Source: a virus. From it: DNA of 64,000 nt. Below the pieces are notes generated by a model. It had not been told where the DNA came from. It made no database searches and was given only the letters and a program-made list of their open reading frames with translations. Below, piece after piece: positions 1-64,000 of the stretch (position 1 is the stretch's first letter; every line of letters starts with the position of its first letter). Position numbers and translations under genes: made by a program. The DNA lies in IMG/VR virus record IMGVR_UViG_3300020220_004906, positions 1-64,000 of that record; one strand, written 5' to 3'.

Positions 1-93
1 GTTTTTAATCATAAAGTGCATGAAATGGGGATCCTGATGGCGATCTGCGTCAGGATTCCTCATCAGCAACTGGCCACAGATGTTGAAAAATGA
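1..93 (+). CDS. C-terminal end of an unidentified upstream gene (partial)
   Basis: The first frame is open from the window edge for 30 codons and stops with TGA at 91-93. That stop overlaps the ATG of the next gene in an ATGA arrangement, which is typical of co-translated phage genes. The visible residues show no motif I recognise, and the 5' part lies outside the window. The stop-start overlap is the only reason to think it is real. Confidence 0.4.
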   Translation, partial: VFNHKVHEMGILMAICVRIPHQQLATDVEK

Positions 94-662
94 AAAAAAA
101 CATATTCATTGTGTATGGACACTACAGCGATAAATCTTTTAATGCTGCCATTAGAGACACTTTCATAGCCACTGCCAAACAAAAAGGCCACAACATAGAC
201 TGCGTGGACCTCTACAAAGAAAACTTTGATCCAGTGTATCGTGGTGAAAGTCCTGATGCAGTCACTCTATCACATCGCGAAAGGATCATGAAAGCGGACA
301 CCATTGTGTTGATTGCACCCATTTGGAATTTTAGAATGCCAGCCATACTGGAAGGATGGATTGACAAAGTGTTGGCACCACCTTTTGCATTTAGATTCAA
401 GCGATTGGTGGGCAACTATGGTTATCCCATTGGAAACCTTGCGGACAAAAATGCTGTGATCTTCTGTACCTATGGATCACCCAGACTGGCCATCACCACT
501 TTCTTTCTCAACCTACCAATCAGAAGATTGAAGCGAGGTGTGTTTCATATCTGTGGCATCAGAGACATCAAATACAGAAGATACTTTGCCGTGCCGTTCG
601 TGACCCCGGAAGAGCGCGCAGGATTCCTGCAGGATGTCAGGGACACAGCGGAGAATCTGTGA
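90..662 (+). CDS. Flavodoxin-fold NAD(P)H quinone/FMN reductase
   Basis: This 190-residue protein has the Flavodoxin_2 (NQO1/MdaB/KefF-type) layout. A first beta strand and P-loop-like turn (IFIVYGHYSDKSFN) sit at the N-terminus. The family signature PIWNFRMPAILEGWIDKVL, which contacts flavin and closes the active site, lies around residues 77-97, followed by an aromatic PPFAF segment. Such enzymes use FMN or FAD to pass two electrons from NAD(P)H to quinones or other acceptors in the cytoplasm. It overlaps the preceding frame by ATGA and is followed by a late-type promoter for cspA. In a phage it could manage redox stress or feed reductant to the nearby oxygenases. The substrate cannot be read from sequence. 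Confidence 0.85.
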   Translation: MKKNIFIVYGHYSDKSFNAAIRDTFIATAKQKGHNIDCVDLYKENFDPVYRGESPDAVTLSHRERIMKADTIVLIAPIWNFRMPAILEGWIDKVLAPPFAFRFKRLVGNYGYPIGNLADKNAVIFCTYGSPRLAITTFFLNLPIRRLKRGVFHICGIRDIKYRRYFAVPFVTPEERAGFLQDVRDTAENL

Positions 663-678
663 GGCATTTCATGGCAAG

Positions 679-686
679 TATAAATA
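679..686 (+). promoter_or_regulatory. T4-late-type promoter upstream of cspA
   Basis: An exact TATAAATA octamer, the T4 late promoter consensus, lies 127 bases before the cold-shock gene. The intervening 120 bases hold no open frame I can support, so they probably form a long leader. Long leaders are common on cold-shock mRNAs. Confidence 0.6.
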
Positions 687-812
687 ACAGTGAGTAATAA
701 CAGTAAAGTAAGGCAAGTAGAGACAGTAACAACGGGCACACAGTGCCAATAGAGATTTTCCCCACCCAACATACGGTACACAATATCAACAATCAACAGA
801 AAGAGTGAAACA

Positions 813-1010
813 ATGACACAAGGAACAGTGAAATGGTTCAATGCCCAGAAGGGTTTTGGATTCATAGCCACAGAGGACCGTGACGTGTTCGTTCACATCA
901 CCGCGGTTCAGGCCTCTGGCCTGGAAGGCCTAAACGAGGGCGACGCAGTGATGTTCGACATGGAGGACACCGCCAAGGGTCCTGCCGCCATCAACCTCAC
1001 AGTGCAGTAA
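813..1010 (+). CDS. cspA: Cold-shock protein, CspA family
   Basis: This 65-residue single cold-shock domain carries both RNA-binding motifs: RNP1-like KGFGFIA near residues 15-21 and RNP2-like VFVHITA near 30-36. The start [13 protein letters not shown] is the family signature. Its length matches bacterial CspA proteins (65-70 residues). The domain binds single-stranded RNA or DNA and melts mRNA secondary structure. The gene sits alone behind a TATAAATA promoter and before a GC-rich hairpin, so it is probably a single late transcript. It may help translation of phage mRNA. Confidence 0.95.
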
Positions 1011-1020
1011 TCAGCACACA

Positions 1021-1041
1021 GCCCAGGGCTGGTCCCTGGGC
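1021..1041 (+). terminator. GC-rich hairpin after cspA
   Basis: GCCCAGGG and CCCTGGGC form an 8-bp perfect stem around a 5-base loop just after the cspA stop. No U tract follows. It is therefore a weak intrinsic terminator, or a 3' stabilising hairpin. Confidence 0.5.
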
Positions 1042-1067
1042 AACACAGCATACAATATTACCAAAGG

Positions 1068-1095
1068 TTGACACACAGCCACAGTGTGCTAAAAT
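1068..1095 (+). promoter_or_regulatory. Sigma-70-type promoter
   Basis: A consensus TTGACA (-35) is followed after 16 bases by TAAAAT (-10). The start codon of the 53-residue membrane protein lies 26 bases further on, behind an AAAGGAG ribosome-binding site. It suggests early transcription by the unmodified host polymerase. Confidence 0.7.
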
Positions 1096-1120
1096 ATATC
1101 CATAAACAAAGGAGAACAAC

Positions 1121-1282
1121 ATGAGTAATTTGTTCACAATCAAGAATGGCATCATTGCCGCAGTGGTGATCCTAGCGGTCGTCATCGGCTACTACTTGCT
1201 GAAGCCCGCGCCCAAGGCGCCAGCTCCGGTCAAGCCAGCAGTGACAGCCCCGGCCACACCGGCGGCACCTGCCAAGAAGTAA
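1121..1282 (+). CDS. Small single-pass membrane protein with Pro/Ala-rich tail
   Basis: The 53-residue frame begins after a strong Shine-Dalgarno (AAAGGAG, 7 bases upstream) and a sigma-70 promoter. Residues about 10-25 (IIAAVVILAVVIGYYLL) form one transmembrane helix. The rest is a repetitive Pro-Ala-Lys-Val tail ending in two lysines. There is no signal-peptidase motif, so an N-in anchor with the tail outside the cytoplasmic membrane is likely. The coding part is GC-rich compared with most of the accessory region. The role is unknown. An early membrane protein of this form could act in superinfection exclusion or envelope remodelling, but that is a guess. Confidence 0.7.
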   Translation: MSNLFTIKNGIIAAVVILAVVIGYYLLKPAPKAPAPVKPAVTAPATPAAPAKK

Positions 1283-1300
1283 TCACACACATACTGCAAC

Positions 1301-1324
1301 ATCACAGGGCATATGCCCTGTGAT
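1301..1324. terminator. 24-bp perfect palindrome between convergent genes
   Basis: ATCACAGGGCAT is followed at once by its exact reverse complement, so the 24-bp element reads the same on both strands. It lies between two convergent genes and has no clear U tract on either side. A bidirectional terminator or a dimeric protein-binding site are both possible. Confidence 0.5.
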
Positions 1325-1342
1325 TGTTAGGCAATAAAAAGT

Positions 1343-1894
1343 TTAATCTAAATTTATATTTTGAGGCAAGCCATCTAGGCTCATTTGAACACTGATTCTG
1401 TCGCTGGTAAGATTCTCCACACTATGCAGTATGCGAGTATCAAGAATGGCCCAACTTCCTTCTTCTAGTCGCCTTGAATCCAATACCTTTAGTTTGCTGT
1501 AATCGCCCACACGTGAATGTGGATCTCTCATTATAGGATGTCCCTCTTCCTGCCAGTAGGTCAGGGTGGCGCCACCATCACGAACCAGATACTGCAGCAC
1601 ATACTTGCGTGTCTGATCGGTATGCACCCCCGCGGTGCCGGGATTGGCAGACCCGAACGCGTAGCGTATGCCAACATCACGGTACACCGAAGTGATGTTG
1701 TGCTTCAACCATGACTCTAGCTCGGGAGATGCCGTGCAGATGGGATTTCGCGCGGAAACCACAATCGTGCCATCTTCTCGCACATGAGTCCATCCAGGAT
1801 AATCTCTCAGTATGTCCGCGGGCCCATGGGCTAATATGGCATCAATAAAATGTTGGGGGATGGGAGATAGATTCAGCACTTTGAAATACCACAT
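1343..1894 (-). CDS. 2-oxoglutarate/Fe(II) oxygenase-like protein
   Basis: The protein has 183 residues from the start chosen at 1894. That start lies 8 bases after a CATAAATA promoter; an upstream ATG at 1930 would place the promoter inside the coding region. A His-x-Asp pair (HTD, residues 91-93) and a distal His in TRILHSVEN (about 156) fit the metal-binding triad of the double-stranded beta-helix oxygenases, with Arg near the C-terminus as a possible 2-oxoglutarate ligand. The layout resembles aspartyl/asparaginyl hydroxylase-like and prolyl-hydroxylase-like proteins found in other marine T4-like phages. The substrate is unknown. A cupin-type protein without 2-oxoglutarate dependence is the alternative. 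Confidence 0.55.
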   Translation of the reverse strand: MWYFKVLNLSPIPQHFIDAILAHGPADILRDYPGWTHVREDGTIVVSARNPICTASPELESWLKHNITSVYRDVGIRYAFGSANPGTAGVHTDQTRKYVLQYLVRDGGATLTYWQEEGHPIMRDPHSRVGDYSKLKVLDSRRLEEGSWAILDTRILHSVENLTSDRISVQMSLDGLPQNINLD

Positions 1895-1902
1895 ATTAGA
1901 AA

Positions 1903-1910
1903 TATTTATG
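1903..1910 (-). promoter_or_regulatory. Late-type promoter CATAAATA
   Basis: CATAAATA on the minus strand ends 8 bases before the ATG at 1894. No Shine-Dalgarno is present between them, so the transcript would have almost no leader. Confidence 0.55.
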
Positions 1911-1996
1911 GGGTGATAATATGCAAGCAACTTTTATTGAATTTTTTTTATTATAAGCAGTCATATTAAAATTATATCATATATCTTAAATATTTT

Positions 1997-2380
1997 ATGC
2001 CTAGAGTATTATATCAAAAAAAAAATTTAAGACAAAGCGTGGATAGTTGGTACAAAAAACGCAAGAAATGCTTTATGTATCACTATCATCTGGTCAATGG
2101 GGGCAAGTTGCCAGAGGATTGGATCAATCTCAATACCATATCTGGCTGCCGCTTCCATGGCTGGGTTCAGTTGGGGCACCTACATCGTGGCGAATTATGG
2201 AGTTATGCCACTGCTCGGCATCGTACCTTGATCACAATGCGAGTGCCAGCAAACAGATTGTTGTGGCCAGAACAGTACCGCAAGGTTTCGCGCAGCATGC
2301 TGCACCAGCAAAAACAGTGGAAGAATCAAATTGATCGTTTATGTAAAACCTATGGTGATAAATCTGATCTTTGGGTTTAA
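1997..2380 (+). CDS. Hypothetical basic protein
   Basis: This is a 127-residue, Lys/Arg/His/Trp-rich protein with no domain I recognise. The start at 1997 follows CTTAAATA by 4 bases, the same short spacing seen at other late genes in this window. The stop is 5 bases from the stop of the convergent DUF1445 gene. The central part (SGCRFHGWVQLGHLHRG) is rich in aromatic and His residues and could bind nucleic acid or metal. A competing frame at 2047-2334 in another phase looks like a shadow. Confidence 0.5.
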   Translation: MPRVLYQKKNLRQSVDSWYKKRKKCFMYHYHLVNGGKLPEDWINLNTISGCRFHGWVQLGHLHRGELWSYATARHRTLITMRVPANRLLWPEQYRKVSRSMLHQQKQWKNQIDRLCKTYGDKSDLWV

Positions 2381-2384
2381 ATAA

Positions 2385-3173
2385 TTAAACCACTCTCAAT
2401 TCAATATTAAGCAGATCGGTAATCAGCATGCAGCCAGGCGAATGAGTAATACACAAACTGGGTTTGGCTTTTTGTATTACAACCTGAGGAGTAACGCCAC
2501 AGGCCCAAAACATTGGCACATGATCTAGAGGTAGTACATCAGGAGTTTCTCCCCAATTGGGTTGATATAAATTTTTAATTCCTATTTCCGCCGGATCACC
2601 TACATGCACAGGACCACCGTGTACCTTAGGAAATTTAGAAGTTATTCTCACTACCTCTTCCGCTCGATCTTTTGGAAAGGATCTCATGCTCACAACCATT
2701 GGTCCCCAAAAACGTCCAGCAGGCCGACACAGTTGATTTGTTATATACATAGGCACAATGGTACCTTGTTTGATATGAGGTAAATGAAATCCCGCTTCTA
2801 GTAAAGGCAATTCAAAACTTAGGCTACAGCCCAACACAAAAGCCACAAGATCAAGACTCCAATAAGAATCAATGTTTGTGGGTTCATCTACTAACTCACC
2901 GTGACGGAACACTCGATATTTGGGTACATCGGTACGTATATCTAATTCACCCAGAGTGCAATTCAAGAAAGGGTCACCCGGGGTGCTCATACCAATGAGT
3001 GGACAAGGTTTTGGATTACGCTGGCAGAAAGCAGCAAATTCTATAGCATATTCTGCAGGAAGTATAACCACATTACCTTGCACATGTTTACTGGCAGCAC
3101 CCGTGGTATACCCACAGTATTTGCCCGCTCTGATGATTTCTCTCGCCTCGCGAGAATCTTGAACATTCAACAT
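2385..3173 (-). CDS. DUF1445 family putative hydro-lyase (D-glutamate cyclase-like)
   Basis: The 262-residue protein matches the DUF1445 (YcsI-like) family along its whole length. Signatures include GYTTGAASKHVQGNVVILP at the N-terminus, FCQRNPKPCPLIG, the DIRTDVPKYRV strand, VHGGPVHVGDPAEIGI and the C-terminal VPMFWACGVTPQ. Characterised relatives include mitochondrial D-glutamate cyclase, which converts D-glutamate to 5-oxoproline; bacterial members are called putative hydro-lyases. The start at 3173 is preferred over 3296 because homology begins there and the longer form would overlap the divergent gene. It has no phage structural neighbour, so it looks like an acquired metabolic gene. It is full length with no visible lesion. 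Confidence 0.85.
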   Translation of the reverse strand: MLNVQDSREAREIIRAGKYCGYTTGAASKHVQGNVVILPAEYAIEFAAFCQRNPKPCPLIGMSTPGDPFLNCTLGELDIRTDVPKYRVFRHGELVDEPTNIDSYWSLDLVAFVLGCSLSFELPLLEAGFHLPHIKQGTIVPMYITNQLCRPAGRFWGPMVVSMRSFPKDRAEEVVRITSKFPKVHGGPVHVGDPAEIGIKNLYQPNWGETPDVLPLDHVPMFWACGVTPQVVIQKAKPSLCITHSPGCMLITDLLNIELRVV

Positions 3174-3194
3174 TATCCAATACTTATAGACACT

Positions 3195-3872
3195 ATGAAA
3201 AACTTTTTCCAATTTGACAGTGCCTGTGTAAATATTCATATGTTTGCAACATTCCAAGATGTGTGGAAAAAAGAAGAACTGTTGTGGTTTTACCAAGACA
3301 TGCAGAGGGCCAAATGTACTTTGGAGAAACAGAACAGCAGCGATCCCAACTATAAAAATCCTTCTTGTTTGCGATGGCTACATAAGAAAGGCACCGATGC
3401 CAGAAATCGATTAGAAGAAAAAATTTTAAAATTGTTGCCCGATCATGAAATGACCTTTGCAGCCTATGTAGAACAATATCAACCCAACATGTTACATTTT
3501 GACAGTGATGGCGGCCCATTTGGTGCCACTTGTATCATACCTCTTCTAGATTATAAAGGTGACACAGACCAAACACTGGTGTTTGATTATCTTTGCAAAG
3601 ACGGAGAAACCACAAAATCAACGTTGGAAAAGCTGTGCAAGGAAACAGAGCATGGTAGGCCTAAATTCAAGCACACACAGCAATATAAATTAGATCATTG
3701 CGGATACAATTCTATTATAAATGCCACAAAACTTTTGGGAGTGTTCTATTATAGACAAGGGGACATGGCAGTGTTTGACAAACGGTTATTACACTGCTCA
3801 AACAACTGGAATCTCACGGACCCTGTGAGGGAACACAAGGACTTTATCTTAATACACACACAAGCAAAATAG
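3195..3872 (+). CDS. 2OG-Fe(II) oxygenase-like protein
   Basis: This 225-residue protein starts at 3195, 21 bases from the divergent DUF1445 start. The upstream-extended frame from 3078 would overlap that gene. A His-x-Asp (HFD, residues 101-103) within NMLHFDSDGGP, and a distal His in RLLHCSNNW (about 198) followed by Arg, form the expected metal site of the jelly-roll oxygenases. The N-terminal 90 residues are helical and lack known motifs. The substrate is unknown. It is one of at least four oxygenase-like genes in the accessory region. Confidence 0.55.
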   Translation: MKNFFQFDSACVNIHMFATFQDVWKKEELLWFYQDMQRAKCTLEKQNSSDPNYKNPSCLRWLHKKGTDARNRLEEKILKLLPDHEMTFAAYVEQYQPNMLHFDSDGGPFGATCIIPLLDYKGDTDQTLVFDYLCKDGETTKSTLEKLCKETEHGRPKFKHTQQYKLDHCGYNSIINATKLLGVFYYRQGDMAVFDKRLLHCSNNWNLTDPVREHKDFILIHTQAK

Positions 3873-3876
3873 ACAA

Positions 3877-4020
3877 TTAGTCCTCGTCCCCGGGCCTATC
3901 TCCCCAGCGCTGATGGGCAGTTTCACGCTCTCCCCATAGTTCCGGCAAAGTCCACTCTCGCTGACCGTTATAATCTTCCATGCAGTTGCTCTCTTCCCAT
4001 TCCCACCACTGAGAAAGCAT
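3877..4020 (-). CDS. Small acidic Trp-rich hypothetical protein
   Basis: This 47-residue frame fills the otherwise empty stretch after the oxygenase gene. It is rich in Trp and Glu (SQWWEWEESN at the start) and ends with an acidic tail (RPGDED). An AGAAGGG stretch precedes the ATG. It lies 8 bases downstream of another 47-residue frame on the same strand, so the pair may be one transcript. There is no recognised family. Confidence 0.4.
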   Translation of the reverse strand: MLSQWWEWEESNCMEDYNGQREWTLPELWGERETAHQRWGDRPGDED

Positions 4021-4028
4021 GGGCCCTT

Positions 4029-4172
4029 CTAGGTTAGTAGTTTCCAAGCAATTATACCCATTATGATTATCAGCACAATTAGCAGTCTAATTGCCCAACA
4101 TCTAGGGCAAAATCCTTCGTGGAATCTATCGCGGTATTTCTGTAATAATTCACTGATTTTGCGGTTTTGCAT
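4029..4172 (-). CDS. Small membrane protein with a CPRC motif
   Basis: The 47-residue frame has a basic N-terminal half, a CPRCW motif at residues 22-26, and one hydrophobic helix (IRLLIVLIIIMGIIAW, about 28-43). The two cysteines could bind metal or form a disulfide. A TTAAATA element at 4182-4188 lies 9 bases before the ATG, matching the late-type promoter spacing elsewhere. It is too small to assign a family. A role in the membrane, such as lysis timing or exclusion, is possible but not shown. Confidence 0.5.
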   Translation of the reverse strand: MQNRKISELLQKYRDRFHEGFCPRCWAIRLLIVLIIIMGIIAWKLLT

Positions 4173-4244
4173 AGCTTATGTTATTTAATAGTCATCATAC
4201 AGACTAAAACATTACCAAAAATAACCATTTACAGACGTTAGATT

Positions 4245-4252
4245 CATAAATA
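4245..4252 (+). promoter_or_regulatory. Late-type promoter CATAAATA
   Basis: CATAAATA lies 37 bases before the TRAP-like gene at 4290. That gene also has a Shine-Dalgarno (GTAGGAGA), so this is a conventional leader. The same octamer precedes the second TRAP-like gene at 9538. Confidence 0.65.
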
Positions 4253-4289
4253 ATTCTGTATACAAACCAAGACTACGTAGGAGACTTAG

Positions 4290-5339
4290 ATGTCAAAACA
4301 AAAAATAAGATGGCTCATCACACATGAACCGCAAGATCTATTCATTAGAGCGGCACGTTGTTTCGAGCAAAAATTAGACGCGAAGTTACCTGGAAAATTT
4401 GAATTAGAACTTTACACTTCTGTGGACGATATGGTGGCGAAAAATGCTGACATGTTTTCAGCTGAAGAAAAAGAAGTTTTAAAAGACAGATCACCGGTAC
4501 TTAAAGGCCTAGAAAGCGACAATGAATCAGTTGAAGGAAAAGATTCAAACTTTAAATACAGAATAGCTAAATGGGCGAAAGTATTTGAAATCTTAAATGA
4601 TGGAAGAATACATATGTCACAAGCACAGGTTAACATCATTGGTGGTTACTTAGACAAAACCATTTCTGTGTTAGACATGCCTTTTTTATTCAAAGACCAC
4701 AACCATGTTACTAGAACGGTAGAAGGTGCTGTTGGAAAAATTATATCCAGCAAGGTTCACAATAAAACAGGTATCAAGCCACTTTGCTACACCTACTCTG
4801 GTGGATACAGAGTGATTGGTGCGACCCAAGATATTAAATCTTTGGAAGATCTAAGAAATCAACCACACTTCATCACCACAACAGGTGTGTCAAGTCATTT
4901 GTTCAGATATGCAGGTGCTGAAAAAGCCACAGGCACTTGGAGCTTGACAGACAGAGATGTTCAAGATATGAATGTCAACGGTGGAGCGATTGAAACAACT
5001 TTGATTAGATTTACTGGCAAGTATGTTTTCAAAACAAACCACAGCATGTTCATGACATCAATTCTTTGCGGTAAAACGTTTTGGAATTCTTTATCTGCAC
5101 AAGAAAAAGAACTATTCGTTCAAGCCGGCCTAGAAACTTCTAGACAAGAAAGAATCTGGTCATTAGAAGATGCAGCTAAAATCGAAGCAGAAGCAAAAGA
5201 AAAAGGATTGGTAATCAATACTATTTCTGATGTAGAAACTGCAGAGCTTAAGAAAGCGGCAGAAAAATGTTATCTGTCCGGTTTCTTAGATCGTCAAGGC
5301 ATTGATCATAAAATTGTTGGTCTTGCATTGAGATCATAA
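4290..5339 (+). CDS. TRAP-type (DctP-like) substrate-binding protein without signal peptide
   Basis: This 349-residue protein has the two-lobe DctP/TRAP solute-receptor layout. The central family signature ISVLDMPFLFKDHNHVTRTVEGAVGK (quoted here only by its first part, about residues 125-144) and the strand YTYSGGYRVIG are both present. Transporter receptors carry a signal peptide and work in the periplasm, but this one begins MSKQKIRWLITHEPQ, so it should stay in the cytoplasm. No DctQ or DctM membrane subunit lies nearby. At the lobe junction, where TRAP receptors place the carboxylate-binding Arg (KVRT in the paralogue at 10161), this copy reads FITTTG, so ligand chemistry has probably changed. 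It is followed by a helical protein and a PP-loop protein, and a second set in reverse order. Confidence 0.75.
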   Translation: MSKQKIRWLITHEPQDLFIRAARCFEQKLDAKLPGKFELELYTSVDDMVAKNADMFSAEEKEVLKDRSPVLKGLESDNESVEGKDSNFKYRIAKWAKVFEILNDGRIHMSQAQVNIIGGYLDKTISVLDMPFLFKDHNHVTRTVEGAVGKIISSKVHNKTGIKPLCYTYSGGYRVIGATQDIKSLEDLRNQPHFITTTGVSSHLFRYAGAEKATGTWSLTDRDVQDMNVNGGAIETTLIRFTGKYVFKTNHSMFMTSILCGKTFWNSLSAQEKELFVQAGLETSRQERIWSLEDAAKIEAEAKEKGLVINTISDVETAELKKAAEKCYLSGFLDRQGIDHKIVGLALRS

Positions 5340-5350
5340 AAAATCACACC

Positions 5351-5382
5351 TATAGGCACGGTAGTTAAATACCGTGTCTATG
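5351..5382 (+). promoter_or_regulatory. Hairpin enclosing a TTAAATA element at the next start codon
   Basis: About 12 bp of stem (GCACGGTA paired with TACCGTGT, extended by flanking TATAG/CTATG pairs) encloses GTTAAATA at 5364-5371. The ATG at 5380 lies 8 bases after the octamer. It could terminate the TRAP-like transcript, present a late promoter, or mask the start codon. Confidence 0.4.
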
Positions 5383-6279
5383 GACTCACATCACCCTCTA
5401 TATTTCCAATGTCGGCATGATCCGTCTCATGAGAGATACGGGTTATTACATCAAAAAAGCAATAGTTTTTATATTATTGATAGTGATCCGGCGTTGTTAA
5501 AAAAAGTTCAATTAACAGCCATGAGATATGAGGTACTACATCTAGTAAACATAGATCATTTTTTTACTTTTTTAGAAAAAATATGGAAGATTTTGGACAA
5601 ATATCAAATTAAAAGCATGACCGAAGCACATCATATACACGAGCTCAGGGCGGCAGTATATCTAAACGACAAATCAAGGACAGAAGATATTCAAAAATTT
5701 CTAAATAATGATAACTGTCATTTTTTTGGAATGACTGTAAGCACAACTAGATCTATTCCGTTGGACATAAATCATTATCGTTTGCAAGATAATATAATAA
5801 AACATCAAAAAAAAGATAAACTTTTTAATGATGAGTTGCAGGAAAAATTATTTTTGATTCGTCGAATCTTATATGTTCTTAAAGGAGTGTTTGAATATTC
5901 TACGGAATTTGTAAATTTGCAAGAAAGCATTTGTAACTTTGGATTAAAAGAATATCAAAAACATTTTGCTATCTGCAATGCAACAGACACTGCTATTCCA
6001 AAAATAGTAGAAGGGGAGATAGAAAGCAATGAAATAAGAGTCAAGTCGATACAACAATTATATAACACAATTTATAAACGTTTTAACGAAATAAATTTTA
6101 ATCAATCTAATAAGGAAATACTTTTACAGTTCATCTCAACTATATGGGCAAAAGAATGTATTACGGAAGCAGAGGAACAATACCCAGATTTTCAGATGAC
6201 ATACGATATTAACAAAATTAGAGGCATTTTAAGAAATGAAATAAACAATCTGATCGCATATTATGCTTCTGAATTTTAA
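5380..6279 (+). CDS. Conserved helical partner protein (copy 1)
   Basis: I do not recognise the family. The protein has 299 residues from the ATG at 5380; a GTG two codons upstream is less likely. It is a paralogue of the gene at 8745: both open with a short strand-rich domain (xxYF...H...xxRYGLLxxKxNxFYxLxSxxxLLKxxQL) followed by a long helical region with many Lys and Glu. Both sit beside a PP-loop protein and a TRAP-like protein. It has no signal peptide, membrane segment or metal motif. AT content is clearly higher than in the structural genes. The linkage suggests it works with the PP-loop or the TRAP-like proteins. Confidence 0.7.
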   Translation: MDSHHPLYFQCRHDPSHERYGLLHQKSNSFYIIDSDPALLKKVQLTAMRYEVLHLVNIDHFFTFLEKIWKILDKYQIKSMTEAHHIHELRAAVYLNDKSRTEDIQKFLNNDNCHFFGMTVSTTRSIPLDINHYRLQDNIIKHQKKDKLFNDELQEKLFLIRRILYVLKGVFEYSTEFVNLQESICNFGLKEYQKHFAICNATDTAIPKIVEGEIESNEIRVKSIQQLYNTIYKRFNEINFNQSNKEILLQFISTIWAKECITEAEEQYPDFQMTYDINKIRGILRNEINNLIAYYASEF

Positions 6280-6291
6280 CAGGATATACAA

Positions 6292-7554
6292 ATGAGTAAT
6301 TCAACGTCCGAAGGAGCACATCTTATAGAAAAAATAAGAGCACACAATAATTTCGACGCATCTGTGTATCTTAAAAAATTAAAAAATAATCAATGCATGT
6401 ATCTAACACAACTTGGGTCTGGACTATTCCACGAATGGGATATGTTATCAAAAGATGCGCAATATTATCTAATGATACCATATATATTAATTGGCACTCG
6501 AGATTTTAGACCACGCATAGGTAAATTTGAAGACCCGTGGAAATCCAAGGTACATCCATTGTATGCTGCACCACCTTTAAAATTTATAAAAGATTCACTA
6601 GCGGATATTGCAGACAATCGTGCAATCCAACTTATAAACAATGCCAAAAGTACTGGAAGAAATATTGCAGTGATGTGGAGTGGCGGCATCGACAGCACAG
6701 TTATGTTAACTTCCATCCTAAAGAACATAAGCGATTCAGATCAGGAACTACTCACGGTATTTTTAACCACCCACAGTATATCCGACAATCCAGATTTTTA
6801 TTTTAAATTTTTATCTTCTAATAAAAAAATTCAAATAAAAAATGCAGCAACATTAAGAGTGGACAACAGTTTTTTAGATAAAACTCTTTTATTAACAGGA
6901 GATCCCGGGGATGGTGTGTTTGGTCCATCTTCGTCCATGTACAGTTGGTTTTCCGAAAGTAAAAAACACTTAGAACCATGGCGCGATCACTTGAAGACAA
7001 TCATGCAACTTCTTGAACCCAACATAGAAAGAGATATGCTTGTACAACCGGGTATAGGTGAATGGTTTACTAATATCGTGACTCAAAATTTAGAGGAAAG
7101 CGGCTATGCTGATCATGTCAGCTCAGTGACCGATTGGTACTGGTGGACATATTTTAATTATAAATGGTCTTCCTTATGCTCTTATCCCCTACATAATAGT
7201 ATTATGGGAGAGCAACATAAAGGAATCACACACGATAATCATAAATTTTACGCTGAAAATATTTTTTATCATACTACACAATGGCAACTTTGGTCCTATT
7301 CAAATTTAAAAGAACTAGTTGGGCCGGATGTTTTTAAAACTCATAAGTTGAAGGCTAGAGAATATATCTATGAGTTTGATAAAAATTTTCAATATTTTTC
7401 TAGAAAAAGAAAAACATCAACCCCACCTCCCAACATGAAATTGCAAAAGTCATCGTTGATCGGGCATGACGAAAATTGGAAACCAATCTATTTAGACCAT
7501 TATCCAGATAGATATCTTATAACTCTTATTCTATCAAGATATAAAACGTCATGA
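6292..7554 (+). CDS. Asparagine-synthetase-like PP-loop ATP pyrophosphatase (copy 1)
   Basis: The protein has 420 residues. A novel N-terminal part of about 120 residues replaces the glutamine amidotransferase domain of AsnB; there is no N-terminal Cys nucleophile. It is followed by the ATP-pyrophosphatase domain with the PP-loop SGGIDST at 130-136 and a GDPGDGVFG motif near 203, equivalent to the GDGADELFGG loop of asparagine synthetases. Such domains adenylate a carboxylate and join it to an amine. Without a glutaminase it must use free ammonia or another amine, as beta-lactam synthetases and lasso-peptide cyclases do. It begins 13 bases after the helical partner and ends 9 bases before its own paralogue. 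Confidence 0.8.
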   Translation: MSNSTSEGAHLIEKIRAHNNFDASVYLKKLKNNQCMYLTQLGSGLFHEWDMLSKDAQYYLMIPYILIGTRDFRPRIGKFEDPWKSKVHPLYAAPPLKFIKDSLADIADNRAIQLINNAKSTGRNIAVMWSGGIDSTVMLTSILKNISDSDQELLTVFLTTHSISDNPDFYFKFLSSNKKIQIKNAATLRVDNSFLDKTLLLTGDPGDGVFGPSSSMYSWFSESKKHLEPWRDHLKTIMQLLEPNIERDMLVQPGIGEWFTNIVTQNLEESGYADHVSSVTDWYWWTYFNYKWSSLCSYPLHNSIMGEQHKGITHDNHKFYAENIFYHTTQWQLWSYSNLKELVGPDVFKTHKLKAREYIYEFDKNFQYFSRKRKTSTPPPNMKLQKSSLIGHDENWKPIYLDHYPDRYLITLILSRYKTS

Positions 7555-7562
7555 AGTAAACC

Positions 7563-8741
7563 ATGAATCAACACCTAATAAATCTAAAAGATTCTCCTTG
7601 TATACCTTGCAATCGTTTAGCTATACTGAGGCCGTCTGAAAGATTCCCACACGCCAAATATTGGATAAGGACTCAACATCTATTAATGGGCGTAATAGAT
7701 TTAAGGGCTCGAGTGGGCACGTTTACAACGCCATGGGATATCGCCAGCAATTCTTTATATAAAATTCCAGAATTTAAAATTACTAACGATTCTCTAGAAG
7801 ATCTATTAGATGAAAGAGCATTAGAAATTTATTATTCTGCCAAAAGGACTAATAAAAAAATTGCTGTCATGTGGAGCGGGGGGATCGACAGCACCTCGGT
7901 GTTGACTGCGTTCCTAAAAAATGTTCCGATCGCTGACAAAAATATTATTACGGTGTTGTGCGATACTAATTCTATTTTAGAAAATATTGAATTTTATAAA
8001 AAATTTATTTCAAATAAATTAACATGCATACATTACAGGACCATTAACTTGACCGAGGAATTCTTACAAAGTTATATATTGCTACACGGAGATCCTGGGG
8101 ATTGTTTATTTGGTCCTAGCATTTCCAAATATCAATACTTCATAGATCGCGGGCTACATTTAGAGCCATGGAAAAACCATCTAGGTAAAATGAAAGAATT
8201 ATTAGAGATACCCCAAGTTGATCCCATGTCGTATGAACCAGGGTTTGGGGATTGGTATGTAAATAAAATTACGAATAATTTAGAGGAAACAAAGCAGTCA
8301 GCATATCTCACTTCAATTGCCGAGTGGTGGTTTTGGACCTATTACAACTTCAAATGGGAATTCAGTTGTCAGCGTCCATTTGCATATTTAAGGAGGGATT
8401 TCACAACTAAATTTAGCGACAATAGTATAAAAGAATTTGCTCAAAATACTTTTTTTAATACTGAAAAATTTCAACAGTGGGCATATTCAAACATTAAGAA
8501 AAATATACCCAAAGATTTTTCATTACACAAACAACAAGTCAAGATGTACATATACGAGTTTACAAAAAATTTAGATTATTTAAAATACAAATCTAAATTG
8601 CCAGCGAGGCCAGCAAATCTTGATTTGATGACATCGTCTCCCTTCCGACCGATCTATTATACAAAAAATTGGCAAGGCGTGTTAGATGATTCGCTTTCTA
8701 TTAAAACCCTGAAAATATTGTTAGAGAGGTACCAAGGATAA
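7563..8741 (+). CDS. Asparagine-synthetase-like PP-loop ATP pyrophosphatase (copy 2)
   Basis: This 392-residue paralogue of the preceding gene shares its architecture: an N-terminal domain of about 95 residues containing the conserved IDLRARVGTF-TPW stretch, the PP-loop SGGIDST at 105-111, and the loop GDPGDCLFGPS near 180. It also keeps the aromatic segment WWFWTYYNFKWE, which matches WYWWTYFNYKWS in copy 1, so the pair share an unusual aromatic-rich surface. There is no amidotransferase domain. The two enzymes may act on different substrates or as a heterodimer. It is AT-rich like its neighbours. Confidence 0.8.
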   Translation: MNQHLINLKDSPCIPCNRLAILRPSERFPHAKYWIRTQHLLMGVIDLRARVGTFTTPWDIASNSLYKIPEFKITNDSLEDLLDERALEIYYSAKRTNKKIAVMWSGGIDSTSVLTAFLKNVPIADKNIITVLCDTNSILENIEFYKKFISNKLTCIHYRTINLTEEFLQSYILLHGDPGDCLFGPSISKYQYFIDRGLHLEPWKNHLGKMKELLEIPQVDPMSYEPGFGDWYVNKITNNLEETKQSAYLTSIAEWWFWTYYNFKWEFSCQRPFAYLRRDFTTKFSDNSIKEFAQNTFFNTEKFQQWAYSNIKKNIPKDFSLHKQQVKMYIYEFTKNLDYLKYKSKLPARPANLDLMTSSPFRPIYYTKNWQGVLDDSLSIKTLKILLERYQG

Positions 8742-8744
8742 TTT

Positions 8745-9506
8745 ATGACAGGAATTGTTAAATCGCCTTATTATTTTTCTGTACGCTCACATATTGAGAC
8801 AGACCTTAATTTTTATGGACTGCTAGATATAAAACAAAATTGTTTTTATATGTTACACAGCAACCATTCATTGTTAAAATTTTTTCAACTTATGTTGTTA
8901 AAAAATTTCTATACTTTTTCTATCGTTAGTTTCAAACACCTCAATTGTGATATGCACAAAAATATTGACAACAGCGATTGTATAAATTGGGGCGGGACCG
9001 CCGACATGATCAACAGCCTAGAATTCGAAGTCAATACTTCGATGAATGAAGTAAAATTAATAAAAGTTACACCAGGTTATGATTTAATATTACAAGAAAA
9101 AATGTTTTTTATAATGTATATCTTGTCAAAATTAGATAATGTTTTTCAAAAAATACGGAAACACGAAATAGATATAAAAGAAACCATGCACGAGGGATAT
9201 GACGAATTAAGAAAATATCTTGAAATGCTCTGCCCAGATGATAAGAACATAAGTGAGTTTATCAACGAGGAAGACAAACAATTGCGTTCTAAATCCCAAG
9301 AATTAGATGTATATTGGCAAAAAATACTTTTATTTTTTTATAATCTTGATTTCCGCAATAATTCAACGATCTCCATGTTTGATTCTTTTAAAAAATATAT
9401 AGAAACAGCCGAATTTGGGCTCGAACGTTTTAGAAGGTTATATCGACACCCAGATGCAGCGCTAGAAGAATTTCACCAAATTTTAAATATAACTAGAAGA
9501 TCTTAA
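8745..9506 (+). CDS. Conserved helical partner protein (copy 2)
   Basis: The 253-residue paralogue of the gene at 5380 begins 4 bases after the second PP-loop gene. The N-terminal domain (YYFSVRSH, FYGLLDIKQNCFYMLHSNHSLLK) aligns with copy 1. The remainder is predicted mostly helical and charged. No family is recognised. The gene order is reversed relative to the first set: the PP-loop gene comes first here, the helical partner first there. Confidence 0.7.
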   Translation: MTGIVKSPYYFSVRSHIETDLNFYGLLDIKQNCFYMLHSNHSLLKFFQLMLLKNFYTFSIVSFKHLNCDMHKNIDNSDCINWGGTADMINSLEFEVNTSMNEVKLIKVTPGYDLILQEKMFFIMYILSKLDNVFQKIRKHEIDIKETMHEGYDELRKYLEMLCPDDKNISEFINEEDKQLRSKSQELDVYWQKILLFFYNLDFRNNSTISMFDSFKKYIETAEFGLERFRRLYRHPDAALEEFHQILNITRRS

Positions 9507-9537
9507 GCCAAAATATCTAATATCCTTGGTAAAGTAG

Positions 9538-9545
9538 CATAAATA
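9538..9545 (+). promoter_or_regulatory. Late-type promoter CATAAATA
   Basis: The octamer CATAAATA is identical to that before the first TRAP-like gene. It starts a leader of roughly 50 bases with an AAAGGGA ribosome-binding site before the ATG at 9603. Confidence 0.65.
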
Positions 9546-9602
9546 CTTTTAACAAATTACCTTAATTTGTTATTTTAACGTTAAAAACAAAGGGAATAAA
9601 AA

Positions 9603-10079
9603 ATGACTAAAACTACTAAGATTAGATGGGTTATAGCACACGAGCCTTTATCTTTATTTGTGAGAGCAGCTAAAGATTTTCAAGACTATGTGAATCAAGC
9701 TCAGACTGCAGAAAAAATAGAAGTTGAAGTTATGACTCTAAGTGAGTACAGCGAGAGATACAACAACGGTGTTGTTGTAACTAAACACGATTTACTTGAC
9801 CTTATGGAACAAGGCAAAATTGAAATGTCGCAAATGTACACAACTTGGTTAGCTGAAAAATTTGATCAAGACATGTTAGCATTAGATATGCCTTTCATAT
9901 TCACAGATCATGATCATGCAACTAGAGTATTAGAAGGTGAAGTGGGACAGTTTTTATTAAACAAGATCACTGAAAAATCTAATGTAAGAGGCATGGCGTT
10001 CACCTACTCAGGTGGATTTAGAAACGTAATTTCTAGTAAAAAAGTTGATAAGTTATCAGACTTAACTACTAAACACTAA
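9603..10079 (+). CDS. N-terminal lobe of a split TRAP-type substrate-binding protein
   Basis: The 158 residues correspond to the first lobe only of a DctP-like receptor. It opens like the 4290 gene (KIRWVIAHEP), has the family core MLALDMPFIFTDHDHATRVL and the YSGGFRNVISS strand, and stops at SDLTTKH. In intact receptors the next residues would be the inter-lobe crossing LKGxKVRT, and exactly that segment begins the gene at 10161. There is no signal peptide. An intrinsic terminator follows directly. The ends are clean and there is no internal frameshift, so this looks like a deliberate fission rather than decay. It may assemble with either of the two downstream C-lobes. Confidence 0.75.
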   Translation: MTKTTKIRWVIAHEPLSLFVRAAKDFQDYVNQAQTAEKIEVEVMTLSEYSERYNNGVVVTKHDLLDLMEQGKIEMSQMYTTWLAEKFDQDMLALDMPFIFTDHDHATRVLEGEVGQFLLNKITEKSNVRGMAFTYSGGFRNVISSKKVDKLSDLTTKH

Positions 10080-10100
10080 TTACTATCTTACCAAAATTAA

Positions 10101-10128
10101 AAGGGCGGCAGCGATGTCGCCCTTTTTT
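10101..10128 (+). terminator. Intrinsic terminator inside the split TRAP gene
   Basis: GGGCGGC and GTCGCCC form a 7-bp stem (one G-U pair) with a 6-base loop, flanked by A residues and followed by six T. It is one of the two clearest intrinsic terminators in the window, and it separates the N-lobe and C-lobe genes. Confidence 0.85.
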
Positions 10129-10146
10129 ATTCTACCTTATATACAA

Positions 10147-10154
10147 ACTAAATA
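10147..10154 (+). promoter_or_regulatory. Late-type promoter ACTAAATA
   Basis: ACTAAATA ends 6 bases before the ATG at 10161, directly after the terminator. The C-lobe genes would have their own transcript with almost no leader. Confidence 0.55.
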
Positions 10155-10160
10155 TTTTTA

Positions 10161-10646
10161 ATGAAGGTACGAACAAATAGAAATCCAGTTGCCAAAGCAA
10201 CTTTCAAAGCACTAGGCGCCGAAGGACATGTTTCTGAAATTGAAGAAGTAAAAGGACTGATGGAAGATGGTACAGTAGAGGGCGGCGAGACTGTATATTC
10301 AAGAATTTATCCATTAGAACAAAATCAAGTCACAGAATCGGTAATTGACACACAACATAGTTTGTTCCTCACAAGTATGATCATGAGAAACGATTTCTAT
10401 GAAAAATTATCTCCAGAAGTTCAAGCAATAATAAAGGAAGCCGCTATTAAAGCCGGACGTAAAGAAAGAGAAACTACAATCATGGACGGAGAAGAAGCCA
10501 AAGAAAGATTAAAAGCCGAAGGAGTTGCGATTCATGAATTAACACCAGAAGAAAAAGAAGAATTTATTGAAAAAACCAAAGCGGTGTATGAAGAATTTAA
10601 AGACAAATTCACACCTGGATTGATTGAAAAAATTAAAAAGGCCTAA
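10161..10646 (+). CDS. C-terminal lobe of a TRAP-type substrate-binding protein (version a)
   Basis: The 161 residues match the second lobe of DctP-like receptors. The protein begins at MKVRTNRNPV, which contains the Arg that binds the ligand carboxylate in TRAP receptors, followed by FKALGA, the SIxxxEQNQV region and the long C-terminal helices (EEAKERLKAEGV). It cannot fold as a complete receptor alone. A close tandem copy follows after 3 bases. The two are nearly identical except in residues about 21-46, which line the ligand side of the lobe. Confidence 0.75.
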   Translation: MKVRTNRNPVAKATFKALGAEGHVSEIEEVKGLMEDGTVEGGETVYSRIYPLEQNQVTESVIDTQHSLFLTSMIMRNDFYEKLSPEVQAIIKEAAIKAGRKERETTIMDGEEAKERLKAEGVAIHELTPEEKEEFIEKTKAVYEEFKDKFTPGLIEKIKKA

Positions 10647-10649
10647 TAC

Positions 10650-11141
10650 ATGAAAGTTCGTACCAATAAAAATCCAGTTGCCAAAGCAACATTTAAAGCA
10701 CTAGGAGCCGACATAAATTCGCAAGTTATAGAAATAGAAGACCTTAAAGCAAAAATAGAGGCCAACGAGGTACAAGCAGGAGAAGGCATATATTCGAGAA
10801 TATATCCACTAGAGCAAAATCAAGTGCTTCGATCGGTATTGGATACACAGCACAGTCTATTCCTCACAAGCATGATCATGAGAAACGACTTCTACGAAAA
10901 ACTATCACCCGAGGTCAAGTCGGTGCTAAAAGAAGCCGCTATTAAAGCCGGACGTAAAGAAAGAGAAACTACCATACAAGATGGAGAAGAAGCCAAAGAA
11001 AGATTAAAAGCCGAAGGCGTGTCCATACATGAATTGACCCCAGAAGAAAAAGAAGAATTTATTGAAAAAACTAGAGTAGTATACGACACGTTCAAAGATT
11101 TTTTTACCCCCGGACTGATCGAAAAAATCAAAAAGTCTTAA
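10650..11141 (+). CDS. C-terminal lobe of a TRAP-type substrate-binding protein (version b)
   Basis: The 163-residue tandem paralogue of the gene at 10161 has the same MKVRTN start, the same LDTQHSLFLTSMIM core and the same helical end. Residues 21-48 (ADINSQVIEIEDLKAKIEAN, quoted in part) differ strongly from version a and carry a two-residue insertion. It is co-transcribed with version a. The stop overlaps the stop of the convergent aminotransferase gene by 4 bases. It may give the N-lobe a second ligand specificity, or may form a C-lobe dimer. Confidence 0.75.
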   Translation: MKVRTNKNPVAKATFKALGADINSQVIEIEDLKAKIEANEVQAGEGIYSRIYPLEQNQVLRSVLDTQHSLFLTSMIMRNDFYEKLSPEVKSVLKEAAIKAGRKERETTIQDGEEAKERLKAEGVSIHELTPEEKEEFIEKTRVVYDTFKDFFTPGLIEKIKKS

Positions 11142-12457
11142 GCTGTTTCTTTTAAAACTTTTTTAAAACTATCCACTATCTTATCTATCTCTTTCTTTTC
11201 GATGATAAGAGGTGGGGCCAACGTTAACACATCACCCCCTGTTAATCTTACGTAACAATTTTGCTCATGAAACATTTTTCTGAACACGTCGTTGGCTCTA
11301 ACAAATGGTTTATCTGGCAAAGGGTCTAGTTCTATAGCCCCTAACATACCAATATTCCTGATATCTATAATATGTTTACTGCCTCGCAGTGAATGTAGAG
11401 CGTCTTCAAAATATTTTATTAATTCTTGATCTTTGTTAAACAAATTTTCCTTCTCATACAAGTTGATAGCAGCAAGAGCTGCAGCACAAGCAAGTGGGTG
11501 AGCGGAATAGGTATATCCGTGATAAAGCTCTATTGAATTTTTTTTTGCACTCATAAAAAGATTATAGATCTTATCATGTATAATTGTTGCTCCCATCGGA
11601 ACAGTTCCGCTAGTTAAGCCTTTAGCTATAGTCATCAAGTCGGGTTCGATATTAAAAAAATCTGCGGCAAAGGGTTTTCCTAATCTTCCAAAACCGGTGA
11701 TAACTTCATCAAATATTAAAAGTATTTCATTATCAGTGCAAATTTTTCTTAATTTTTCTAAATAACCCACCGGTGGAATTAAAACTCCGGCAGTCCCGGC
11801 GACCGGCTCAACAATAACTGCCGCGATATTACTTGCGCCATGTTTTTCAATTTGTTTTAACAAATCATCTGCTAGATGAGTGCCCCACTTAGGCTGCCCT
11901 TTAGAATACGCATTGTGCTCAAGATTATGTGTATGTGGAAGATGATAGACATCGGGTAAAAATCTTTCTGCCTGCATATTGATAAAAAGATTTCCCACAG
12001 TAGATCCTCCAAAATTGGTACCGTGGAATCCACGATTTCGTCCTATTATGATTTTTTTGTTTGTCTTGCCTTGCAGCTTGAAGTAAGATAAAGCAATTTT
12101 TAAAGCAGTTTCTACAGCTTCCGAACCGGAATTTGTAAAAAATATTTTATTTAAATTTTTTGGAGTAATAGAACTTAATTTCTCAGCCAGCCTAAATGCG
12201 CCAGGATGGCTCATTTGATATGAAGGTACAAAGTCCAATTTTGCTGCTTGATCTTGTATTGCTCTCACGATCTCGTCTCTGTTGTGCCCAGCATTGCAAC
12301 ACCATAGTCCTCCGTGGGCATCTAAAATTTTATCGTTGTAGATAGTAAAATAGTACATGTCTTTAGCTCTATCGATAATTCTAGGTCTGGGTAAGTTTTT
12401 AAAAATATTGTTAGGTGTAAATGGTAACCAAAGATGATCTAAATTTAAATTTTCCAT
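11138..12457 (-). CDS. Class III (omega) aminotransferase
   Basis: This 439-residue PLP-dependent enzyme is full length for the class III family (430-460). The glycine-rich cofactor loop TNSGSEAVETALKIA, the Asp that pairs with the pyridine ring in LLIFDEVITGFGRLG, and the Schiff-base Lys in MTIAKGLTSG are all present, as is the N-terminal HLWLPFTPN found in taurine- and beta-alanine-pyruvate aminotransferases. It would move an amino group from an omega-amine, such as beta-alanine, taurine or putrescine, to a keto acid. A GTAAATA element precedes it. It is AT-rich and looks recently acquired from a bacterium. With the TRAP-like genes it suggests handling of small organic amines. Confidence 0.9.
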   Translation of the reverse strand: MENLNLDHLWLPFTPNNIFKNLPRPRIIDRAKDMYYFTIYNDKILDAHGGLWCCNAGHNRDEIVRAIQDQAAKLDFVPSYQMSHPGAFRLAEKLSSITPKNLNKIFFTNSGSEAVETALKIALSYFKLQGKTNKKIIIGRNRGFHGTNFGGSTVGNLFINMQAERFLPDVYHLPHTHNLEHNAYSKGQPKWGTHLADDLLKQIEKHGASNIAAVIVEPVAGTAGVLIPPVGYLEKLRKICTDNEILLIFDEVITGFGRLGKPFAADFFNIEPDLMTIAKGLTSGTVPMGATIIHDKIYNLFMSAKKNSIELYHGYTYSAHPLACAAALAAINLYEKENLFNKDQELIKYFEDALHSLRGSKHIIDIRNIGMLGAIELDPLPDKPFVRANDVFRKMFHEQNCYVRLTGGDVLTLAPPLIIEKKEIDKIVDSFKKVLKETA

Positions 12458-12469
12458 ATCGAATATGTT

Positions 12470-12476
12470 TATTTAC
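12470..12476 (-). promoter_or_regulatory. Late-type promoter GTAAATA
   Basis: GTAAATA on the minus strand lies 12 bases before the aminotransferase ATG at 12457. Confidence 0.4.
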
Positions 12477-12527
12477 ATACTGAATTTTTACCAATTATTT
12501 TTTTAAAAATTTAATTTGGCTAGATAA

Positions 12528-12556
12528 TTGACATTCACATTCACAAGTGTTACACT
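12528..12556 (+). promoter_or_regulatory. Sigma-70-type promoter of clpP, start codon at the transcription start
   Basis: TTGACA (12528-12533), a 17-base spacer and TACACT (12551-12556) form a near-consensus host promoter. Transcription should start near 12563, and the clpP ATG is at 12565, so the mRNA would be leaderless. Confidence 0.7.
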
Positions 12557-12564
12557 ACTATCAT

Positions 12565-13161
12565 ATGCCATTGATTCCAATAGTAATAGAGCAAACAAGC
12601 AAAGGCGAGCGCAGTTATGACATATTCAGCCGACTGCTGAAAGATAGGATCATTGTGTTGGAAGGCCCGATCGAAGAACACTCAGCATCGGTTATTTGTG
12701 CTCAATTATTATTTTGCGAATCACAGGCACCAGAGAGAGATATAACAATCTACGTCAATTCACCAGGCGGATTGGTCACAGCAGGCATGGCCATATATGA
12801 TACCATGCAGTATATAAAATGTGATGTGCAAACTATTGTAATGGGACAGGCATGTTCAATGGGATCATTGTTAGCAGCAGCAGGCACCAAAGATAAAAGA
12901 TTGATATTGCCACATGCTAGACACATGATACATCAGCCACTGGGCGGAGCTTCTGGACAGGCAACAGATGTGCAAATTCAAGCTAACGAGTTGTTGAGAT
13001 GGAAAGATGAATTAACACGAGTTTACGAGAAGCACACAGGCCAACCATACGAAAAATTAAAAGCCGACATGGAGAGAGATAATTTCATGACAGCCGAACA
13101 GGCCGTGGCATATGGCCTAGCCGATAAAGTTGTTACCAGCAGAGAAGCGGAAAATAAATAG
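12565..13161 (+). CDS. clpP: ClpP-family serine protease
   Basis: The protein has 198 residues from the ATG at 12565. An ATG six codons upstream would lie within the promoter -10 region. The catalytic triad is visible: Ser98 in GQACSMGS, His123 in [10 protein letters not shown] and Asp172 in MERDNFM. This is the proteolytic subunit that stacks as two heptameric rings and is fed by ClpX or ClpA. No unfoldase gene lies in the window, so the host ClpX would be needed. It closely resembles bacterial ClpP rather than phage head-maturation proteases. The sigma-70 promoter points to early expression, perhaps to redirect host protein turnover. Confidence 0.95.
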
Positions 13162-13177
13162 GCATTAGTCCAATGCC
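13153..13177 (+). promoter_or_regulatory. AATAAATA element and small hairpin after clpP
   Basis: AATAAATA (13153-13160) overlaps the clpP stop and lies 32 bases before the radical SAM gene. It is followed by a 6-bp hairpin (GGCATT/AATGCC). It may serve as a late promoter for the radical SAM gene. Confidence 0.4.
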
Positions 13178-13192
13178 AGCGTTTGATTTAAC

Positions 13193-14485
13193 ATGTCTTT
13201 AGAGAAAAACTTCTGCTCGAGTCCTTGGTTCCATATGAGGATACTGCCATCTGGAGCACTGAGATATTGCCGATGGATGGAAGATAAAAAAAATCCAATC
13301 GCTTCTGACCTAACCCAACAAGATTTTTTACAATATTTTCAAAAGGACATGTCTTCGCTGCGTGTAAAAATGTTGAAAGGAGAACACATTCCCTCTTGTG
13401 ATCAATGTGCCAAGATGGAACAACACGGCAAGATAAGTGGCAGGGAAAAGCAATTATTAAAGGTAGGGATCAAACTAGATCACTTTGAAAAAACTTTTAG
13501 ATCCAGTACCTTTTACGATCAATTTGAAAGATCCGCCAACAACGACGGGTCGACCGAGCTATGGCCGCAAGACTGGCAAATTGATTTAGGAAACTACTGC
13601 AATAGTGCCTGTATATTTTGCAAACCACAATATAGTTCTAGACTTACCACAGAATTTAAAACACTAGGGTTGATCGATCAATCACCTCAGCAGAACTGGA
13701 CCGACAACGAACAAGCGGTTGACAGATTTGTAGAATTGCTATCGCAGTCCAAAAAATTATCCTACCTACATTTCCTCGGAGGCGAGACTATGATTACTCC
13801 GGCATTTAAAAAAATTTTAATGAAACTCCAAGACAAAGGATTGCACAATGACACGTCAATAGGATTCACGACCAATCTGACCGTATGGGATGAGTCCATT
13901 GTTGCATTATTGAAGCAGTATAAAGAAGTTAATCTAGGCATGAGCGTGGAATGCTTGCACCCGATAAATGATTATCTGCGCTGGCCCAGCAACATTGAAA
14001 AGGTTAAGGAAAATTTAGTGAAATGGTTGCAACTGGGTAAACAATTAGGCTGGCTAATTCAATTTAGGATTACGCCAACAGTTTTCAGTATTGCGCATCT
14101 AAAAACGATATATGAATTTGCCTATTCGTGGGATGTCGGAGTAGAGAGTTGCAATTTTTTACATGATCCGTATTTTATGAGAATGTCGATATTGCCAATG
14201 CACGTGAGAAAGAACATTGCCAATGATTTACAACACTGGATCAATGGAAAAAAATTATTGTTCTCAGAGGAGAAAATTATTAATACCAGAGATCCAAATT
14301 TAGCCAGAGATTGTATAATTCAAGATGCAATGAGTTACGTGGATTACTTGCAAAATGCACCAGATGAATCAGCCAGTTGGACAGCTCTGGTATCTTATTT
14401 GAAAAAAATAGAAAGTTCTAGGAATAATTCAATCTTAGATTACGCACCCGAATATGAAAAATTTTTACGTTCAGCAGGATACTAA
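13193..14485 (+). CDS. Radical SAM protein with N-terminal twitch-like cysteine region
   Basis: The protein has 430 residues. The cluster motif CNSACIFC (Cys136, 140, 143) binds the 4Fe-4S cluster that cleaves S-adenosylmethionine, and GGETM about 60 residues later is the SAM-binding loop. The N-terminal 80 residues hold CSSPWFHM, YCRWME and CDQC, the layout of twitch/SPASM-type proteins in which extra cysteines sit before the radical SAM core. Relatives modify peptides or small molecules, but the substrate is unknown. The end overlaps the next gene by 32 bases, so the two are probably coupled. Two further proteins of this type occur at 18188 and 25747. Confidence 0.8.
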   Translation: MSLEKNFCSSPWFHMRILPSGALRYCRWMEDKKNPIASDLTQQDFLQYFQKDMSSLRVKMLKGEHIPSCDQCAKMEQHGKISGREKQLLKVGIKLDHFEKTFRSSTFYDQFERSANNDGSTELWPQDWQIDLGNYCNSACIFCKPQYSSRLTTEFKTLGLIDQSPQQNWTDNEQAVDRFVELLSQSKKLSYLHFLGGETMITPAFKKILMKLQDKGLHNDTSIGFTTNLTVWDESIVALLKQYKEVNLGMSVECLHPINDYLRWPSNIEKVKENLVKWLQLGKQLGWLIQFRITPTVFSIAHLKTIYEFAYSWDVGVESCNFLHDPYFMRMSILPMHVRKNIANDLQHWINGKKLLFSEEKIINTRDPNLARDCIIQDAMSYVDYLQNAPDESASWTALVSYLKKIESSRNNSILDYAPEYEKFLRSAGY

Positions 14486-14885
14486 TTTAAACATAAACCT
14501 CACTTTATCACCAATAAAAGATAAAGAGTTTCCCTATGTGATTTTTACTTTTGACACAAACATAATACACGAGGGAATATTGACAGAAACTGCATCATTT
14601 GCACTAAGCAAATCCTTGCTGGAGGCCTTTGATTTGTCCGTAGAATTAAAGCACAAAAACTATGATGTATCTCCGGGCACTGCGGTATCTATTTCAAGCC
14701 TGCGCATCGATGATTTTGAAATTGTGCCGGGCTGGACACAACTTGCGTCATACGAGAATGATTCAAAAATGTCAGGCCCAACAAACTATATAGGATACAA
14801 TGGCACATGGAAGTTGCAGGTGCCCGAACCATTTTATAGATGGCGCCATAAAACTACAGGACAGGGCTGGCTGCTGGAACCATGA
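14454..14885 (+). CDS. Hypothetical protein coupled to the radical SAM gene
   Basis: The 143 residues appear beta-rich and show no known motif. The frame starts inside the end of the radical SAM gene. The C-terminal part (GYNGTWKLQVPEPFYRWRH) has an aromatic, sandwich-like pattern reminiscent of carbohydrate- or ligand-binding beta domains. It lacks a signal peptide. The tight overlap with the radical SAM gene makes it a candidate substrate or partner. Confidence 0.55.
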   Translation: MKNFYVQQDTNLNINLTLSPIKDKEFPYVIFTFDTNIIHEGILTETASFALSKSLLEAFDLSVELKHKNYDVSPGTAVSISSLRIDDFEIVPGWTQLASYENDSKMSGPTNYIGYNGTWKLQVPEPFYRWRHKTTGQGWLLEP

Positions 14886-14920
14886 ATTTTACAAATATAA
14901 TTTTATATCTTAAATAAATT

Positions 14921-15466
14921 ATGTTGCTTACTGTACACTTAAAACACGATTTATCGATCATAGCTAACGCCGACCATCGAGTGCATGAGGCAAGCTCCAT
15001 AGGCACAAAAATATTTGACGAAAATAATAAATTTCCTAAAACCTATGTTTTAGAAAATACACGTATCCATCAGTTATGGTGGACGAAAGAACAATTGGAT
15101 TTTAAATCGATAGGCCAAGAGCTGGGCATGACTGTATGCACAGTAAGCAGCATCATAATTCCTCCCGGTTCTGTAATACCATTGCACCAGGACACATTTC
15201 ACAAATTAAGAACACAATTTCCCGATCATCCAGGACACATGGTTAGGGCGGTGATCTATGCTTCTGAATATGATATGGGACAATTCACTCAGTATCTAGA
15301 TGCCGGCCGCATACATAACAGCACCGATTGGAAAGTGGGAGATGGTACAATTTGGGACGACCAAGTGCCGCACGTCACTGTCAACGGCAGCATGAAAGAT
15401 CTTTGCACAGTTAACTTTTCCGGATTCATGGAAAAAGAAGTTGCCTTTTATCCACTTATATTTTGA
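14921..15466 (+). CDS. 2OG-Fe(II) oxygenase-like / aspartyl-hydroxylase-like protein
   Basis: The 181-residue protein starts 4 bases after a CTTAAATA element. The metal site is formed by His89-x-Asp91 in PLHQDTFH and a distal His near 151 in DQVPHVTVNG. The segment IIPPGSVIPLHQD is typical of jelly-roll oxygenases that act on side chains of proteins or on small acids. The substrate is unknown. It belongs to a set of such proteins scattered through the accessory region. Confidence 0.6.
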   Translation: MLLTVHLKHDLSIIANADHRVHEASSIGTKIFDENNKFPKTYVLENTRIHQLWWTKEQLDFKSIGQELGMTVCTVSSIIIPPGSVIPLHQDTFHKLRTQFPDHPGHMVRAVIYASEYDMGQFTQYLDAGRIHNSTDWKVGDGTIWDDQVPHVTVNGSMKDLCTVNFSGFMEKEVAFYPLIF

Positions 15467-15516
15467 AATACAAATAGAACAATATAAAAAAATCTATCTA
15501 TAGATATCTTTATTTT

Positions 15517-15630
15517 TTATTTTTTTTTGAACCAGTTTATAGGATTTATTTTCGAAGACAGGTCTTCAACTTTTTCGTTGAGATACCATCCCGCTATTAA
15601 ACCTATAATAAGACCTAATGTAAAAAACAT
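15517..15630 (-). CDS. 37-residue membrane protein
   Basis: A very strong Shine-Dalgarno (TAGGAGGA) sits 6 bases before the ATG. The peptide has one hydrophobic helix (FFTLGLIIGLIAGWYL) followed by a charged segment and a run of three lysines. It is too short for family assignment. The clear ribosome-binding site is the main evidence that it is expressed. Confidence 0.55.
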   Translation of the reverse strand: MFFTLGLIIGLIAGWYLNEKVEDLSSKINPINWFKKK

Positions 15631-15667
15631 GCCGATCCTCCTATATGAGTATTTACCAAAATAAAGT

Positions 15668-15675
15668 TATAAATA
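15668..15675 (+). promoter_or_regulatory. T4-late-type promoter TATAAATA
   Basis: An exact TATAAATA lies about 90 bases before the small basic protein gene at 15767. Confidence 0.6.
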
Positions 15676-15766
15676 TTGACGTGAAAAGTAACCCATAGTA
15701 TACTTTTACAATGAGTAATATTCAGATGAATTTAAAAAAATCAATAACAATAAAAAAGGATATTGC

Positions 15767-15961
15767 ATGCGTACACGCAGGCACAAATTCAAACACAATA
15801 AACCCAAAGGTAGAAATGATTATTACAGCACCTTTGACCCCAAGGTCCATCACAGGAGCAAGGGCAGCACGGGCTACGGGCTGAAGCGAGGAGTGGCCAC
15901 GGATCCAGCCGAGGATCGAGGCAGCGCTTTGGCGCATTTGTTTGACAAGTGGAAGAGCTAA
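15767..15961 (+). CDS. Small basic hypothetical protein
   Basis: This 64-residue Arg/Lys/His-rich protein opens RTRRHKFKHNKPKGRND and has no known family. An AAAAGGA ribosome-binding site and an upstream TATAAATA promoter support expression late in infection. The charge suggests DNA or RNA binding, for example a minor head-associated or packaging protein. Its stop overlaps the stop of the convergent lipoprotein gene. Confidence 0.6.
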   Translation: MRTRRHKFKHNKPKGRNDYYSTFDPKVHHRSKGSTGYGLKRGVATDPAEDRGSALAHLFDKWKS

Positions 15962-16110
15962 AATTTAGGGAAAGGTATTTTTTCCAGAGCCCGTATCACT
16001 TCATTGTAATTGATCGGGGACTTGTCTTCTTGCTTGGGATCTTTGTCGGCAGTCACGGTGGCACAGCCAAGAATGATCAATAGTGATAGAATAATGAATA
16101 TCTTTTTCAT
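15958..16110 (-). CDS. Small predicted lipoprotein
   Basis: The 50-residue protein starts MKKIFIILSLLIILGC, a classic lipoprotein signal with lipobox LILGC. Cleavage before Cys16 would leave a 35-residue acidic/polar mature chain (ATVTADKDPKQED at its start). It should be lipid-anchored in the cell envelope. Phage lipoproteins of this size include outer-membrane spanins and exclusion proteins. No inner-membrane spanin partner is recognised beside it. It lies between the small basic protein and the iron permease. Confidence 0.65.
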   Translation of the reverse strand: MKKIFIILSLLIILGCATVTADKDPKQEDKSPINYNEVIRALEKIPFPKF

Positions 16111-16145
16111 ACAATATTAAATTGTATTGTACTATGGTAAACCAA

Positions 16146-16174
16146 TTGACACAACCTTTCTTATCCTGTACAAT
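16146..16174 (+). promoter_or_regulatory. Sigma-70-type promoter of the FTR1 gene
   Basis: TTGACA (16146-16151), a 17-base spacer and TACAAT (16169-16174) form a near-consensus promoter. It places transcription start at about 16181, directly at a short leader frame. Confidence 0.75.
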
Positions 16175-16181
16175 AAGTACG

Positions 16182-16208
16182 ATGTTTAAATTTTATCTGA
16201 ATCAATGA
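16182..16208 (+). CDS. Eight-codon leader peptide frame
   Basis: ATG at 16182 opens MFKFYLNQ and stops with TGA at 16206-16208, which overlaps the FTR1 ATG (ATGA). The predicted transcription start is at the leader ATG itself. This could couple FTR1 translation to the leader. No iron-regulator box is evident. Confidence 0.35.
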   Translation: MFKFYLNQ

Positions 16209-16804
16209 CACCATTCCTCAGTTCAACTTTTGTAATATTCCGAGAGGGCTTTGAAGTGTGGTTGATCATGGTGCTGGCCATGGCCAGCGTTGGTGGTAAT
16301 TTACCACAGCAACGCACCATCTGGATCAGCGCTATGGCTGCTTTTGCAGCCACAATACTGTTGGGCAGTGCAACTGCTGCTTGGCTGGGAGATCATGCAA
16401 ATTTAGAGCGCTTTGAAGCTTTAATCGCCATTATAACGGGTGTTATATTGGCCTGGGTGGCCTGGTTTTGCCATGGCGCTGCACAGCACGTGCAGAACCT
16501 GCCACGGCACAGCACATTGGCGCTGGGTATCGCTGTTTTCTTCATTATTTTTAGAGAGGGTGTGGAAGTAGTGCTGTTTCTAACCGGCATCTACGCAGAT
16601 CACCCTAATATTGCTTTGATGTCTTTGGGCATTTTGGTGGGTTTGGTGGTTTTGGTAATAGCAATTAAGGTTGCTAACCATCAAATCAAGAAATTGCCAG
16701 TGAAACAGATATTCTTGTACAGTCGATGGCTGTTTACTGGACTTGCGGTGTATTTCCTTTATTCGGGCATACATGAGCTCGTGGAGCATGGCATCAGGTT
16801 CTAA
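16205..16804 (+). CDS. FTR1-family iron permease
   Basis: This 199-residue integral membrane protein carries both FTR1 signature motifs: FREGFE (residues 12-17) in the first helix and FREGVE (116-121) in the fourth. The Glu residues line the iron path. About six hydrophobic helices are visible, one fewer than typical FTR1/EfeU proteins of about 270 residues, which also carry a C-terminal extension. The family imports ferric iron across the cytoplasmic membrane, usually with an oxidase (EfeO/EfeB) that is absent here. The sigma-70 promoter means it can be made early. The likely role is to raise iron supply during infection. Confidence 0.85.
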   Translation: MTPFLSSTFVIFREGFEVWLIMVLAMASVGGNLPQQRTIWISAMAAFAATILLGSATAAWLGDHANLERFEALIAIITGVILAWVAWFCHGAAQHVQNLPRHSTLALGIAVFFIIFREGVEVVLFLTGIYADHPNIALMSLGILVGLVVLVIAIKVANHQIKKLPVKQIFLYSRWLFTGLAVYFLYSGIHELVEHGIRF

Positions 16805-16844
16805 ACAGTTGGCAGATCAAAATTTCCTGTTATAATATTTGCAA

Positions 16845-16918
16845 GCCCCCATAGTTAAATGGCATAACAAGTCCATGGTAAGGATTAGTCGCAAGTTCGA
16901 TTCTCGCTGGGGGCACCA
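16845..16918 (+). tRNA. tRNA-Thr(GGU)
   Basis: The acceptor GCCCCCA pairs with TGGGGGC, and a 5-bp anticodon stem AGTCC/GGATT holds the loop ATGGTAA, giving anticodon GGT. The TTCGATT T loop is present, its stem has one A-C mismatch, and CCA is encoded. It reads ACC and ACU. Confidence 0.9.
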
Positions 16919-16923
16919 TGCAT

Positions 16924-16999
16924 GGGGGCGTAGCTCATTTGGTAGAGCGCTTGGCTGGCAGTCAAGAGGTAGTCAGTTCGATCCTGATCGCCTCCACCA
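16924..16999 (+). tRNA. tRNA-Ala(GGC)
   Basis: The acceptor GGGGGCG pairs with CGCCTCC. The D arm is GCTCATTTGGTAGAGC, the anticodon loop CTGGCAG gives GGC, the T arm is CAGTTCGATCCTG, and CCA is encoded. It reads GCC and GCU. Confidence 0.93.
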
Positions 17000-17003
17000 A
17001 CGA

Positions 17004-17078
17004 GCGGGTGTAGCTCAGTGGTAGAGCGAATCGTTGCCAACGATTAGGTCGTGGGTTCAATTCCCTTCACCCGCTCCA
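17004..17078 (+). tRNA. tRNA-Gly(GCC)
   Basis: The acceptor GCGGGTG pairs with CACCCGC. The anticodon stem AATCG/CGATT encloses TTGCCAA, so the anticodon is GCC. The T loop is TTCAATT and CCA is encoded. It reads GGC and GGU. Confidence 0.93.
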
Positions 17079-17083
17079 AAACA

Positions 17084-17158
17084 GGGCACCTAGTTCATTG
17101 GTAGAACACGTGGTCGACATCCACGGGGTGGCAGGTTCGATTCCTGCGGTGCCCACCA
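17084..17158 (+). tRNA. tRNA-Val(GAC), with C at position 33
   Basis: The acceptor GGGCACC pairs with GGTGCCC. The anticodon stem CGTGG/CCACG encloses TCGACAT, giving anticodon GAC. Position 33 is C instead of the near-universal U. The T arm GCAGGTTCGATTCCTGC is normal and CCA is encoded. It reads GUC and GUU if functional. Confidence 0.88.
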
Positions 17159-17162
17159 ATAT

Positions 17163-17239
17163 CGGGGTGTGGCCCAGCCTGGTAGGGCGCCTGGATGGGG
17201 TCCAGGAGGTCGCTGGTTCGAATCCAGCCACTCCGACCA
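17163..17239 (+). tRNA. tRNA-Pro(GGG)
   Basis: The acceptor CGGGGTG pairs with CACTCCG. The anticodon stem CCTGG/CCAGG encloses ATGGGGT, so the anticodon is GGG. The T arm is GCTGGTTCGAATCCAGC and CCA is encoded. It reads CCC and CCU. Confidence 0.93.
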
Positions 17240-17245
17240 ACACAT

Positions 17246-17461
17246 ATGAAATGGCCTTTAGATAAAGAACCAAAAAAGTTTGCAACTGACCTCACAGTGC
17301 CCCAACGCAGCCGCGGAGATCGCTACTGGGTACGTATCACCACAGAGCATTGGGATATCATCACGCAGTGGAGAGGCACGCCACGTCAAATTGAACAAAA
17401 CTGCTGGAGTTGGTATGGCAGAGATGCACTGGCGGTAGAGTTGGAACTAATAGTCAAATAA
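17246..17461 (+). CDS. Hypothetical protein after the tRNA cluster
   Basis: The protein has 71 residues from the ATG at 17246, the first start after the tRNA-Pro end; a longer frame would run through the tRNA. Trp-rich segments (RYWVRITTEHWDIITQW, WSWYGRDALAVELEL) suggest a compact alpha/beta fold. No family is recognised. It is probably co-transcribed with the tRNAs. Confidence 0.55.
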   Translation: MKWPLDKEPKKFATDLTVPQRSRGDRYWVRITTEHWDIITQWRGTPRQIEQNCWSWYGRDALAVELELIVK

Positions 17462-17482
17462 TTTGAAACATTAAATATTGAT

Positions 17483-18196
17483 ATGGAATACGGATTTTTT
17501 TCTGACAACAAATTGCCAAAATTTAAACCTTATAAAAATTATAGAACAAATTCTTACGGATATCGCTGTCCAGAATTTTTAAAGCTTCGTGAAGGTGGAA
17601 AAAATGTTGTTGTGTTAGGCTGTTCGCACACATTCGGAGAAGGGCTGGAAGATAATGAGATTTGGGTAAATGTACTGGCTGAGAATCTAGAAGACAAAAA
17701 AAACAATATAAAAAAATTAAGATGGTGGAATCTGGCGAGGCCCGGCGGCAACGCGGATCAGATGATAAGAATCTTATATGCAACAGAAAATTTTCTATAT
17801 CCCAAAATTATAATAGCATGCTGGCCCGCAATCAGTCGTAGAGAACGTCTCGATAGAGAACCAGAAAACTTAACTAGTGATTCTGAATTTTTAAAAATAG
17901 AGACATCAGACACGGATAAGAATAATTTTTTACGTAATGTTTTCTTTTTAGAAAAATTCGCTCAAAAAAACAATGCTAAAACCTTTCATTGTTTTGCAGA
18001 CGAATATGTACCTTTGCAGGGAGATCTAAATATTTTAAAAAGCAAAACTATTAGGAACTGTTGGCCGGAATGGAACCATGATCGTATCATAATCCAAGAA
18101 CCAAATTTAGCCCGAGATGGGGTGCATTATGGTTTGGAACATCATCAAGTATTTGCTAAATTATTCCAAGAAAAGTTCCAAACAAAATTAAAGTAA
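17483..18196 (+). CDS. SGNH/GDSL-type hydrolase
   Basis: This 237-residue protein has block I VVVLGCSHTFGEGLED near residues 39-54, where Ser in GCSHT is the expected nucleophile, and block V ARDGVHYGLEHH near the C-terminus, giving the Asp-x-x-His pair. The WNLARPGGNADQM segment fits block II/III. Such enzymes remove acyl groups from sugars, lipids or peptidoglycan-linked glycans. An ATTAAATA element lies 5 bases before the ATG. It is AT-rich. A related gene occurs at 43047 beside the glycan block. Confidence 0.75.
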   Translation: MEYGFFSDNKLPKFKPYKNYRTNSYGYRCPEFLKLREGGKNVVVLGCSHTFGEGLEDNEIWVNVLAENLEDKKNNIKKLRWWNLARPGGNADQMIRILYATENFLYPKIIIACWPAISRRERLDREPENLTSDSEFLKIETSDTDKNNFLRNVFFLEKFAQKNNAKTFHCFADEYVPLQGDLNILKSKTIRNCWPEWNHDRIIIQEPNLARDGVHYGLEHHQVFAKLFQEKFQTKLK

Positions 18197-19201
18197 AGAT
18201 CTAAACTCAACAAAATCTTCTTTATTTTTAATTTTATCCAATATCGCAAGTAGTTTTTTATTTTCGTGGTGTGTCTCATCTGCAACAGCGACAGTATCAA
18301 AATTTGATAATGTATTCCAATCAGTAATTCTATTAAGAAATATTTTATCAGCATTATATTTTACGCCAAGTTCTATGAATGCTTCAATCTCATGATAATT
18401 TTTTTGTTGCACGACAAAATGAAAATGTATTTTAAAATCTTTGATTGTTTTTAAAAATTCTAAGTTTTCTAAGAGTTTTTCCCAAACACCTCCCTGTCGT
18501 AATTTTTCATAGGTTTGTTTAGAAGCACCGTCTATACTAATACCAATCTGCGAAAGATTATCGGTAATATGTTTAAATTTGTGAAAATTCTTTTTAATAA
18601 GCAATCCATTAGTTTGTATACTGTATTTCAAATTTTTAAAGTGTTTGGTTTTCAACATGAAATATCTATACACAAGACTGGCAAAAGGATCACCGTCGGA
18701 TCCGATATGTACCTGTATATAGTGTTTCTGATATTTTAAAAAATCTAAAACCTTATCGATTAATTTTATTCTTTTATTAAATTCCCCTCCGCTTTTGTAA
18801 AAAATTTTTTTTGTTCTACAACTAGGACAACTGAGGTTACAACTATCATCGATGGCTAACCTAATTTGTTTAATTTGTCTCATAGGTTCAACAAGTTTCC
18901 ATGGATCAGTGCCTTTGTTATCTAATAGATAAGCACAGTGCCGATTATTACAATATCGATAGGAATTATCTAATATTGCGTGTTGAAGCGTGTTGGCCAT
19001 ATCTCCGTTTATAATTTCGCCGAGTGTTTTAATTTGCAAATTTCCGGCAGATTGTGGCAACCAAGACGTGCATTCGCACAGATAGCAAGAACCTTGTTTG
19101 TCTATCAACACAGTATCAAACGGTCGAGGACAGCGTTTTTTTATTTTTAAATTTTTATTGATATCTATATTATACCAATCAAATAATCTAGAATTAATCA
19201 C
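18188..19201 (-). CDS. Radical SAM protein with N-terminal cysteine-rich (SPASM/twitch-like) region
   Basis: This 337-residue protein starts with GTG at 19201, which overlaps the upstream stop in a GTGA arrangement. The radical SAM cluster motif CNLSCPSC is at Cys121, 125 and 128. Before it, eight cysteines in residues 24-90 (CPRPF, CYLCEC, YCNNRHC) resemble a SPASM auxiliary-cluster domain moved to the N-terminus. A GSDGDP loop and the TNG strand (SIQTNGLL) match the core. Relatives modify peptides by C-H activation. The substrate is unknown. It overlaps the convergent SGNH gene by 9 bases. Confidence 0.8.
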   Translation of the reverse strand: MINSRLFDWYNIDINKNLKIKKRCPRPFDTVLIDKQGSCYLCECTSWLPQSAGNLQIKTLGEIINGDMANTLQHAILDNSYRYCNNRHCAYLLDNKGTDPWKLVEPMRQIKQIRLAIDDSCNLSCPSCRTKKIFYKSGGEFNKRIKLIDKVLDFLKYQKHYIQVHIGSDGDPFASLVYRYFMLKTKHFKNLKYSIQTNGLLIKKNFHKFKHITDNLSQIGISIDGASKQTYEKLRQGGVWEKLLENLEFLKTIKDFKIHFHFVVQQKNYHEIEAFIELGVKYNADKIFLNRITDWNTLSNFDTVAVADETHHENKKLLAILDKIKNKEDFVEFRSLL

Positions 19202-19392
19202 TTCTTCAAAGCCGGATTAGTCAAATGGTCTAGCGTCACCACTTCATTATCTGGAACCACGTAAACATCTACTGGTGCTTGTTGTTTGGACTTTTTTCGC
19301 TGTTCGCTGCGTCTACGCAACTCTTCCTGTTTCTGTTGTTTGCGCAGGTTTCGCTCGCCGCTCTGTGATTTGTATGTGTAGTGTATGCCCAT
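19198..19392 (-). CDS. Small basic Gln/Arg-rich protein coupled to radical SAM gene
   Basis: The 64 residues contain a strongly charged helix (RNLRKQQKQEELRRRSEQRK) followed by a hydrophobic strand VDVYVVPDNEVVTLDHL. A good ribosome-binding site (GCAGGAG) precedes the ATG. The stop overlaps the radical SAM start (GTGA), so the two are translated together. A substrate or accessory role for the radical SAM enzyme is possible, but no core-peptide pattern is obvious. Confidence 0.6.
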   Translation of the reverse strand: MGIHYTYKSQSGERNLRKQQKQEELRRRSEQRKKSKQQAPVDVYVVPDNEVVTLDHLTNPALKK

Positions 19393-19493
19393 TGAACATC
19401 TCCTGCTGTGTCATCATTGTTATTGTAATTATCTGCATGTATTGATGCTAAAAAATTACTTTATTATACAATCAATTTTCGATAAAGCCTATG

Positions 19494-20216
19494 CTATAAT
19501 AATGAAAAATTCAACCACGACGTAATTTGTTTACTGGAAATTTCTGCAGCGGTGAAATGATTACCGCTGGCTAGCATATAGGCACTGAGAGGATGATAGG
19601 GTGCTCTTGAAAAAACACAATCAGGACCAACGTGTATATGATCTGTGGCCCCTTCTATGTATAATAACGGGATAGACTTTTTAAATTTTTTTATAGTTTC
19701 AGGCATATGTCCTAATCCAGCTGGATTAAAATAGCTGAAAAAAATATCTGCTGGTAAGGTAAATTTCTTATGAATATCACAGTTAAGATCAATAAAATCT
19801 ATAAGAGTTTTATTTTTATTTCTTTTTAGATTATCTTCCGCTTTTTTTACAACATATTCATGATGTTTGTCCTTTTTGCACATAAGATATGGAACATGTC
19901 CGGGGGTAATGGCTACAATGGCATCAGCATCACCGATATGGGATTGATAGGCTATGGCAGCATTCGCTCCAAGACTGTGTCCTATTAACACCATTTTTTT
20001 TATTCCTTCTCGCCTATGCTGCTGAATCATTTTTGCTAAATCTTGCAGAGCCAATTCATAGGTTTGATCATATTGTCTAGTTTTGCTCCATGGCATATGG
20101 GGTTTTGCCACAACATAATTTTTCTCTCTTAAATCTTTTTCTAAAATTCTAAACACCGGAGTGTTTGGATATGACCATTTACCATGTATCAACACTGCCA
20201 AACAATTAGGAACCAT
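19494..20216 (-). CDS. Alpha/beta-hydrolase-fold protein
   Basis: The protein has 240 residues from the ATG at 20216, chosen because TATAAATA lies just upstream and inside the longer alternative. LAVLIHGKW carries the oxyanion-hole HG, LIGHSLGANAAI the nucleophile elbow GxSxG, and the late Asp and His (GATDHIHVG, SGNHFTAAE) complete the triad. The family includes esterases, lipases and dienelactone hydrolase-like enzymes. The substrate cannot be inferred. Confidence 0.8.
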   Translation of the reverse strand: MVPNCLAVLIHGKWSYPNTPVFRILEKDLREKNYVVAKPHMPWSKTRQYDQTYELALQDLAKMIQQHRREGIKKMVLIGHSLGANAAIAYQSHIGDADAIVAITPGHVPYLMCKKDKHHEYVVKKAEDNLKRNKNKTLIDFIDLNCDIHKKFTLPADIFFSYFNPAGLGHMPETIKKFKKSIPLLYIEGATDHIHVGPDCVFSRAPYHPLSAYMLASGNHFTAAEISSKQITSWLNFSLL

Positions 20217-20226
20217 ATGATAAAGA

Positions 20227-20234
20227 TATTTATA
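20227..20234 (-). promoter_or_regulatory. T4-late-type promoter TATAAATA
   Basis: An exact TATAAATA on the minus strand ends 10 bases before the hydrolase ATG at 20216. Confidence 0.65.
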
Positions 20235-20295
20235 GATAAGTTTTTCAACAACCAAAATGATAACATTACCACTTTCTGCTCGATAATTACGCTAT

Positions 20296-21117
20296 ATGAG
20301 ACTGGAAACACTACAACCCTATGGTGTAAAAATATACGACTCATCAGCTGATCAAGTATTACGAGACACAGATAAGATCATCGACCTCATGATGCAAAAC
20401 AAAATTTTAATTTTTAAGAACTTTGAGGCCACCCCGGATCAGTTGGTGGCCATAAACAAAAAATTTGGCACACCCGTGCGGCACGCCAAGTGGAGGACCA
20501 ATGCCCTCAAAACACATCCAGAGATATATGTGTTGCACAATGACAAGACCAAAGGACAATTAAGTCCGGAGATCTGGCACATAGACCAGTCATTCATGCA
20601 GTGTCCACCCACATTCAGTTTCTTGTATTCAATCACAGTGGCGCGGGTTGGCGGAACCACGATATTCTCAGATCAGTCCGCTGTGTACAGAGATCTCCCC
20701 CTCGACATCAAAAAGAAGATCACAGGCAAAGTAGCAGTACACAAACACGCAACTGATTATTTTTCATCTGCTGTGCCCACGCAAGAAGAGTTGAAAGAAA
20801 TGCATGCGGACGATTTGGTGTATCATCCCCTGGTTATGCCGCATTGGATATCAGGAGAGAATTGTTTATTTTCTGTGTATGGTCACATACGACAGATATT
20901 GGGGCTCAGCAAGGAAGAGAGCGATCGCCTGTTAGAGGAGTTACGCAGATATGCCACCAATGAAAAATATGTGTATGAGCATCACTGGGACAGGAAGGAT
21001 TTTCTTATCTGGGACAACATCAGCATGCTGCATTCTGCCAAAGGAACAATTGACAGCCTCGATGATCAATATTCCAGAGAGATCTGGCGAATGAACAGCC
21101 GACACGGCGACGTCTAA
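20296..21117 (+). CDS. TauD/TfdA-family 2-oxoglutarate dioxygenase
   Basis: This 273-residue protein is full length for TauD-type enzymes (270-300). The metal ligands are His95 and Asp97 in WHIDQSF and a distal His in SMLHSAKG. The 2-oxoglutarate-binding Arg lies in REIWRMN near the C-terminus. Family members hydroxylate taurine, alkyl sulfonates or other small acids to release sulfite or aldehydes, using oxygen and 2-oxoglutarate. It is divergently placed from the hydrolase gene. With the omega-aminotransferase it could support use of organosulfur or amine compounds, but substrate residues cannot be assigned by eye. Confidence 0.88.
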   Translation: MRLETLQPYGVKIYDSSADQVLRDTDKIIDLMMQNKILIFKNFEATPDQLVAINKKFGTPVRHAKWRTNALKTHPEIYVLHNDKTKGQLSPEIWHIDQSFMQCPPTFSFLYSITVARVGGTTIFSDQSAVYRDLPLDIKKKITGKVAVHKHATDYFSSAVPTQEELKEMHADDLVYHPLVMPHWISGENCLFSVYGHIRQILGLSKEESDRLLEELRRYATNEKYVYEHHWDRKDFLIWDNISMLHSAKGTIDSLDDQYSREIWRMNSRHGDV

Positions 21118-21164
21118 TTTTCAATCAAAATTTCAGCACGCTAACTTACGCTGTCGCTTGTTGG

Positions 21165-21191
21165 AAAAAAATTGCGCTGACGCAGTGCGTC
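21165..21191 (-). terminator. Probable terminator after the DnaE-type gene
   Basis: On the minus strand, short overlapping inverted repeats (GACGC/GCGTC and TGCG/CGCA) are followed by seven T residues. The stem is short, so the strength is uncertain. Confidence 0.45.
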
Positions 21192-21198
21192 TAAAATA

Positions 21199-22890
21199 TC
21201 AGCTCTTGGTAAAATTCTCTAGCACGAATGTTTTGGCGTCATAGCATTCTACATAGTCGGAATTGTTGGCGTGCCTCACAGTGCCTTGTCCCCAGATCAC
21301 GTCCTGATCATGCAAGGACACAGCACGCTTGATTGTGACATCGATATATTGTCCGTTACCCACACCCAGCGTGACGAACGTGATGTACTGTCCCCGATCT
21401 CCACGAAATATCCTACCATTGGCTACCAGTCCTGCGAATTCAACTCGATCCATGTACAATTCTTTCACGTACAATCCGTCAAGAAATTTCTTGCCTGACC
21501 ACCAGCCGTATTTCCTATATTGGAACTGCGGAGTGTCCCATCGATCTGAGCAGGAGGGAGTAACTACCTCCAGTCCCGCACGCTTGCTTTCTAATTTGTA
21601 CACCCAGCGACGATAGGAGCCCTGGCAGTGCTTCATGCAGGCCTCCCAGAATTTCTTGTTGTTGTGTGCCTTTTGATAGGCCAGTGCCCAGATTAGCCTG
21701 CCTAAATTCACCGCGTGTGCTCGGCACAGTCCAAAACCCGAAAGGCTCTGCAGCATGGTTATTATTTCTGATTTCCTTGGATGGTTGCCCAGTCTCGTGG
21801 TGAATTCTAAAATTTTTTCTTCGTTTTTCTTGGCGAAGGCGCGTCTGTACATGTCGGCTTCGTATTTGTCTATGTCCAGCACTTCTGCTATTCTGTCTAT
21901 GGCGTCATCTTCATACACTATGGTGTCCTCCATGCGCTCTTGGCTCCAGTCATGGAACATGGTGGCCTTCTTTCTGCCGGACACGGCCACTGGCCTTATG
22001 AGGGCAGTGGCGAACACGCAGTCCTTCCTGCTGGTGGGTTTTATCGCTCTGAAAAGTCTCCTCATCGCGGGCGACTCCGCCTGGGTGACCCCCAGCACGT
22101 CACCTCTGCACAGCAGTTCTGCCGTGGCATCATCGCGCTCGGGATATTCTGTCAGTTTTGTGTGTGGGTCGATCTCCAGTAATTGGCTCAGCCCTCTGTT
22201 GGCCAGTATGTCTACCTTGAGGTGTTCCAGGTCCTCCACTTCGTTCTTGTCCAGCAGTATCTGATTTTCAGCTGTGAACAGGCTTTTTGGCAAGGCTCTG
22301 CCGAACATCAATATTCCGCCGCAGTGTTTGGATATGCATCTCTTCTTCCCCAGCAATTTCTTCTCTATCCTAGCGGCCTCCCTGATGTCGATGTTGAGAG
22401 ACTCATATTTGAAATTGCGAGGCAGATTGCCCTTTGCACCCAATCTCTTTGCAGCTTCTCTTCTCGCACTTTTGTCCCTGTACAGCACATAATTGGATAT
22501 CCTGGCGGATCTTCCGGGCCAGCGATCGAATATTCTCTGCATGACCTCCTCCTGTTTGTGGTGTGGGAAGTCTATGTCCACGTCCGGGAGGTCGTCCCTA
22601 TTGGGATTGAGGAAACGTGCTATGGGTATGTTCCATTCTATGGGATCCACATCAGTGATGCCCAACAGATAGCACACCAAGGATGATCCCGCGGAGCCCC
22701 TGGTCATGTGTGGTATGTCTCTAGTCAGAGACATGATGTCACATATCTGTATGAAGTAATCTACGAAGCGTAATTGCAGTATGATCTTGGTTTCCTCGGC
22801 CAGACGCTGCGTGTGTTGTTCCGAGTCCGGACACTGCCTGATGAATCTTTCGTACAGCCTGGTTATGTCGTTTAGTTCCTGATCTTTCAT
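21199..22890 (-). CDS. DnaE-type DNA polymerase III alpha-like protein lacking the PHP domain
   Basis: The protein has 563 residues. MTRGSAGSSLVCYLLGITDVDP leads to PDVDIDF at 102-108, which holds the first catalytic aspartates. LKVDILANRG supplies the third, and ALIRPVAVSG and a GFGLCRAHAVNLG stretch correspond to the later palm/fingers motifs of DnaE. A C-terminal beta-rich part (VEFAGLVANGRIF) fits the OB fold. Cellular DnaE is about 1150 residues with an N-terminal PHP domain, which is missing here. It closes the replication operon after endonuclease III. No family B polymerase (gp43) appears in the window, so this may be the replicative enzyme, or gp43 may lie outside. Confidence 0.85.
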   Translation of the reverse strand: MKDQELNDITRLYERFIRQCPDSEQHTQRLAEETKIILQLRFVDYFIQICDIMSLTRDIPHMTRGSAGSSLVCYLLGITDVDPIEWNIPIARFLNPNRDDLPDVDIDFPHHKQEEVMQRIFDRWPGRSARISNYVLYRDKSARREAAKRLGAKGNLPRNFKYESLNIDIREAARIEKKLLGKKRCISKHCGGILMFGRALPKSLFTAENQILLDKNEVEDLEHLKVDILANRGLSQLLEIDPHTKLTEYPERDDATAELLCRGDVLGVTQAESPAMRRLFRAIKPTSRKDCVFATALIRPVAVSGRKKATMFHDWSQERMEDTIVYEDDAIDRIAEVLDIDKYEADMYRRAFAKKNEEKILEFTTRLGNHPRKSEIITMLQSLSGFGLCRAHAVNLGRLIWALAYQKAHNNKKFWEACMKHCQGSYRRWVYKLESKRAGLEVVTPSCSDRWDTPQFQYRKYGWWSGKKFLDGLYVKELYMDRVEFAGLVANGRIFRGDRGQYITFVTLGVGNGQYIDVTIKRAVSLHDQDVIWGQGTVRHANNSDYVECYDAKTFVLENFTKS

Positions 22891-22927
22891 TGCCTTTTTT
22901 GCCTATTATTGCCTTGAGCAATATTAG

Positions 22928-23629
22928 TTATCTGGTCAAAGGTTGTGCGGAAATTTTTTGGTGTTCTCTCAATTTACTTTTAGGTATGTCAACATCTCTG
23001 CGATCACAAGCTGCTTTAATAATACAGGTGTCACACAGCGGACTGCGTGATTTACATACCATTTTCGCATGAGTGATCAACCACATGTGGGCCCCATATT
23101 TGTATGATTGAGGAGTGGTAGCATTCACAGTGATAGATGCTTTGCTTTCATCCAAAGAATCCACCCAGCCCAATCTCCACAGCATTCTGAATACATGGGT
23201 GTCCACTGCTATGTGTGGCTGTCCCCAAACAAATCGCATCACGATATCTGAGCTCTTGCGCCCCACGCCGGGCAGTGTCATCAATTCCTCTTGTGTCTGT
23301 GGGACCTTGCCATTAAATTTTTCTATCAGCATCTTGCTCGTGGCCAATATGTTTTTTGATTTTGCGTTGAACAGCCCGGCCGGGCGTATGGCTTCTATAA
23401 TTTCTTGCTGGGTGAGTTTGAGCATGTCTTCGGGGGTGCTGGCGAGGGAGAACAGTTGCCTGCAGGCGACCGCCGTCCTAGCGTCCTGTGACTGGGCGCT
23501 GAGCATCACACCTATGAGGCTGGTGTATGCCCTGGAATAGATTTTAGCTTTGGGCTTACGATTGGAGTGCGTGGGATAGAGCTGACTTAGTTTTTCATAG
23601 ATATAAGATATGTCGTTACTGTTCTTCAT
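22928..23629 (-). CDS. nth: Endonuclease III-like DNA glycosylase/AP lyase
   Basis: The 233-residue protein has the helix-hairpin-helix LPGVGRKSSDIV with the catalytic Lys, the catalytic Asp in AVDTHVFR, and a C-terminal 4Fe-4S cluster with spacing C-x6-C-x2-C-x5-C (CKSRSPLCDTCIIKAAC). It would excise oxidised pyrimidines and cut the strand. Its ATG overlaps the QueC-like stop by four bases. It lies in the replication operon and is probably used for repair of phage DNA. Confidence 0.93.
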   Translation of the reverse strand: MKNSNDISYIYEKLSQLYPTHSNRKPKAKIYSRAYTSLIGVMLSAQSQDARTAVACRQLFSLASTPEDMLKLTQQEIIEAIRPAGLFNAKSKNILATSKMLIEKFNGKVPQTQEELMTLPGVGRKSSDIVMRFVWGQPHIAVDTHVFRMLWRLGWVDSLDESKASITVNATTPQSYKYGAHMWLITHAKMVCKSRSPLCDTCIIKAACDRRDVDIPKSKLREHQKISAQPLTR

Positions 23630-24282
23630 CGGAATGCAGTTCGTTCAGCGATTGTAGGGTCATTCTTACCAATAAACTTAAAACCGTCTAGACGATCCAA
23701 ACAATTTGAACATACGCCACACGGATTCATGCTTGGTTGGTGACATGACCTAGTCAACATTATATATTCTTGATATCCTAAATCATAATAGGCCTTGATT
23801 GTGTCCTCTTTATGTAGATTTAAAAAAGGAGCAAAAATTTTTTGATTATTTTGTAGATATAAATTTAATCCGTTGATCCATTCCTGGGAGGAGCAATATC
23901 CATATCTGACAATATTTGCACCAACAAATATTTTATCTAAATTTGGGACACTATTCCAGACCCGCAGTAAAAATTCTTCTTTGACCCCATTTCGTGTCAA
24001 TGTTTTATCATTGGTTATATCTATTTCAATTTCTTGATAGTTTGTAAGATTTAATTTTTTTGTTATTGCATTGACATATCTATGGTATATAGGCACCGGA
24101 GAGTTATCTGTTGTTACATTTTTTTGAGAAAATACATACACATTATTTTTACCATATCTTTCAATGCAAATCAATAATATTAATGAAGATTCTAAACCAG
24201 CAGAAAAAGATACTGCTATTTTTTTATAGATATTAGGAAAATATGTGTCTAAATTTAAAGAAATATCTTTAGTTGTTTCCAT
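23626..24282 (-). CDS. QueC-like PP-loop protein with altered PP-loop
   Basis: The protein has 218 residues. The C-terminal zinc site SCHQPSMNPCGVCSNC (with LDRLDGF after it) is the hallmark of 7-cyano-7-deazaguanine synthase (QueC), which makes preQ0. The ATP-binding PP-loop, normally SGGxDS, reads SAGLESS at 27-33, with Asp replaced by Glu. Either catalysis tolerates this or the protein has a new role. PreQ0 made by phage enzymes can be placed in DNA as an anti-restriction base. No QueD, FolE or DpdA homologue is visible here. It is AT-rich and sits between gp41 and endonuclease III. Confidence 0.7.
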   Translation of the reverse strand: METTKDISLNLDTYFPNIYKKIAVSFSAGLESSLILLICIERYGKNNVYVFSQKNVTTDNSPVPIYHRYVNAITKKLNLTNYQEIEIDITNDKTLTRNGVKEEFLLRVWNSVPNLDKIFVGANIVRYGYCSSQEWINGLNLYLQNNQKIFAPFLNLHKEDTIKAYYDLGYQEYIMLTRSCHQPSMNPCGVCSNCLDRLDGFKFIGKNDPTIAERTAFR

Positions 24283-24285
24283 TAA

Positions 24286-25722
24286 TTACTGCTCTTCGTC
24301 TGAATGAAGATCATTTAACAATTGTCTCAACTTGCTGCCTTCCACTGTGGCTCTGATTTTACCCACTTCATCCCCCTTGGTTGGATCTGGTTCTATCCTC
24401 GCATCTGTGGCAGTGCCGTCTGGCGAAATTTTGCTTCTCTGTTTTAGATTGTCATATATGGTCGATGTTTGTTTTTTAAACTGTTGATACTCTGGATCAT
24501 CTGCAAGATCTCTTATTCGCAATGTGTCCACATCAAATTCTAGATCCACTTTCTGCCCTACGCCGCTGCTGCTCCTAGTCTTCATGAACTGCAGCTGATA
24601 TCTACCACGCTCCTTCATCGCTCGACTAGTGAATATACCAAAAACGTTGTCTGCTGTCTGTACCTTGCTCAATCCGCCCGCTATGTGGCTGTGGTCAAAT
24701 TCAATTTCCTCCACAGATGCCCTATTCAGCTGTGACGCTGTGGCCATCAGCATTTTGGATTCCACGGCCAAATTCCTTAGCTCCTCTGACACGTACTTGT
24801 CTTTGATGAACAGGTCTGCCGGTGATACTCGTTTGCTCTTGGGCATCATGAGATCGAGATAATCAATCAATATACAATCTATTTTTCTTTTAGATTTGAT
24901 CTCTAATTCTTTTATATATGTTTTTATATCTAATACTGTGCTGGCCGATGGCAAATATTTGATTTGCAGATTGCCTGATTTCTTAGCGAGCAGTTTGATC
25001 TTCATTTCAACGTTTTCGATCTCGGGAAATATTTTCCTTGTGGGTATATTAGTGATCATAGCATCCAATCTCATCGCCACCAACATCTCGCTCAATTCAA
25101 AAGTGATATAACAACAGTTCAAGCCAGAGCTGGCCCAGTTCACCGCTAGATTTTGTAAGAACAAAGATTTACCTGCACCTGATCCGCCTGCAAATATGTT
25201 CAGCTCACCGCGATTGAATCCACCAAACAATTTCTTGTCGATGCTGGGCCAACCTGTGCTGACCTGTCCATTAGAGTTTTTTAATCGCTCTAATCTACCT
25301 CGAGGATCCTCGAAGTAATCCGTACCCATGTCTCTGGTCAATCCAATATTGACCGCTGCCTTGATCTTGTCTTCCACAGGAGCATAATCACCATGCTCTA
25401 ACAAATCTGCAGATTCCAGTATGGCACGTGAGAGTGCTTTGTGTCGGGAAAACGTTTCGAACTCATCTAATAACCAAGAGAAATGAGATGGGTCTAAATC
25501 TTTTGCTGATTTTAATTTGATGTCAAACTTGGCATTCACTTGCTCAACTTCCGGCAATACCTTATACTGCTCGGCATAGTCTTTGATAAATTTTGCGATG
25601 GGTATCAATTTTCTATCAAAATTATTGCTGTCAAAAATATTCTGTGATCTAGCGTATGATTCCGCATCAGCCAATAACATTTCTAGATATAATTTTTGTA
25701 CGTCGAAGGTATAGTCAGCCAT
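24286..25722 (-). CDS. 41: Replicative DNA helicase, DnaB/T4 gp41 type
   Basis: This 478-residue protein has the hexameric helicase layout. An N-terminal helical domain of about 150 residues is followed by the RecA-like motor with Walker A GGSGAGKS near 180, Walker B CILIDYLDLM, the Gln/Asn sensor ATASQLNRAS, and an arginine finger region (FMKTRSSSGVG). It unwinds the lagging-strand template and recruits gp61 primase, whose gene lies two genes upstream. The acidic C-terminus (LHSDEEQ) is typical of proteins that contact partners. GAGGAAATAAAAGG precedes the ATG. Confidence 0.93.
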   Translation of the reverse strand: MADYTFDVQKLYLEMLLADAESYARSQNIFDSNNFDRKLIPIAKFIKDYAEQYKVLPEVEQVNAKFDIKLKSAKDLDPSHFSWLLDEFETFSRHKALSRAILESADLLEHGDYAPVEDKIKAAVNIGLTRDMGTDYFEDPRGRLERLKNSNGQVSTGWPSIDKKLFGGFNRGELNIFAGGSGAGKSLFLQNLAVNWASSGLNCCYITFELSEMLVAMRLDAMITNIPTRKIFPEIENVEMKIKLLAKKSGNLQIKYLPSASTVLDIKTYIKELEIKSKRKIDCILIDYLDLMMPKSKRVSPADLFIKDKYVSEELRNLAVESKMLMATASQLNRASVEEIEFDHSHIAGGLSKVQTADNVFGIFTSRAMKERGRYQLQFMKTRSSSGVGQKVDLEFDVDTLRIRDLADDPEYQQFKKQTSTIYDNLKQRSKISPDGTATDARIEPDPTKGDEVGKIRATVEGSKLRQLLNDLHSDEEQ

Positions 25723-25746
25723 AAATCCTTTTATTTCCTCATATGA

Positions 25747-26934
25747 TTATAACACATTTTCTATTTGAAGCCACTCTAAAAATGTTTTTGGAAATATTTT
25801 TAAATCGAGGTTCTTACGTCTTTTTGTGAATTCACATAGGAATTCTCTGATGTTCTTCCTTTCCAACTCGCTGGGCTCTTGTTTTATTGATTTTAATATA
25901 GGTTCATAAACACTTTTTGGTAATGTTGATAGATCCTGTGCAATCAAATCCTTGCTCTTTTTATCAATGATGTGCGGACTCATCATTCTTGGTTGATAGG
26001 AGAACGTCACAATTATTTTATGTGATTTGTATTGGTCGTAAAATTTTTTGAATCCAAACAGGGTGAGATTGGATAATGTTGAATGAAATTCAAAATTAAT
26101 CTTTTCTTTTTTAAATATATCAATCTTGTGAGAAAACTCTATCCATTTGACACCGTATCTATTAAATTCTAATAGTTGGTCTATGTTTTCAGAACTTATT
26201 TTTACAACAAGATTTTTTATTTTTTTTATTTTTCCTATCATGTTCAAAAATCTAGAATTACTTAGACCTAGACCTGTGTACATTTCTATCTGTGTCATAG
26301 CGGGTAGATTTAATTGTTCTAAAGTATCTATGAGAGCATTATCTAACAATGGTTCTCCACCAGTTATAACTAATTTTTTCAACTTTGCTGCAGATAGTTC
26401 TATCTCTTTCAATAAGATTTTGTAGTGCTCTGTATTTTTTAATTTTGATTGACTGATTCTCAACATGAACTTGTCTTTGATGTTGCCTTGATATCTATCA
26501 TCCTGAGAATCCGTTATATCATAATTGCCATTGGTTAGGACGTCTCTCCTCCAGGCATTGCTGTATTCTTTGCAACAGTATGAACAGGTTAGATTGCAAT
26601 CCGCTCCTATGGTCAAATCGATTATCTCTGGCCGTGTGACAGCTTCTTGGTGTGTTTTTTCCACGCCGCCCTGATACAACCTTGGGCTTTGTGCGCCGTT
26701 GTCTTCTGCTTTCCAGCAATTCTGTTCGCAACTGGCATTGCGTTCGTTTCTTAACATTTGCTCTCGTTCGAATACATTCACTTTGCTGTTAAAAAGATTA
26801 CCGGGGTTTTCTTTCAGCCAATCGAAATCTATTGAATGCGGAGCTGCCGCATGACAATTATATGTTGTTTTAGATCCTAAATCAATTTTTAGGAATTTAA
26901 ATTTCATTGAACAATAATAGTTTCTACTGTCCAT
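25747..26934 (-). CDS. Radical SAM protein embedded between primase and helicase genes
   Basis: The protein has 395 residues. The radical SAM motif CNLTCSYC is at Cys113, 117 and 120, preceded by extra cysteines at 27, 69 and 73 (YNCHAA, ASCEQNCW), the twitch-like N-terminal layout shared with the 13193 gene. A GGEPLLD loop follows. The start overlaps the primase end by 11 bases, so it is translated with the replisome. It is too long and too cysteine-rich at the N-terminus for QueE. The substrate is unknown. Confidence 0.8.
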   Translation of the reverse strand: MDSRNYYCSMKFKFLKIDLGSKTTYNCHAAAPHSIDFDWLKENPGNLFNSKVNVFEREQMLRNERNASCEQNCWKAEDNGAQSPRLYQGGVEKTHQEAVTRPEIIDLTIGADCNLTCSYCCKEYSNAWRRDVLTNGNYDITDSQDDRYQGNIKDKFMLRISQSKLKNTEHYKILLKEIELSAAKLKKLVITGGEPLLDNALIDTLEQLNLPAMTQIEMYTGLGLSNSRFLNMIGKIKKIKNLVVKISSENIDQLLEFNRYGVKWIEFSHKIDIFKKEKINFEFHSTLSNLTLFGFKKFYDQYKSHKIIVTFSYQPRMMSPHIIDKKSKDLIAQDLSTLPKSVYEPILKSIKQEPSELERKNIREFLCEFTKRRKNLDLKIFPKTFLEWLQIENVL

Positions 26935-27943
26935 ATCCTTTTTTCCTCAAATCTATTTTTAACGCTGAAGATTCTGTAGATTTCAATATTGATTGTAGGG
27001 TAAACAATCTACCATATTTAGATACGGCGTCAGCAACGTCGATGACGCTGTGAGGCCATTGCGGAAATGCCACGCTCCAACCAAAATCCTTGGCCTGTTC
27101 TATAAGTTTTTGTCCTGCTTGATCTCTATCTGGCACAACAATAATCTGCCTATTTAGGCCTTGTATCAACTCCCTTTGTGTATCACCAATTTCGGAACCC
27201 AATATAGCAACCCCGCTCAATGATATGGCATCAAACGGTCCCTCCATGACCAACACAAATTTTCTCTGCCAGTCTTGGGCATCCATATTGAACACATATC
27301 CTGGTTGTGTCTCTGTCCAATATTTCATTTCTTTGTTACCAGTGTCAAACAATCTACCAGTATGTCCAATTATTTCACCATGCCAATAGAAAGGCACAAT
27401 CACCCTGCGATGGAAATCAGCAGTCTGATCTGGAGAATAATAAAAATCATACCAATCGGGCTCAATGCCTCGTCTCTTCAAATAATTTAGTAATTGATCT
27501 ATTTTTTCGTACTGAGCAGTTGTGAGATCCTGTGCAAGATATTTTTCTAACCAAATTTCTAACTTGTGGGAATTTTTAGGCAGTGATTTTTTTTGAAAAG
27601 TTATAAATTTTTTCTTTTCATACTTTATATCAGCTTCTTCATGACGCATAGCCTCTATGGCTAATTTTTTAATGGTATCTTCAGCGATACCTAGCCATCC
27701 CATAAGGGTTTTCATCTTGATGGACAGCTTACGACCAATGACATAAGATGCTGTATATCCACAATTGAAACAGTGATAACTGAGAGTACCGTCTGCAGAT
27801 GTCATTACTCCACCACGTTTTCTCTTATCGGTGGACTCCCCATTGTATACACAACAAGGTGCGTTAAAACTTAACCAACCCGATGGTGTTTTTTTCCTTC
27901 CGGCCGGCAAGGATGTCAGAATAGTAGATTGGATCAGGTTCAT
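26924..27943 (-). CDS. 61: DNA primase, T4 gp61 type
   Basis: The protein has 339 residues. An N-terminal zinc-binding region (APCCVYNG and YHCFNCGYT, about 29-64) is followed by a helical linker and a TOPRIM domain with the Glu in VMEGPFDAISL and the Asp pair in IIVVPDRDQAGQ. It makes RNA primers on the lagging strand with the gp41 helicase. It starts 10 bases after a virion-type gene, an unusual neighbour. The C-terminus is short compared with bacterial DnaG, as expected for phage primases. Confidence 0.9.
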   Translation of the reverse strand: MNLIQSTILTSLPAGRKKTPSGWLSFNAPCCVYNGESTDKRKRGGVMTSADGTLSYHCFNCGYTASYVIGRKLSIKMKTLMGWLGIAEDTIKKLAIEAMRHEEADIKYEKKKFITFQKKSLPKNSHKLEIWLEKYLAQDLTTAQYEKIDQLLNYLKRRGIEPDWYDFYYSPDQTADFHRRVIVPFYWHGEIIGHTGRLFDTGNKEMKYWTETQPGYVFNMDAQDWQRKFVLVMEGPFDAISLSGVAILGSEIGDTQRELIQGLNRQIIVVPDRDQAGQKLIEQAKDFGWSVAFPQWPHSVIDVADAVSKYGRLFTLQSILKSTESSALKIDLRKKGYGQ

Positions 27944-27952
27944 CCTACTATT

Positions 27953-28753
27953 TTAATGCCTATAAAGTATTTTGTCAATTCGTCCGGTATTACCTGTGTG
28001 ATTAGCCCAACTAAATCTAACATTTTGGTAAACACCTGTAAAATTGTAATAGGTCACACTGGACGAATTATCAAAGTTGATTGTGTTGGAATGGTCTGCT
28101 GCAGTGATATCAAAATAATCATTGTGATCAGGTATCGCCGCCATGGTTCCTTGAATTCTTAAAGAACCAGAGAATGATTTTGTGTATACCGCAATGGTGT
28201 GCAGTGCCGTGTTATTATTGATTCCGGGATTGGCGTCTATCGCTGAACTTGTTCTGCTGAGTGGTCCGCCTGTGTCAGTGAAACTTGCAATTTCTGCACT
28301 GTTTATCATGTCAGGATAAGCACCGTCCAATACTTCAACAGTGCCAGCAGCATTGTAAGAACTGTCAGCAAAGGTCACTGTCCGAGAATTATCTGCGGCT
28401 ACTTCTCTGATAGCATAATTATAAAACTTGGCATCCAGCCCCAAAAGATCGCCCTCGGTGACATTTATGCTGGCAGTTCCTTTAGATGAGAGCGTGGAGC
28501 CATCATCTAAAATATTTAAGTTTCTGGTTAAAACAGACCTTTTAGTCTCAGAATCTATCAGTACAAACTCATAAGTTTTAGCTGTGACATCTTGTGCCTT
28601 TTGATCTTCGTTCTTGAATATAAAAGTAAGCGGATTTGACACTCCTTTATACAGTTTTATGCGTCTATTGTACACAGTAGAATTCCTTCCATGATAACCA
28701 GATGTGCATACAATTACCACATTGTTTAGTAAATACCTTGCTACAGTTTGCAT
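27953..28753 (-). CDS. Virion structural protein, probably tail- or fibre-associated
   Basis: The 266 residues appear beta-rich. The N-terminal part (STVYNRRIKLYKGVSNPLTF) matches the attachment-domain pattern of BppU-like baseplate proteins and of T4-like marine phage structural proteins. The C-terminal 130 residues (TALHTIAVYTKSFSGSLRIQGT, quoted in part) form a sandwich-like repeat pattern. It has its own late-type promoter, AATAAATACAG, although it lies inside the replication block. No enzyme motif is seen. Confidence 0.6.
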   Translation of the reverse strand: MQTVARYLLNNVVIVCTSGYHGRNSTVYNRRIKLYKGVSNPLTFIFKNEDQKAQDVTAKTYEFVLIDSETKRSVLTRNLNILDDGSTLSSKGTASINVTEGDLLGLDAKFYNYAIREVAADNSRTVTFADSSYNAAGTVEVLDGAYPDMINSAEIASFTDTGGPLSRTSSAIDANPGINNNTALHTIAVYTKSFSGSLRIQGTMAAIPDHNDYFDITAADHSNTINFDNSSSVTYYNFTGVYQNVRFSWANHTGNTGRIDKILYRH

Positions 28754-28769
28754 AATACATTGCTCACTG

Positions 28770-28777
28770 TATTTATT
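28770..28777 (-). promoter_or_regulatory. Late-type promoter AATAAATA
   Basis: AATAAATACAG on the minus strand lies 16 bases before the ATG at 28753. It shares the trailing CAG with the promoters at 52950 and 56582. Confidence 0.6.
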
Positions 28778-28786
28778 GAATATAAC

Positions 28787-29161
28787 ATGAATGAAATTTT
28801 TGAAACATTAAAAAATAAATTCCCGTTTTTATCCCTTATACGCAAAGGAGATTTAGAATTTGTTGGAATCATACAAAATCAAGATAATCAAGTCACAAGC
28901 TTCTATGACTATGGGCGTATAATGTTGCCAGCAGATAAAATGAAATTCTTAAAACTGGGTGAAATGTGGTGGTGGGAATCCAATAGAAAAATTCCTATCA
29001 ACATATTTTTGAAGAAAGATTTTTTGTATTTCAAACCAACGTTGGTAACTTTATCCAGCAAAGACATTAAAATAATGCATGGACCTGTGGTGAGATTAGA
29101 GGATATTTCCAAGAAAAGAGTCAAACGCCGAACTATACAGCTGATGCGCAGGCCGATTTAA
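28787..29161 (+). CDS. Conserved hypothetical phage protein
   Basis: The protein has 124 residues from the ATG at 28787; an upstream TTG extension is unlikely. The segment GEMWWWESNRKIPINIFLK stands out, with three tryptophans. The C-terminus is very basic (KKRVKRRTIQLMRRP), suggesting nucleic-acid or virion contact. It is the only plus-strand gene in this part of the block. I recall similar proteins as uncharacterised in marine T4-like phages, but cannot name a family. Confidence 0.6.
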   Translation: MNEIFETLKNKFPFLSLIRKGDLEFVGIIQNQDNQVTSFYDYGRIMLPADKMKFLKLGEMWWWESNRKIPINIFLKKDFLYFKPTLVTLSSKDIKIMHGPVVRLEDISKKRVKRRTIQLMRRPI

Positions 29162-29185
29162 TCTTTAATTTAATTTTTTTTAAAT

Positions 29186-29407
29186 TTAATCTAAATCTTC
29201 ATAATAAAATAGGAAAGCCACTATGGCTCCCATGGCTCCCAAAACAAAGAAGAATGGCCCACAGGCCGCCGCCGCCAATTTAAGCGTTCCAAGCTGGTGC
29301 CATTTGAGATTGAATATAACTAGAGGTCCCACGCTCAATGATAAGAATAGGTAAATGAATATTGCCCATTCTGGCAGTGTCTTTAAAAATTTTTGTATAC
29401 TTTTCAT
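29186..29407 (-). CDS. Small two-helix membrane protein
   Basis: The 73 residues contain two hydrophobic helices (about 13-33 and 42-68) joined by a short basic turn, with an acidic C-terminus YYEDLD. The size and topology are compatible with a class II holin, but nothing next to it looks like an endolysin. It ends the operon that runs from the UvsW region. Confidence 0.55.
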   Translation of the reverse strand: MKSIQKFLKTLPEWAIFIYLFLSLSVGPLVIFNLKWHQLGTLKLAAAACGPFFFVLGAMGAIVAFLFYYEDLD

Positions 29408-29411
29408 TCAT

Positions 29412-29975
29412 CTATTTATTTTTCCTTATCAAATTCATCTGAACTACAATGGCCTGAGCATAGGCAACAGCATGAGACTTTTTAAAATAGTAGCTTTCGT
29501 CTGAAGGTTTCACCCACACTTCTTTTAATATTTCCGTCCAGTATTTGTGCATGAGATGCCGCTTGGCAGGTCTGATTATTGCCAACACCGCCGCCAGCTG
29601 TTCAATATTTTTTGGTTCCAATTTATATACTATATCGAAATGGCCATTGATATGGAACAATTGATCCACAATTGTTTTATCTTTTAACATGTCCCAGTCT
29701 GGTTCTTCCAGCATCAACTCAACTAATTCCTGTTCTGTTTTCACGCCTTCATAGAGATTAACGTTTAGCAGATCTATTTTAAAATAACCACGATCTTCTG
29801 CTCTTTTAAAATCAAAACTGCACGAGCCCAACATTGGGTCCACAGGCACTTCATGAAAGTACACGCCTGTCTTGTGTTTTTCTATCTCCTCGTCTTTGAT
29901 TATGGATGCTGGCACATGTTTAAACAATTTGAGTGCGTGTTCTCTATTGGCAAAATCTATGTCTACGTCTGGCAT
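29412..29975 (-). CDS. Minimal DnaE-like polymerase palm protein
   Basis: Only 187 residues. It opens MPDVDIDFANREHA, the DnaE catalytic-loop motif, and has the third acidic motif in FKIDLLNVN near 70. It also keeps a RPAKRHLMHKYW stretch like the RPG motif and FKKSHAVAYA like the FNKSHAAAYA motif of bacterial PolC/DnaE. All parts usually spread across about 500 residues are compressed. Its ATG overlaps the upstream stop (TGATG). It may pair with the 563-residue DnaE at 21199, or be a repair polymerase or a non-catalytic relic. Confidence 0.75.
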   Translation of the reverse strand: MPDVDIDFANREHALKLFKHVPASIIKDEEIEKHKTGVYFHEVPVDPMLGSCSFDFKRAEDRGYFKIDLLNVNLYEGVKTEQELVELMLEEPDWDMLKDKTIVDQLFHINGHFDIVYKLEPKNIEQLAAVLAIIRPAKRHLMHKYWTEILKEVWVKPSDESYYFKKSHAVAYAQAIVVQMNLIRKNK

Positions 29976-30199
29976 CAGTTATATTTCCTCCTGTTGTTTT
30001 CTTTTCTTATCAAACTACCCTTTTCCTTATCGATAAATTCTAACACATCCAAAGTCAATTTATAACCCTTGCTCTCCTGGGCGGGGTTGCTTACTTCGGG
30101 CAGTATCACCTGTCCTATTGAACCATCTTCTTTTATTACTATGATGCAATCTCCCACTGCCACATCTATGCTTTCATCGATGACAATTTTATCACTCAA
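29975..30199 (-). CDS. Hypothetical small protein with TTG start
   Basis: The 74-residue frame is chosen from TTG at 30199 because a strong GGGAGG lies 6 bases upstream. An ATG at 30238 would overlap the previous gene by 47 bases without a ribosome-binding site. The protein is strand-rich (DVAVGDCIIVIKEDG) with a charged C-terminus. There is no family. It is coupled to the mini DnaE gene. Confidence 0.6.
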   Translation of the reverse strand: MSDKIVIDESIDVAVGDCIIVIKEDGSIGQVILPEVSNPAQESKGYKLTLDVLEFIDKEKGSLIRKENNRRKYN

Positions 30200-30878
30200 T
30201 TTTGGCCTCCCGAGCTGTTTCCTGCACAAAGATCGCATCCGCAGGAGATGATTTAAATTTGTTTGACCAATACTCAGGGTTGATAAACCTTTGTATCATT
30301 TGTAATTGTTCATCCGAGAGAGTTTGTAGCATTTTTTTCCCAGCGCTGCAACCAAGTATCAACCACGGAGACAACTTGCCGTTTTGTATATGTTGCACAG
30401 CCCGCGGAGTGTTGACCAAACGGAAATAATCTGCCCATTGTACATGTTGTTCCTCTGCCCAATCCATCATGGTTTGTATTGATCTAGTAAGGGCTGCTTC
30501 CACTGGTTCTGACTTTAACATGTCTATGAGATATGCTTCATAGAGATCGTCTCTTGCCCAATGATCTAATTTTATTCTTGATTTGATTATGTAATCGATA
30601 TACTTTTCAGGATACAGGGGACTCACATGCATGATGTATCTGCCAAATTTCACAAAAGCATTGTAGTAGGCGCTCTTGCAAAAATCTTCATAGGATTTTG
30701 GTTTGCCATTGTTCTGATGTATCTCATAGAATCTCTGGAACACCATCAGAGCGTTCTGCACCCACTTCTCATTTTTTTGCAGATGTCGACGTTTGGGTTC
30801 ACACACATGCACCTGCAGAGTTCTCTCTTTCGTGAAACTCTTGCCGCAAAATGTACAGGTGTTAAGATTGCTTTCCAT
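30192..30878 (-). CDS. Zinc-finger protein of the replication block
   Basis: The 228 residues have an N-terminal C2HC-type finger, CTFCGKSFTKERTLQVHVC, at about 8-26. A helical body follows with no further motif. The finger implies nucleic-acid binding. Proteins of this layout sit beside clamp-loader and UvsW genes in marine T4-like phages, as far as I recall, but their role is not established. It overlaps both neighbours by 8-17 bases. Confidence 0.65.
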   Translation of the reverse strand: MESNLNTCTFCGKSFTKERTLQVHVCEPKRRHLQKNEKWVQNALMVFQRFYEIHQNNGKPKSYEDFCKSAYYNAFVKFGRYIMHVSPLYPEKYIDYIIKSRIKLDHWARDDLYEAYLIDMLKSEPVEAALTRSIQTMMDWAEEQHVQWADYFRLVNTPRAVQHIQNGKLSPWLILGCSAGKKMLQTLSDEQLQMIQRFINPEYWSNKFKSSPADAIFVQETAREAKIE

Positions 30879-31308
30879 GATCTTCTAGCAGTTGTTCTAG
30901 TTCGCCGTCGGTGATGATCTTATCCAGCGCTTCGAGGTCTAGCATTTTGGTGTTAGGATAGATGTCCATCAGAGTTTGTAGTGATTTATTTACATTCTTC
31001 TTCATGGGTTTGATCCATGGATGGAACTGTTGTTTCAGCCCCCCGCACATGGCAGTCAAAAGCCAACATAATTTTTTATGTTTGCCGCTCAATTCAAAAA
31101 GATTTTTATTAACACATTCGTTGATCATTTCCACGTAGTGCTCTTGATAAAATCTATCCCCGGACACTGCGGAGGCATACCTCATAGTCATGTAAGGACT
31201 GTATAATGATCTCTCATGTTCATCGATACGATCATAGTAATCCTTGTTACGAAAGTCTATGGCTTTCATGCTGTTTCTTAATTCAAAAAATTTTTTCTTT
31301 TCACTCAT
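30862..31308 (-). CDS. Hypothetical protein, possibly gp62-like clamp-loader small subunit
   Basis: The 148 residues appear helical. The pattern SPYMTMRYASAV, then MINECVNKNLFELSGKHKK, then HPWIKPMKK loosely recalls the small clamp-loader subunit of marine T4-like phages, where an aromatic-rich first half is followed by a basic FxxW-K segment. The likeness is weak, and no gp44 or gp45 gene is adjacent. It overlaps both neighbouring genes, so it belongs to the operon. Confidence 0.45.
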   Translation of the reverse strand: MSEKKKFFELRNSMKAIDFRNKDYYDRIDEHERSLYSPYMTMRYASAVSGDRFYQEHYVEMINECVNKNLFELSGKHKKLCWLLTAMCGGLKQQFHPWIKPMKKNVNKSLQTLMDIYPNTKMLDLEALDKIITDGELEQLLEDHGKQS

Positions 31309-31543
31309 CTTCGCTCCATGTTAGTGCAAATATTGATGCATGTTTAGGATTTTTAAAAGTGATCTCAATGTTCTTACCTCGCAACTGATAACCCTGTATG
31401 CTTAATTTTTTCTTTCGAGCATGATCTATTATCCAATCGATGTAGTGCCTGTTCATCAGCACGGGTGTTTCTCTGTCTTGGTCATCCGGAATCATCATCA
31501 CCGGAGCCTCCATGCTAACCACGTTGTCTCTTTTTTTTACCAT
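31301..31543 (-). CDS. Hypothetical small protein
   Basis: The 80 residues form a likely alpha/beta unit (MNRHYIDWIIDHARKKKL, then GKNIEITFKNP). It overlaps its neighbours by 7-8 bases on each side, which supports its reality. No family is recognised. Confidence 0.55.
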   Translation of the reverse strand: MVKKRDNVVSMEAPVMMIPDDQDRETPVLMNRHYIDWIIDHARKKKLSIQGYQLRGKNIEITFKNPKHASIFALTWSEDE

Positions 31544-32040
31544 ACCGATGCGTATTCTAAAAATTCTGATTGTCTGGATATATCCTTAACAAAATAAGCA
31601 CAGGGTGGATTATCCGCATCTGTTAAAGGAACCGCAAGTATCTGTCCTGATTTGATCTTGGGGAAATACCATTTAACTTCTTGATAAATGTCCACAATAT
31701 CAATTTCTGCAAATTCTGGCCTCGATCCAGTAATTGGATTGTATATAAATGCGGAAAATCCTCGATCATTGAGACTGGTTATCGGTAAGACATGTAATTC
31801 TCCCTGTTCTGCGTCTCCTATGATCATCTTCCAATCTAAAGGCATTTGTATTTTATATTTTCCTACCTGTAACACCGCCGCGGGAGCATTGAATGATTCC
31901 AAGAATATCAGAGGTATGAAGAAGTAATCTGGATCAGCAGGATTGGAATTGTCCAGAACCGCAAATCTCAATTTGTCATCCACATACTCGGGTATCTTTT
32001 CTAATACGTATGTTTTATTTTCCAGTGTAAGGATTTTCAT
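31537..32040 (-). CDS. Conserved hypothetical protein of marine T4-like phages
   Basis: This 167-residue strand-rich protein has the conserved-looking core LPITSLNDRGFSAFIYNPIT and VKWYFPKIKSGQILAVPL. I recall such proteins as uncharacterised members of marine T4-like phage genomes. The start overlaps UvsW by 26 bases. No catalytic motif is evident. Confidence 0.6.
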   Translation of the reverse strand: MKILTLENKTYVLEKIPEYVDDKLRFAVLDNSNPADPDYFFIPLIFLESFNAPAAVLQVGKYKIQMPLDWKMIIGDAEQGELHVLPITSLNDRGFSAFIYNPITGSRPEFAEIDIVDIYQEVKWYFPKIKSGQILAVPLTDADNPPCAYFVKDISRQSEFLEYASVW

Positions 32041-33484
32041 AATCTATCTTTTCTATATTATACGGGTAATTGGCCTCTTTGTAAAACTTTTTCCTTTGCC
32101 CAAGATGTCTTTTTGCAAATTTGCAACTGGAAGTGATATCCCATATGTTCACATGATCCTTATCCTCTGCTTTTCTTATACCCCTACCAATGCTTTGTAT
32201 TACACGCACGAAACTTTTACCAGGCTCTATTAATACCAAATTAAAGATCCTGGGTATGTTTATGCCCACGGAGGCCACGCCATAGGTAGCGATAATGACC
32301 TTGCGTTGCGAGATTGAGACTTCGTCGTAGTGTTCCTTTCGCTCCATATTCTTTGTGGAACCAGATATAAACACGCTGTCTGGTATCTTGCTTTCTAACA
32401 ACTCACCAGCAGATATCCTGTCCACAAGGATCATCGTGTTGCCTGTAGTTGAAATATTTTCTATAGTTTTTGCAATCCACGACATCCGAGTTTCATCAGT
32501 GGTTAGCCATTTCAATTCTTCTTGATAATTTTTGAATTCTGGATGATCCTGAGTCTGCAACACATTGACGTGGCATAGCGCCAGCACGCCTTTGTCTTGT
32601 AATTCTTTGGCTGCTATCTTATGGGCTACATCACCTATGCTGCATCTCAATCCATAAAATTCATAGTCCGCCTTGGGCACTGTGCCCGTGAGTCCCCAAC
32701 GTATACCACACTTAGCAAAAGGTCCTGTCAGCATTCTTTTCAACACATCTGCCTTGGCCATGTGAACTTCGTCCACTATTACGGTGTTGATATTATCTAT
32801 TGCTTCTAGGAATGCGGTGGTTTCATCATCGCGGCTTTTCTTCTCTAAAACGTTCAGTGATTGCCAAGTTGCGATCGTATTCTGCCTTCCTAATTCTTTC
32901 CTGTCGCCGTAATACACCCCAACATCTAGATTGCACGCTAAAAAATCATCCTCAGTCTGTGTGACTAGACTTTTGTTGGGAACGATTGTGAGAGTTCTCC
33001 CATAGTTCTCAACCAGTTTGCACAGAGCTGCCGTGATGATGGTCTTACCCGCTCCGGTGGCGATCTCCTGTATACATTGAGGATTCTTAAGGAACTTGTT
33101 TATGGTTTCCACCTGATAGTCCCTCAACACTATTGATTGCCCCGCACAGGGATGATTCTTTGGCCATTTGATATCGGATAGATAGTTTTGATCTATCAAT
33201 TTAAATTCAAAGTTGTGTGGGGTTCTTTGATCTTCCAATTCCACATACACACCGGCACCTTCCAATACTGGCAATATCTCTCCCACCAATGCTAGATAGG
33301 TATTGCCGCCCAATCCAAAGAAACTTACCTTGCCATCCCATCTGCCCAGTTTCACTGCAGGTAGATGTCGAGCATATGGTATCTCAAATTTGAATTTGTT
33401 GCTGAGATGCTTTCTATGTTCTAGAGAAAGATTTTCAAATTTGACATTTACCTCGTCTCGAATTATCAGTTTGCATGAGCTCAT
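32015..33484 (-). CDS. uvsW: UvsW-type superfamily 2 helicase
   Basis: The 489 residues include Walker A EIATGAGKTIIT near 140, the DEVH box (VIVDEVHMAKAD) near 235, motif III LTGT, and the C-terminal motifs SVGINIPRI and VIQSIGRGIRK, all of SF2. The N-terminal 100 residues match the small UvsW DNA-binding domain. It drives branch migration and converts R-loops and stalled forks so that recombination-dependent replication can proceed. Its ATG overlaps the upstream stop by four bases. Confidence 0.93.
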   Translation of the reverse strand: MSSCKLIIRDEVNVKFENLSLEHRKHLSNKFKFEIPYARHLPAVKLGRWDGKVSFFGLGGNTYLALVGEILPVLEGAGVYVELEDQRTPHNFEFKLIDQNYLSDIKWPKNHPCAGQSIVLRDYQVETINKFLKNPQCIQEIATGAGKTIITAALCKLVENYGRTLTIVPNKSLVTQTEDDFLACNLDVGVYYGDRKELGRQNTIATWQSLNVLEKKSRDDETTAFLEAIDNINTVIVDEVHMAKADVLKRMLTGPFAKCGIRWGLTGTVPKADYEFYGLRCSIGDVAHKIAAKELQDKGVLALCHVNVLQTQDHPEFKNYQEELKWLTTDETRMSWIAKTIENISTTGNTMILVDRISAGELLESKIPDSVFISGSTKNMERKEHYDEVSISQRKVIIATYGVASVGINIPRIFNLVLIEPGKSFVRVIQSIGRGIRKAEDKDHVNIWDITSSCKFAKRHLGQRKKFYKEANYPYNIEKIDYENPYTGK

Positions 33485-34815
33485 ACAGATTGTATTTTGT
33501 CAGATGGTTTCTGACTCATATAATACAATCTTTTCGGCAAATTTTCAACCAGCTTGTCCAGAGTGTTGGTGCTCATGGCCCACATGGGAGTGTCCTGCAG
33601 CATGAATGCTATCTTGGGTTTGATTCCAGATCTCAATAGTGCTCTTGGTATTTTATTTCTAACAAATATGATTTTGGTCCGCGGGGAGATCCTTTTATTG
33701 CTGACGCTCAATGCATGCAAGGTTTTCCATTGATCATATATTAGCTTACGCTCTTCCATGGATGTTTCTGCTCCATAGATAAAATCCGCGTTAGGAAACT
33801 GGTCGACCTCTGGATCTGGATCCAGAGACATGGGTTGATTGAGCTCGAAACCAAACGTTATCTCGTCCTTGGCAATACCCGCTGACTCAAATTCCTGCAG
33901 CCACTGGTACACTGGCGTTATTTCATTCTTCACATCAAGTTCTCCGCTGAACGGACAGATTGCTGGAAGATCTCCTAACTCGATGATGGCTTGTAGTAAG
34001 GTTTTTTTATCATAAACTTTTCTGTCCACAAACAAATTAGTATCAGATGCATAGGCTATTTTTTCTGCTAGGCTTTTTGCAGGTGCAGAATTATTTCTTG
34101 TGCAAGAAACACGGATATGTTTCAATTGATCTCGCTGTTGAAGATACGACAGCGATTGGCAGTTTTGTTGCCAATAATCTGCAAGTGAGTTGGGAGCATT
34201 GATCAGTTTTATCGAGTCATACTCGATGTCAACAATGATAGGTAGATACTTTTTCTTTTCTTGTTTTATTTCTTCATAGTCAGTTAAAATTTTAAGGTTC
34301 AATATCTTGAAATCATATCTCACCGCTATCAGCGTGACATAGTAGGCCACAGTGTCGGTGTAATTCATTGTCCATTTTTTTGTCTCCCCATCATACAACA
34401 TAGGAACTAATTCTTGTGTCTTCTTTTTCAGACATCTTATCAATGCAATTAATTTCTCGTTGTAAGGAAATCTTATTTCTATAACTTCTCTGCCGTCTTC
34501 CGCATGCAATATGTCTATACTTTTTTCAAAATTTATTATCCTGAAGGGCTGGTCGTATCTTGGATTTTTAATAAGCTCGTCAACATCGAAATCAAATTTT
34601 TCTAACAGAGTTTTATATCTCTTTAAGAACAGCATGGCCAGTGTACCCTGCTTCTCTGTCCAGGCGTATGGAGCGTCAGCCAGACTTTGAATGGTTTTGA
34701 AATCTTTGTCATGCACACCAGAACTTTGCCATGCTCCTCCTGTATTGTAAGCCAGTATTCTTATAGCGGCTTCCATGGATTCCAGCTGGCGTCGTGTTGT
34801 GTTTGTGTTTGACAT
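33481..34815 (-). CDS. Conserved protein with HARP-like region, coupled to uvsW
   Basis: The protein has 444 residues from the ATG at 34815, directly behind a sigma-70 promoter. The region IEIRFPYNEKLIALIRCLKKK ... YDGETKKWTMNYTD (about 110-150) resembles the HARP domain of SMARCAL1-type annealing helicases, which binds forked DNA. The C-terminal 150 residues (KIIFVRNKIPRALLRSGIKPK, quoted in part) lack Walker motifs. It is coupled to UvsW by ATGA. It may supply fork-binding to UvsW, although a different structural role is possible. Confidence 0.6.
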   Translation of the reverse strand: MSNTNTTRRQLESMEAAIRILAYNTGGAWQSSGVHDKDFKTIQSLADAPYAWTEKQGTLAMLFLKRYKTLLEKFDFDVDELIKNPRYDQPFRIINFEKSIDILHAEDGREVIEIRFPYNEKLIALIRCLKKKTQELVPMLYDGETKKWTMNYTDTVAYYVTLIAVRYDFKILNLKILTDYEEIKQEKKKYLPIIVDIEYDSIKLINAPNSLADYWQQNCQSLSYLQQRDQLKHIRVSCTRNNSAPAKSLAEKIAYASDTNLFVDRKVYDKKTLLQAIIELGDLPAICPFSGELDVKNEITPVYQWLQEFESAGIAKDEITFGFELNQPMSLDPDPEVDQFPNADFIYGAETSMEERKLIYDQWKTLHALSVSNKRISPRTKIIFVRNKIPRALLRSGIKPKIAFMLQDTPMWAMSTNTLDKLVENLPKRLYYMSQKPSDKIQSV

Positions 34816-34828
34816 TTTTGGATAATTA

Positions 34829-34856
34829 AGTATAACATATAAGGTAATAAAGTCAA
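34829..34856 (-). promoter_or_regulatory. Sigma-70-type promoter of the replication block
   Basis: On the minus strand TTGACT, a 16-base spacer and TATACT are followed within about 14 bases by the ATG at 34815. This is the likely early promoter for the UvsW operon. Confidence 0.65.
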
Positions 34857-34870
34857 TTGATCTGCCAATT

Positions 34871-35275
34871 ATGAGAAGAAAAAAAGCATTGAAATTGAGG
34901 CACAAGATAGTGAAAGAGACCCTTGATCACAAAGGACCGTATCTTACGAATAGACGTGCCATACATCGCTGGTTTCGTTACATCAATCGAGCAGTCTTTA
35001 ACAACCAGTTACCCAATTTCGACAAGATCATAATCAAGAAATGGTTGAAACAGGCCATGGGGCAGGTGTGCGCCTATCCAGATAAAAATCCTACAAGATT
35101 TGAATTAGAGATGGTACGCAAGTATCAGACAAAGAAAGATTTTATAGAAACACTTGCACACGAGATGATACATCTATACCAATTTGCATTGAAGAAGGAC
35201 ACCGGAAATCACAACAGCATTTTCTACAGCTTCCGTCCTAGATTTAAATTTATCGGCTTAGGACTTTCTCTGTAA
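34871..35275 (+). CDS. SprT-like zinc metalloprotease
   Basis: The protein has 134 residues. The SprT signature includes the HExxH zinc site in TLAHEMIHLYQ near residues 95-104, and an upstream segment (FRYINRAVFNNQLPNF) typical of the family. It lacks the C-terminal zinc ribbon of Spartan/SprT, so it is a minimal protease domain. Relatives cut proteins crosslinked to DNA. It is divergent from the replication block and convergent with the glycan genes. Confidence 0.8.
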   Translation: MRRKKALKLRHKIVKETLDHKGPYLTNRRAIHRWFRYINRAVFNNQLPNFDKIIIKKWLKQAMGQVCAYPDKNPTRFELEMVRKYQTKKDFIETLAHEMIHLYQFALKKDTGNHNSIFYSFRPRFKFIGLGLSL

Positions 35276-36002
35276 ATTCAGCGTAGGTCATAAGTTTTGT
35301 ATTCTTTAAGTCGATACCTGTTTGTAAATGATGCAATGGTTCTGTTGGATTATCGTGTACCACAGTAAATTGACAATATGGTCTCTGTTTAATACAAATT
35401 CTAAATTGAGTCAGCCATCCCTCATGCAAAGTGTCGCTGTCGCGAGGACCATAGTGTTCCGTGTTTTGATAGATGTTGTTCAATTGCCCCTTGCCATATT
35501 CTTTGAAATCAAATCCTATCAAATATATATTTTTATGTCCATGCACACAGGCTGTCCAGATGGCGGCGGAACCAGATACCCAATGAGGATTATTTGGAAT
35601 CAAGTTTAGTTTCTTTTTACTTTTAGTGTATTCTAAAGCCGGAGCATAACACACGCATTTTTCATAAATTTTTTCATCTACTATGGTTTGGGAAATAAAT
35701 CTATCCACCATGAATAGATAATCGGGAATAAAATCTCTGTAGAGAGCATTACATCCATATATTTGGCCAGAATCTCTGAGAAGATTGAGATCGAATCCTT
35801 TTCTGGAGGGGCCGTTGCCGATAATGTAGGCATTGCCTCGAGGCCGTGCCTTAACTACATCCTCAACATATTCCGTTTCGTGGGTTTTCTTGCCCCCTTT
35901 GATTGACACTTTGGTTATGATAGTTTCGCCTTTGTAAGGGGTCCACTCGATAGCAGTCACGGTGTGTAAGTCTTTGTGTCGTATGATTGATTGAACAGGC
36001 AT
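35250..36002 (-). CDS. DUF115/GT29-like Rossmann glycosyltransferase-type protein
   Basis: The protein has 250 residues. IIGNGPSRKGFDLNLL, PDYLFMVDRF and GSAAIWTACVHGHKNIYLIGFDF are the conserved blocks of DUF115 / sialyltransferase-like domains. They bind a nucleotide sugar or nucleotide and occur in motility accessory and glycan genes. It is co-directional with three glycan genes upstream, adjoining the next without a gap. Acceptor and donor are unknown. Confidence 0.7.
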   Translation of the reverse strand: MPVQSIIRHKDLHTVTAIEWTPYKGETIITKVSIKGGKKTHETEYVEDVVKARPRGNAYIIGNGPSRKGFDLNLLRDSGQIYGCNALYRDFIPDYLFMVDRFISQTIVDEKIYEKCVCYAPALEYTKSKKKLNLIPNNPHWVSGSAAIWTACVHGHKNIYLIGFDFKEYGKGQLNNIYQNTEHYGPRDSDTLHEGWLTQFRICIKQRPYCQFTVVHDNPTEPLHHLQTGIDLKNTKLMTYAEFTEKVLSR

Positions 36003-36875
36003 CTATTTTATGTATCTTTCTGCAAGTCTCTGCCGTATTCTAGACCATGGCAATCCATCTCTGATTTCCTGTACTGTCCATTCCGTATAAGAAAGTTTGT
36101 GCGCCCAACCTAGTCTATTAGGCATTGCCGGTTTTTCTAAATCAAAAAGATTTGCATTGCCCACTTCATAACACAAACTTGATTCACTCACAAAAACTGG
36201 TATACCATTAATTACAGATTCTATGGCTGGATTGCTGGAATGATTCACAACCGCCCAAGTCGATTTGAGTGTTTTTTTAAAATCAGTATCATCATATGTG
36301 GTCCAATCCCTTTCAGGTTTTTTAATTTTCACGTTAATATATTTTTTCCCGTCAAAATCAAAGCTGTTTCTAGGATGTGGTCTAACCAGTATGGGTTTTT
36401 GACTGTATTTTCTGATTTCTTTTATCTGCTGTTCTATCCAGTGAGACATACGTGGATTTTTTTGCCATTGCTGACTAGTGTCGTGTTGTCCGCATATTAC
36501 TATTACATTTCCTGTTTGCTTCCACGGTTTCATTTCTATATTGAATAGTGGCCATCTTTTGTTATCAAATATCTGATTCGCAAAATCAGCATCTCTGTTG
36601 ATACCATTGATGCCCATCTTCCAAGTCGTGTTTCTCTTTAGGCCGCCCACCTCCATTACTACCACTGGTTTATTTTTTGCTTTGTATTTTTCCCATATTT
36701 GTCTATTGCTGGCCATCCTTCCTAACCATAACACAGACCAAATCACAGCAACGTCACAATCTCTATCTTCATTGATGTATATGTTTTCTCCTTTTGCTCT
36801 GAGGTGTTCTATTAGCGCGGCGAACACGGGTTTACTGTTGAGACTGCCATTGTCTGGAAATAATGCTATTTTCAT
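36003..36875 (-). CDS. Capsule-synthesis-like GT-B protein (paralogue 1)
   Basis: The protein has 290 residues from the ATG at 36875, which overlaps the preceding stop. The C-terminal half carries ILVRPHPRN and VNHSSNPAIESVINGIPVFV, the conserved blocks of KpsS/KpsC-like and CDP-glycerol-transferase-like GT-B enzymes. It ends with SYTEWTVQEIRDGLPW, shared with three paralogues in this window (40126, 41099, 43687). Family members transfer Kdo or polyol-phosphate units onto capsule or wall polymers. Confidence 0.7.
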   Translation of the reverse strand: MKIALFPDNGSLNSKPVFAALIEHLRAKGENIYINEDRDCDVAVIWSVLWLGRMASNRQIWEKYKAKNKPVVVMEVGGLKRNTTWKMGINGINRDADFANQIFDNKRWPLFNIEMKPWKQTGNVIVICGQHDTSQQWQKNPRMSHWIEQQIKEIRKYSQKPILVRPHPRNSFDFDGKKYINVKIKKPERDWTTYDDTDFKKTLKSTWAVVNHSSNPAIESVINGIPVFVSESSLCYEVGNANLFDLEKPAMPNRLGWAHKLSYTEWTVQEIRDGLPWSRIRQRLAERYIK

Positions 36876-37780
36876 TTTAATGACGTTGGTACTTTCTTCC
36901 AATAATCTATTTCCCACACATTTGCAGGAGCATTCTTCATTGGTGGTCTTAAATCATTTTTAGAGCTGCTGCCTAATTTTTTTCTCTTGCCTTTCATGTG
37001 ATCCATGTATAATCCCAATTCGCTGTTCACGAACACGTGATGTCCCTTGACATTTTTATCATAGCCTATGTCATTTACTTCTATATTATATTTTTTTTGG
37101 AAATATTTTACAAGATGCCAAAATAAAAAACTATCATGCCATTCTAATAATTTGAAAACTTCATCTGTGATAAACAAATTTTCCCATTCTTTGGCAAATT
37201 CTTGTACATGGGCGTGCCTTAGATTGTAGCCAACGAAACCGCACTCTGGATATTTGCCCCCATCATTTAGAGAAAATCTTTCTCTGCCGAGATATGTAAC
37301 CATAGTATTGCTGGGTAAAAGTTTCATTAGAAACTCTAATGGCATGGATCTAAAAGTAAATGTGTCAGCATCGATCCATATTACATAATCATATTGTCTG
37401 GAATTACGTATGGCATTGATCACGCAGAAAACTTTATTACTGAATCTCACAGCGTCCCAAAGAAAGGAACCCTTATTTTTGTCCAATCCCCCCTTTTGTT
37501 GCAGACAAGCGGGCCTCCTGACTCCTCCCGGTATCTCCTGTAGCTCACCACAAGCCACTGGATCGTTCCTGTGTCGATTTTTAAATTTCAACAACTCCGG
37601 TTCGGCAGCGTTGAGATCAATCCATGTGATCCTGGGATGGTCGTACTTGGGTTTGGGCTCTTCGAGATAGACCACAAGGTCAACTTCTGCAGGCCATTGT
37701 TCGGCAATGCTCTTGATACCTCTGCCGGAATAGAGATCCCATGTGCCTGGTTTGTAAGAAGTGATTACTTTGATTTTCAT
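36872..37780 (-). CDS. GT-A type glycosyltransferase
   Basis: The protein has 302 residues from the ATG at 37780. The metal/nucleotide site is WIDADTF (DxD) near residue 135, with a downstream ECGFVGYN and a LEWHDSFLFWHLV helix. This matches GT-A enzymes with retaining or inverting chemistry that I cannot decide. Residues 60-110 contain an odd Cys/Gly-rich insert. It shares a divergent promoter region with the methyltransferase at 37809. Confidence 0.7.
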   Translation of the reverse strand: MKIKVITSYKPGTWDLYSGRGIKSIAEQWPAEVDLVVYLEEPKPKYDHPRITWIDLNAAEPELLKFKNRHRNDPVACGELQEIPGGVRRPACLQQKGGLDKNKGSFLWDAVRFSNKVFCVINAIRNSRQYDYVIWIDADTFTFRSMPLEFLMKLLPSNTMVTYLGRERFSLNDGGKYPECGFVGYNLRHAHVQEFAKEWENLFITDEVFKLLEWHDSFLFWHLVKYFQKKYNIEVNDIGYDKNVKGHHVFVNSELGLYMDHMKGKRKKLGSSSKNDLRPPMKNAPANVWEIDYWKKVPTSLK

Positions 37781-37800
37781 GTTAAATATATTATATTTAA
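37781..37800. promoter_or_regulatory. Divergent pair of TTAAATA elements
   Basis: GTTAAATA on the plus strand (37781-37788) faces TTAAATA on the minus strand (37794-37800), between divergent starts at 37780 and 37809. The two could be back-to-back late promoters. Confidence 0.45.
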
Positions 37801-37808
37801 TTGATACC

Positions 37809-38408
37809 ATGTCACAAAAAATTATTTACAATTTAACCTATATGCCTCCTGGACACACAGGACATCTATGCCCAACCGAGCATGTGGTCAATGCATGGAA
37901 ACATTTTTACAATTCATTTCCATTTACCAACGTATTGGAATTTGGATTCAATACCGGTTGGAGCAGTGCCTTGTTGATGACTATGTTTCCATCAGTAAAG
38001 ATCACCAGCATCGAGATAATAGAAATAGACAGCTCCAGGAAGGGTGCGGAAATCCTCAAAGAAAAATTTCCCGGCAGGCATGAAATAGTGTGGGGTGACA
38101 GTCAGAAAGTGGCTATGGAGGTCATGCTAGGCAGCAGGTCGTTGCCGATATCAGGGTATGACTTGGCATTCATCGACGGGGGACATTGGCCAGAGATAGT
38201 GCAGAGGGATATAGAGCTGTCCCTGCATCTCGGCATAAAGAATTTCGTATTCGATGATGGAAACCATCCCCATATCAAACCCGGCATAGAAAAATTTAAA
38301 AATCTTAAATTCGTTCAAAAGCGAACATACTTTGATACGAGGTACAAAGCCAATTACTATAAATTTAAAACGAGAGAAATTGATCTATGCCATTATCAAG
38401 TACATTGA
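37809..38408 (+). CDS. SAM-dependent methyltransferase (class I)
   Basis: The protein has 199 residues. Motif I is VLEFGFNTGWSSALL with the GxG-like turn, the acidic loop is TSIEIIEID, and the late motif DLAFIDGGHWPEIVQRDIE fits Methyltransf_24-type enzymes used in sugar or peptide decoration. The C-terminus is convergent with asparagine synthetase, ending next to it. The substrate is probably a glycan unit, given the neighbours. Confidence 0.8.
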   Translation: MSQKIIYNLTYMPPGHTGHLCPTEHVVNAWKHFYNSFPFTNVLEFGFNTGWSSALLMTMFPSVKITSIEIIEIDSSRKGAEILKEKFPGRHEIVWGDSQKVAMEVMLGSRSLPISGYDLAFIDGGHWPEIVQRDIELSLHLGIKNFVFDDGNHPHIKPGIEKFKNLKFVQKRTYFDTRYKANYYKFKTREIDLCHYQVH

Positions 38409-40124
38409 TCACAACATCTCATACTTTTTGATCCAATCTTGCATGACCCAGGCTGGAACCAGAGCTTTGCTTGCCTTTTGGCTTACCGTTATCCTATCCA
38501 GTCTTGATTTCTCTCCGACACAGCTAGTATAAAACTTTTTTAAATTGTTATCAATGCCCATGGCCAGCCACTGTCCGATTGGCACAGTCCAACCTGTCTT
38601 TTGTTTCGTAATTATTGCATCTGGCAGTAATCCTTTGTAGGCAATTTTGGTCAATAACTTTGTCTCGTGTTTATTTTTTCCTATCTTGTGACTGGTTGGT
38701 ATGTCCAGGCAATATTGCATGAACATTTTTGTGGTCAAAGGAAATCTCCCCTCCATGCCAAACGCCATGCCGTATTTGTCGTTCCTAGAGAAGAATTCAT
38801 TTGGTGCTTGTGCCACACAATCAAGGGCCATATAAGATGCTACGGGATCCACAGGATTCCATAAGGTGTCAGGATACAACTTTATTAACTCTTCTCTCAA
38901 CACCGCGGCCGGCAGAGTCGGCACTCCCACCACTAGTGGTCTTTTTATTCTTTGTAACCATTTGTCTATTATGTCTCCCCATGAACGGAACTTTTCATCT
39001 TTCATTTTCCAATACTTGGGATATCCTCCCAGTATCTCATCGCCCATGTCTCCCGCCATGGTTATGACGGTGCCGGCCTCCGACAATTTGCGATTGGTAT
39101 GATAATACATGCTCATGCTGGGGTTGTAGACAGGTTGTTCCATGTAGTAGATGCTGTCTTTCCATGCCGCGATGACATCGTTGGGTGTGATAATAACTTC
39201 GGTGTGATTGAATTTTTCTTGCACAGCTAAAATTTTTGCACAGGCGGCATCACTGTTGTAATCTTCATCGGTCACGACATTGGGCTGCATTTTATTAGTG
39301 AATGTGTTCACAGCTCCATGTATCTTCATCATCTCATATGCTACCACGCTGCTATCCAACCCACCGCTGAGGAATACCCCCATCTGTCTTCGTCCTATGC
39401 TTGACATCTGCACAGTCTTTCTCACACGATCTCTGAACTCCGCGGGATCAAAGGATCGATTAGATCTTGGAGTGATGTAAATTCTTTCTGATGATTTTAT
39501 TCTTTTTCTTGCACAGTCATATGTGATTGTTTCTCCCGGCATCAGTTGTTTTATGTTGGAGAAGAATGTGTTCCTGGTGGCATTGATGCCGGTGAGGCTC
39601 ATGCAGCTGATCGCCAACTGATCTATCTTCCTGGAGTTGGGCACCTGATCCAGCATGCCTTTTATTTCTGAACCAAATATTAATCCCTCCGCGGTTTCAG
39701 CATAGTATAGAGGTTTGATGCCAGCATGATCTCTACTCAATATCAGTTGCTTTGACTGGGTGTTGTAATAGGCAAAGGCATGCATGCTGTCAATCTCTTC
39801 AACAAATTTTTCACCATGGTGATCCAATCCCCATGCTAACAATTCTGTATCACATGTGGTACGGGGTTTAAAAGCTGTGTATTTTTTTATCAAATCAAAA
39901 TAATTAAAAATCTCTCCATTATATATTAATATGTTGCCTCTCTCAGTGTGCCATGGCTGATGCGACACTTGTGGCTGATCGGTTATGCTTAAAAGATTAT
40001 GTCCTAGAGTGACAGAATCATCATTCCAAATATCCTGTCCATCTGGTCCTCGATGTTCGCAGATTTTTATATACTTTTCTATAAAGTCTCTATCTCGTTT
40101 GGTTATGCCATATATGCCACACAT
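38409..40124 (-). CDS. asnB: Glutamine-hydrolysing asparagine synthetase-like protein
   Basis: This 571-residue protein has the full AsnB architecture. Cys2 is the glutaminase nucleophile in MCGIYGI, followed by HRGPDG and YNGEIFNY. The synthetase domain has the PP-loop SGGLDSS near 245, and AGDMGDEILGGYPKY is the second ATP loop. Besides free asparagine, such enzymes amidate sugar acids in O-antigen and capsule loci. Here it lies inside the glycan block and adjoins a capsule-type gene by one base, so amidation of a glycan is at least as likely as asparagine supply. Confidence 0.9.
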   Translation of the reverse strand: MCGIYGITKRDRDFIEKYIKICEHRGPDGQDIWNDDSVTLGHNLLSITDQPQVSHQPWHTERGNILIYNGEIFNYFDLIKKYTAFKPRTTCDTELLAWGLDHHGEKFVEEIDSMHAFAYYNTQSKQLILSRDHAGIKPLYYAETAEGLIFGSEIKGMLDQVPNSRKIDQLAISCMSLTGINATRNTFFSNIKQLMPGETITYDCARKRIKSSERIYITPRSNRSFDPAEFRDRVRKTVQMSSIGRRQMGVFLSGGLDSSVVAYEMMKIHGAVNTFTNKMQPNVVTDEDYNSDAACAKILAVQEKFNHTEVIITPNDVIAAWKDSIYYMEQPVYNPSMSMYYHTNRKLSEAGTVITMAGDMGDEILGGYPKYWKMKDEKFRSWGDIIDKWLQRIKRPLVVGVPTLPAAVLREELIKLYPDTLWNPVDPVASYMALDCVAQAPNEFFSRNDKYGMAFGMEGRFPLTTKMFMQYCLDIPTSHKIGKNKHETKLLTKIAYKGLLPDAIITKQKTGWTVPIGQWLAMGIDNNLKKFYTSCVGEKSRLDRITVSQKASKALVPAWVMQDWIKKYEML

Positions 40125-40125
40125 G

Positions 40126-41109
40126 CTATAATCCTAATCTATGTTTAAATCTACGAAACACTGTGCCATTAGATATCTCTTCCGTGGTCCACATTTTATA
40201 TCCTATGTCATTTAACCATTGTGACCTATCAGGCAATACTGGTGATTCTATTTTGGTCAAGTCTTGGTTTGCCACAGGCCAGCATATTGCCAAATCTGAC
40301 GTGCAGAAAGTAGGTATGCCTCTCACACAACTGTCTGTGCTAGCGGTGGAGTTGTGGGTGACCACAGCATGACAATTGGCAATCGCTTCTTGAAAATTAA
40401 ATCTATAGAATTTTTTATTATCTCCCGTAAAAAACTTAGGGCCTATAACTAATTCCACGTCCCCGGGAAATTCTTTTGCCCTGTCTGCTATCGCTGCCAT
40501 ATGATTAGGATGAGGCCTCACTAAAAATTTCCTGTGAGTCAATTTCCTCAGTGTGTCATAGACTCCATTGAACCAATCGATCGGATCTAGCTCGTTCATG
40601 CTCCAGTTATCTTTGGGTTGTAGAACAAACAGTATCGGATCTTCGGGATTGGACTTCCTCCAGGGATCATTTTTAATATTCCATAAACTTTTCATCATTT
40701 CCCAACGATCTGGTGGAGAGTTGTCTGATAGGAAGTCGCCATTGTTCATGGGAGAATATAGAGCCACTCTCCAATGGTGATGAGGATGATCCACTGTGTT
40801 TCCAAAACTGCTCAGCAAACCACCATCAAATGTAATAATATAGATGCCTTTCTTTTTGGCACGTTCCACAAGGTCCCTCCTTCTGCCCTTGGTGTGATGT
40901 ATCTGTTTGTCACCACCATACCCAAACATGCAACCAATTGGAGCAGTGGGTTCCATCTCGTCTTGGCGCCAATTTCCTGTGAGATTTTCGTTCACAATCA
41001 CGGGTTCGTCGCCGGATTTTTTTATACCCTCGGCCATGTGTTGCAATAATTCCCAGCTGGCTCCTCGACGTCTATCTTTCACTGTTCTTCTAAATATTTC
41101 AACTTTCAT
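40126..41109 (-). CDS. Capsule-synthesis-like GT-B protein (paralogue 2)
   Basis: The protein has 327 residues. FLVRPHPNHMAA and VTHNSTASTDSCVRGIPTFC match the KpsS-like core, and the C-terminal YKMWTTEEISNG motif is shared with its three paralogues. The N-terminal third (IITFDGGLLSSFG) differs, as expected for the acceptor side. It overlaps paralogue 3 by 11 bases, so they are probably co-translated. Confidence 0.7.
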   Translation of the reverse strand: MKVEIFRRTVKDRRRGASWELLQHMAEGIKKSGDEPVIVNENLTGNWRQDEMEPTAPIGCMFGYGGDKQIHHTKGRRRDLVERAKKKGIYIITFDGGLLSSFGNTVDHPHHHWRVALYSPMNNGDFLSDNSPPDRWEMMKSLWNIKNDPWRKSNPEDPILFVLQPKDNWSMNELDPIDWFNGVYDTLRKLTHRKFLVRPHPNHMAAIADRAKEFPGDVELVIGPKFFTGDNKKFYRFNFQEAIANCHAVVTHNSTASTDSCVRGIPTFCTSDLAICWPVANQDLTKIESPVLPDRSQWLNDIGYKMWTTEEISNGTVFRRFKHRLGL

Positions 41110-41914
41110 CTAATATGCTCCATGCGTACCCATTTTGAATTTCTTCTTTTGTAAATTGTCCGTATGCCAAAGAATGATAGCAGGGCTCTCTATCCGCATA
41201 CCTGGGCGTTTCTATCTTTGAGAAATCTAATTCTGCTATAGGAGCACATGAGTTCATTATGTCCGTAAACACGGGCACGCCTCTCGCTGTGGCTTCTATG
41301 GTTATGTTACTGTTAAATGCCACAATGGCATAAGTGTCATTCCAATCGATTGGTGTGGCAGTGTCCTCATTGTCGTTTGGGCCAGGCATCAGTCGACCGA
41401 ACTCATCTATTTTGCTATCGGGATTATATCCTTTATTTCTCACAACTATGTCTCGATCTGTATTAGCTCTTAAAATTTCTAAAGTTTTAGATAGCCAACC
41501 TTCCTGTTCGAACATGACCGCTATGCTGTGCGTGGGAGGGCATACTACAATTTTTTTTCCATTCTTCTTCCATGGTTCGATCTTAAATGGGAAATATTTT
41601 TGAAAACGATCATCAGGCCTAGATTCTAAATAATTTTTTGCGTGATGGTTCTTGGTTATCCTCATGAGGTAAGGTTCGCTTCGGCTCATCCCCCAATAAG
41701 GTCGGTCAATGAAATAGAAATCTATCTTGTTTTTGATAGCCCAATGATATACCATGTTGGTACCCCTTAATATACCCATCAATATGACCTTGTCGGCATC
41801 TCTCTGCCGAAGTACTTGATCATATGGTAAAATTTTTGATCCTGGTAAACCCTGTTGGGCCCAACTTATGTATTTCTCTGTAGTGGGTCTATCAGTCTTG
41901 CTCAGATATATCAT
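41099..41914 (-). CDS. Capsule-synthesis-like GT-B protein (paralogue 3)
   Basis: The protein has 271 residues. KKIVVCPPTHSIAVMF, DIVVRNKGYNP and VAFNSNITIEATARGVPVFT form the GT-B core, and AYGQFTKEEIQNGYAW ends it. It is shorter at the N-terminus than paralogue 2. It belongs to a minus-strand operon that also contains AsnB and a GT61-like enzyme. Confidence 0.7.
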   Translation of the reverse strand: MIYLSKTDRPTTEKYISWAQQGLPGSKILPYDQVLRQRDADKVILMGILRGTNMVYHWAIKNKIDFYFIDRPYWGMSRSEPYLMRITKNHHAKNYLESRPDDRFQKYFPFKIEPWKKNGKKIVVCPPTHSIAVMFEQEGWLSKTLEILRANTDRDIVVRNKGYNPDSKIDEFGRLMPGPNDNEDTATPIDWNDTYAIVAFNSNITIEATARGVPVFTDIMNSCAPIAELDFSKIETPRYADREPCYHSLAYGQFTKEEIQNGYAWSILDES

Positions 41915-41929
41915 TTGTTATTAATTATT

Positions 41930-43012
41930 CTATTTTTGCACCTGATTAATCAATTCAAATAGAGCGGACGTGTTTACGGTGATGTCATTGAAATCTTTTT
42001 TTCTTTTTACTCCTTTGGGTTTATCTCCTGCTATTGTCACTTTTTCACCCAATAATACATGGTGGGATAATCCCAAATGATGGCTTAAAACAGGATAGAC
42101 TTTTTTATCTAATAATTCCTTTTGACTTATTTCTATGATTTTTGTTCCTGCCTGGCACCATAATAGATTGGCTAATCCAGCTCCGTGTGTAGATATTACA
42201 TGACTAGCTCCTGAAAAAAGTTCTATCTGTTTTTGGGTTATCATTCCAGATAGAGTAACGGTTTCCCAACCTTGCAGAGCCATGAACACTTCCTCGGCAT
42301 TAATCAATTTCCTCGCGGGGGCATCCTCCCTGCTGATAAAAATTTTTCTTGTAGGCTCTATTTTCTGGCCAAATTTATGGCGGAGCCACTTTGGCATTTC
42401 TGGCACAGTCACGCCATCCTCATGATTGCTCATGGATGGCACCAAAAGATGCGCAAATTTCCATGTTGTGTTTTTGGGCATCACGTAATATCTAAGTTCA
42501 GGAAATAATTCTCCGGCCACACGATCGAAATATTCACTGGAGTTGCTCAACACATAGATAAAATCCGTATATTTGTGGCTGAATTTTTTTTCCATCAATC
42601 TAAACTTTGATATCACGTCGATCCAGATGTGCCAGGCGTTGTTGGCGCTGAGCTCATCGATGGGCAACCACACGTATTTGTACTCTTCCTCAAATTTTTT
42701 GGCGGGAGCAGATAGAGATATATCTATGTTCTCTCCCCATGCACTCCATAGCCCATGTGTCTTCTTTGGTTTGTATTTTGTATTATGCAATAGGGGCCAT
42801 ATGTGTGAGGTAATGAGATGATTTTCATTTGTTATCAACAAGGGTAAACTGTGTGTTGTACAGTCATGGAACTCAGCCATAAACGTGGGATTGGTGATAA
42901 AAGTTTTTCGAGGAGCATCAATATGATAATCAACGGTGTATTGATATGGTGCATCTAGTATATCAAACCGTTCTATGAAGTATTGTATAGCTGATATATT
43001 TTTTACAATCAT
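41930..43012 (-). CDS. GT61-family glycosyltransferase
   Basis: The protein has 360 residues. The C-terminal half has KIFISREDAPARK, QKQIELFSGASHVISTHGAGLANLLWCQAG and IIEIS, the conserved blocks of GT61 (DUF563) enzymes, which in eukaryotes add xylose or GlcNAc and in bacteria occur in capsule and lipopolysaccharide loci. No signal peptide or membrane helix is present, so it acts in the cytoplasm. It is the first gene of the AsnB operon. Confidence 0.8.
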   Translation of the reverse strand: MIVKNISAIQYFIERFDILDAPYQYTVDYHIDAPRKTFITNPTFMAEFHDCTTHSLPLLITNENHLITSHIWPLLHNTKYKPKKTHGLWSAWGENIDISLSAPAKKFEEEYKYVWLPIDELSANNAWHIWIDVISKFRLMEKKFSHKYTDFIYVLSNSSEYFDRVAGELFPELRYYVMPKNTTWKFAHLLVPSMSNHEDGVTVPEMPKWLRHKFGQKIEPTRKIFISREDAPARKLINAEEVFMALQGWETVTLSGMITQKQIELFSGASHVISTHGAGLANLLWCQAGTKIIEISQKELLDKKVYPVLSHHLGLSHHVLLGEKVTIAGDKPKGVKRKKDFNDITVNTSALFELINQVQK

Positions 43013-43046
43013 TGTTTTTTCTATAATTATACTATATTATACATGA

Positions 43047-43712
43047 ATGTCCAAATTGTTTTCCAATGGTTGTAGTTTCTTATGCAGGAGGCCCAAAGAC
43101 AATGTTGATACGTTTGTTGCAGAAGAATTAGCCCAACATTACAATTTGCAATTAACGAATCTGGCCATGGGTGGGCGGGGCAATGATCGTATCAGTTTTA
43201 CCACCAAGGTTTGGTTTGAGCAGAATGGCACCAAGGATGTATTTGCCATTATAGGATGGAGCAGTATGCATAGGAATGACTACGTAACCAATGATGGTTG
43301 GAAGGCAGGAAGAGTCAAAGGATCGGAGCTGACGTGGCGCACCTGGAAAACGCTGGATAATGTCAGCTTCCTGATAAAGAATACTGGCTGGGATATAGAT
43401 AACAATGCAATCATGAACTTTTTAGACAATGTGTTCGACATCCAAAATTATTTTGAAAGAAAAAATATACCCTATGTGATGTACAATGCAATGCCAAATA
43501 GCTTTGACACCGATGTATCTGATTTCAAAATCATACGAGATTCCATCAATATGCGAAGATTTTTCTCTCCGCAGATATCACACTTTGAATATGTGGTTGA
43601 AAAAAATTTGTTTGTAAGTCCACAAGATCCCCACCCCAGCACAGAGGGACACCGACAATGGGCAAAACTTTTACAAGAATTTATAGATGCTAACAATTTA
43701 CGCACCATCTGA
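43047..43712 (+). CDS. SGNH-type hydrolase/acyltransferase-like protein
   Basis: The protein has 221 residues. FSNGCSFLC places the nucleophile Ser at the start, NLAMGGRGNDR gives the Gly/Asn oxyanion residues, and DPHPSTEGHRQW supplies the Asp-His pair. This layout is often seen in phage and O-antigen loci, where it adds or removes acyl groups from glycans. It overlaps the next gene by 26 bases. Confidence 0.75.
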   Translation: MSKLFSNGCSFLCRRPKDNVDTFVAEELAQHYNLQLTNLAMGGRGNDRISFTTKVWFEQNGTKDVFAIIGWSSMHRNDYVTNDGWKAGRVKGSELTWRTWKTLDNVSFLIKNTGWDIDNNAIMNFLDNVFDIQNYFERKNIPYVMYNAMPNSFDTDVSDFKIIRDSINMRRFFSPQISHFEYVVEKNLFVSPQDPHPSTEGHRQWAKLLQEFIDANNLRTI

Positions 43713-44499
43713 TAGTCCCAAGAGTAAATGCTGGGAAGTGTTTAAAGGAATACAAAGAACCTGGCCCGAGAAAACAGAAATAAAAAATAATCTGGACACA
43801 GATGCTAAATCTCCTGCTATGTTTTGGGGATTTATTAATAACAATATTAATCTTGTGCATCAATTAGAGCAACAGCGATCTGAGTATTGGTACACAGACA
43901 CACCTTATTTTGGGAGATTTAACAATTCAAACTTAAAGAATGATAATCACTACTGGAGAATTTGTAAGAATCAGATACATGCTAAATTTATAAGAGATTG
44001 TCCTTCGGATAGGTTTGATAAATTTAACTTACCAATAAAAACAAGAAATAAAAATCAAGGAGAATATATTCTTATCTGCCCCAGCAGTCTAGGTATACAC
44101 AAATATCTTAAAAAAACCAATTGGACCAACAACACTGTCAATGAGATAAAAAAATATACCGATCGACCCATTAAGATAAGAGAAAAACCCCGGAAGGCCG
44201 GAACGTCTGGTCCTAGTGTGGCTGCAGTATCTTTGGAGCATGATCTGCGCAATGCTTGGGCTTGCGTGACCAGTTGCAGTATCAGCGCAGTTGAGGCAGC
44301 GTTGGAAGGGGTTCCGATATTCAGTGATACAAAGAGTTTTGCTTGGATCATGTCATCGCCGGGACTGTCGGAAATAGAAGATCCTTTTTACACTGATCCA
44401 TCTAAATGGCTGTATTCCTTGGCTTATCAACAGTTTACGCCCGAGGAATTTGAAAATGGTATGGCAGTCAGCATATTAAAAAACTTAAATATTTTATAA
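43687..44499 (+). CDS. Capsule-synthesis-like GT-B protein (paralogue 4)
   Basis: The protein has 270 residues. YILICPSSLGIHKYL, KIREKPRKAG and VTSCSISAVEAALEGVPIFS form the core, and AYQQFTPEEFENGMA is the shared C-terminal motif. It is on the opposite strand to its three paralogues and much more AT-rich, so it may have been acquired or moved separately. The ATG lies inside the end of the SGNH gene. Confidence 0.7.
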   Translation: MLTIYAPSDSPKSKCWEVFKGIQRTWPEKTEIKNNLDTDAKSPAMFWGFINNNINLVHQLEQQRSEYWYTDTPYFGRFNNSNLKNDNHYWRICKNQIHAKFIRDCPSDRFDKFNLPIKTRNKNQGEYILICPSSLGIHKYLKKTNWTNNTVNEIKKYTDRPIKIREKPRKAGTSGPSVAAVSLEHDLRNAWACVTSCSISAVEAALEGVPIFSDTKSFAWIMSSPGLSEIEDPFYTDPSKWLYSLAYQQFTPEEFENGMAVSILKNLNIL

Positions 44500-45194
44500 T
44501 GAAAAATTGTGTGGTACAATTCTTTATGGAGACTAAGACGTTCTCCAATCCTGATTTTGTAAATATAAAAGTAAATCAAGAACTTTTACAATATTCAAAA
44601 AAGTCTGCCAAAATTTATGCAGACAAATGTAAAGTTGATTATATTTTAATTTCAACGCCAAGAATAAATCACGTACATCCAACATTCGAACGATTTGATT
44701 TATTTTTAAATAATGATTGGTGGGAAGAATACGATCAAATTTTATATTTAGACACCGATGTGATTTGTTGGCCAACTGCACCCAATATTTTTGAAATGTA
44801 TCCTAGAAATAATACTTTCAAGCCTTGTGTAGATAAAAGAGCTTTAAAGAGATCAATCGATTGGCATGAGGAAAGCGAAAAAAATAGCATACTAAAAGTT
44901 TTTGAGCCAAAAGTACTTAGGAATGAAAGATTTAATGCAGGGGTGTTCATGTTAAATGAGTATTCTGCCAAAACCATTGCGCCTTTCTTAAAATTTAAAG
45001 AATATCCAGACGACGATAACAAGATTTTAGTGTACGCAACCTTAAAAAGTCAAGTTGTTGTTGAAAAAATGGATTATAGGTTTAATAAAAAAAATGGTGG
45101 TCCAAAGTGTTGGTTTGGGCACGGTTATGGGCAAAAAAAATACCTGCCAGGTAATAAAATATTAGTAGAGTCCAATAAAATATTCAAAGATTAA
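44499..45194 (+). CDS. GT8-like GT-A glycosyltransferase
   Basis: The protein has 231 residues. YDQILYLDTDVICW holds the DxD metal site near residue 86, RFNAGVFMLN is the acceptor-side block and WFGHGYGQKKYLPGN the C-terminal His-containing loop, all GT8-type. CTTAAATA lies 7 bases before the ATG, which overlaps the preceding stop (TAATG). It is AT-rich. Confidence 0.75.
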   Translation: MKNCVVQFFMETKTFSNPDFVNIKVNQELLQYSKKSAKIYADKCKVDYILISTPRINHVHPTFERFDLFLNNDWWEEYDQILYLDTDVICWPTAPNIFEMYPRNNTFKPCVDKRALKRSIDWHEESEKNSILKVFEPKVLRNERFNAGVFMLNEYSAKTIAPFLKFKEYPDDDNKILVYATLKSQVVVEKMDYRFNKKNGGPKCWFGHGYGQKKYLPGNKILVESNKIFKD

Positions 45195-45643
45195 TAGAAA
45201 AACTTTTTTATCTTTTTGTTGGTGATATCGTCAAAATAAATTTCGCAAAAGGGCCTTTGCGGCAACTGGTGCTTTCTAGCAAGCACGTTGAAAGTTTTGT
45301 CAGTTTCTATTATTAAAATTGTGTTGCTGCAGTAGTTTAATATTTTTTTATCAGTTCCATTTGCAAGCTCTATTTCTCCCCCCTTGCTCCTATCTGTGCG
45401 TTGTTGGAAAAACCAATAGCCGATATATCCGTTGATCTTTTTTGGAGTCAACATGCTGGTGAAATCATCGTGAAAGTATACTTCGACTTTCATCTCATCG
45501 GTGAATTTTCTCCAATGTTCATGCCCTATGTTATTCCATTGCTCATACAACTTGTCGTAGATGTTTCTTGATACTAGAGCACCGGAGTAAACATGGCATA
45601 TGGGTTTTCTATGACAATTGATATTGGCTATGGACCAGCTCAC
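45191..45643 (-). CDS. Hypothetical protein, possibly jelly-roll oxygenase-like
   Basis: The 150 residues contain VEVYFHDDFTSML followed by GYIGYWFFQQRTDRSKGGEIEL, which recalls the GGEL strand of prolyl-hydroxylase-type oxygenases. A clear distal metal His is not obvious, so catalysis is doubtful. It is coupled to the upstream glycosyltransferase by a 4-base overlap. Confidence 0.4.
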   Translation of the reverse strand: MSWSIANINCHRKPICHVYSGALVSRNIYDKLYEQWNNIGHEHWRKFTDEMKVEVYFHDDFTSMLTPKKINGYIGYWFFQQRTDRSKGGEIELANGTDKKILNYCSNTILIIETDKTFNVLARKHQLPQRPFCEIYFDDITNKKIKKFFY

Positions 45644-46314
45644 GACGAAAAAAGATTTATAAGTTCTTTCTTCCAGACATCACCATATTCGCAGTTCCTA
45701 TAATTTTCAAACCACGGACCACCTTCGGTGTAATGTAGGATCTTTGGATGCCCGTCTCTGGGTTCCTTGTACCAGCCCACAAGCCAATTGTATTCGCAAG
45801 GCATAGAGCCAATTTCAGAATCTTCTAACCAACTGAATCTGTGCAAAAATTTTCCTGTCTCTTTGTTTAATAATTCTGGAGTTAATATTTGATTTTTTGG
45901 ATGGGCACAATTCCATAACACCATTGAACTCCAGTTCTTTCGGGGATAAGCAAGTTGTAATTGCCCATCCATTTTCACACCTTCTTCTGGATTGTAATCA
46001 TGTTGTACACACACTACCGCTTTACTGTCATCGTAAAATTGTTCTAGCTCCATGGCATCTATTCGCCAGACAAAATCACAGTCACAGAATACTGCCCATC
46101 CTTGATAATTCTGCAGATATGGAATAAAAAATCTTGTGAAAGTGAATTCTGTGCTGGCCAATTTGTCGATATCTCTGGTGTAGATTCCAGACTCCCTGAG
46201 CAGTTTCATTTTTAATGGAACCACATTAACGTCCTTATTTCTCCGTTTGATCGAGTGCTCACACACCTGATATGATATGTCTTCTCGAGTATCATATCCT
46301 ACGAATATTTTCAT
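45640..46314 (-). CDS. GT-A type glycosyltransferase conserved in marine phages
   Basis: The protein has 224 residues. FVGYDTREDISYQVCEHSI begins the fold, FCDCDFVWR is the DxD site near 87, and ILHYTEGGPWFENYRNC is a C-terminal block common in phage and bacterial glycosyltransferases of this type. It starts right beside the HAD gene stop. The acceptor is unknown. Confidence 0.8.
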   Translation of the reverse strand: MKIFVGYDTREDISYQVCEHSIKRRNKDVNVVPLKMKLLRESGIYTRDIDKLASTEFTFTRFFIPYLQNYQGWAVFCDCDFVWRIDAMELEQFYDDSKAVVCVQHDYNPEEGVKMDGQLQLAYPRKNWSSMVLWNCAHPKNQILTPELLNKETGKFLHRFSWLEDSEIGSMPCEYNWLVGWYKEPRDGHPKILHYTEGGPWFENYRNCEYGDVWKKELINLFSS

Positions 46315-46902
46315 CTATATCCTTTTGGTAATAATCTTATATATTTGTTGCCAATTATTTACTCTTACGATATGTTCATGTGTTAATCCTTGGTTGTAAA
46401 TGTGATTATACAATAAAGGTTTCAATCCATATTCCAATCCCTTGATAGCATTGCTCCATTTGTCTTCTATCCACCATAATCCAGTATTGTGGAACTCTGC
46501 CAATGCGGAATCCTTATGATCTCCTGTCTCCAATATGAAATAGTTTGCAAACACGGTATCACCAAATAATTCTTCCAATCTTTTTTTCCTTAATCTTTGA
46601 GCCGGTACATCAGATGTTTGTGATGTGATGGGAATAAATGTCCAACCCTCCGCATGCAGCAATTTCACCCAAGTTTGAGAGTCCGGCATGGGAGATTGCG
46701 TGGCCATCCATGCACTCTTGTTAAATTCTCTGATCAATTCGCTGCCGTTGTCTTTGTGTATGCCATATCTAACGCTCATGTCGTATTCTGTATTTGTATT
46801 TTTTAATTCTTTATATCCTTTAGAATGCATCCATTTTTTAAAATGATCCTCCCATTCTAATAGCACGCCGTCCACATCTGTCAATATTATTTTATTAAGC
46901 AT
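46315..46902 (-). CDS. HAD-superfamily phosphatase-like protein
   Basis: The protein has 195 residues. LTDVDGVLLEW carries the nucleophile and acid/base Asp pair (Asp9, Asp11), ITSQT is motif II, and WIEDKWSNAIKG holds the C-terminal acidic motif. It could dephosphorylate a sugar phosphate or a nucleotide. It sits between a methyltransferase and a glycosyltransferase with small overlaps. Confidence 0.8.
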   Translation of the reverse strand: MLNKIILTDVDGVLLEWEDHFKKWMHSKGYKELKNTNTEYDMSVRYGIHKDNGSELIREFNKSAWMATQSPMPDSQTWVKLLHAEGWTFIPITSQTSDVPAQRLRKKRLEELFGDTVFANYFILETGDHKDSALAEFHNTGLWWIEDKWSNAIKGLEYGLKPLLYNHIYNQGLTHEHIVRVNNWQQIYKIITKRI

Positions 46903-47476
46903 GTATTTTTTTCAACATAAATGATTTGAAATTATCTTCATTTGTGATGCCTATGAATTCAAATTTATTTTTACAAACATATTCTTCTACTGCGCGATTG
47001 ACTCCAAATATCACTCCATGTTTTTTTTTCGGTTTAGTCGTCCAATCATGTCCGCATATAAATCCACCTAGTTTAATTTTTTCTCCCCATTCGATCAAAT
47101 CCTTTGATACTCCTTCATAACTGTGATCCGCATCTATGTAAATCCAGTCGAGACTGTTATTCTCAAATAATTTGCTGGCATCTACGCTAGATTCTCTGAT
47201 AATTTCCACCTCTAAATATTTTTGGAATTTTTTTCTTACATCATTATAATTTTTTTCCTGCCTTAGTGTTTCTTCTTGATTACGAAATTTTCCTGTCATG
47301 ACATCAATCCAGCTGTCAATAAGGTAAAGTTTTTTTGGTCTCACTGCCGATAATATAAGTTCTGAAAAACGCCCGTGCTCAACTCCAAGTTCGGCTCCGA
47401 TAGAATCTTTTGGCAAAAACTCTAATAGGCCCTGCCTGTCAAATGGTAAAATTTTTATGTTATCTGATAGTGGCAT
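46895..47476 (-). CDS. SAM-dependent methyltransferase (Methyltransf_24 type)
   Basis: The protein has 193 residues. IGAELGVEHGRFSELIL is the SAM-binding motif I, YLIDSW motif II, and LDWIYIDADHSYEGVSKDLIEW the characteristic acidic block, followed by GGFICGHDW. Such enzymes methylate sugars, including in O-antigen genes. The start overlaps the possible uvsY end by 17 bases, joining the glycan and recombination operons. Confidence 0.85.
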   Translation of the reverse strand: MPLSDNIKILPFDRQGLLEFLPKDSIGAELGVEHGRFSELILSAVRPKKLYLIDSWIDVMTGKFRNQEETLRQEKNYNDVRKKFQKYLEVEIIRESSVDASKLFENNSLDWIYIDADHSYEGVSKDLIEWGEKIKLGGFICGHDWTTKPKKKHGVIFGVNRAVEEYVCKNKFEFIGITNEDNFKSFMLKKIHA

Positions 47477-47918
47477 CTTCCATACCCGCCACTCGTAGTT
47501 TGACTATGTTGGTCAATTGCCATTGTTTTTGGTCCAGTCCCTTCGTTATACCCAACCACTTGTTTCTCAGCAGAGCGAACTCATTGATTATTTTTTCCAT
47601 ATCCACGACATCTGATTCACCATCCACGTACTTGTCGGCATCTCGAGAAGTCAGTGCCCTGTTGTAGTTTTCTAGGAACTTTTTAAATGTCTTTGACCTC
47701 AATCTTCTATTTTCAATGTGTAGATACTCTAATATGGCTTCGATTTCTTGCAATTGATTGAATCTTTGCTCCACTACTCCTGGCAATGATGCTGCAGATT
47801 TTTCCAGACTGCCAAAAATATATATCTCTTTACGTGCTGTTTCCAATTCTTGCTCAAAGAACTTGATGCAGTCTGGTATTAAACTAATATCTTGGCTGAC
47901 TTTTGTATACCAACTCAT
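47460..47918 (-). CDS. Possible UvsY-like recombination mediator
   Basis: The 152-residue all-helical protein has a heptad-like N-terminal half (about 15-75) and a C-terminal part ITKGLDQKQWQLTNIVKLRVAGME. The helical length, the Lys-rich middle and the location two genes after uvsX fit UvsY, which loads UvsX on gp32-covered ssDNA. I see pattern-level likeness only, and coiled-coil proteins can look alike. Confidence 0.5.
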   Translation of the reverse strand: MSWYTKVSQDISLIPDCIKFFEQELETARKEIYIFGSLEKSAASLPGVVEQRFNQLQEIEAILEYLHIENRRLRSKTFKKFLENYNRALTSRDADKYVDGESDVVDMEKIINEFALLRNKWLGITKGLDQKQWQLTNIVKLRVAGMEDATIR

Positions 47919-48142
47919 TATTCCTCGTAGTCTTCCTCATCTTCTTCTTCGAAAACAGTTTCTATCGCTTCTTCTAACTTGTCGTCGTATTCTCCCGCTG
48001 CCTTTATCGTCTTAGTGGATATGCCCACATCAACCAACGTCTTTATAAAGTCAACAGCGCAGTCCACTTTCTGCCTGTCGGGAACGTAATGGCTGATGGA
48101 ACCCCATATCTGTTCTATGTCTTCATGCGTGAGTTCTTGCAT
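47918..48142 (-). CDS. Small acidic protein between uvsX and the uvsY-like gene
   Basis: The protein has 74 residues from the ATG at 48142. It begins QELTHEDIEQIWGSISHYVPDRQK and ends in a long Glu/Asp tail (EEEDEEDYEE). Acidic tails of this type bind gp32-like or DNA-mimic partners. The stop overlaps the next ATG by one base. There is no known family. Confidence 0.65.
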   Translation of the reverse strand: MQELTHEDIEQIWGSISHYVPDRQKVDCAVDFIKTLVDVGISTKTIKAAGEYDDKLEEAIETVFEEEDEEDYEE

Positions 48143-48166
48143 CAATCTTTTTTCTGCCAGAGGATT

Positions 48167-49246
48167 TTAAATGCTCTTTTTTTCCTTCTTGCTCTGTGCT
48201 TCATCTGCTTGTTTTATTTCTGTTTTTTTAACGTTTTGATAATCGTTCATTATCATTGTTAATTTATCTCCGTCCCAGTCTTTCCTATATTCTAGATGTT
48301 CTTTGCCTTTGCTATCCACGTATTTCAATCTGTTGCCTGACTGCACCAACACTCCTTGTTTCTCATAAAGATCAACCAATCCAGAATATGGATCCATGCC
48401 CGTGTCATATGGAATCTTAACCTGTACGCTCTCGAAAGGCTTGGCGTATCTGGTTTTCATGACCTTGCATGCTGCTCTTATACCCCTCACTTCTGAGATT
48501 TTATTACCGGCTTCGTCTTCTTTTAATTTTAATTTTTTCATTGCTATCACGATTGAAGAAGCATAGATAAATCCCTGCCCTCCAGATATCTTGTCATCGG
48601 GATCAAACATATCTTGAGAAGCGTACGTGTGATTGGTTGCGACCAATCCCACATTGTAAGAGCCAAACATGTTCACACAGTTTCTGACCAGTGCTGTAAG
48701 GGCCTTGGGCTTTCTGCCCAAGTCACCTTTCATCTCTCCTGCCTCAAATTGATTTACATCTGTGGGGGTCAATAACATTCCCAAAGAATCTATCACAAAT
48801 AGTATCTTGGGTGCGGTCTGTTTGTTATCCAGGTTCTCTTCTTTATAACCTTTCATGAACTCAGATATTGTTTTTGCCACATCATCCACCATGGAAAGAC
48901 TCAACTTCAATAATTTCTTTTCATCTGTGTCCACGTCCAGTGCCTGCAACCAAGATTCGTCCAATGCGTTCTCTGTATCAATCAGAATGACGTATATACC
49001 TTGTGCCTGTGCATTTTTGACTATGTTGCCAGACGCTATGTATGATTTGCCTGACCCAGGTTCGCCCGCAAACACAGTGACTTTGCCTAGAGGTATTCCT
49101 TTTTTAAAATCTCCTGACATCAAATAGTTCAATGCGTAGTTGCCTGTGGAAATCCAATCTGTGGGATCATTGAATCCTAACCCCAACCCTTGTATTGATT
49201 TGGTAATGCTTTTTCTGAATTTTGTAACGTCGAATACTTTTGTCAT
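48167..49246 (-). CDS. uvsX: UvsX, RecA-like recombinase
   Basis: The protein has 359 residues. Walker A GEPGSGKS is at 61-68, Walker B LFVIDSLGMLL near 150, then loop regions with NHTYASQDMFDPDDKISGG (Gln and Gly of motif loops L1/L2). It matches T4-type UvsX in length (about 390) and order. It catalyses strand invasion for recombination-dependent replication and repair. An AGGAA ribosome-binding site precedes the ATG, after a long inverted repeat separating it from gp32. Confidence 0.93.
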   Translation of the reverse strand: MTKVFDVTKFRKSITKSIQGLGLGFNDPTDWISTGNYALNYLMSGDFKKGIPLGKVTVFAGEPGSGKSYIASGNIVKNAQAQGIYVILIDTENALDESWLQALDVDTDEKKLLKLSLSMVDDVAKTISEFMKGYKEENLDNKQTAPKILFVIDSLGMLLTPTDVNQFEAGEMKGDLGRKPKALTALVRNCVNMFGSYNVGLVATNHTYASQDMFDPDDKISGGQGFIYASSIVIAMKKLKLKEDEAGNKISEVRGIRAACKVMKTRYAKPFESVQVKIPYDTGMDPYSGLVDLYEKQGVLVQSGNRLKYVDSKGKEHLEYRKDWDGDKLTMIMNDYQNVKKTEIKQADEAQSKKEKKSI

Positions 49247-49269
49247 TTTTATTCCTATGTTCTTATTTT

Positions 49270-49321
49270 AACACTAATTGGCTCCAGTGTCAATGCTGGA
49301 GCCAAAAGGGAAATTAGTGTT
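49270..49321 (-). promoter_or_regulatory. Nested inverted repeats between gp32 and uvsX
   Basis: An outer pair AACACTAATT/AATTAGTGTT encloses an inner 8-bp stem GGCTCCAG/CTGGAGCC. The outer arm overlaps the gp32 stop codon. No U tract follows, so a structured 3' end, a partial terminator or an RNA-processing site is more likely than a full terminator. Confidence 0.6.
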
Positions 49322-50291
49322 ATTTGCTTTGTCTTGATCTGATCAGTTTCAAGATATCTTCAGCTCTCTTGGCGCTGTCAGTGGATGGTTGAGGTGCTGC
49401 CGCAACAGGAGCCGCTTTTACCGGTTCCGCTTTGGTTGCCAACACTTCTTCATCGACCGTGGCTGTTACTGATGCTGATCCGTTTGCAGAACCATTTGCC
49501 GTAGCTGATACTCCGGCTGGCCTGAAATACTGACCATATTTTTCCAGATCATATGCCTCGCCTTCCACAGATCTCTCAAATAATTCTTTGATTATTTTTA
49601 TCTCCGCATCGGTAGGCTTCTTGGGTCTGAAGTCTGAGAGATTGAACAATCCAAACTTATCAATCGCTGCTCGTTCCGCCTCATCCAGGGCTCTTTCTCT
49701 TCTGCTCCATTTTGAAGTGGAATAGTCAGCGTATCCGCCTTTGGATGTCTTGGTTATCCTAAAATCCACACCTCTCACGTAATCAGTTGGCAATTCTTCC
49801 ATCTCTGGATCTAGCAATGCAGATCTGATTATGTTGAAAATTTGTGGACCAATGATGAATCTTCTGATAGGATTCTCAGAGGCCTTATCATCGGTTAAGG
49901 GATTTTGTAGAACAAAACCTTGGAATATGTAACTTTTCTTTTTCCAATATTTTCTGCCCATGTCTTCCATTGACTTGTCCTTGAACCAGGGTCGAACTTC
50001 CGTAAGGACCGGGCAAGTTTCTCCATACATCTCCATGCATGGTACCTGTACCTGCACTGGTCTCGAATCCGACTGTCCCTTGATCCCAGCGAAAGGCAAT
50101 TTGATCATTGCTCTTTCTGTCCAGAAGAAAGTGTTACCGGTATCCTTGTCAGGCAAGAAACGAACTACTGCTTCTTGATTTTCCTGTATGTTCCAGTGTG
50201 GGTAGATGGCGTTGTCGCCGCCGGTTGATGAAGTGGAGCGATTCACTTCTTGAGATTTTAACCTCGCTCTTATTTCAGCTAGTGTAGCCAT
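49320..50291 (-). CDS. 32: Single-stranded DNA-binding protein, T4 gp32 type
   Basis: The protein has 323 residues. An N-terminal basic arm (EIRARLKSQEVNRS) is followed by the core with HWNIQENQEAVVRFLPDKD, WTERAMIKLPFAGI and the zinc-region VPCMEMYGETCP, typical of marine gp32 proteins. A Ser/Ala/Val-rich low-complexity linker spans about 265-305 and the C-terminus is a short basic helix rather than the acidic tail of T4 gp32. It covers ssDNA in replication and repair. A strong AAGGAGG lies before the ATG. Confidence 0.9.
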   Translation of the reverse strand: MATLAEIRARLKSQEVNRSTSSTGGDNAIYPHWNIQENQEAVVRFLPDKDTGNTFFWTERAMIKLPFAGIKGQSDSRPVQVQVPCMEMYGETCPVLTEVRPWFKDKSMEDMGRKYWKKKSYIFQGFVLQNPLTDDKASENPIRRFIIGPQIFNIIRSALLDPEMEELPTDYVRGVDFRITKTSKGGYADYSTSKWSRRERALDEAERAAIDKFGLFNLSDFRPKKPTDAEIKIIKELFERSVEGEAYDLEKYGQYFRPAGVSATANGSANGSASVTATVDEEVLATKAEPVKAAPVAAAPQPSTDSAKRAEDILKLIRSRQSK

Positions 50292-50369
50292 AATGTAAGC
50301 CTCCTTGTGTGCCTATGTTTGTTTTGTTTGCCTAAATGTACATTAGACATAAAGAATAATATACACAGT

Positions 50370-50377
50370 TATTTATC
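50370..50377 (-). promoter_or_regulatory. Late-type promoter GATAAATA
   Basis: GATAAATAACTG on the minus strand lies about 80 bases before the gp32 start. The leader between them is AT-rich. Confidence 0.5.
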
Positions 50378-50401
50378 TGTTGTCTATGGTGAAATTTGGT
50401 A

Positions 50402-52945
50402 TTATATACCGGATAACTTTTTAATGATTGCCAATTCGTCTTCTTTTACCGACTCGTTGGCGCTGGCAACGTTTTCTGCGGCAAAATCAAAATCTTCCAA
50501 TTGCATGCCGGCCAATTCTATGGCGTCCTTCAATGAGTATTCCTTGTCGCCAACCTTGAACTTGTCGCCGGGTTTCATGCCTGCTGCCTTGGCCTTCTGC
50601 ACTGCCAGGGCGAACTCATTGCCCTCGGTCTTGGCACCTTGCTTGGCTTTTTCGTCACTATACTGTTTTGAAATAGTTGCGTATTCTTGTGGTTTTAAGT
50701 CAGTTACTTCTTTGTTGTGTGTCTTTTTCAACCAATCACGAAATTTATATTCAGCATCAATCTGGCCCTTGTATTCATTCTTCACCGATTCTATCAATCC
50801 CAAATCGGCCAATCTGGTTGTTATCCAATTTATAGGATCTCCATCTTTGGCGTTTGAAGTGCCATAGGGCATGTCTCCAGAATTTACATAATAATCCAAC
50901 AAATCTGAATACAATTCTTTGTGCTTGTATAGATCGTCTCCTGATTTAAATTGCTTATAAGCATTTTGATGTTTATTCAATATCTGCTGCACATCTTCTA
51001 TTTCGTCAGGTTCTTCCGCGTAGTCTCGAAACTGCGGGCTCATGCCCACGTCTGCTGGCTCATCTCTCTCTTTCACTGTGTCGGATACTTCCGCCATGGC
51101 CGGTTCTTTTGCCTTCATGAAATCTTTCTCGTTGGCCGTGACCGCATTGGTCAGCGCGCTGTGCTCCGCCGGGCTGTAGTAATTTTTTGCCGCCGGCATT
51201 GCCAGCATTTTCAACACATAATCTCTCACTGTCTCCCTGGCGCAGGCGTCTGGACCTTCCTTGTCTGCTAGGTCACCCAGCTGATCAAATAGATCATCAT
51301 CATCAAAACCCAAACCCTGCAGTGTTGATACTGCATTTACGGCTTCGGTGCCCACTGGGAAATGTTTGCTCATTAGATCCTTCACTTTTATGAAGTCCTT
51401 GCCTGCATGGTCCTCGTCCGGCAGTGAGCTGATGCCCTCATTGACCTTTGCCTCTATTCTGTTGGTCCAGTTCTCGAAAGGCTGTGCCAAATCTTCCTTG
51501 GCCTTGCCCTGCCTGTCTTTTTTTGGCATGAACTTGCTGGGGTCCTGTCTCACTTCGTCCCTGTAGATTGGATCTTGCTGCATCTTCTTGTAGTCATCGA
51601 TATATCTCTTGGCCAGTTGTATGGCGATTTTTTTATTTTTCGTGTAGTTGGCATCGGGCTTGAAGAACAGCGAGCCCTCGTTGCCCATGTCGTCGGCCAC
51701 CTGGCTGGCGAAGTTGGCTATCCTGTCTTCTTCATCGTTCCTGGTCAACATTCTCGAAGCTATGTCAGACAGTATGGAGCTCAACATGCTGTTCTTATTT
51801 GTAAATTTAGTCAATGACAGCATCTTATCGGCTGCGGGATCCGCCCTTAGCACTAATTTTTTTTCTGGATTGGCAAGGAATGACTGCACCATCGCAGATT
51901 GATCCACTGGAGTGGACATCTCAGCATCTCGGTCATCATACTCTTTCATGATTGAATGGATCAATGGTAGAGCTGATTCTATTTTATTATCAAGATGCCT
52001 CAACGTAAATTTTTCTCTTAGACTGTTTCTGGTAGCATCATCTAACTCAGCTATTGTGGTGGGTTGGAAACTTTCTTTGGCTTTCATGTAGTGACTTTGT
52101 TTGCTTAAATTTTTTACATAACTTCTCATGTTTTCTAATTTAAGTTTACAGTTTTCTATGATGTCACCCACTGAATTATTCAACTGATCTTTGTGAGAGG
52201 CATATCGGGCAAAGCTATTAAGTTGTGCTATCTGTTCGCTCATCTTTATTATATGTTTGCCAAAATCATCGTGAGGTACACCTCCATTAGCTACATGTCT
52301 GGCCATTGCCCTTGCACCTGCCAGATGTTTCATTGGATACTTGAATCTTTCTCCCTGCTCATTTTCTACATATAGGCTGTTAATCTGTCTGCTTCTTGAG
52401 CCTGGAACATTTTCGTCAACTGCTTGTGAGTGTCTTATGATCAATCTAGTTTTATCTGTATTTTCGTATGAAGACTTTTTGGTTCCTGTGAGACCTTCTG
52501 CAACCGGAATTCCAGCTAGTTCTGTTAATCTGCTTAGTTCTTCTGACATATTATCACTTATATTTACCGTTTGATTCACATCTGCGAGATTCTTAAAATC
52601 TTGTTGTGTAAGGCCGCTTTTTGTGATATCTCGCACGTCAAAAGTCACCTGGTGTTGAACTGCGAAATCTTTGAGTTCTTTTAAAAAACTGTACCAATTC
52701 GCTTTGGCTTCGTCGTCTATCTTTTCAACCAATCCTCGATTGTAAAAAACTTTCATATTTTCACCATCGGCCAAACTGATGCTCACTCTACCAAAATTAT
52801 CAGAATTTTCACTGAATTCAAAGTCGAAAAATACAGCTGATTTAGGATCAGCTGTGACGTTGCCCTCGCTGTCCCCTAGTTTTATATTAGAGAACTTGCT
52901 GCGGATTTTGTTGAATAAGTCCTGTGATGTTTTGGGCTTGATCAT
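50402..52945 (-). CDS. Large virion-associated protein of unknown function
   Basis: The protein has 847 residues, starting 4 bases after an AATAAATA element. The first 150 residues form a mixed domain (FDFEFSENSDNFGRVSISLAD). The rest is helical and highly charged. The motif MSEELSRLTELAGIPV near 135 resembles LAGVRPVG in the gene at 54876. It lies between gp32 and gp17, with a late promoter, so an internal head or neck protein is likely. No enzymatic motif is evident. Confidence 0.6.
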   Translation of the reverse strand: MIKPKTSQDLFNKIRSKFSNIKLGDSEGNVTADPKSAVFFDFEFSENSDNFGRVSISLADGENMKVFYNRGLVEKIDDEAKANWYSFLKELKDFAVQHQVTFDVRDITKSGLTQQDFKNLADVNQTVNISDNMSEELSRLTELAGIPVAEGLTGTKKSSYENTDKTRLIIRHSQAVDENVPGSRSRQINSLYVENEQGERFKYPMKHLAGARAMARHVANGGVPHDDFGKHIIKMSEQIAQLNSFARYASHKDQLNNSVGDIIENCKLKLENMRSYVKNLSKQSHYMKAKESFQPTTIAELDDATRNSLREKFTLRHLDNKIESALPLIHSIMKEYDDRDAEMSTPVDQSAMVQSFLANPEKKLVLRADPAADKMLSLTKFTNKNSMLSSILSDIASRMLTRNDEEDRIANFASQVADDMGNEGSLFFKPDANYTKNKKIAIQLAKRYIDDYKKMQQDPIYRDEVRQDPSKFMPKKDRQGKAKEDLAQPFENWTNRIEAKVNEGISSLPDEDHAGKDFIKVKDLMSKHFPVGTEAVNAVSTLQGLGFDDDDLFDQLGDLADKEGPDACARETVRDYVLKMLAMPAAKNYYSPAEHSALTNAVTANEKDFMKAKEPAMAEVSDTVKERDEPADVGMSPQFRDYAEEPDEIEDVQQILNKHQNAYKQFKSGDDLYKHKELYSDLLDYYVNSGDMPYGTSNAKDGDPINWITTRLADLGLIESVKNEYKGQIDAEYKFRDWLKKTHNKEVTDLKPQEYATISKQYSDEKAKQGAKTEGNEFALAVQKAKAAGMKPGDKFKVGDKEYSLKDAIELAGMQLEDFDFAAENVASANESVKEDELAIIKKLSGI

Positions 52946-52949
52946 ACTG

Positions 52950-52957
52950 TATTTATT
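52950..52957 (-). promoter_or_regulatory. Late-type promoter AATAAATA
   Basis: AATAAATACAG on the minus strand ends 4 bases before the ATG of the 847-residue protein. The octamer overlaps the end of gp17. Confidence 0.65.
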
Positions 52958-54551
52958 ATGAACCTAGGTTGGCAAATATGGGCATCGGCGCAGTCCATTC
53001 TGTGGTTCTGTCGGTCCATCTTTCAAATATTTTAGGGTCGAATGTGGCCAATACCTGCATCATGCGGGTCATCAGCAAGCATGCACTTACCAAGTCATCA
53101 TGCTGGCCTGGCTTGCCTTTGTAGGACACGCCCGTGGCCACGAAGTCTTTTAATTCGGATATCAGTGGCTTGCTGTTGAGTTTCATCTTATTTAATTCTA
53201 CCAATTCCTTGAACTTGGCGCAGGCCGCTATCTTGTGTTTAGCGGTAGTGTTAAAACCTCTTCTGAACTTTCTTCGATGCCCTTTTCTGATAGGTTCGCT
53301 GATGAACTGTCCATGTATGTTCTCCTCACCAATGTCCATCACTCTTAAGAGTGCTGCTTCTCCCAACGTGTTATTTTCCATGCTGTAGAAAATGCTGGGT
53401 GTCGTGGTGGGGCTTTTTTCAATGATGGTGTCATAGATGTGCTTGGTGATTGCCTGTAATATTCTTACCTGTTGATTGGCCGGCGTGGTGTTATGATGCC
53501 ATTCCGCCACCTGCTCGAACGTGGGCAGCTCGAATACCTGAATCGCAGCGAAATCTCCACCGGTGCCCAGGCTGGGATCCAACGCCACCATGTAGGTGTT
53601 GCCCGGCGTTGGCGTCTTCCACCAACGCACCTGACCCATATTGATCAGGGGATCTCGTCCTTCCAGCTCTGCTAATCTAATACTGGAGATTAATGTTTCG
53701 TCAAAGATCAAGAACTCGCACTCGTGTTCTCTTCTGAATCTCTCCTCTCCGATTCTGCTTCTTTCCGTCTCAGCCCATTTCTCGTCTCTGTCAGGATGCT
53801 CGCTCCAGTGGGCCTTCATTGCGTAAAAACCATTGGTGCCCACGACCTTGTCAACGCCGTAGTCATCAAATCTCTTGCAGGCCTCTTTCCAGATCAATGC
53901 AAATTGATCTTCATCGGAGTTTGGGGTTGAAGTTATAAGGCACTTACCACCTGTGGACAATGTAGGAGATAATGATGTCCAAAACTCCTTGGCCTTTTCT
54001 GGCGGTTGCACGAAAGCGAACTCGTCGCAATAGATAAGAGACAAGGACATACCTCTGCCGGTGTTTTCTGTTGTGGTGGTGGCCATTATCTTGGAGCCGT
54101 TGTCAAACTCTATGGAGTTTCTATTGTATTGTGTTACTCCCGCCTTTATCCATGATGGCAATAGCTCGTAGGCATAGCGTACCCTGCTCATGATGTCCGA
54201 TGCACCTTGATACTTGTGAGCGGCTATTAGTATTTGTGAATCAGGTTTGAACATAGCATACCATAACAGATAGCCCGAAGCGCAGGTGGTCTTTCCGGTC
54301 TGTCTTGGCAGCATGGCTATGCTGAACCTGTGGTTGTTATAAGCTTCTACCAATCTCTCCTGGAACGGATAGGGATCAAATTTCAATTCTCCTCTTGTGG
54401 GGTGCTGTATTCGCATGAATTCCCGCATGAAGAAAAGCGGTCCACTTCTGAGATCCATGCACTTTTCCAGTCTTATCACTTGATCAGCTGTGTACTTGTG
54501 TTTTTTGTGTGCCTTTTTTATTTGGTCACTATCTAACGATATGTATGCCAT
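52956..54551 (-). CDS. 17: Terminase large subunit, T4 gp17 type
   Basis: The protein has 531 residues. The ATPase has Walker A LPRQTGKTT at 81-89, Walker B LIYCDEFAFV with the catalytic Glu, and motif III LITSTPNSDEDQ. The nuclease domain begins VALDPSLGTGGDFAAI near 310, with later acidic residues (FYSMENN, GQHDDLVSA) completing the RNase H-like site. It pumps DNA into proheads and cuts concatemers. An 87-residue gene of unknown function precedes it. Confidence 0.95.
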   Translation of the reverse strand: MAYISLDSDQIKKAHKKHKYTADQVIRLEKCMDLRSGPLFFMREFMRIQHPTRGELKFDPYPFQERLVEAYNNHRFSIAMLPRQTGKTTCASGYLLWYAMFKPDSQILIAAHKYQGASDIMSRVRYAYELLPSWIKAGVTQYNRNSIEFDNGSKIMATTTTENTGRGMSLSLIYCDEFAFVQPPEKAKEFWTSLSPTLSTGGKCLITSTPNSDEDQFALIWKEACKRFDDYGVDKVVGTNGFYAMKAHWSEHPDRDEKWAETERSRIGEERFRREHECEFLIFDETLISSIRLAELEGRDPLINMGQVRWWKTPTPGNTYMVALDPSLGTGGDFAAIQVFELPTFEQVAEWHHNTTPANQQVRILQAITKHIYDTIIEKSPTTTPSIFYSMENNTLGEAALLRVMDIGEENIHGQFISEPIRKGHRRKFRRGFNTTAKHKIAACAKFKELVELNKMKLNSKPLISELKDFVATGVSYKGKPGQHDDLVSACLLMTRMMQVLATFDPKIFERWTDRTTEWTAPMPIFANLGS

Positions 54552-54556
54552 GGCTA

Positions 54557-54820
54557 TTATTTAAGTTTGAACCAATCTGTGGCGTTGGTATATGAAGTGG
54601 CACCAAAGCGGTCCATATGACCCACTTCCAGGCTGTGTATCACTGCTTCGATGTAGTCGTTCCAGTAGTCCACGAACTGCTTCATCCTAGGGTATCTGGG
54701 CGGCACGTCCAGGGTCTGCCACCAGAACTCCTGCAGTATGTTTTGATAGTCCGGCATCTTATAAACCACCTTGATGGAGGTGTATCTCAGCCCGTCAGAA
54801 TATCGTCCAAAGAATTCCAT
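54557..54820 (-). CDS. Hypothetical protein upstream of terminase large subunit
   Basis: The 87 residues are rich in Tyr and Trp (FWWQTLDVPPRYPRMKQFVDYWNDYIE), helical in the second half. A CTAAATA element lies 5 bases before the ATG. It is encoded just before gp17 and may be a packaging or head accessory protein. There is no known family. Confidence 0.6.
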   Translation of the reverse strand: MEFFGRYSDGLRYTSIKVVYKMPDYQNILQEFWWQTLDVPPRYPRMKQFVDYWNDYIEAVIHSLEVGHMDRFGATSYTNATDWFKLK

Positions 54821-54825
54821 AAAAA

Positions 54826-54832
54826 TATTTAG
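54826..54832 (-). promoter_or_regulatory. Late-type promoter CTAAATA
   Basis: CTAAATA on the minus strand lies 5 bases upstream of the ATG at 54820, with only T residues between. Confidence 0.55.
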
Positions 54833-54875
54833 TGGGGTCTATAATGGAATTAAACCTGGTGTTATTGGCCCCGGG

Positions 54876-55943
54876 CTACTTCTTCGCCTGCTCTTTGTCC
54901 TTCAGCGCTTTTGTCATGGGCTCGGACTTGTTGCCATCCTTGTCCACGTCCAAGAAATCTGGTTTCGAGTTGGCCGCTTCCTGATAGGTCTTCTTGAAAC
55001 TCTCGTACTGCGCTCTAAGGCTGTTTGACAGTTCCTCTTCTGAGATCTCAGATTCTCCCATCTTGATGGACATGGGATTGTCTCCACCGGCCGCCTTGAT
55101 GTAGGCGCCTTTTGCTCTGTGCAGATCAGTGCCGCTTGGCACCACTGCTTTCACATCGCTGTATTTTTCTTTTGGCGTGTTTGCGAACGCCTCGTCGGCC
55201 TGCGCATCTGTTGGCACTTCTTTCGGAGCTTCAGGCTGATTGATCATGTCTTGTCCAACTGGTCTTACTCCTGCCAATTTCAGCAACTGCATCATCATGC
55301 TGGCTTCTTCTGGTGAATCAGTGGCTATCATGATTGACTCGTTCATCTTATCTTTCTTCATTTTCTTCTCCTCATGTGTTATGCCCAACTGCTTTTCTAT
55401 CTTTTCGATCTCTTCTTCCGTTTCTGAAGGATCACCTGCATAGGCGTTGGCCATTTGTGCATTGTATTTGTCTTTCAAGTCGCTCAATTTTTTCTTTAGG
55501 TCAACATTAGCAGCGTCCGCCTCGGCCATCGCCACTCCTGCCGCTGACATGAATCTTTGCATGTCGAACCTCGGATTGCTCTTGGCCATCACGCCCGCTA
55601 TCATCTCTGCTGTCTCTTTGCGCTTGATTGGGTCCTCGATCTGTTTAATTGTGTCGGCGAACAGCTGAAAGTGCTGTCGCGTCATGGTCTCGTCGATCTC
55701 GCCTTCATTTTTCTCTATCGACTTCGCGATGTCATGCGCTTTCTCAATGGTGGATTTTTTTAGTGGTGGAGTGTCTCCTGTGGATTTCATGGCCTGCGCC
55801 ATTCCGATCGCATACGGGCTCTGTGTTTTCTCTGCTACTGGTCCGTTTGCTTTCTCCACATTGCTTATGGCGTCCTTGACATCAATTGATGGATTGCTTT
55901 CCTGAATCTGTCTAAGTCTAGATAAGATATCGATCATGTCCAT
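54876..55943 (-). CDS. Helical virion-associated protein
   Basis: The 355 residues are highly helical and charged. Visible blocks include SPYAIGMAQAMKSTGD, STIEKAHDIAKSIEK and SIMIATDSPEEASMMMQLLKLAGVRP. The C-terminus is FLDVDKDGNKSEPMTKALKD, which resembles a calcium-loop-like DxDxDGNK element also seen in other phage head proteins. A GCAGGA ribosome-binding site is present. It lies between the terminase genes. A prohead core or internal protein is possible. Confidence 0.6.
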   Translation of the reverse strand: MDMIDILSRLRQIQESNPSIDVKDAISNVEKANGPVAEKTQSPYAIGMAQAMKSTGDTPPLKKSTIEKAHDIAKSIEKNEGEIDETMTRQHFQLFADTIKQIEDPIKRKETAEMIAGVMAKSNPRFDMQRFMSAAGVAMAEADAANVDLKKKLSDLKDKYNAQMANAYAGDPSETEEEIEKIEKQLGITHEEKKMKKDKMNESIMIATDSPEEASMMMQLLKLAGVRPVGQDMINQPEAPKEVPTDAQADEAFANTPKEKYSDVKAVVPSGTDLHRAKGAYIKAAGGDNPMSIKMGESEISEEELSNSLRAQYESFKKTYQEAANSKPDFLDVDKDGNKSEPMTKALKDKEQAKK

Positions 55944-55947
55944 AAAA

Positions 55948-56574
55948 TTATTTTCCTGCTGGATCTGGGTTGCCTTTTACTGGCCCTTTATGAGCTGCTT
56001 TGATCGGAGATCCAGAATTTTTTTTATCCACTTCATTTTTCATCACTTCCTGTTCCACTTTAGGTTTTTCAGCAAATTCCGTTTGTTTTCTGGCTTTGAG
56101 TAATTCTTTTAATAAACTTTGATTGGCCCGATCCCCATACACCTCATCCGCTTTGACTTTTGGAGCATCTTTGTATTCTATATCATGTAACATAGACTTA
56201 TATTCAGATTTTTTTTCCGCCCTGGCCTTTATTTCTTCCTGGTATTCCTCTGTTGGCTCTCCCGGTTTTCTAATTACGATTTGGTTGTCATGTAAACGCA
56301 TGCTGTCAGCTATCAATGCTCTCATTTCAAATACTGATGCCGGGTACAGGGTGGTCAATTCAAAAATTGTTACTGCTTGATTTTTGATATGGGAAAAATC
56401 CAATGGCACTTCCTGTATTGGGGTTTTTTTACCTTTTGACAGAGACTTTACTTCATATTTTCGCAGTGCTGTTTCCAATTTAGAGCCAAAATCTTCGCTT
56501 ATATCACCAGCTATTTTAATTTTGTAGTGATATTCCTTCGTCGATTCTGCTAGATATTGTTTAAAGTTTGTCAT
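55948..56574 (-). CDS. Conserved structural-type protein
   Basis: The protein has 208 residues. The N-terminal 110 residues (TNFKQYLAESTKEYHYKIKI, then VTIFELTTLYPASVFEMRALIAD quoted in part) form an alpha/beta domain I recall from marine T4-like phages as a conserved structural protein without a known role. The C-terminal half is a charged helix and a disordered Pro/Gly/Lys tail. CTAAATACAG lies 7 bases before the ATG. Confidence 0.6.
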   Translation of the reverse strand: MTNFKQYLAESTKEYHYKIKIAGDISEDFGSKLETALRKYEVKSLSKGKKTPIQEVPLDFSHIKNQAVTIFELTTLYPASVFEMRALIADSMRLHDNQIVIRKPGEPTEEYQEEIKARAEKKSEYKSMLHDIEYKDAPKVKADEVYGDRANQSLLKELLKARKQTEFAEKPKVEQEVMKNEVDKKNSGSPIKAAHKGPVKGNPDPAGK

Positions 56575-56581
56575 AATGCTG

Positions 56582-56588
56582 TATTTAG
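56582..56588 (-). promoter_or_regulatory. Late-type promoter CTAAATA
   Basis: CTAAATACAG on the minus strand ends 7 bases before the ATG at 56574. Confidence 0.55.
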
Positions 56589-57106
56589 TCTTTCTTCAGC
56601 AGTTTCTTCATCAACTCATTGCGGTCGCTTATTATCATGCCCTCACTTTCAATCGGTTCGCTGATGTCGTCCGAGCCGCTTTTGTCAATTTTGAGTTTTT
56701 TCAGCTGTAATTCCACCATGTGTAATTTTTTATCGATTTTTTGTGATTTTGCATCTATAGCATTGCGCAACATTGAACTTGCCACTTCAAAAATACGTCC
56801 TGAATATCTGCTGTCCACGTTCATGCCCAGATCCATGAGATTTTTATAGCTCTCTTCGGCCTCCATGGCCAGCTTATCCAGCTCGAGATCGCTTAATTCG
56901 CCCAAACCCTTGACCTGCGGTAATGCTGCCGCAATTTTATCGAATTCTTGATAGGTTTTTTCCAAGGCCTTTGCTGTCTGGGGATCAACATTTTTAGGAA
57001 TAGTGTGTCTTTCCTTGTCTTCGCGTGATTTTTCCTTGGCATCCACCTTTGCGAATGCTTCTTTTACATTTGGTAAATTGAGTATATCTTCCAGCTTGCG
57101 TGTCAT
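56585..57106 (-). CDS. 16: Probable terminase small subunit, gp16-like
   Basis: The 173 residues appear helical. The central part LMDLGMNVDSRYSGRIFEVA, followed by SMLRNAIDAKSQKIDKKLHM, matches the oligomerisation helices of T4-like gp16 proteins, in which a similar RxYEVxxxLIK helix is followed by a Lys-rich coiled coil. Size (164-175) and place in the packaging block agree. It lies two genes from gp4 and three from gp17. Confidence 0.55.
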   Translation of the reverse strand: MTRKLEDILNLPNVKEAFAKVDAKEKSREDKERHTIPKNVDPQTAKALEKTYQEFDKIAAALPQVKGLGELSDLELDKLAMEAEESYKNLMDLGMNVDSRYSGRIFEVASSMLRNAIDAKSQKIDKKLHMVELQLKKLKIDKSGSDDISEPIESEGMIISDRNELMKKLLKKD

Positions 57107-57112
57107 TTAAGA

Positions 57113-57119
57113 TATTTAC
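57113..57119 (-). promoter_or_regulatory. Late-type element GTAAATA at the gp4 stop
   Basis: GTAAATA on the minus strand contains the gp4 stop codon and lies 6 bases before the gp16-like ATG at 57106. It may be chance. Confidence 0.35.
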
Positions 57120-57550
57120 TTGCGTTTCCCTTGATGGAATAATTGTTCCTCGCTCAGAACCCGAAAGGTTATCCTATTTTGCTTCGCATACGCAGAGGCA
57201 GCCTCCCATTTGGCTCGATTAATCACAACTTGTGTCTGTCTTCCAGTGCTCTTACCAGCCCGTTCCATGGTGGCTTGATTCATTGGTTTGACTTCTACCA
57301 ACTCTGCGTGCTTGTTGCCGTTTTTATCAACATATACTAGAAAGAAGTCTGGCACATAGATGGTGTATTTGCCAGTCAAAGGATGGCGATAAGGTATCTT
57401 TATGGATTCGCTTGCCCACTGGTAGACATTTGGGTGCTCATCACACAGTCGCATGAAAGAGTGTTCCCAACCACTCCTATACGTTGGAGCTTTTGTTCCC
57501 ACGTACTTGGCAGGATTCTTCATCAAGAATTTTCCTTTGGCGAATTTCAT
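57116..57550 (-). CDS. 4: Head-completion nuclease, T4 gp4 (gp50) type
   Basis: The protein has 144 residues. YRSGWEHSFMRLCDEHPNVYQWASE and YVPDFFLVYVDKNGNKHAELVEVKP (both quoted by their parts) hold the Glu, Asp and Glu-x-Lys residues of a TnsA/restriction-like nuclease fold, as in T4 gp4. The protein closes packaged heads before tail joining. Length agrees with T4 gp4 (about 150). It is followed directly by the gp16-like gene. Confidence 0.85.
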   Translation of the reverse strand: MKFAKGKFLMKNPAKYVGTKAPTYRSGWEHSFMRLCDEHPNVYQWASESIKIPYRHPLTGKYTIYVPDFFLVYVDKNGNKHAELVEVKPMNQATMERAGKSTGRQTQVVINRAKWEAASAYAKQNRITFRVLSEEQLFHQGKRK

Positions 57551-57928
57551 CTATGCTTTGATGTTTCTGGATACGATATCTCTGCTAGTTCTGCTATTCC
57601 TTACTCCCAATCGACTGCTCTTGTATCTATTGGCATTCAAAACCACTGTGAGCAGTTCATTCAATTGGGCTGAGTCGGCCCTTGTTAAGATATCTAGCAT
57701 TTGTGCCACTGGAATAGAATCTATCTTGGCCTGTTGTAAGATTACGTAAGCAGTCTCTTCCGCTGGTTGTCGGTCAAATCCTCTTTTGACAAAAAAACCT
57801 ACAGCGATATCATAATCATTGGTGCTGAATTCAAATGGCTCAACATACTGTGCCTTAGTAAGATCGTCGATGGTTTTTTGCAATCTATCTTTTTCTTTTT
57901 GTGGTAGGTTGGTGTAGAATTCTGCCAT
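57551..57928 (-). CDS. Conserved T4-like phage protein of the tail/head-completion block
   Basis: The protein has 125 residues. A helical body holds VGFFVKRGFDRQPAEETAYV and IPVAQMLDILTRADSAQLNELL, and a C-terminal stretch NRYKSSRLGVRN, a pattern I recall as conserved in marine T4-like phages next to baseplate or tube genes. The stop and start codons touch both neighbours. A baseplate or head-tail connector role is likely, but not assigned. Confidence 0.65.
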   Translation of the reverse strand: MAEFYTNLPQKEKDRLQKTIDDLTKAQYVEPFEFSTNDYDIAVGFFVKRGFDRQPAEETAYVILQQAKIDSIPVAQMLDILTRADSAQLNELLTVVLNANRYKSSRLGVRNSRTSRDIVSRNIKA

Positions 57929-59328
57929 TATAATCCTGCTCTTTCAGCGACGATGGCCACTTCGTTGCCCGCTCTACTGATCCTCACAAAGCCATCATTG
58001 ACCAATTTTGTTGTGTCGGTCAACGTTCTGCTTCTATATATTTTTTTGACGTCATTGGATGCTGCTGTATATTCTATCTCGCTTTGGCTGATAGTAAGAC
58101 CTTTTCTTGACCCGACCTGTTTGTAATAAATCCCTGCTGCCACTTTATCTTGTGCCACCAAATTGGTTTGAACGAGATTAAAAGATTCTGTTGGCGAGAG
58201 GTAAAGCCTAGTGTCTAATACCCTAGTTGGGATTACTTGGTTGTTAGGATTGCTTTGATCACCTAAACTCTTTGATCGTGCCAATGATGGGGCCGCGGCA
58301 AGACCTGCCACGGCCAGAGCGCCGATGGAAAAACTGCCCACAGGATTGGTTACTGTGCCAGCTTGACGGGCAATATCTATCACTCCCTCTTTCACTATGC
58401 CTTTCAATTCTTCTTTCACTGCTTGTTTGGCTTTGATCTTTTTGGCATTGTTGTAGGTGTTTATGGCTCCAAGCACCGCTCCTAGATAATTGCCCTCTCT
58501 TACGTTGCCTATCACAGATCCAATGCCATCCACGATTCCTCCCTGCCCAAATATAGATGTGGTGCCTCGTCCCAACACACTGAGAGGGGAAGGTTCTTTG
58601 TCATAATGCAAAGTTGCGAACCCCGGCACAGATACCGGATCAACCTTACCTGCTGTGTATATGACGGTCTCGTAAAACAATTGCATGGTGTTGGTCAACA
58701 ATCCTTGCCCATCTGTTTGATCAAGATTGTCATGGCTGAAAGATCCAATGATTGGATTGACCAGAGTGAATCCGCTGAAAGTTTTTTTATGCAACACAAA
58801 TATTTGCACTGATTTAAGGAATGGTTTACCTCTTTTTTGTGAATTGTCCATTCCGAACTGTGTGACCGTTTTTCTATTGGTGTCATGATACATATCATCT
58901 TTGGCAATGTCTACAATTTGTGTCCTGTTTATAGATTGTGAATCTGCGATGTTGTACTCGTAATAGGCCTTCCAAAAGGCATTCACGGTATCAGCATGAT
59001 CATCATGGAAAACTATGTTCACAGGATTATATTTTATTCTTGTGCCCACATAGACTTTTTTATTGTATTGCAATCTTTCTTCAAGATTCATGTCATACTT
59101 GGGCAATTCACATGACTTGACCAACATGTTGAGTTCCAAACGTTCATTTGTGCTGAACGGCCTCACAGGTATGGTATTATCGATATTGAACACCACATGG
59201 AATAGGAATTTTTGTTTGGGTAGTAATCTAAAATTGTCGTCTATATATAATCTACTGGCGTGTTGAAAATCCTTCAATCCAGGAAGACCGTTTGAGAAAC
59301 CTTTTAAGAAATTATTGATCTTTGGCAT
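57928..59328 (-). CDS. Tube-fold tail protein, probably baseplate tube initiator (gp48/gp54-like)
   Basis: The protein has 466 residues from the ATG at 59328. A GTG six codons earlier would put the TATAAATA promoter inside the gene. The N-terminal 230 residues (PKQKFLFHVVFNID, VKSCELPKYDMNLEERLQYNKKV quoted in part, VNIVFHDDHADTVNAF) have the beta-barrel pattern of gp19-type tube proteins, which gp48 and gp54 share. The C-terminal region holds Gly-rich and Ala-rich segments. It probably caps or starts the tail tube on the baseplate. Confidence 0.6.
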   Translation of the reverse strand: MPKINNFLKGFSNGLPGLKDFQHASRLYIDDNFRLLPKQKFLFHVVFNIDNTIPVRPFSTNERLELNMLVKSCELPKYDMNLEERLQYNKKVYVGTRIKYNPVNIVFHDDHADTVNAFWKAYYEYNIADSQSINRTQIVDIAKDDMYHDTNRKTVTQFGMDNSQKRGKPFLKSVQIFVLHKKTFSGFTLVNPIIGSFSHDNLDQTDGQGLLTNTMQLFYETVIYTAGKVDPVSVPGFATLHYDKEPSPLSVLGRGTTSIFGQGGIVDGIGSVIGNVREGNYLGAVLGAINTYNNAKKIKAKQAVKEELKGIVKEGVIDIARQAGTVTNPVGSFSIGALAVAGLAAAPSLARSKSLGDQSNPNNQVIPTRVLDTRLYLSPTESFNLVQTNLVAQDKVAAGIYYKQVGSRKGLTISQSEIEYTAASNDVKKIYRSRTLTDTTKLVNDGFVRISRAGNEVAIVAERAGL

Positions 59329-59333
59329 ACCTA

Positions 59334-59341
59334 TATTTATA
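59334..59341 (-). promoter_or_regulatory. T4-late-type promoter TATAAATA
   Basis: An exact TATAAATA on the minus strand ends 5 bases before the ATG at 59328. A T4-like late start would initiate at the A of that ATG. Confidence 0.75.
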
Positions 59342-59346
59342 GTCAC

Positions 59347-59371
59347 AAAAAAAGCGCCGTTAAAGGCGCTT
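59347..59371 (-). terminator. Intrinsic terminator after the tube gene
   Basis: AAGCGCC and GGCGCTT form a 7-bp stem with a GTTAAA-type loop. On the minus strand seven T residues follow. It ends the gp18-gp19 transcript just before the next late promoter. Confidence 0.88.
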
Positions 59372-59397
59372 CTTTTGCTATAAATGCAAATGTTCTA

Positions 59398-60024
59398 TTA
59401 TATACCGCCGCCTGTGCTTAATGTGCCTATGGTTCTTGTCACCCTTGTGCCGATTCCTGTGCCTTGCGGAGTTTGTACTGCGTTGTCGTATCTTATGTTG
59501 AGGCTGATGGTCACTGGATCGCTGGTGTTGTAAGCCAATGTGTTGTAATTCACTGATTCGACATAGGAACCATAAAGTTCCCAAGTTTCTAGTATACCTG
59601 CTGTGGAAGCACCATTACCGCCATCTAGCATTTCAATTCTAGTTGTGAATTTGTAGTCAATACCAGAAGCTGCAGAGGCTTGCTCAAAGAAATCAAATTG
59701 TTTCTGAATTTGTTCTCCCACTAATTTCGAAACTGAATTGTTGACGTCATCTCTCAATGTCAATGCGATCGGTTCCCAAGTGTGTTTACCAGCTGCATAT
59801 ACTTTAGAGTTGTAAACATCTAGTGTGACAGTATCAAAAGTTAGGTTTGGTCGTGTCACATCCATTACTTGTTTGGTGATTTCTGATCTTGGAGTGGACA
59901 CCCCAAAATTCTCGAGAACCACTCTGAAACGATACTGTAGTTTTGGCATCAACAAACCTTGTGATGCTGAACTCTGATCGTTTGCCAAAGGTACTGTAAA
60001 TTTGCTTAGTGTTGAAATTGCCAT
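59398..60024 (-). CDS. 19: Tail tube protein, gp19 type
   Basis: The protein has 208 residues. LPKLQYRFRVVLENFG-like strand (MPKLQYRFRVVLENFG), RSEITKQVMDVTRPNLTFD, and ITLRDDVNNSV in the form ALTLRDDVNNS are the conserved gp19 blocks, and WELYGSYVESVNYNTLAY the C-terminal block. It stacks as hexamers to make the inner tail tube. It follows the sheath gene with 3 bases between, as in T4. Confidence 0.93.
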   Translation of the reverse strand: MAISTLSKFTVPLANDQSSASQGLLMPKLQYRFRVVLENFGVSTPRSEITKQVMDVTRPNLTFDTVTLDVYNSKVYAAGKHTWEPIALTLRDDVNNSVSKLVGEQIQKQFDFFEQASAASGIDYKFTTRIEMLDGGNGASTAGILETWELYGSYVESVNYNTLAYNTSDPVTISLNIRYDNAVQTPQGTGIGTRVTRTIGTLSTGGGI

Positions 60025-60027
60025 ATA

Positions 60028-63000
60028 TTATACTCCAAGTTTCGCTATTTCACCTGTGTTTTTAATTCTCAACGGTATGTAGATGAACTCTACCGATTTC
60101 ACAGGTTCAATCGCTATGTCCACATACAGTTCGTTTCTGTCTATTCTAGCAGCAGTATTGTTACCCTCGTCACATACTACTAAGAAGTCATATAAAGCTC
60201 TCTTACCCACCAATTCTAACAAGAATGAGTCGATAGCTGATTTGATTTCATTTCTTGTCAAGGTATCGTTGGGTTCAAAAATAAACGGCTGGGCTATTCT
60301 GTCTAATTGTGTTCTTAGGAAAACAGTCAATCTTGCAACGTTGATTCTATCCAGAGATGAACTTCCGGCAGCTTTTGTCAGGTTACCAAAATTGACGATG
60401 CCGGCTCCTGCGAATGCTGTGATTGGATTTATTTTCACAGTATGCATGCTGTCTCTCACAGATTCAGTCAAGGATACTGTTTGAAATTCCCCTGTAGTAG
60501 CATCAATGTATCCTACAGATTGTGCATTGTTAACCACGCCTCTTCTAGTACCAGCTGGTGCAAACCATGGGAATCCCACATTGTCATTGTTCGCTAACAC
60601 TCTCAGCATCATGTGACTTGGTGGAACCACGATGATTTTTCCTTTATTGTCTGTGGTTCTTCCCGATGGATAAAACACTCCCATATATTCACTGGAAGTA
60701 GTCAAGCCATCTTCACCGTTGTCTGCGGCGTTGGCAGAGTTGTTCGACCAGTTAGTGATTGCTGTTGCCGTGCTGGCCAGTCTGAATGGAGTGTCCCCCA
60801 ATATGAATCCAGTGTAGTTTCTGTCGGCATTTAGATTCACCATTTCAGAAATCAATTCTGGATATCCAGGACAAGCGATGAGGTTGAAGCCTCTTTGGTC
60901 TTCTCTGATGGCCTGGTTGGTATTGATCTCTGATTTCAATTGTTGTACAATTACTTTTCTCACAGCTTTTCTGCCAAATGTGCCTGAGCCATCCGCGTTG
61001 TTGGCGTTTTTGGTCACCCATCTATCTTTGAAATATGTGGCCACGCTCTCGTTGCTGTTGAATCTTGTGTTACCTTTGCCGCTTGATCCAGATCCTGGAT
61101 ATTTGACAGTGGTTATGTGATTGTTTTTATATTCTTTCACGTTGAAACCAGACCTTCTGGTGTTCCATAGCAGCATACCTTTTGGATACAGTGCTGGATC
61201 CGGAGCATCAGGATCTAAGAAGTTATCAGACAGAAGATCTTTGATGCTGCCAGCATCGCCGGTTCCGCCCACTGAGTTTGAATCAGTTCTTCCTGCCGCC
61301 TTGTTCCACCTTGCATCGGCAAATAGTATGCCGGCTCCGGTGGTTTGATCACTTTTGTCTATCAACACAAAATCTGCACCATCTGCTAAGGTGGTGTCAT
61401 ATCTGTAAAGTTTTGGATAGTTTTCTGTATCACTGGAGTCAATCCATAAGTCACCGTTCACCAATGCAGTACCATCTGACTGTGTGGTAGGTTTCGTTGC
61501 TGTCAATTGCGGGCCATTGGGGTCGGTAGTTGCCAATGATCCACCTGATTGTGAAGCGGTGGTTCCATTTTTGTATCCAACGAATGTTGTGCCGTTGTGT
61601 ACTAGGATGTCAGCGTCTGTGCCTGAGTTGTACCATAAAGTTCCATCTGCTGGTTCGTTGCTGGGAGCAGTCACTGAAGCTGTGTAGCTCAAGCGCTTCC
61701 AGTTAGAAGCCATCACTGTGGCAGGAGCTGTGGAATCTTCCGTAGCACCAGCTGGGACGTCATACAAATTGTCTACCAATGTGCTTGAATTTGCTGTGTA
61801 GGTTCCGTAGCTGTGAGCAGCCGCAGCGCCGAATCCGGCATCTGAAAGTGCAGTGCCCGAATCCACGTCAAACATTCTGAAGTCTCCACCTTTGTTGTGT
61901 GTGATTTTAATAAAATTATCACTAGTAATTTCCGCCACGATGTTGACGAATCCCGCACCATTGATAGCCGCAACGAAGTCAGTGTTTGCTGTGCCACCAA
62001 GTGTCACTGTTTCTGATTGTTCTTCCAACGCTGCTTGTCCCACTATTGATTCAGCGATCTTGATTGAATGACCTGCTGTGAAAGTGGCTGCTGCGGTTTT
62101 AGATATGATAACGGTTTTTCCGCCTTCATATCTGAATACCTGGAAATCTGCCAGGCTATCTGTTGTGTCGAACGCGCCTAGCAATGATTGTTCGGTGACG
62201 TTGTATTGGGTGTAAAGTGTTCCTGCAGTGATGCCAGTGCCTCCACCAACAGGATCGATTCCATAGATGGCTGCATGATTGTTGGAATAGAAAGGGGCAT
62301 CCACTTCCGAGAATGCTTTGGTGGCTGAGTTGTATATTTTGATTACTACGTCAGCGCCCGCATTTGGAGTGGTGTATTTGAACCACACTGACCCAGTGGG
62401 TCTGTCTTCTTCTGCAGTTTTCCATAACGGTCTATTAATGTGCGAAGCTTGTAAAAATTTTGCATTAGCGCCAATGGCCGTTTTCCACGCTGCACTGCCC
62501 ACTTGCACCCAGGTATTGGACGTTGTTTTCAAATAAATCTTGTTTGTGACATGAGTGGTGTTGATAGCATATTGCCCAACAGTGCCAATCGATGTTAATG
62601 GAATGCCTGTAGATACACCACCAACTAAATTATCGGTCGATGTGATATAGATAGGAGTGATTGTGGTGAATGATTGATCTGTTGCCGACCATTCGAAAAT
62701 CCCAGGGACTATTTTATTTAGATCTAACCAATAGGTGCCGTTGGTTGGTGCTGATGTAGGAGCACTAGTAGAGTCCACCAGTTGACCTAGATCAACATTG
62801 GCTCGTAGTACGAAAGCTCTGTTGGCAATACCTAGAAATGAGTACGCTGCTTGTAGACCATACTCATTTAACTCATAACCATTCCGAGGATTGCTTGATG
62901 CATCTGTGAAAAATTTTGGATCTCCAAAAGTCTCAGTCAGCTCTCTCTGAGAAGAGATCAAATAAACGGTGTTTGCATTAGCACTTTTTGTGCCTGCTGC

Positions 63001-63135
63001 TGTGGCTGTGCCTGCTCCGTTCAATTTGTCTTGAGCAGTTGCTATGATTATTAAAGGCGTGGACGACGCGTCTGCTGGAACGTAGAAACTTTCGTCTAAA
63101 ACTTGTATTTCTACGCCTGGTGATGTTAATGCCAT
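60028..63135 (-). CDS. 18: Tail sheath protein, gp18 type, with large inserted repeats
   Basis: The protein has 1035 residues. The N-terminus (LTSPGVEIQVLDESFYVP) and the last 350 residues, including CPGYPELISEMVN, IVVPPSHMMLRVLANND and FEPNDTLTRNEIKSAIDSFL, are the sheath core. It is far longer than T4 gp18 (659). Residues about 120-640 hold several repeats of the type PTNGTYWLDL / PADGTLWYNSG / VNGDLWIDSSD / RPTGSVWFKY, each starting with Pro-Thr and a Gly-x-x-Trp strand. They probably project from the sheath surface. A good AAGGAG site and a CTAAATA promoter precede it. Confidence 0.93.
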   Translation of the reverse strand: MALTSPGVEIQVLDESFYVPADASSTPLIIIATAQDKLNGAGTATAAGTKSANANTVYLISSQRELTETFGDPKFFTDASSNPRNGYELNEYGLQAAYSFLGIANRAFVLRANVDLGQLVDSTSAPTSAPTNGTYWLDLNKIVPGIFEWSATDQSFTTITPIYITSTDNLVGGVSTGIPLTSIGTVGQYAINTTHVTNKIYLKTTSNTWVQVGSAAWKTAIGANAKFLQASHINRPLWKTAEEDRPTGSVWFKYTTPNAGADVVIKIYNSATKAFSEVDAPFYSNNHAAIYGIDPVGGGTGITAGTLYTQYNVTEQSLLGAFDTTDSLADFQVFRYEGGKTVIISKTAAATFTAGHSIKIAESIVGQAALEEQSETVTLGGTANTDFVAAINGAGFVNIVAEITSDNFIKITHNKGGDFRMFDVDSGTALSDAGFGAAAAHSYGTYTANSSTLVDNLYDVPAGATEDSTAPATVMASNWKRLSYTASVTAPSNEPADGTLWYNSGTDADILVHNGTTFVGYKNGTTASQSGGSLATTDPNGPQLTATKPTTQSDGTALVNGDLWIDSSDTENYPKLYRYDTTLADGADFVLIDKSDQTTGAGILFADARWNKAAGRTDSNSVGGTGDAGSIKDLLSDNFLDPDAPDPALYPKGMLLWNTRRSGFNVKEYKNNHITTVKYPGSGSSGKGNTRFNSNESVATYFKDRWVTKNANNADGSGTFGRKAVRKVIVQQLKSEINTNQAIREDQRGFNLIACPGYPELISEMVNLNADRNYTGFILGDTPFRLASTATAITNWSNNSANAADNGEDGLTTSSEYMGVFYPSGRTTDNKGKIIVVPPSHMMLRVLANNDNVGFPWFAPAGTRRGVVNNAQSVGYIDATTGEFQTVSLTESVRDSMHTVKINPITAFAGAGIVNFGNLTKAAGSSSLDRINVARLTVFLRTQLDRIAQPFIFEPNDTLTRNEIKSAIDSFLLELVGKRALYDFLVVCDEGNNTAARIDRNELYVDIAIEPVKSVEFIYIPLRIKNTGEIAKLGV

Positions 63136-63166
63136 TGTTTAGTCTCCTTGCAAGTATATCTAGACT

Positions 63167-63174
63167 TATTTAGC
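63167..63174 (-). promoter_or_regulatory. Late-type promoter GCTAAATA
   Basis: GCTAAATA on the minus strand begins a leader of about 30 bases that contains the AAGGAG site of the sheath gene. Confidence 0.6.
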
Positions 63175-63230
63175 GTTGTGAATAGTTTTTGCGGCGTTAT
63201 CTTGTCATTTTTGGTGCCTATATAGGGCAC

Positions 63231-63237
63231 GTAAATA
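63231..63237 (+). promoter_or_regulatory. Late-type element GTAAATA
   Basis: GTAAATA on the plus strand ends 5 bases before the ATG at 63243 of the HNH-like gene. It is one of the short-spaced cases. Confidence 0.45.
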
Positions 63238-63242
63238 ATGCT

Positions 63243-63593
63243 ATGAAAAGACCACTTTGTAAAACTTGTATGAGTAATCCCAGGGCTTACGGCTATCGCA
63301 AACAAGAAAAAATCTATTGGCGTAGCCAGTGTGATACCTGCATACGTAAACAAAAAAATCTTAAAGTTACTGGTGCTTCTCGTTGGTTGCTTTCTGGATA
63401 CCGTAAAAAGGCTCGCTGCGAATTATGCGCTTTCAAAGCAGTCAATGAACAGCAAATGGACGTCTTTCATGTGGATGGCAACCGGAACAACACCAGTGTG
63501 TATAATTTGAAAACCATCTGCGCCAACTGCCAAAGATTAAAAAGTACCCAAGAATTGGGATGGTCTATTGGTGATTTAGAAGTAGATGATTGA
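63243..63593 (+). CDS. HNH-like zinc-ribbon protein
   Basis: The protein has 116 residues from the ATG at 63243; the longer form from 63189 would run through the promoter element. Four CxxC pairs are visible (CKTC, CDTC, CELC, CANC). The segment FHVDGNRNNTSVYNLKTIC has the His, Asn and Asn-Leu spacing of HNH nucleases. The CxxC around it would hold zinc. It could be a homing-type or packaging-associated nuclease. It overlaps the convergent kinase gene by 29 bases. Confidence 0.65.
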   Translation: MKRPLCKTCMSNPRAYGYRKQEKIYWRSQCDTCIRKQKNLKVTGASRWLLSGYRKKARCELCAFKAVNEQQMDVFHVDGNRNNTSVYNLKTICANCQRLKSTQELGWSIGDLEVDD

Positions 63594-64000
63594 TCATATG
63601 ATCCACCTGCGTTTTTAGCGTCGCTAAACTGCCGGAGTTATCTATCTCATAATCAAATGTTTGTCCGATCCAATCCCACTCACTTTGATGCACTGTTTTT
63701 TCTTGCATTTCCTCTTTTGTGGGTATGGCGCCTCTTTTGATCAGAACAACTTTGCCTTTCAATGCCTTGATGGTTTCTATCTCATTAACAAATCTTGTGT
63801 CGCTGAGCACTATTTTTCCACCATTGTAGCGAGCAATAAATGAATCGATCCAGATGCTGTCATGGAAATGTCCCCGCATCACTTCTGTGCCCCAATACTG
63901 TAAAATGTATCGAGGGGTCACCGGCTGGTTGAGTTTGTTGCTCCAATAAGGATCAACTCTCTCCCTCCACATGCGACTCTCCTGTGTGGCTCCTTCCAGC
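63565..64000 (-). CDS. 1: Deoxynucleoside monophosphate kinase, gp1-like (partial)
   Basis: The C-terminal 145 residues of a P-loop kinase are in view. The frame stays open past the Met at 63972 to the window edge (LEGATQESR precedes it), so the P-loop lies outside. TPRYILQYWGTEVMR and KIVLSDTRFVNEIETI are the conserved blocks of T4 gp1-type dNMP kinases. It phosphorylates dNMPs, including modified ones, for DNA synthesis. It is convergent with the HNH-like gene. Confidence 0.85.
   Translation of the reverse strand, partial: LEGATQESRMWRERVDPYWSNKLNQPVTPRYILQYWGTEVMRGHFHDSIWIDSFIARYNGGKIVLSDTRFVNEIETIKALKGKVVLIKRGAIPTKEEMQEKTVHQSEWDWIGQTFDYEIDNSGSLATLKTQVDHMINHLLLNHQ

Follow-up and report, generated by a model that had tools for sequence, protein, structure and literature searches.

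A cluster of eight genes, all on the plus strand, occupies positions 4290–11141 of the window, i.e., the whole 64,000-nucleotide stretch analyzed here, which is part of a 75,462-base IMG/VR virus record. The minus strand carries a T4-like set identified from the ORFs (terminase, sheath-/tube-like, RecA-like and ssDNA-binding-like proteins). The nearest relatives of the terminase are found in the jumbo phages PA5oct, Phosso and Atu_ph07, and for this reason the record is probably a piece of a large genome. Each of the eight ORFs of the original prediction was found in place, in the order TRAP1, hel1, PP1, PP2, hel2, TRAPn, TRAPca, TRAPcb. The genes, together with their neighbors and putative control elements, are:

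1343–1930, minus strand: small oxygenase-like protein with an HTD...H motif (motif and alignment only)
4245–4252, plus strand: CATAAATA, late-promoter-like, core TAAATA 43 nt before TRAP1
4290–5339, plus strand: TRAP1, whole DctP-type protein, no signal peptide, lacking the ligand arginine (PF03480, E 1.5e-25)
5374–6279, plus strand: hel1, partner protein with no known fold found, paralogous to hel2
6292–7554, plus strand: PP1, predicted AsnB-type PP-loop protein, no glutaminase (motifs MWSGGIDST and GDPGDGVFGP)
7563–8741, plus strand: PP2, predicted AsnB-type PP-loop protein, no glutaminase (model pLDDT 94)
8745–9506, plus strand: hel2, partner protein modeled as a long helical hairpin and, at the N-terminus, a small domain containing strands (pLDDT 86)
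9538–9545, plus strand: CATAAATA, late-promoter-like core before TRAPn
9603–10079, plus strand: TRAPn, DctP-type N-terminal half, no signal peptide (DctP E 1.8e-16, profile 9–134)
10099–10126, plus strand: intrinsic terminator between the N-half and C-half genes (12 pairs, -18.9 kcal/mol; also in the related locus L003)
10149–10154, plus strand: TAAATA core 12 nt ahead of the TRAPca start
10161–10646, plus strand: TRAPca, DctP-type C-terminal half a, arginine at residue 4 (DctP E 2.6e-29)
10650–11141, plus strand: TRAPcb, C-terminal half b, pocket segment different from that of a (DctP E 3.1e-23)
11138–12457, minus strand: omega-aminotransferase (AptA type)

In the L005 group of relatives the aminotransferase slot is taken by a BKACE gene. 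A Pfam search with the oxygenase-like protein gave no match; its relatives also adjoin signal-less TRAP genes in bacterial contigs. The cluster had been described as two paralogous halves in mirror order. The paralogy stands, with 30% between TRAP1 and the N-half (8e-28), 25% between hel1 and hel2 (5e-8) and 38.5% between PP1 and PP2 (2e-89), and the two C-halves are 79% identical. As a conserved feature the mirror order does not stand, being common to the window and L003 only; other relatives have the same parts in other orders.

The hexamer TAAATA is the core of T4-type late promoters. Ahead of genes, on their coding strand, it was strongly enriched (23 against 3.0; the runner-up among the A/T hexamers reached 3.7-fold), and it precedes TRAP1, TRAPn and TRAPca, so that the N-half and C-half genes of the window have their own promoter-like cores with a terminator in between. 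The octamer CATAAATA, proposed as a late promoter, is indeed present before both TRAP-like genes, but it was not enriched (3 found, 5.0 expected) and was rejected as a special promoter, since only its TAAATA core is enriched. Judging from these cores, late expression of the cluster is likely.

The PP-loop proteins had been read as AsnB-like without a glutaminase, and this was borne out. They have the SGGxDS motif, with GDPxDxxFGP replacing the AsnB-type GDxxDExFGG, and the N-terminal class II glutaminase domain is absent from PP1 and PP2. The solved structures nearest to the PP2 model were asparagine synthetases, TsnB9 and carbapenam synthetase (probability 0.69–0.99, with weak E values of about 1e-3). 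The nearest viral models include an “asparagine synthase” of uncultured Caudovirales (BFVD A0A6J5LYZ2) with the same predicted fold (TM 0.78), which bears its name by similarity only and for which our search found neither a function nor a link to TRAP. An AsnB-type synthetase fold is thus supported by the models, though weak in sequence. The likeness to asparagine synthetase B, TsnB9 and carbapenam synthetase lies in the PP-loop motif and the predicted synthetase-domain fold, whereas the PP proteins differ from this group in lacking the glutaminase, in their weak similarity, in a different C-terminal part and in having a separate partner. For this partner, hel, the hel2 model gave no match in the PDB. 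However, other lineages also have proteins with the hel N-terminal domain encoded ahead of their PP genes (hhalign probability 96, E 3e-9), and therefore the partner–PP pair is general. PP has a homologue in a second PP-loop family, c1 (hhalign probability 95), and the order c1–TctC–TRAP recurs in many loci.

The split TRAP protein and its two C-terminal halves

The DctP protein is encoded by two genes in 25 viral loci, a count that includes some near-copies. The split falls at the hinge in every case and its position is constant, before M-K-x-R-T/A-N, where single-chain relatives have, for example, G-T-P-V-R-S-N. The junction, on the other hand, takes five layouts: an 81–82 nt spacer with a terminator (window and L003), TAA-TAA-ATG in frame (L005 group), a 17–23 nt overlap in the +1 frame, a 4-nt ATGA overlap, and an 18–19 nt spacer. 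Joining of the halves by frameshift or read-through was excluded as a general mechanism, because it cannot operate across the terminator and double-stop (TAATAAATG) layouts; for the overlapping class it is possible in principle. Seven split representatives group together in a single clade (99/95) within the single-chain signal-less family, which points to a split that most likely originated once, with the junction remodeled afterwards. When the window is compared with L003, the N-half has a dN/dS of 0.027 and the C-halves have values of 0.055 and 0.072, i.e., the split halves are under strong purifying selection. Stop codons do break here a gene that is single elsewhere, but decaying fragments or assembly errors are a scarcely credible source of 25 loci with one hinge position, five junction layouts, dN/dS values of 0.03–0.07 and membership of one clade, and this explanation was rejected.

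The C-half is present twice in the window, and also in L020, and both window copies align to the DctP profile from position 138 to 283–284. Over the first 62 alignment columns, where the ligand arginine and the following pocket segment lie, the identity between orthologous C-halves of the window and L003 is 95–96%, and over the remainder it is 87%, whereas copies a and b within one genome are 65–69% identical in the first part and 86–93% in the rest. This pattern indicates that the 3' part is homogenised within each genome while the pocket part stays apart. In the simplest reading the two C-halves would represent two specificities around one common N-half.

The ligand arginine is present in all nine aligned split C-halves and in 29 of the 37 full-length proteins. 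TRAP1-type proteins lack it, and TRAP1 may bind another ligand. In SiaP (PMC4646407), this arginine sets carboxylate specificity. From the retention of this residue and from the permease neighbors described below we infer that the ligand of the TRAP-type proteins is a carboxylate, so that the small carboxylate of the original prediction receives indirect support.

Loss of export and gene neighborhoods in viruses and bacteria

Binding proteins of the DctP fold are textbook periplasmic proteins. The viral full-length proteins, however, begin at the mature N-terminus (e.g., MKTIRWVIAHEP), and 67 of the 68 have no hydrophobic stretch ahead of the domain, as judged by a test of hydrophobicity only and not by a trained signal-peptide predictor. 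By the same test the window proteins lack a signal peptide, as had been claimed, and the one exception, L030, is probably an artefact of the ORF start. A hydrophobic leader was found in all 30 distant bacterial homologues and in most of the near homologues from Bdellovibrionota. Since the leader is present in these and absent from the viral proteins, the sequences indicate that the viral TRAP family has lost export. The missing membrane partner was also confirmed as far as the records reach: no DctM was found in the window's own 75 kb record, which may be incomplete, nor in any of 50 TRAP-bearing viral records, all possibly incomplete (four of them >300 kb), with DctP detected in all 50. The viral proteins resemble TRAP receptors (DctP/SiaP, PF03480) in scoring as a family far above the cut-off, in the arginine and in matching solved receptors over their whole length; they differ in having neither signal peptide nor DctM, and in being made of two chains in one clade.

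Among 81 viral TRAP-family loci (near-copies included), a PP or c1 gene was in reach in 64 and TctC in 43; the 17 without a PP gene in reach are in many cases short. The genes are not scattered in relatives, in agreement with the linkage originally proposed. Both genes are present in 25 records of 60 kb or more, and in 23 of these a PP gene lay no farther than 5 kb from TRAP, against 4.9 expected, although these loci are kin by descent and the expectation comes from random placement that ignores kinship (mean 4.9, maximum 13 in 20,000 trials). There are also hel–PP arrays, beside a DNA polymerase-like gene, with no TRAP nearby; DctP was found elsewhere in all eight searched array-bearing records of at least 49 kb, against one of ten smaller fragments.

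Carboxylate transporter genes are among the neighbors. Locus L068 has TctC, TRAP, PP, TctB, TctA, TctC and TRAP in one run together with three further genes. Phage-borne parts of tripartite tricarboxylate transporters have precedent, tctA having been reported in SUP05 phages (PMC4164917), and TctC, TctB or TctA adjoin some TRAP loci; the window differs in having no TctA or TctC near the cluster and in combining a cytosolic TRAP receptor with PP-loop genes. The signal-less form is also found in a few bacterial MAG contigs. In L121, L124 and L133 the signal-less TRAP gene comes after genes for a small HxD...H oxygenase-like protein and an MFS transporter, and the transporters of the bacterial loci L122, L124 and L133 exceed the oxalate/formate antiporter cut-off. 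A scan of genome contigs gave no match with the N-half alone, and with the full family it retrieved Bdellovibrionota and a few chromosomal copies. Cultured phages yielded no relative of PP1 or c1, and their only DctP was of bacterial type, at about 25% identity.

Possible functions of the cluster

The reading that we favor, with a probability of about 0.4, is that of a late-expressed phage metabolic module in which a cytosolic carboxylate-binding protein serves an amide-forming enzyme. Such a module would handle a small carboxylate in the host cytoplasm. The two TRAP chains would pair to form the pocket and bind a carboxylate, either imported or from the host, which would be buffered for, or delivered to, the PP-loop enzyme; this enzyme would adenylate it and join it to ammonia or an amine. 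The N-half of the window could combine with either C-half there, giving two ligand specificities. The module is favored by the lost export, the lack of DctM, the kept arginine, the purifying selection, the AsnB-type fold and the PP linkage, and also by the carboxylate permeases adjoining signal-less TRAP genes and the distinct pocket part of the C-halves. Against it stand the hel–PP arrays far from TRAP, the 17 of 81 loci without PP, the missing arginine of TRAP1, the weakness of the PP-loop matches to solved structures (E about 1e-3), and a late tail-fiber/lysis location that would equally suit virion or lysis factors. A more specific version is more tentative: a solute-binding protein of the cytosol, naturally made of two chains and with interchangeable C-halves, would supply an AsnB-type synthetase that depends on ammonia or an amine. 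To our knowledge such a viral capture-and-conjugate pathway for carboxylates would be unlike any known transporter, sensor or amidotransferase system.

This location is the starting point of a different explanation, in which the TRAP-type proteins would belong to the virion or help to assemble it (tail or baseplate), with virion proteins as the substrates of the PP-loop enzymes, which would account for the place of the genes in the late structural module. TRAP and PP lie between tail-fiber genes in L074–L087, have head-closure and tail-tube genes as neighbors in L041 and L071, and belong to a tail module in L008, and TAAATA cores precede the window genes. However, tail-fiber regions of T4-like phages often hold unrelated cargo genes, the ligand arginine is retained, and the family is also found beside TctABC and, in bacterial contigs, beside an oxalate/formate antiporter, so that a virion role appears rather unlikely.

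The cytosolic TRAP protein might instead be a sponge for a host signal or toxic metabolite, inactivated by the PP-loop enzyme as a form of counter-defence. A cytosolic binding protein under strong selection and with two pocket variants would fit, but the neighbors are carboxylate permeases and metabolic enzymes rather than nucleotide-signal genes, and a PADLOC search for defence and counter-defence gave only a chance-level match (E 0.02). The link to defence was dropped on that account, and we consider a sponge distinctly unlikely. A similarly small chance is given to a protein that senses or buffers a carboxylate (2-oxoglutarate, for instance) in the cytosol and so tunes the many phage oxygenases, with no transfer to the PP-loop enzyme. 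The HTD...H oxygenase-like gene adjoining signal-less TRAP in bacterial contigs, with a member at 1343–1930 in the window, speaks for it, but the oxygenase assignment is based on a motif and the TRAP–PP linkage is left unexplained. Finally, the proteins could be exported to the periplasm in some other way and work there with host permeases in uptake, their genes being ordinary transport cargo. The neighboring TctC proteins carry signal peptides, and TctA and TctB are present in some phages; yet the signal peptide is cleanly gone from the whole clade, no DctM was found in the 50 records, and signal-free secretion of two chains is unlikely, all of which makes this route very improbable.

Returning to the cytosolic carboxylate module, its parts belong to known families, but no case of a split, cytosolic TRAP protein associated with AsnB-type enzymes turned up in cultured phages, and no description of phage TRAP receptors with AsnB-like genes was found in the literature searched, which covered few subscription journals. 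The combination points to an undescribed viral route for taking hold of a small organic acid within the infected cell and processing it. The viral family has, by its sequences, lost export, split at the hinge in one lineage, kept the arginine and duplicated the pocket-bearing half, and so allows testing what a receptor domain does without its transporter. The split protein offers a natural example of how lobes are exchanged and how such a binding protein is put together from two chains. The recurrent links to AsnB-type enzymes and carboxylate permeases suggest that, in many large uncultured phages, late infection involves the management of a specific organic acid.

Carboxylate transporter genes beside signal-less TRAP genes

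Genes for carboxylate transport were found next to TRAP genes (DctP-type binding proteins) whose products lack a signal peptide. In one viral contig (L068:8998-17939) a single run contains TctC, a signal-less TRAP, an oxygenase-like gene, an AsnB-type PP-loop gene without glutaminase, TctB, TctA, TctC and a second TRAP, which by its gene content is a complete tripartite tricarboxylate transporter carried by a phage. Contigs of bacterial MAGs assigned to Bacteriovoracaceae and to Gammaproteobacteria carry three genes in succession, encoding an MFS transporter, a small oxygenase-like protein with the HTD...H motif and a signal-less TRAP protein:

L133:6156-8942, MFS transporter an oxalate/formate antiporter
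L124:358-3272, MFS transporter an oxalate/formate antiporter
L121:1-2117, the same three genes

AsnB-type and other genes

The window also contains, amid glycosyltransferase-like genes, a full-length glutamine-type AsnB gene (38409-40124, starting MCGIYG), so that this phage has both an AsnB with glutaminase and AsnB-like proteins without it. In the viral loci L091-L109 the pair made up of a PP-loop gene and its preceding partner gene (hel) is repeated two or three times in tandem, close to a T4-like DNA polymerase-like gene, and each phage has several distinct PP-loop proteins.

A gene of the D-glutamate cyclase/putative hydro-lyase family (2385-3296; NF003969 above cut-off) occupies the same place in the viral relatives L003, L005 and L110. 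An Ftr1/EfeU-like iron permease gene (16205-16804), adjoined in the window by a run of five tRNA genes, is also present in L003 and L005. Two proteins (21199-22890 and 29412-29975) resemble parts of the bacterial replicative polymerase alpha subunit, with the motif PDVDIDF, and read by eye they look like parts of this subunit in a T4-like phage.

Spacing of TAAATA

The distance from TAAATA to the start codon in the window is often merely 8-13 nt:

10149-10154, before the TRAP C-half a gene
upstream of genes at 1997, 5374, 14921, 17483 and 44499
upstream of genes at 52945, 54551, 56574 and 57106

If these are T4-type late promoters, transcription would begin on or close to the start codon, and such late messages would be leaderless.

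Genes located between the TRAP C-half and ClpP

In the window, the slot bounded by the genes for the TRAP C-half and ClpP is occupied by an omega-aminotransferase (11138-12457). The L005 group has a beta-keto acid cleavage enzyme there (L005:13824-14675), and L003 has neither of these. Judged from these gene orders, the slot is probably a site of exchangeable metabolic cargo.
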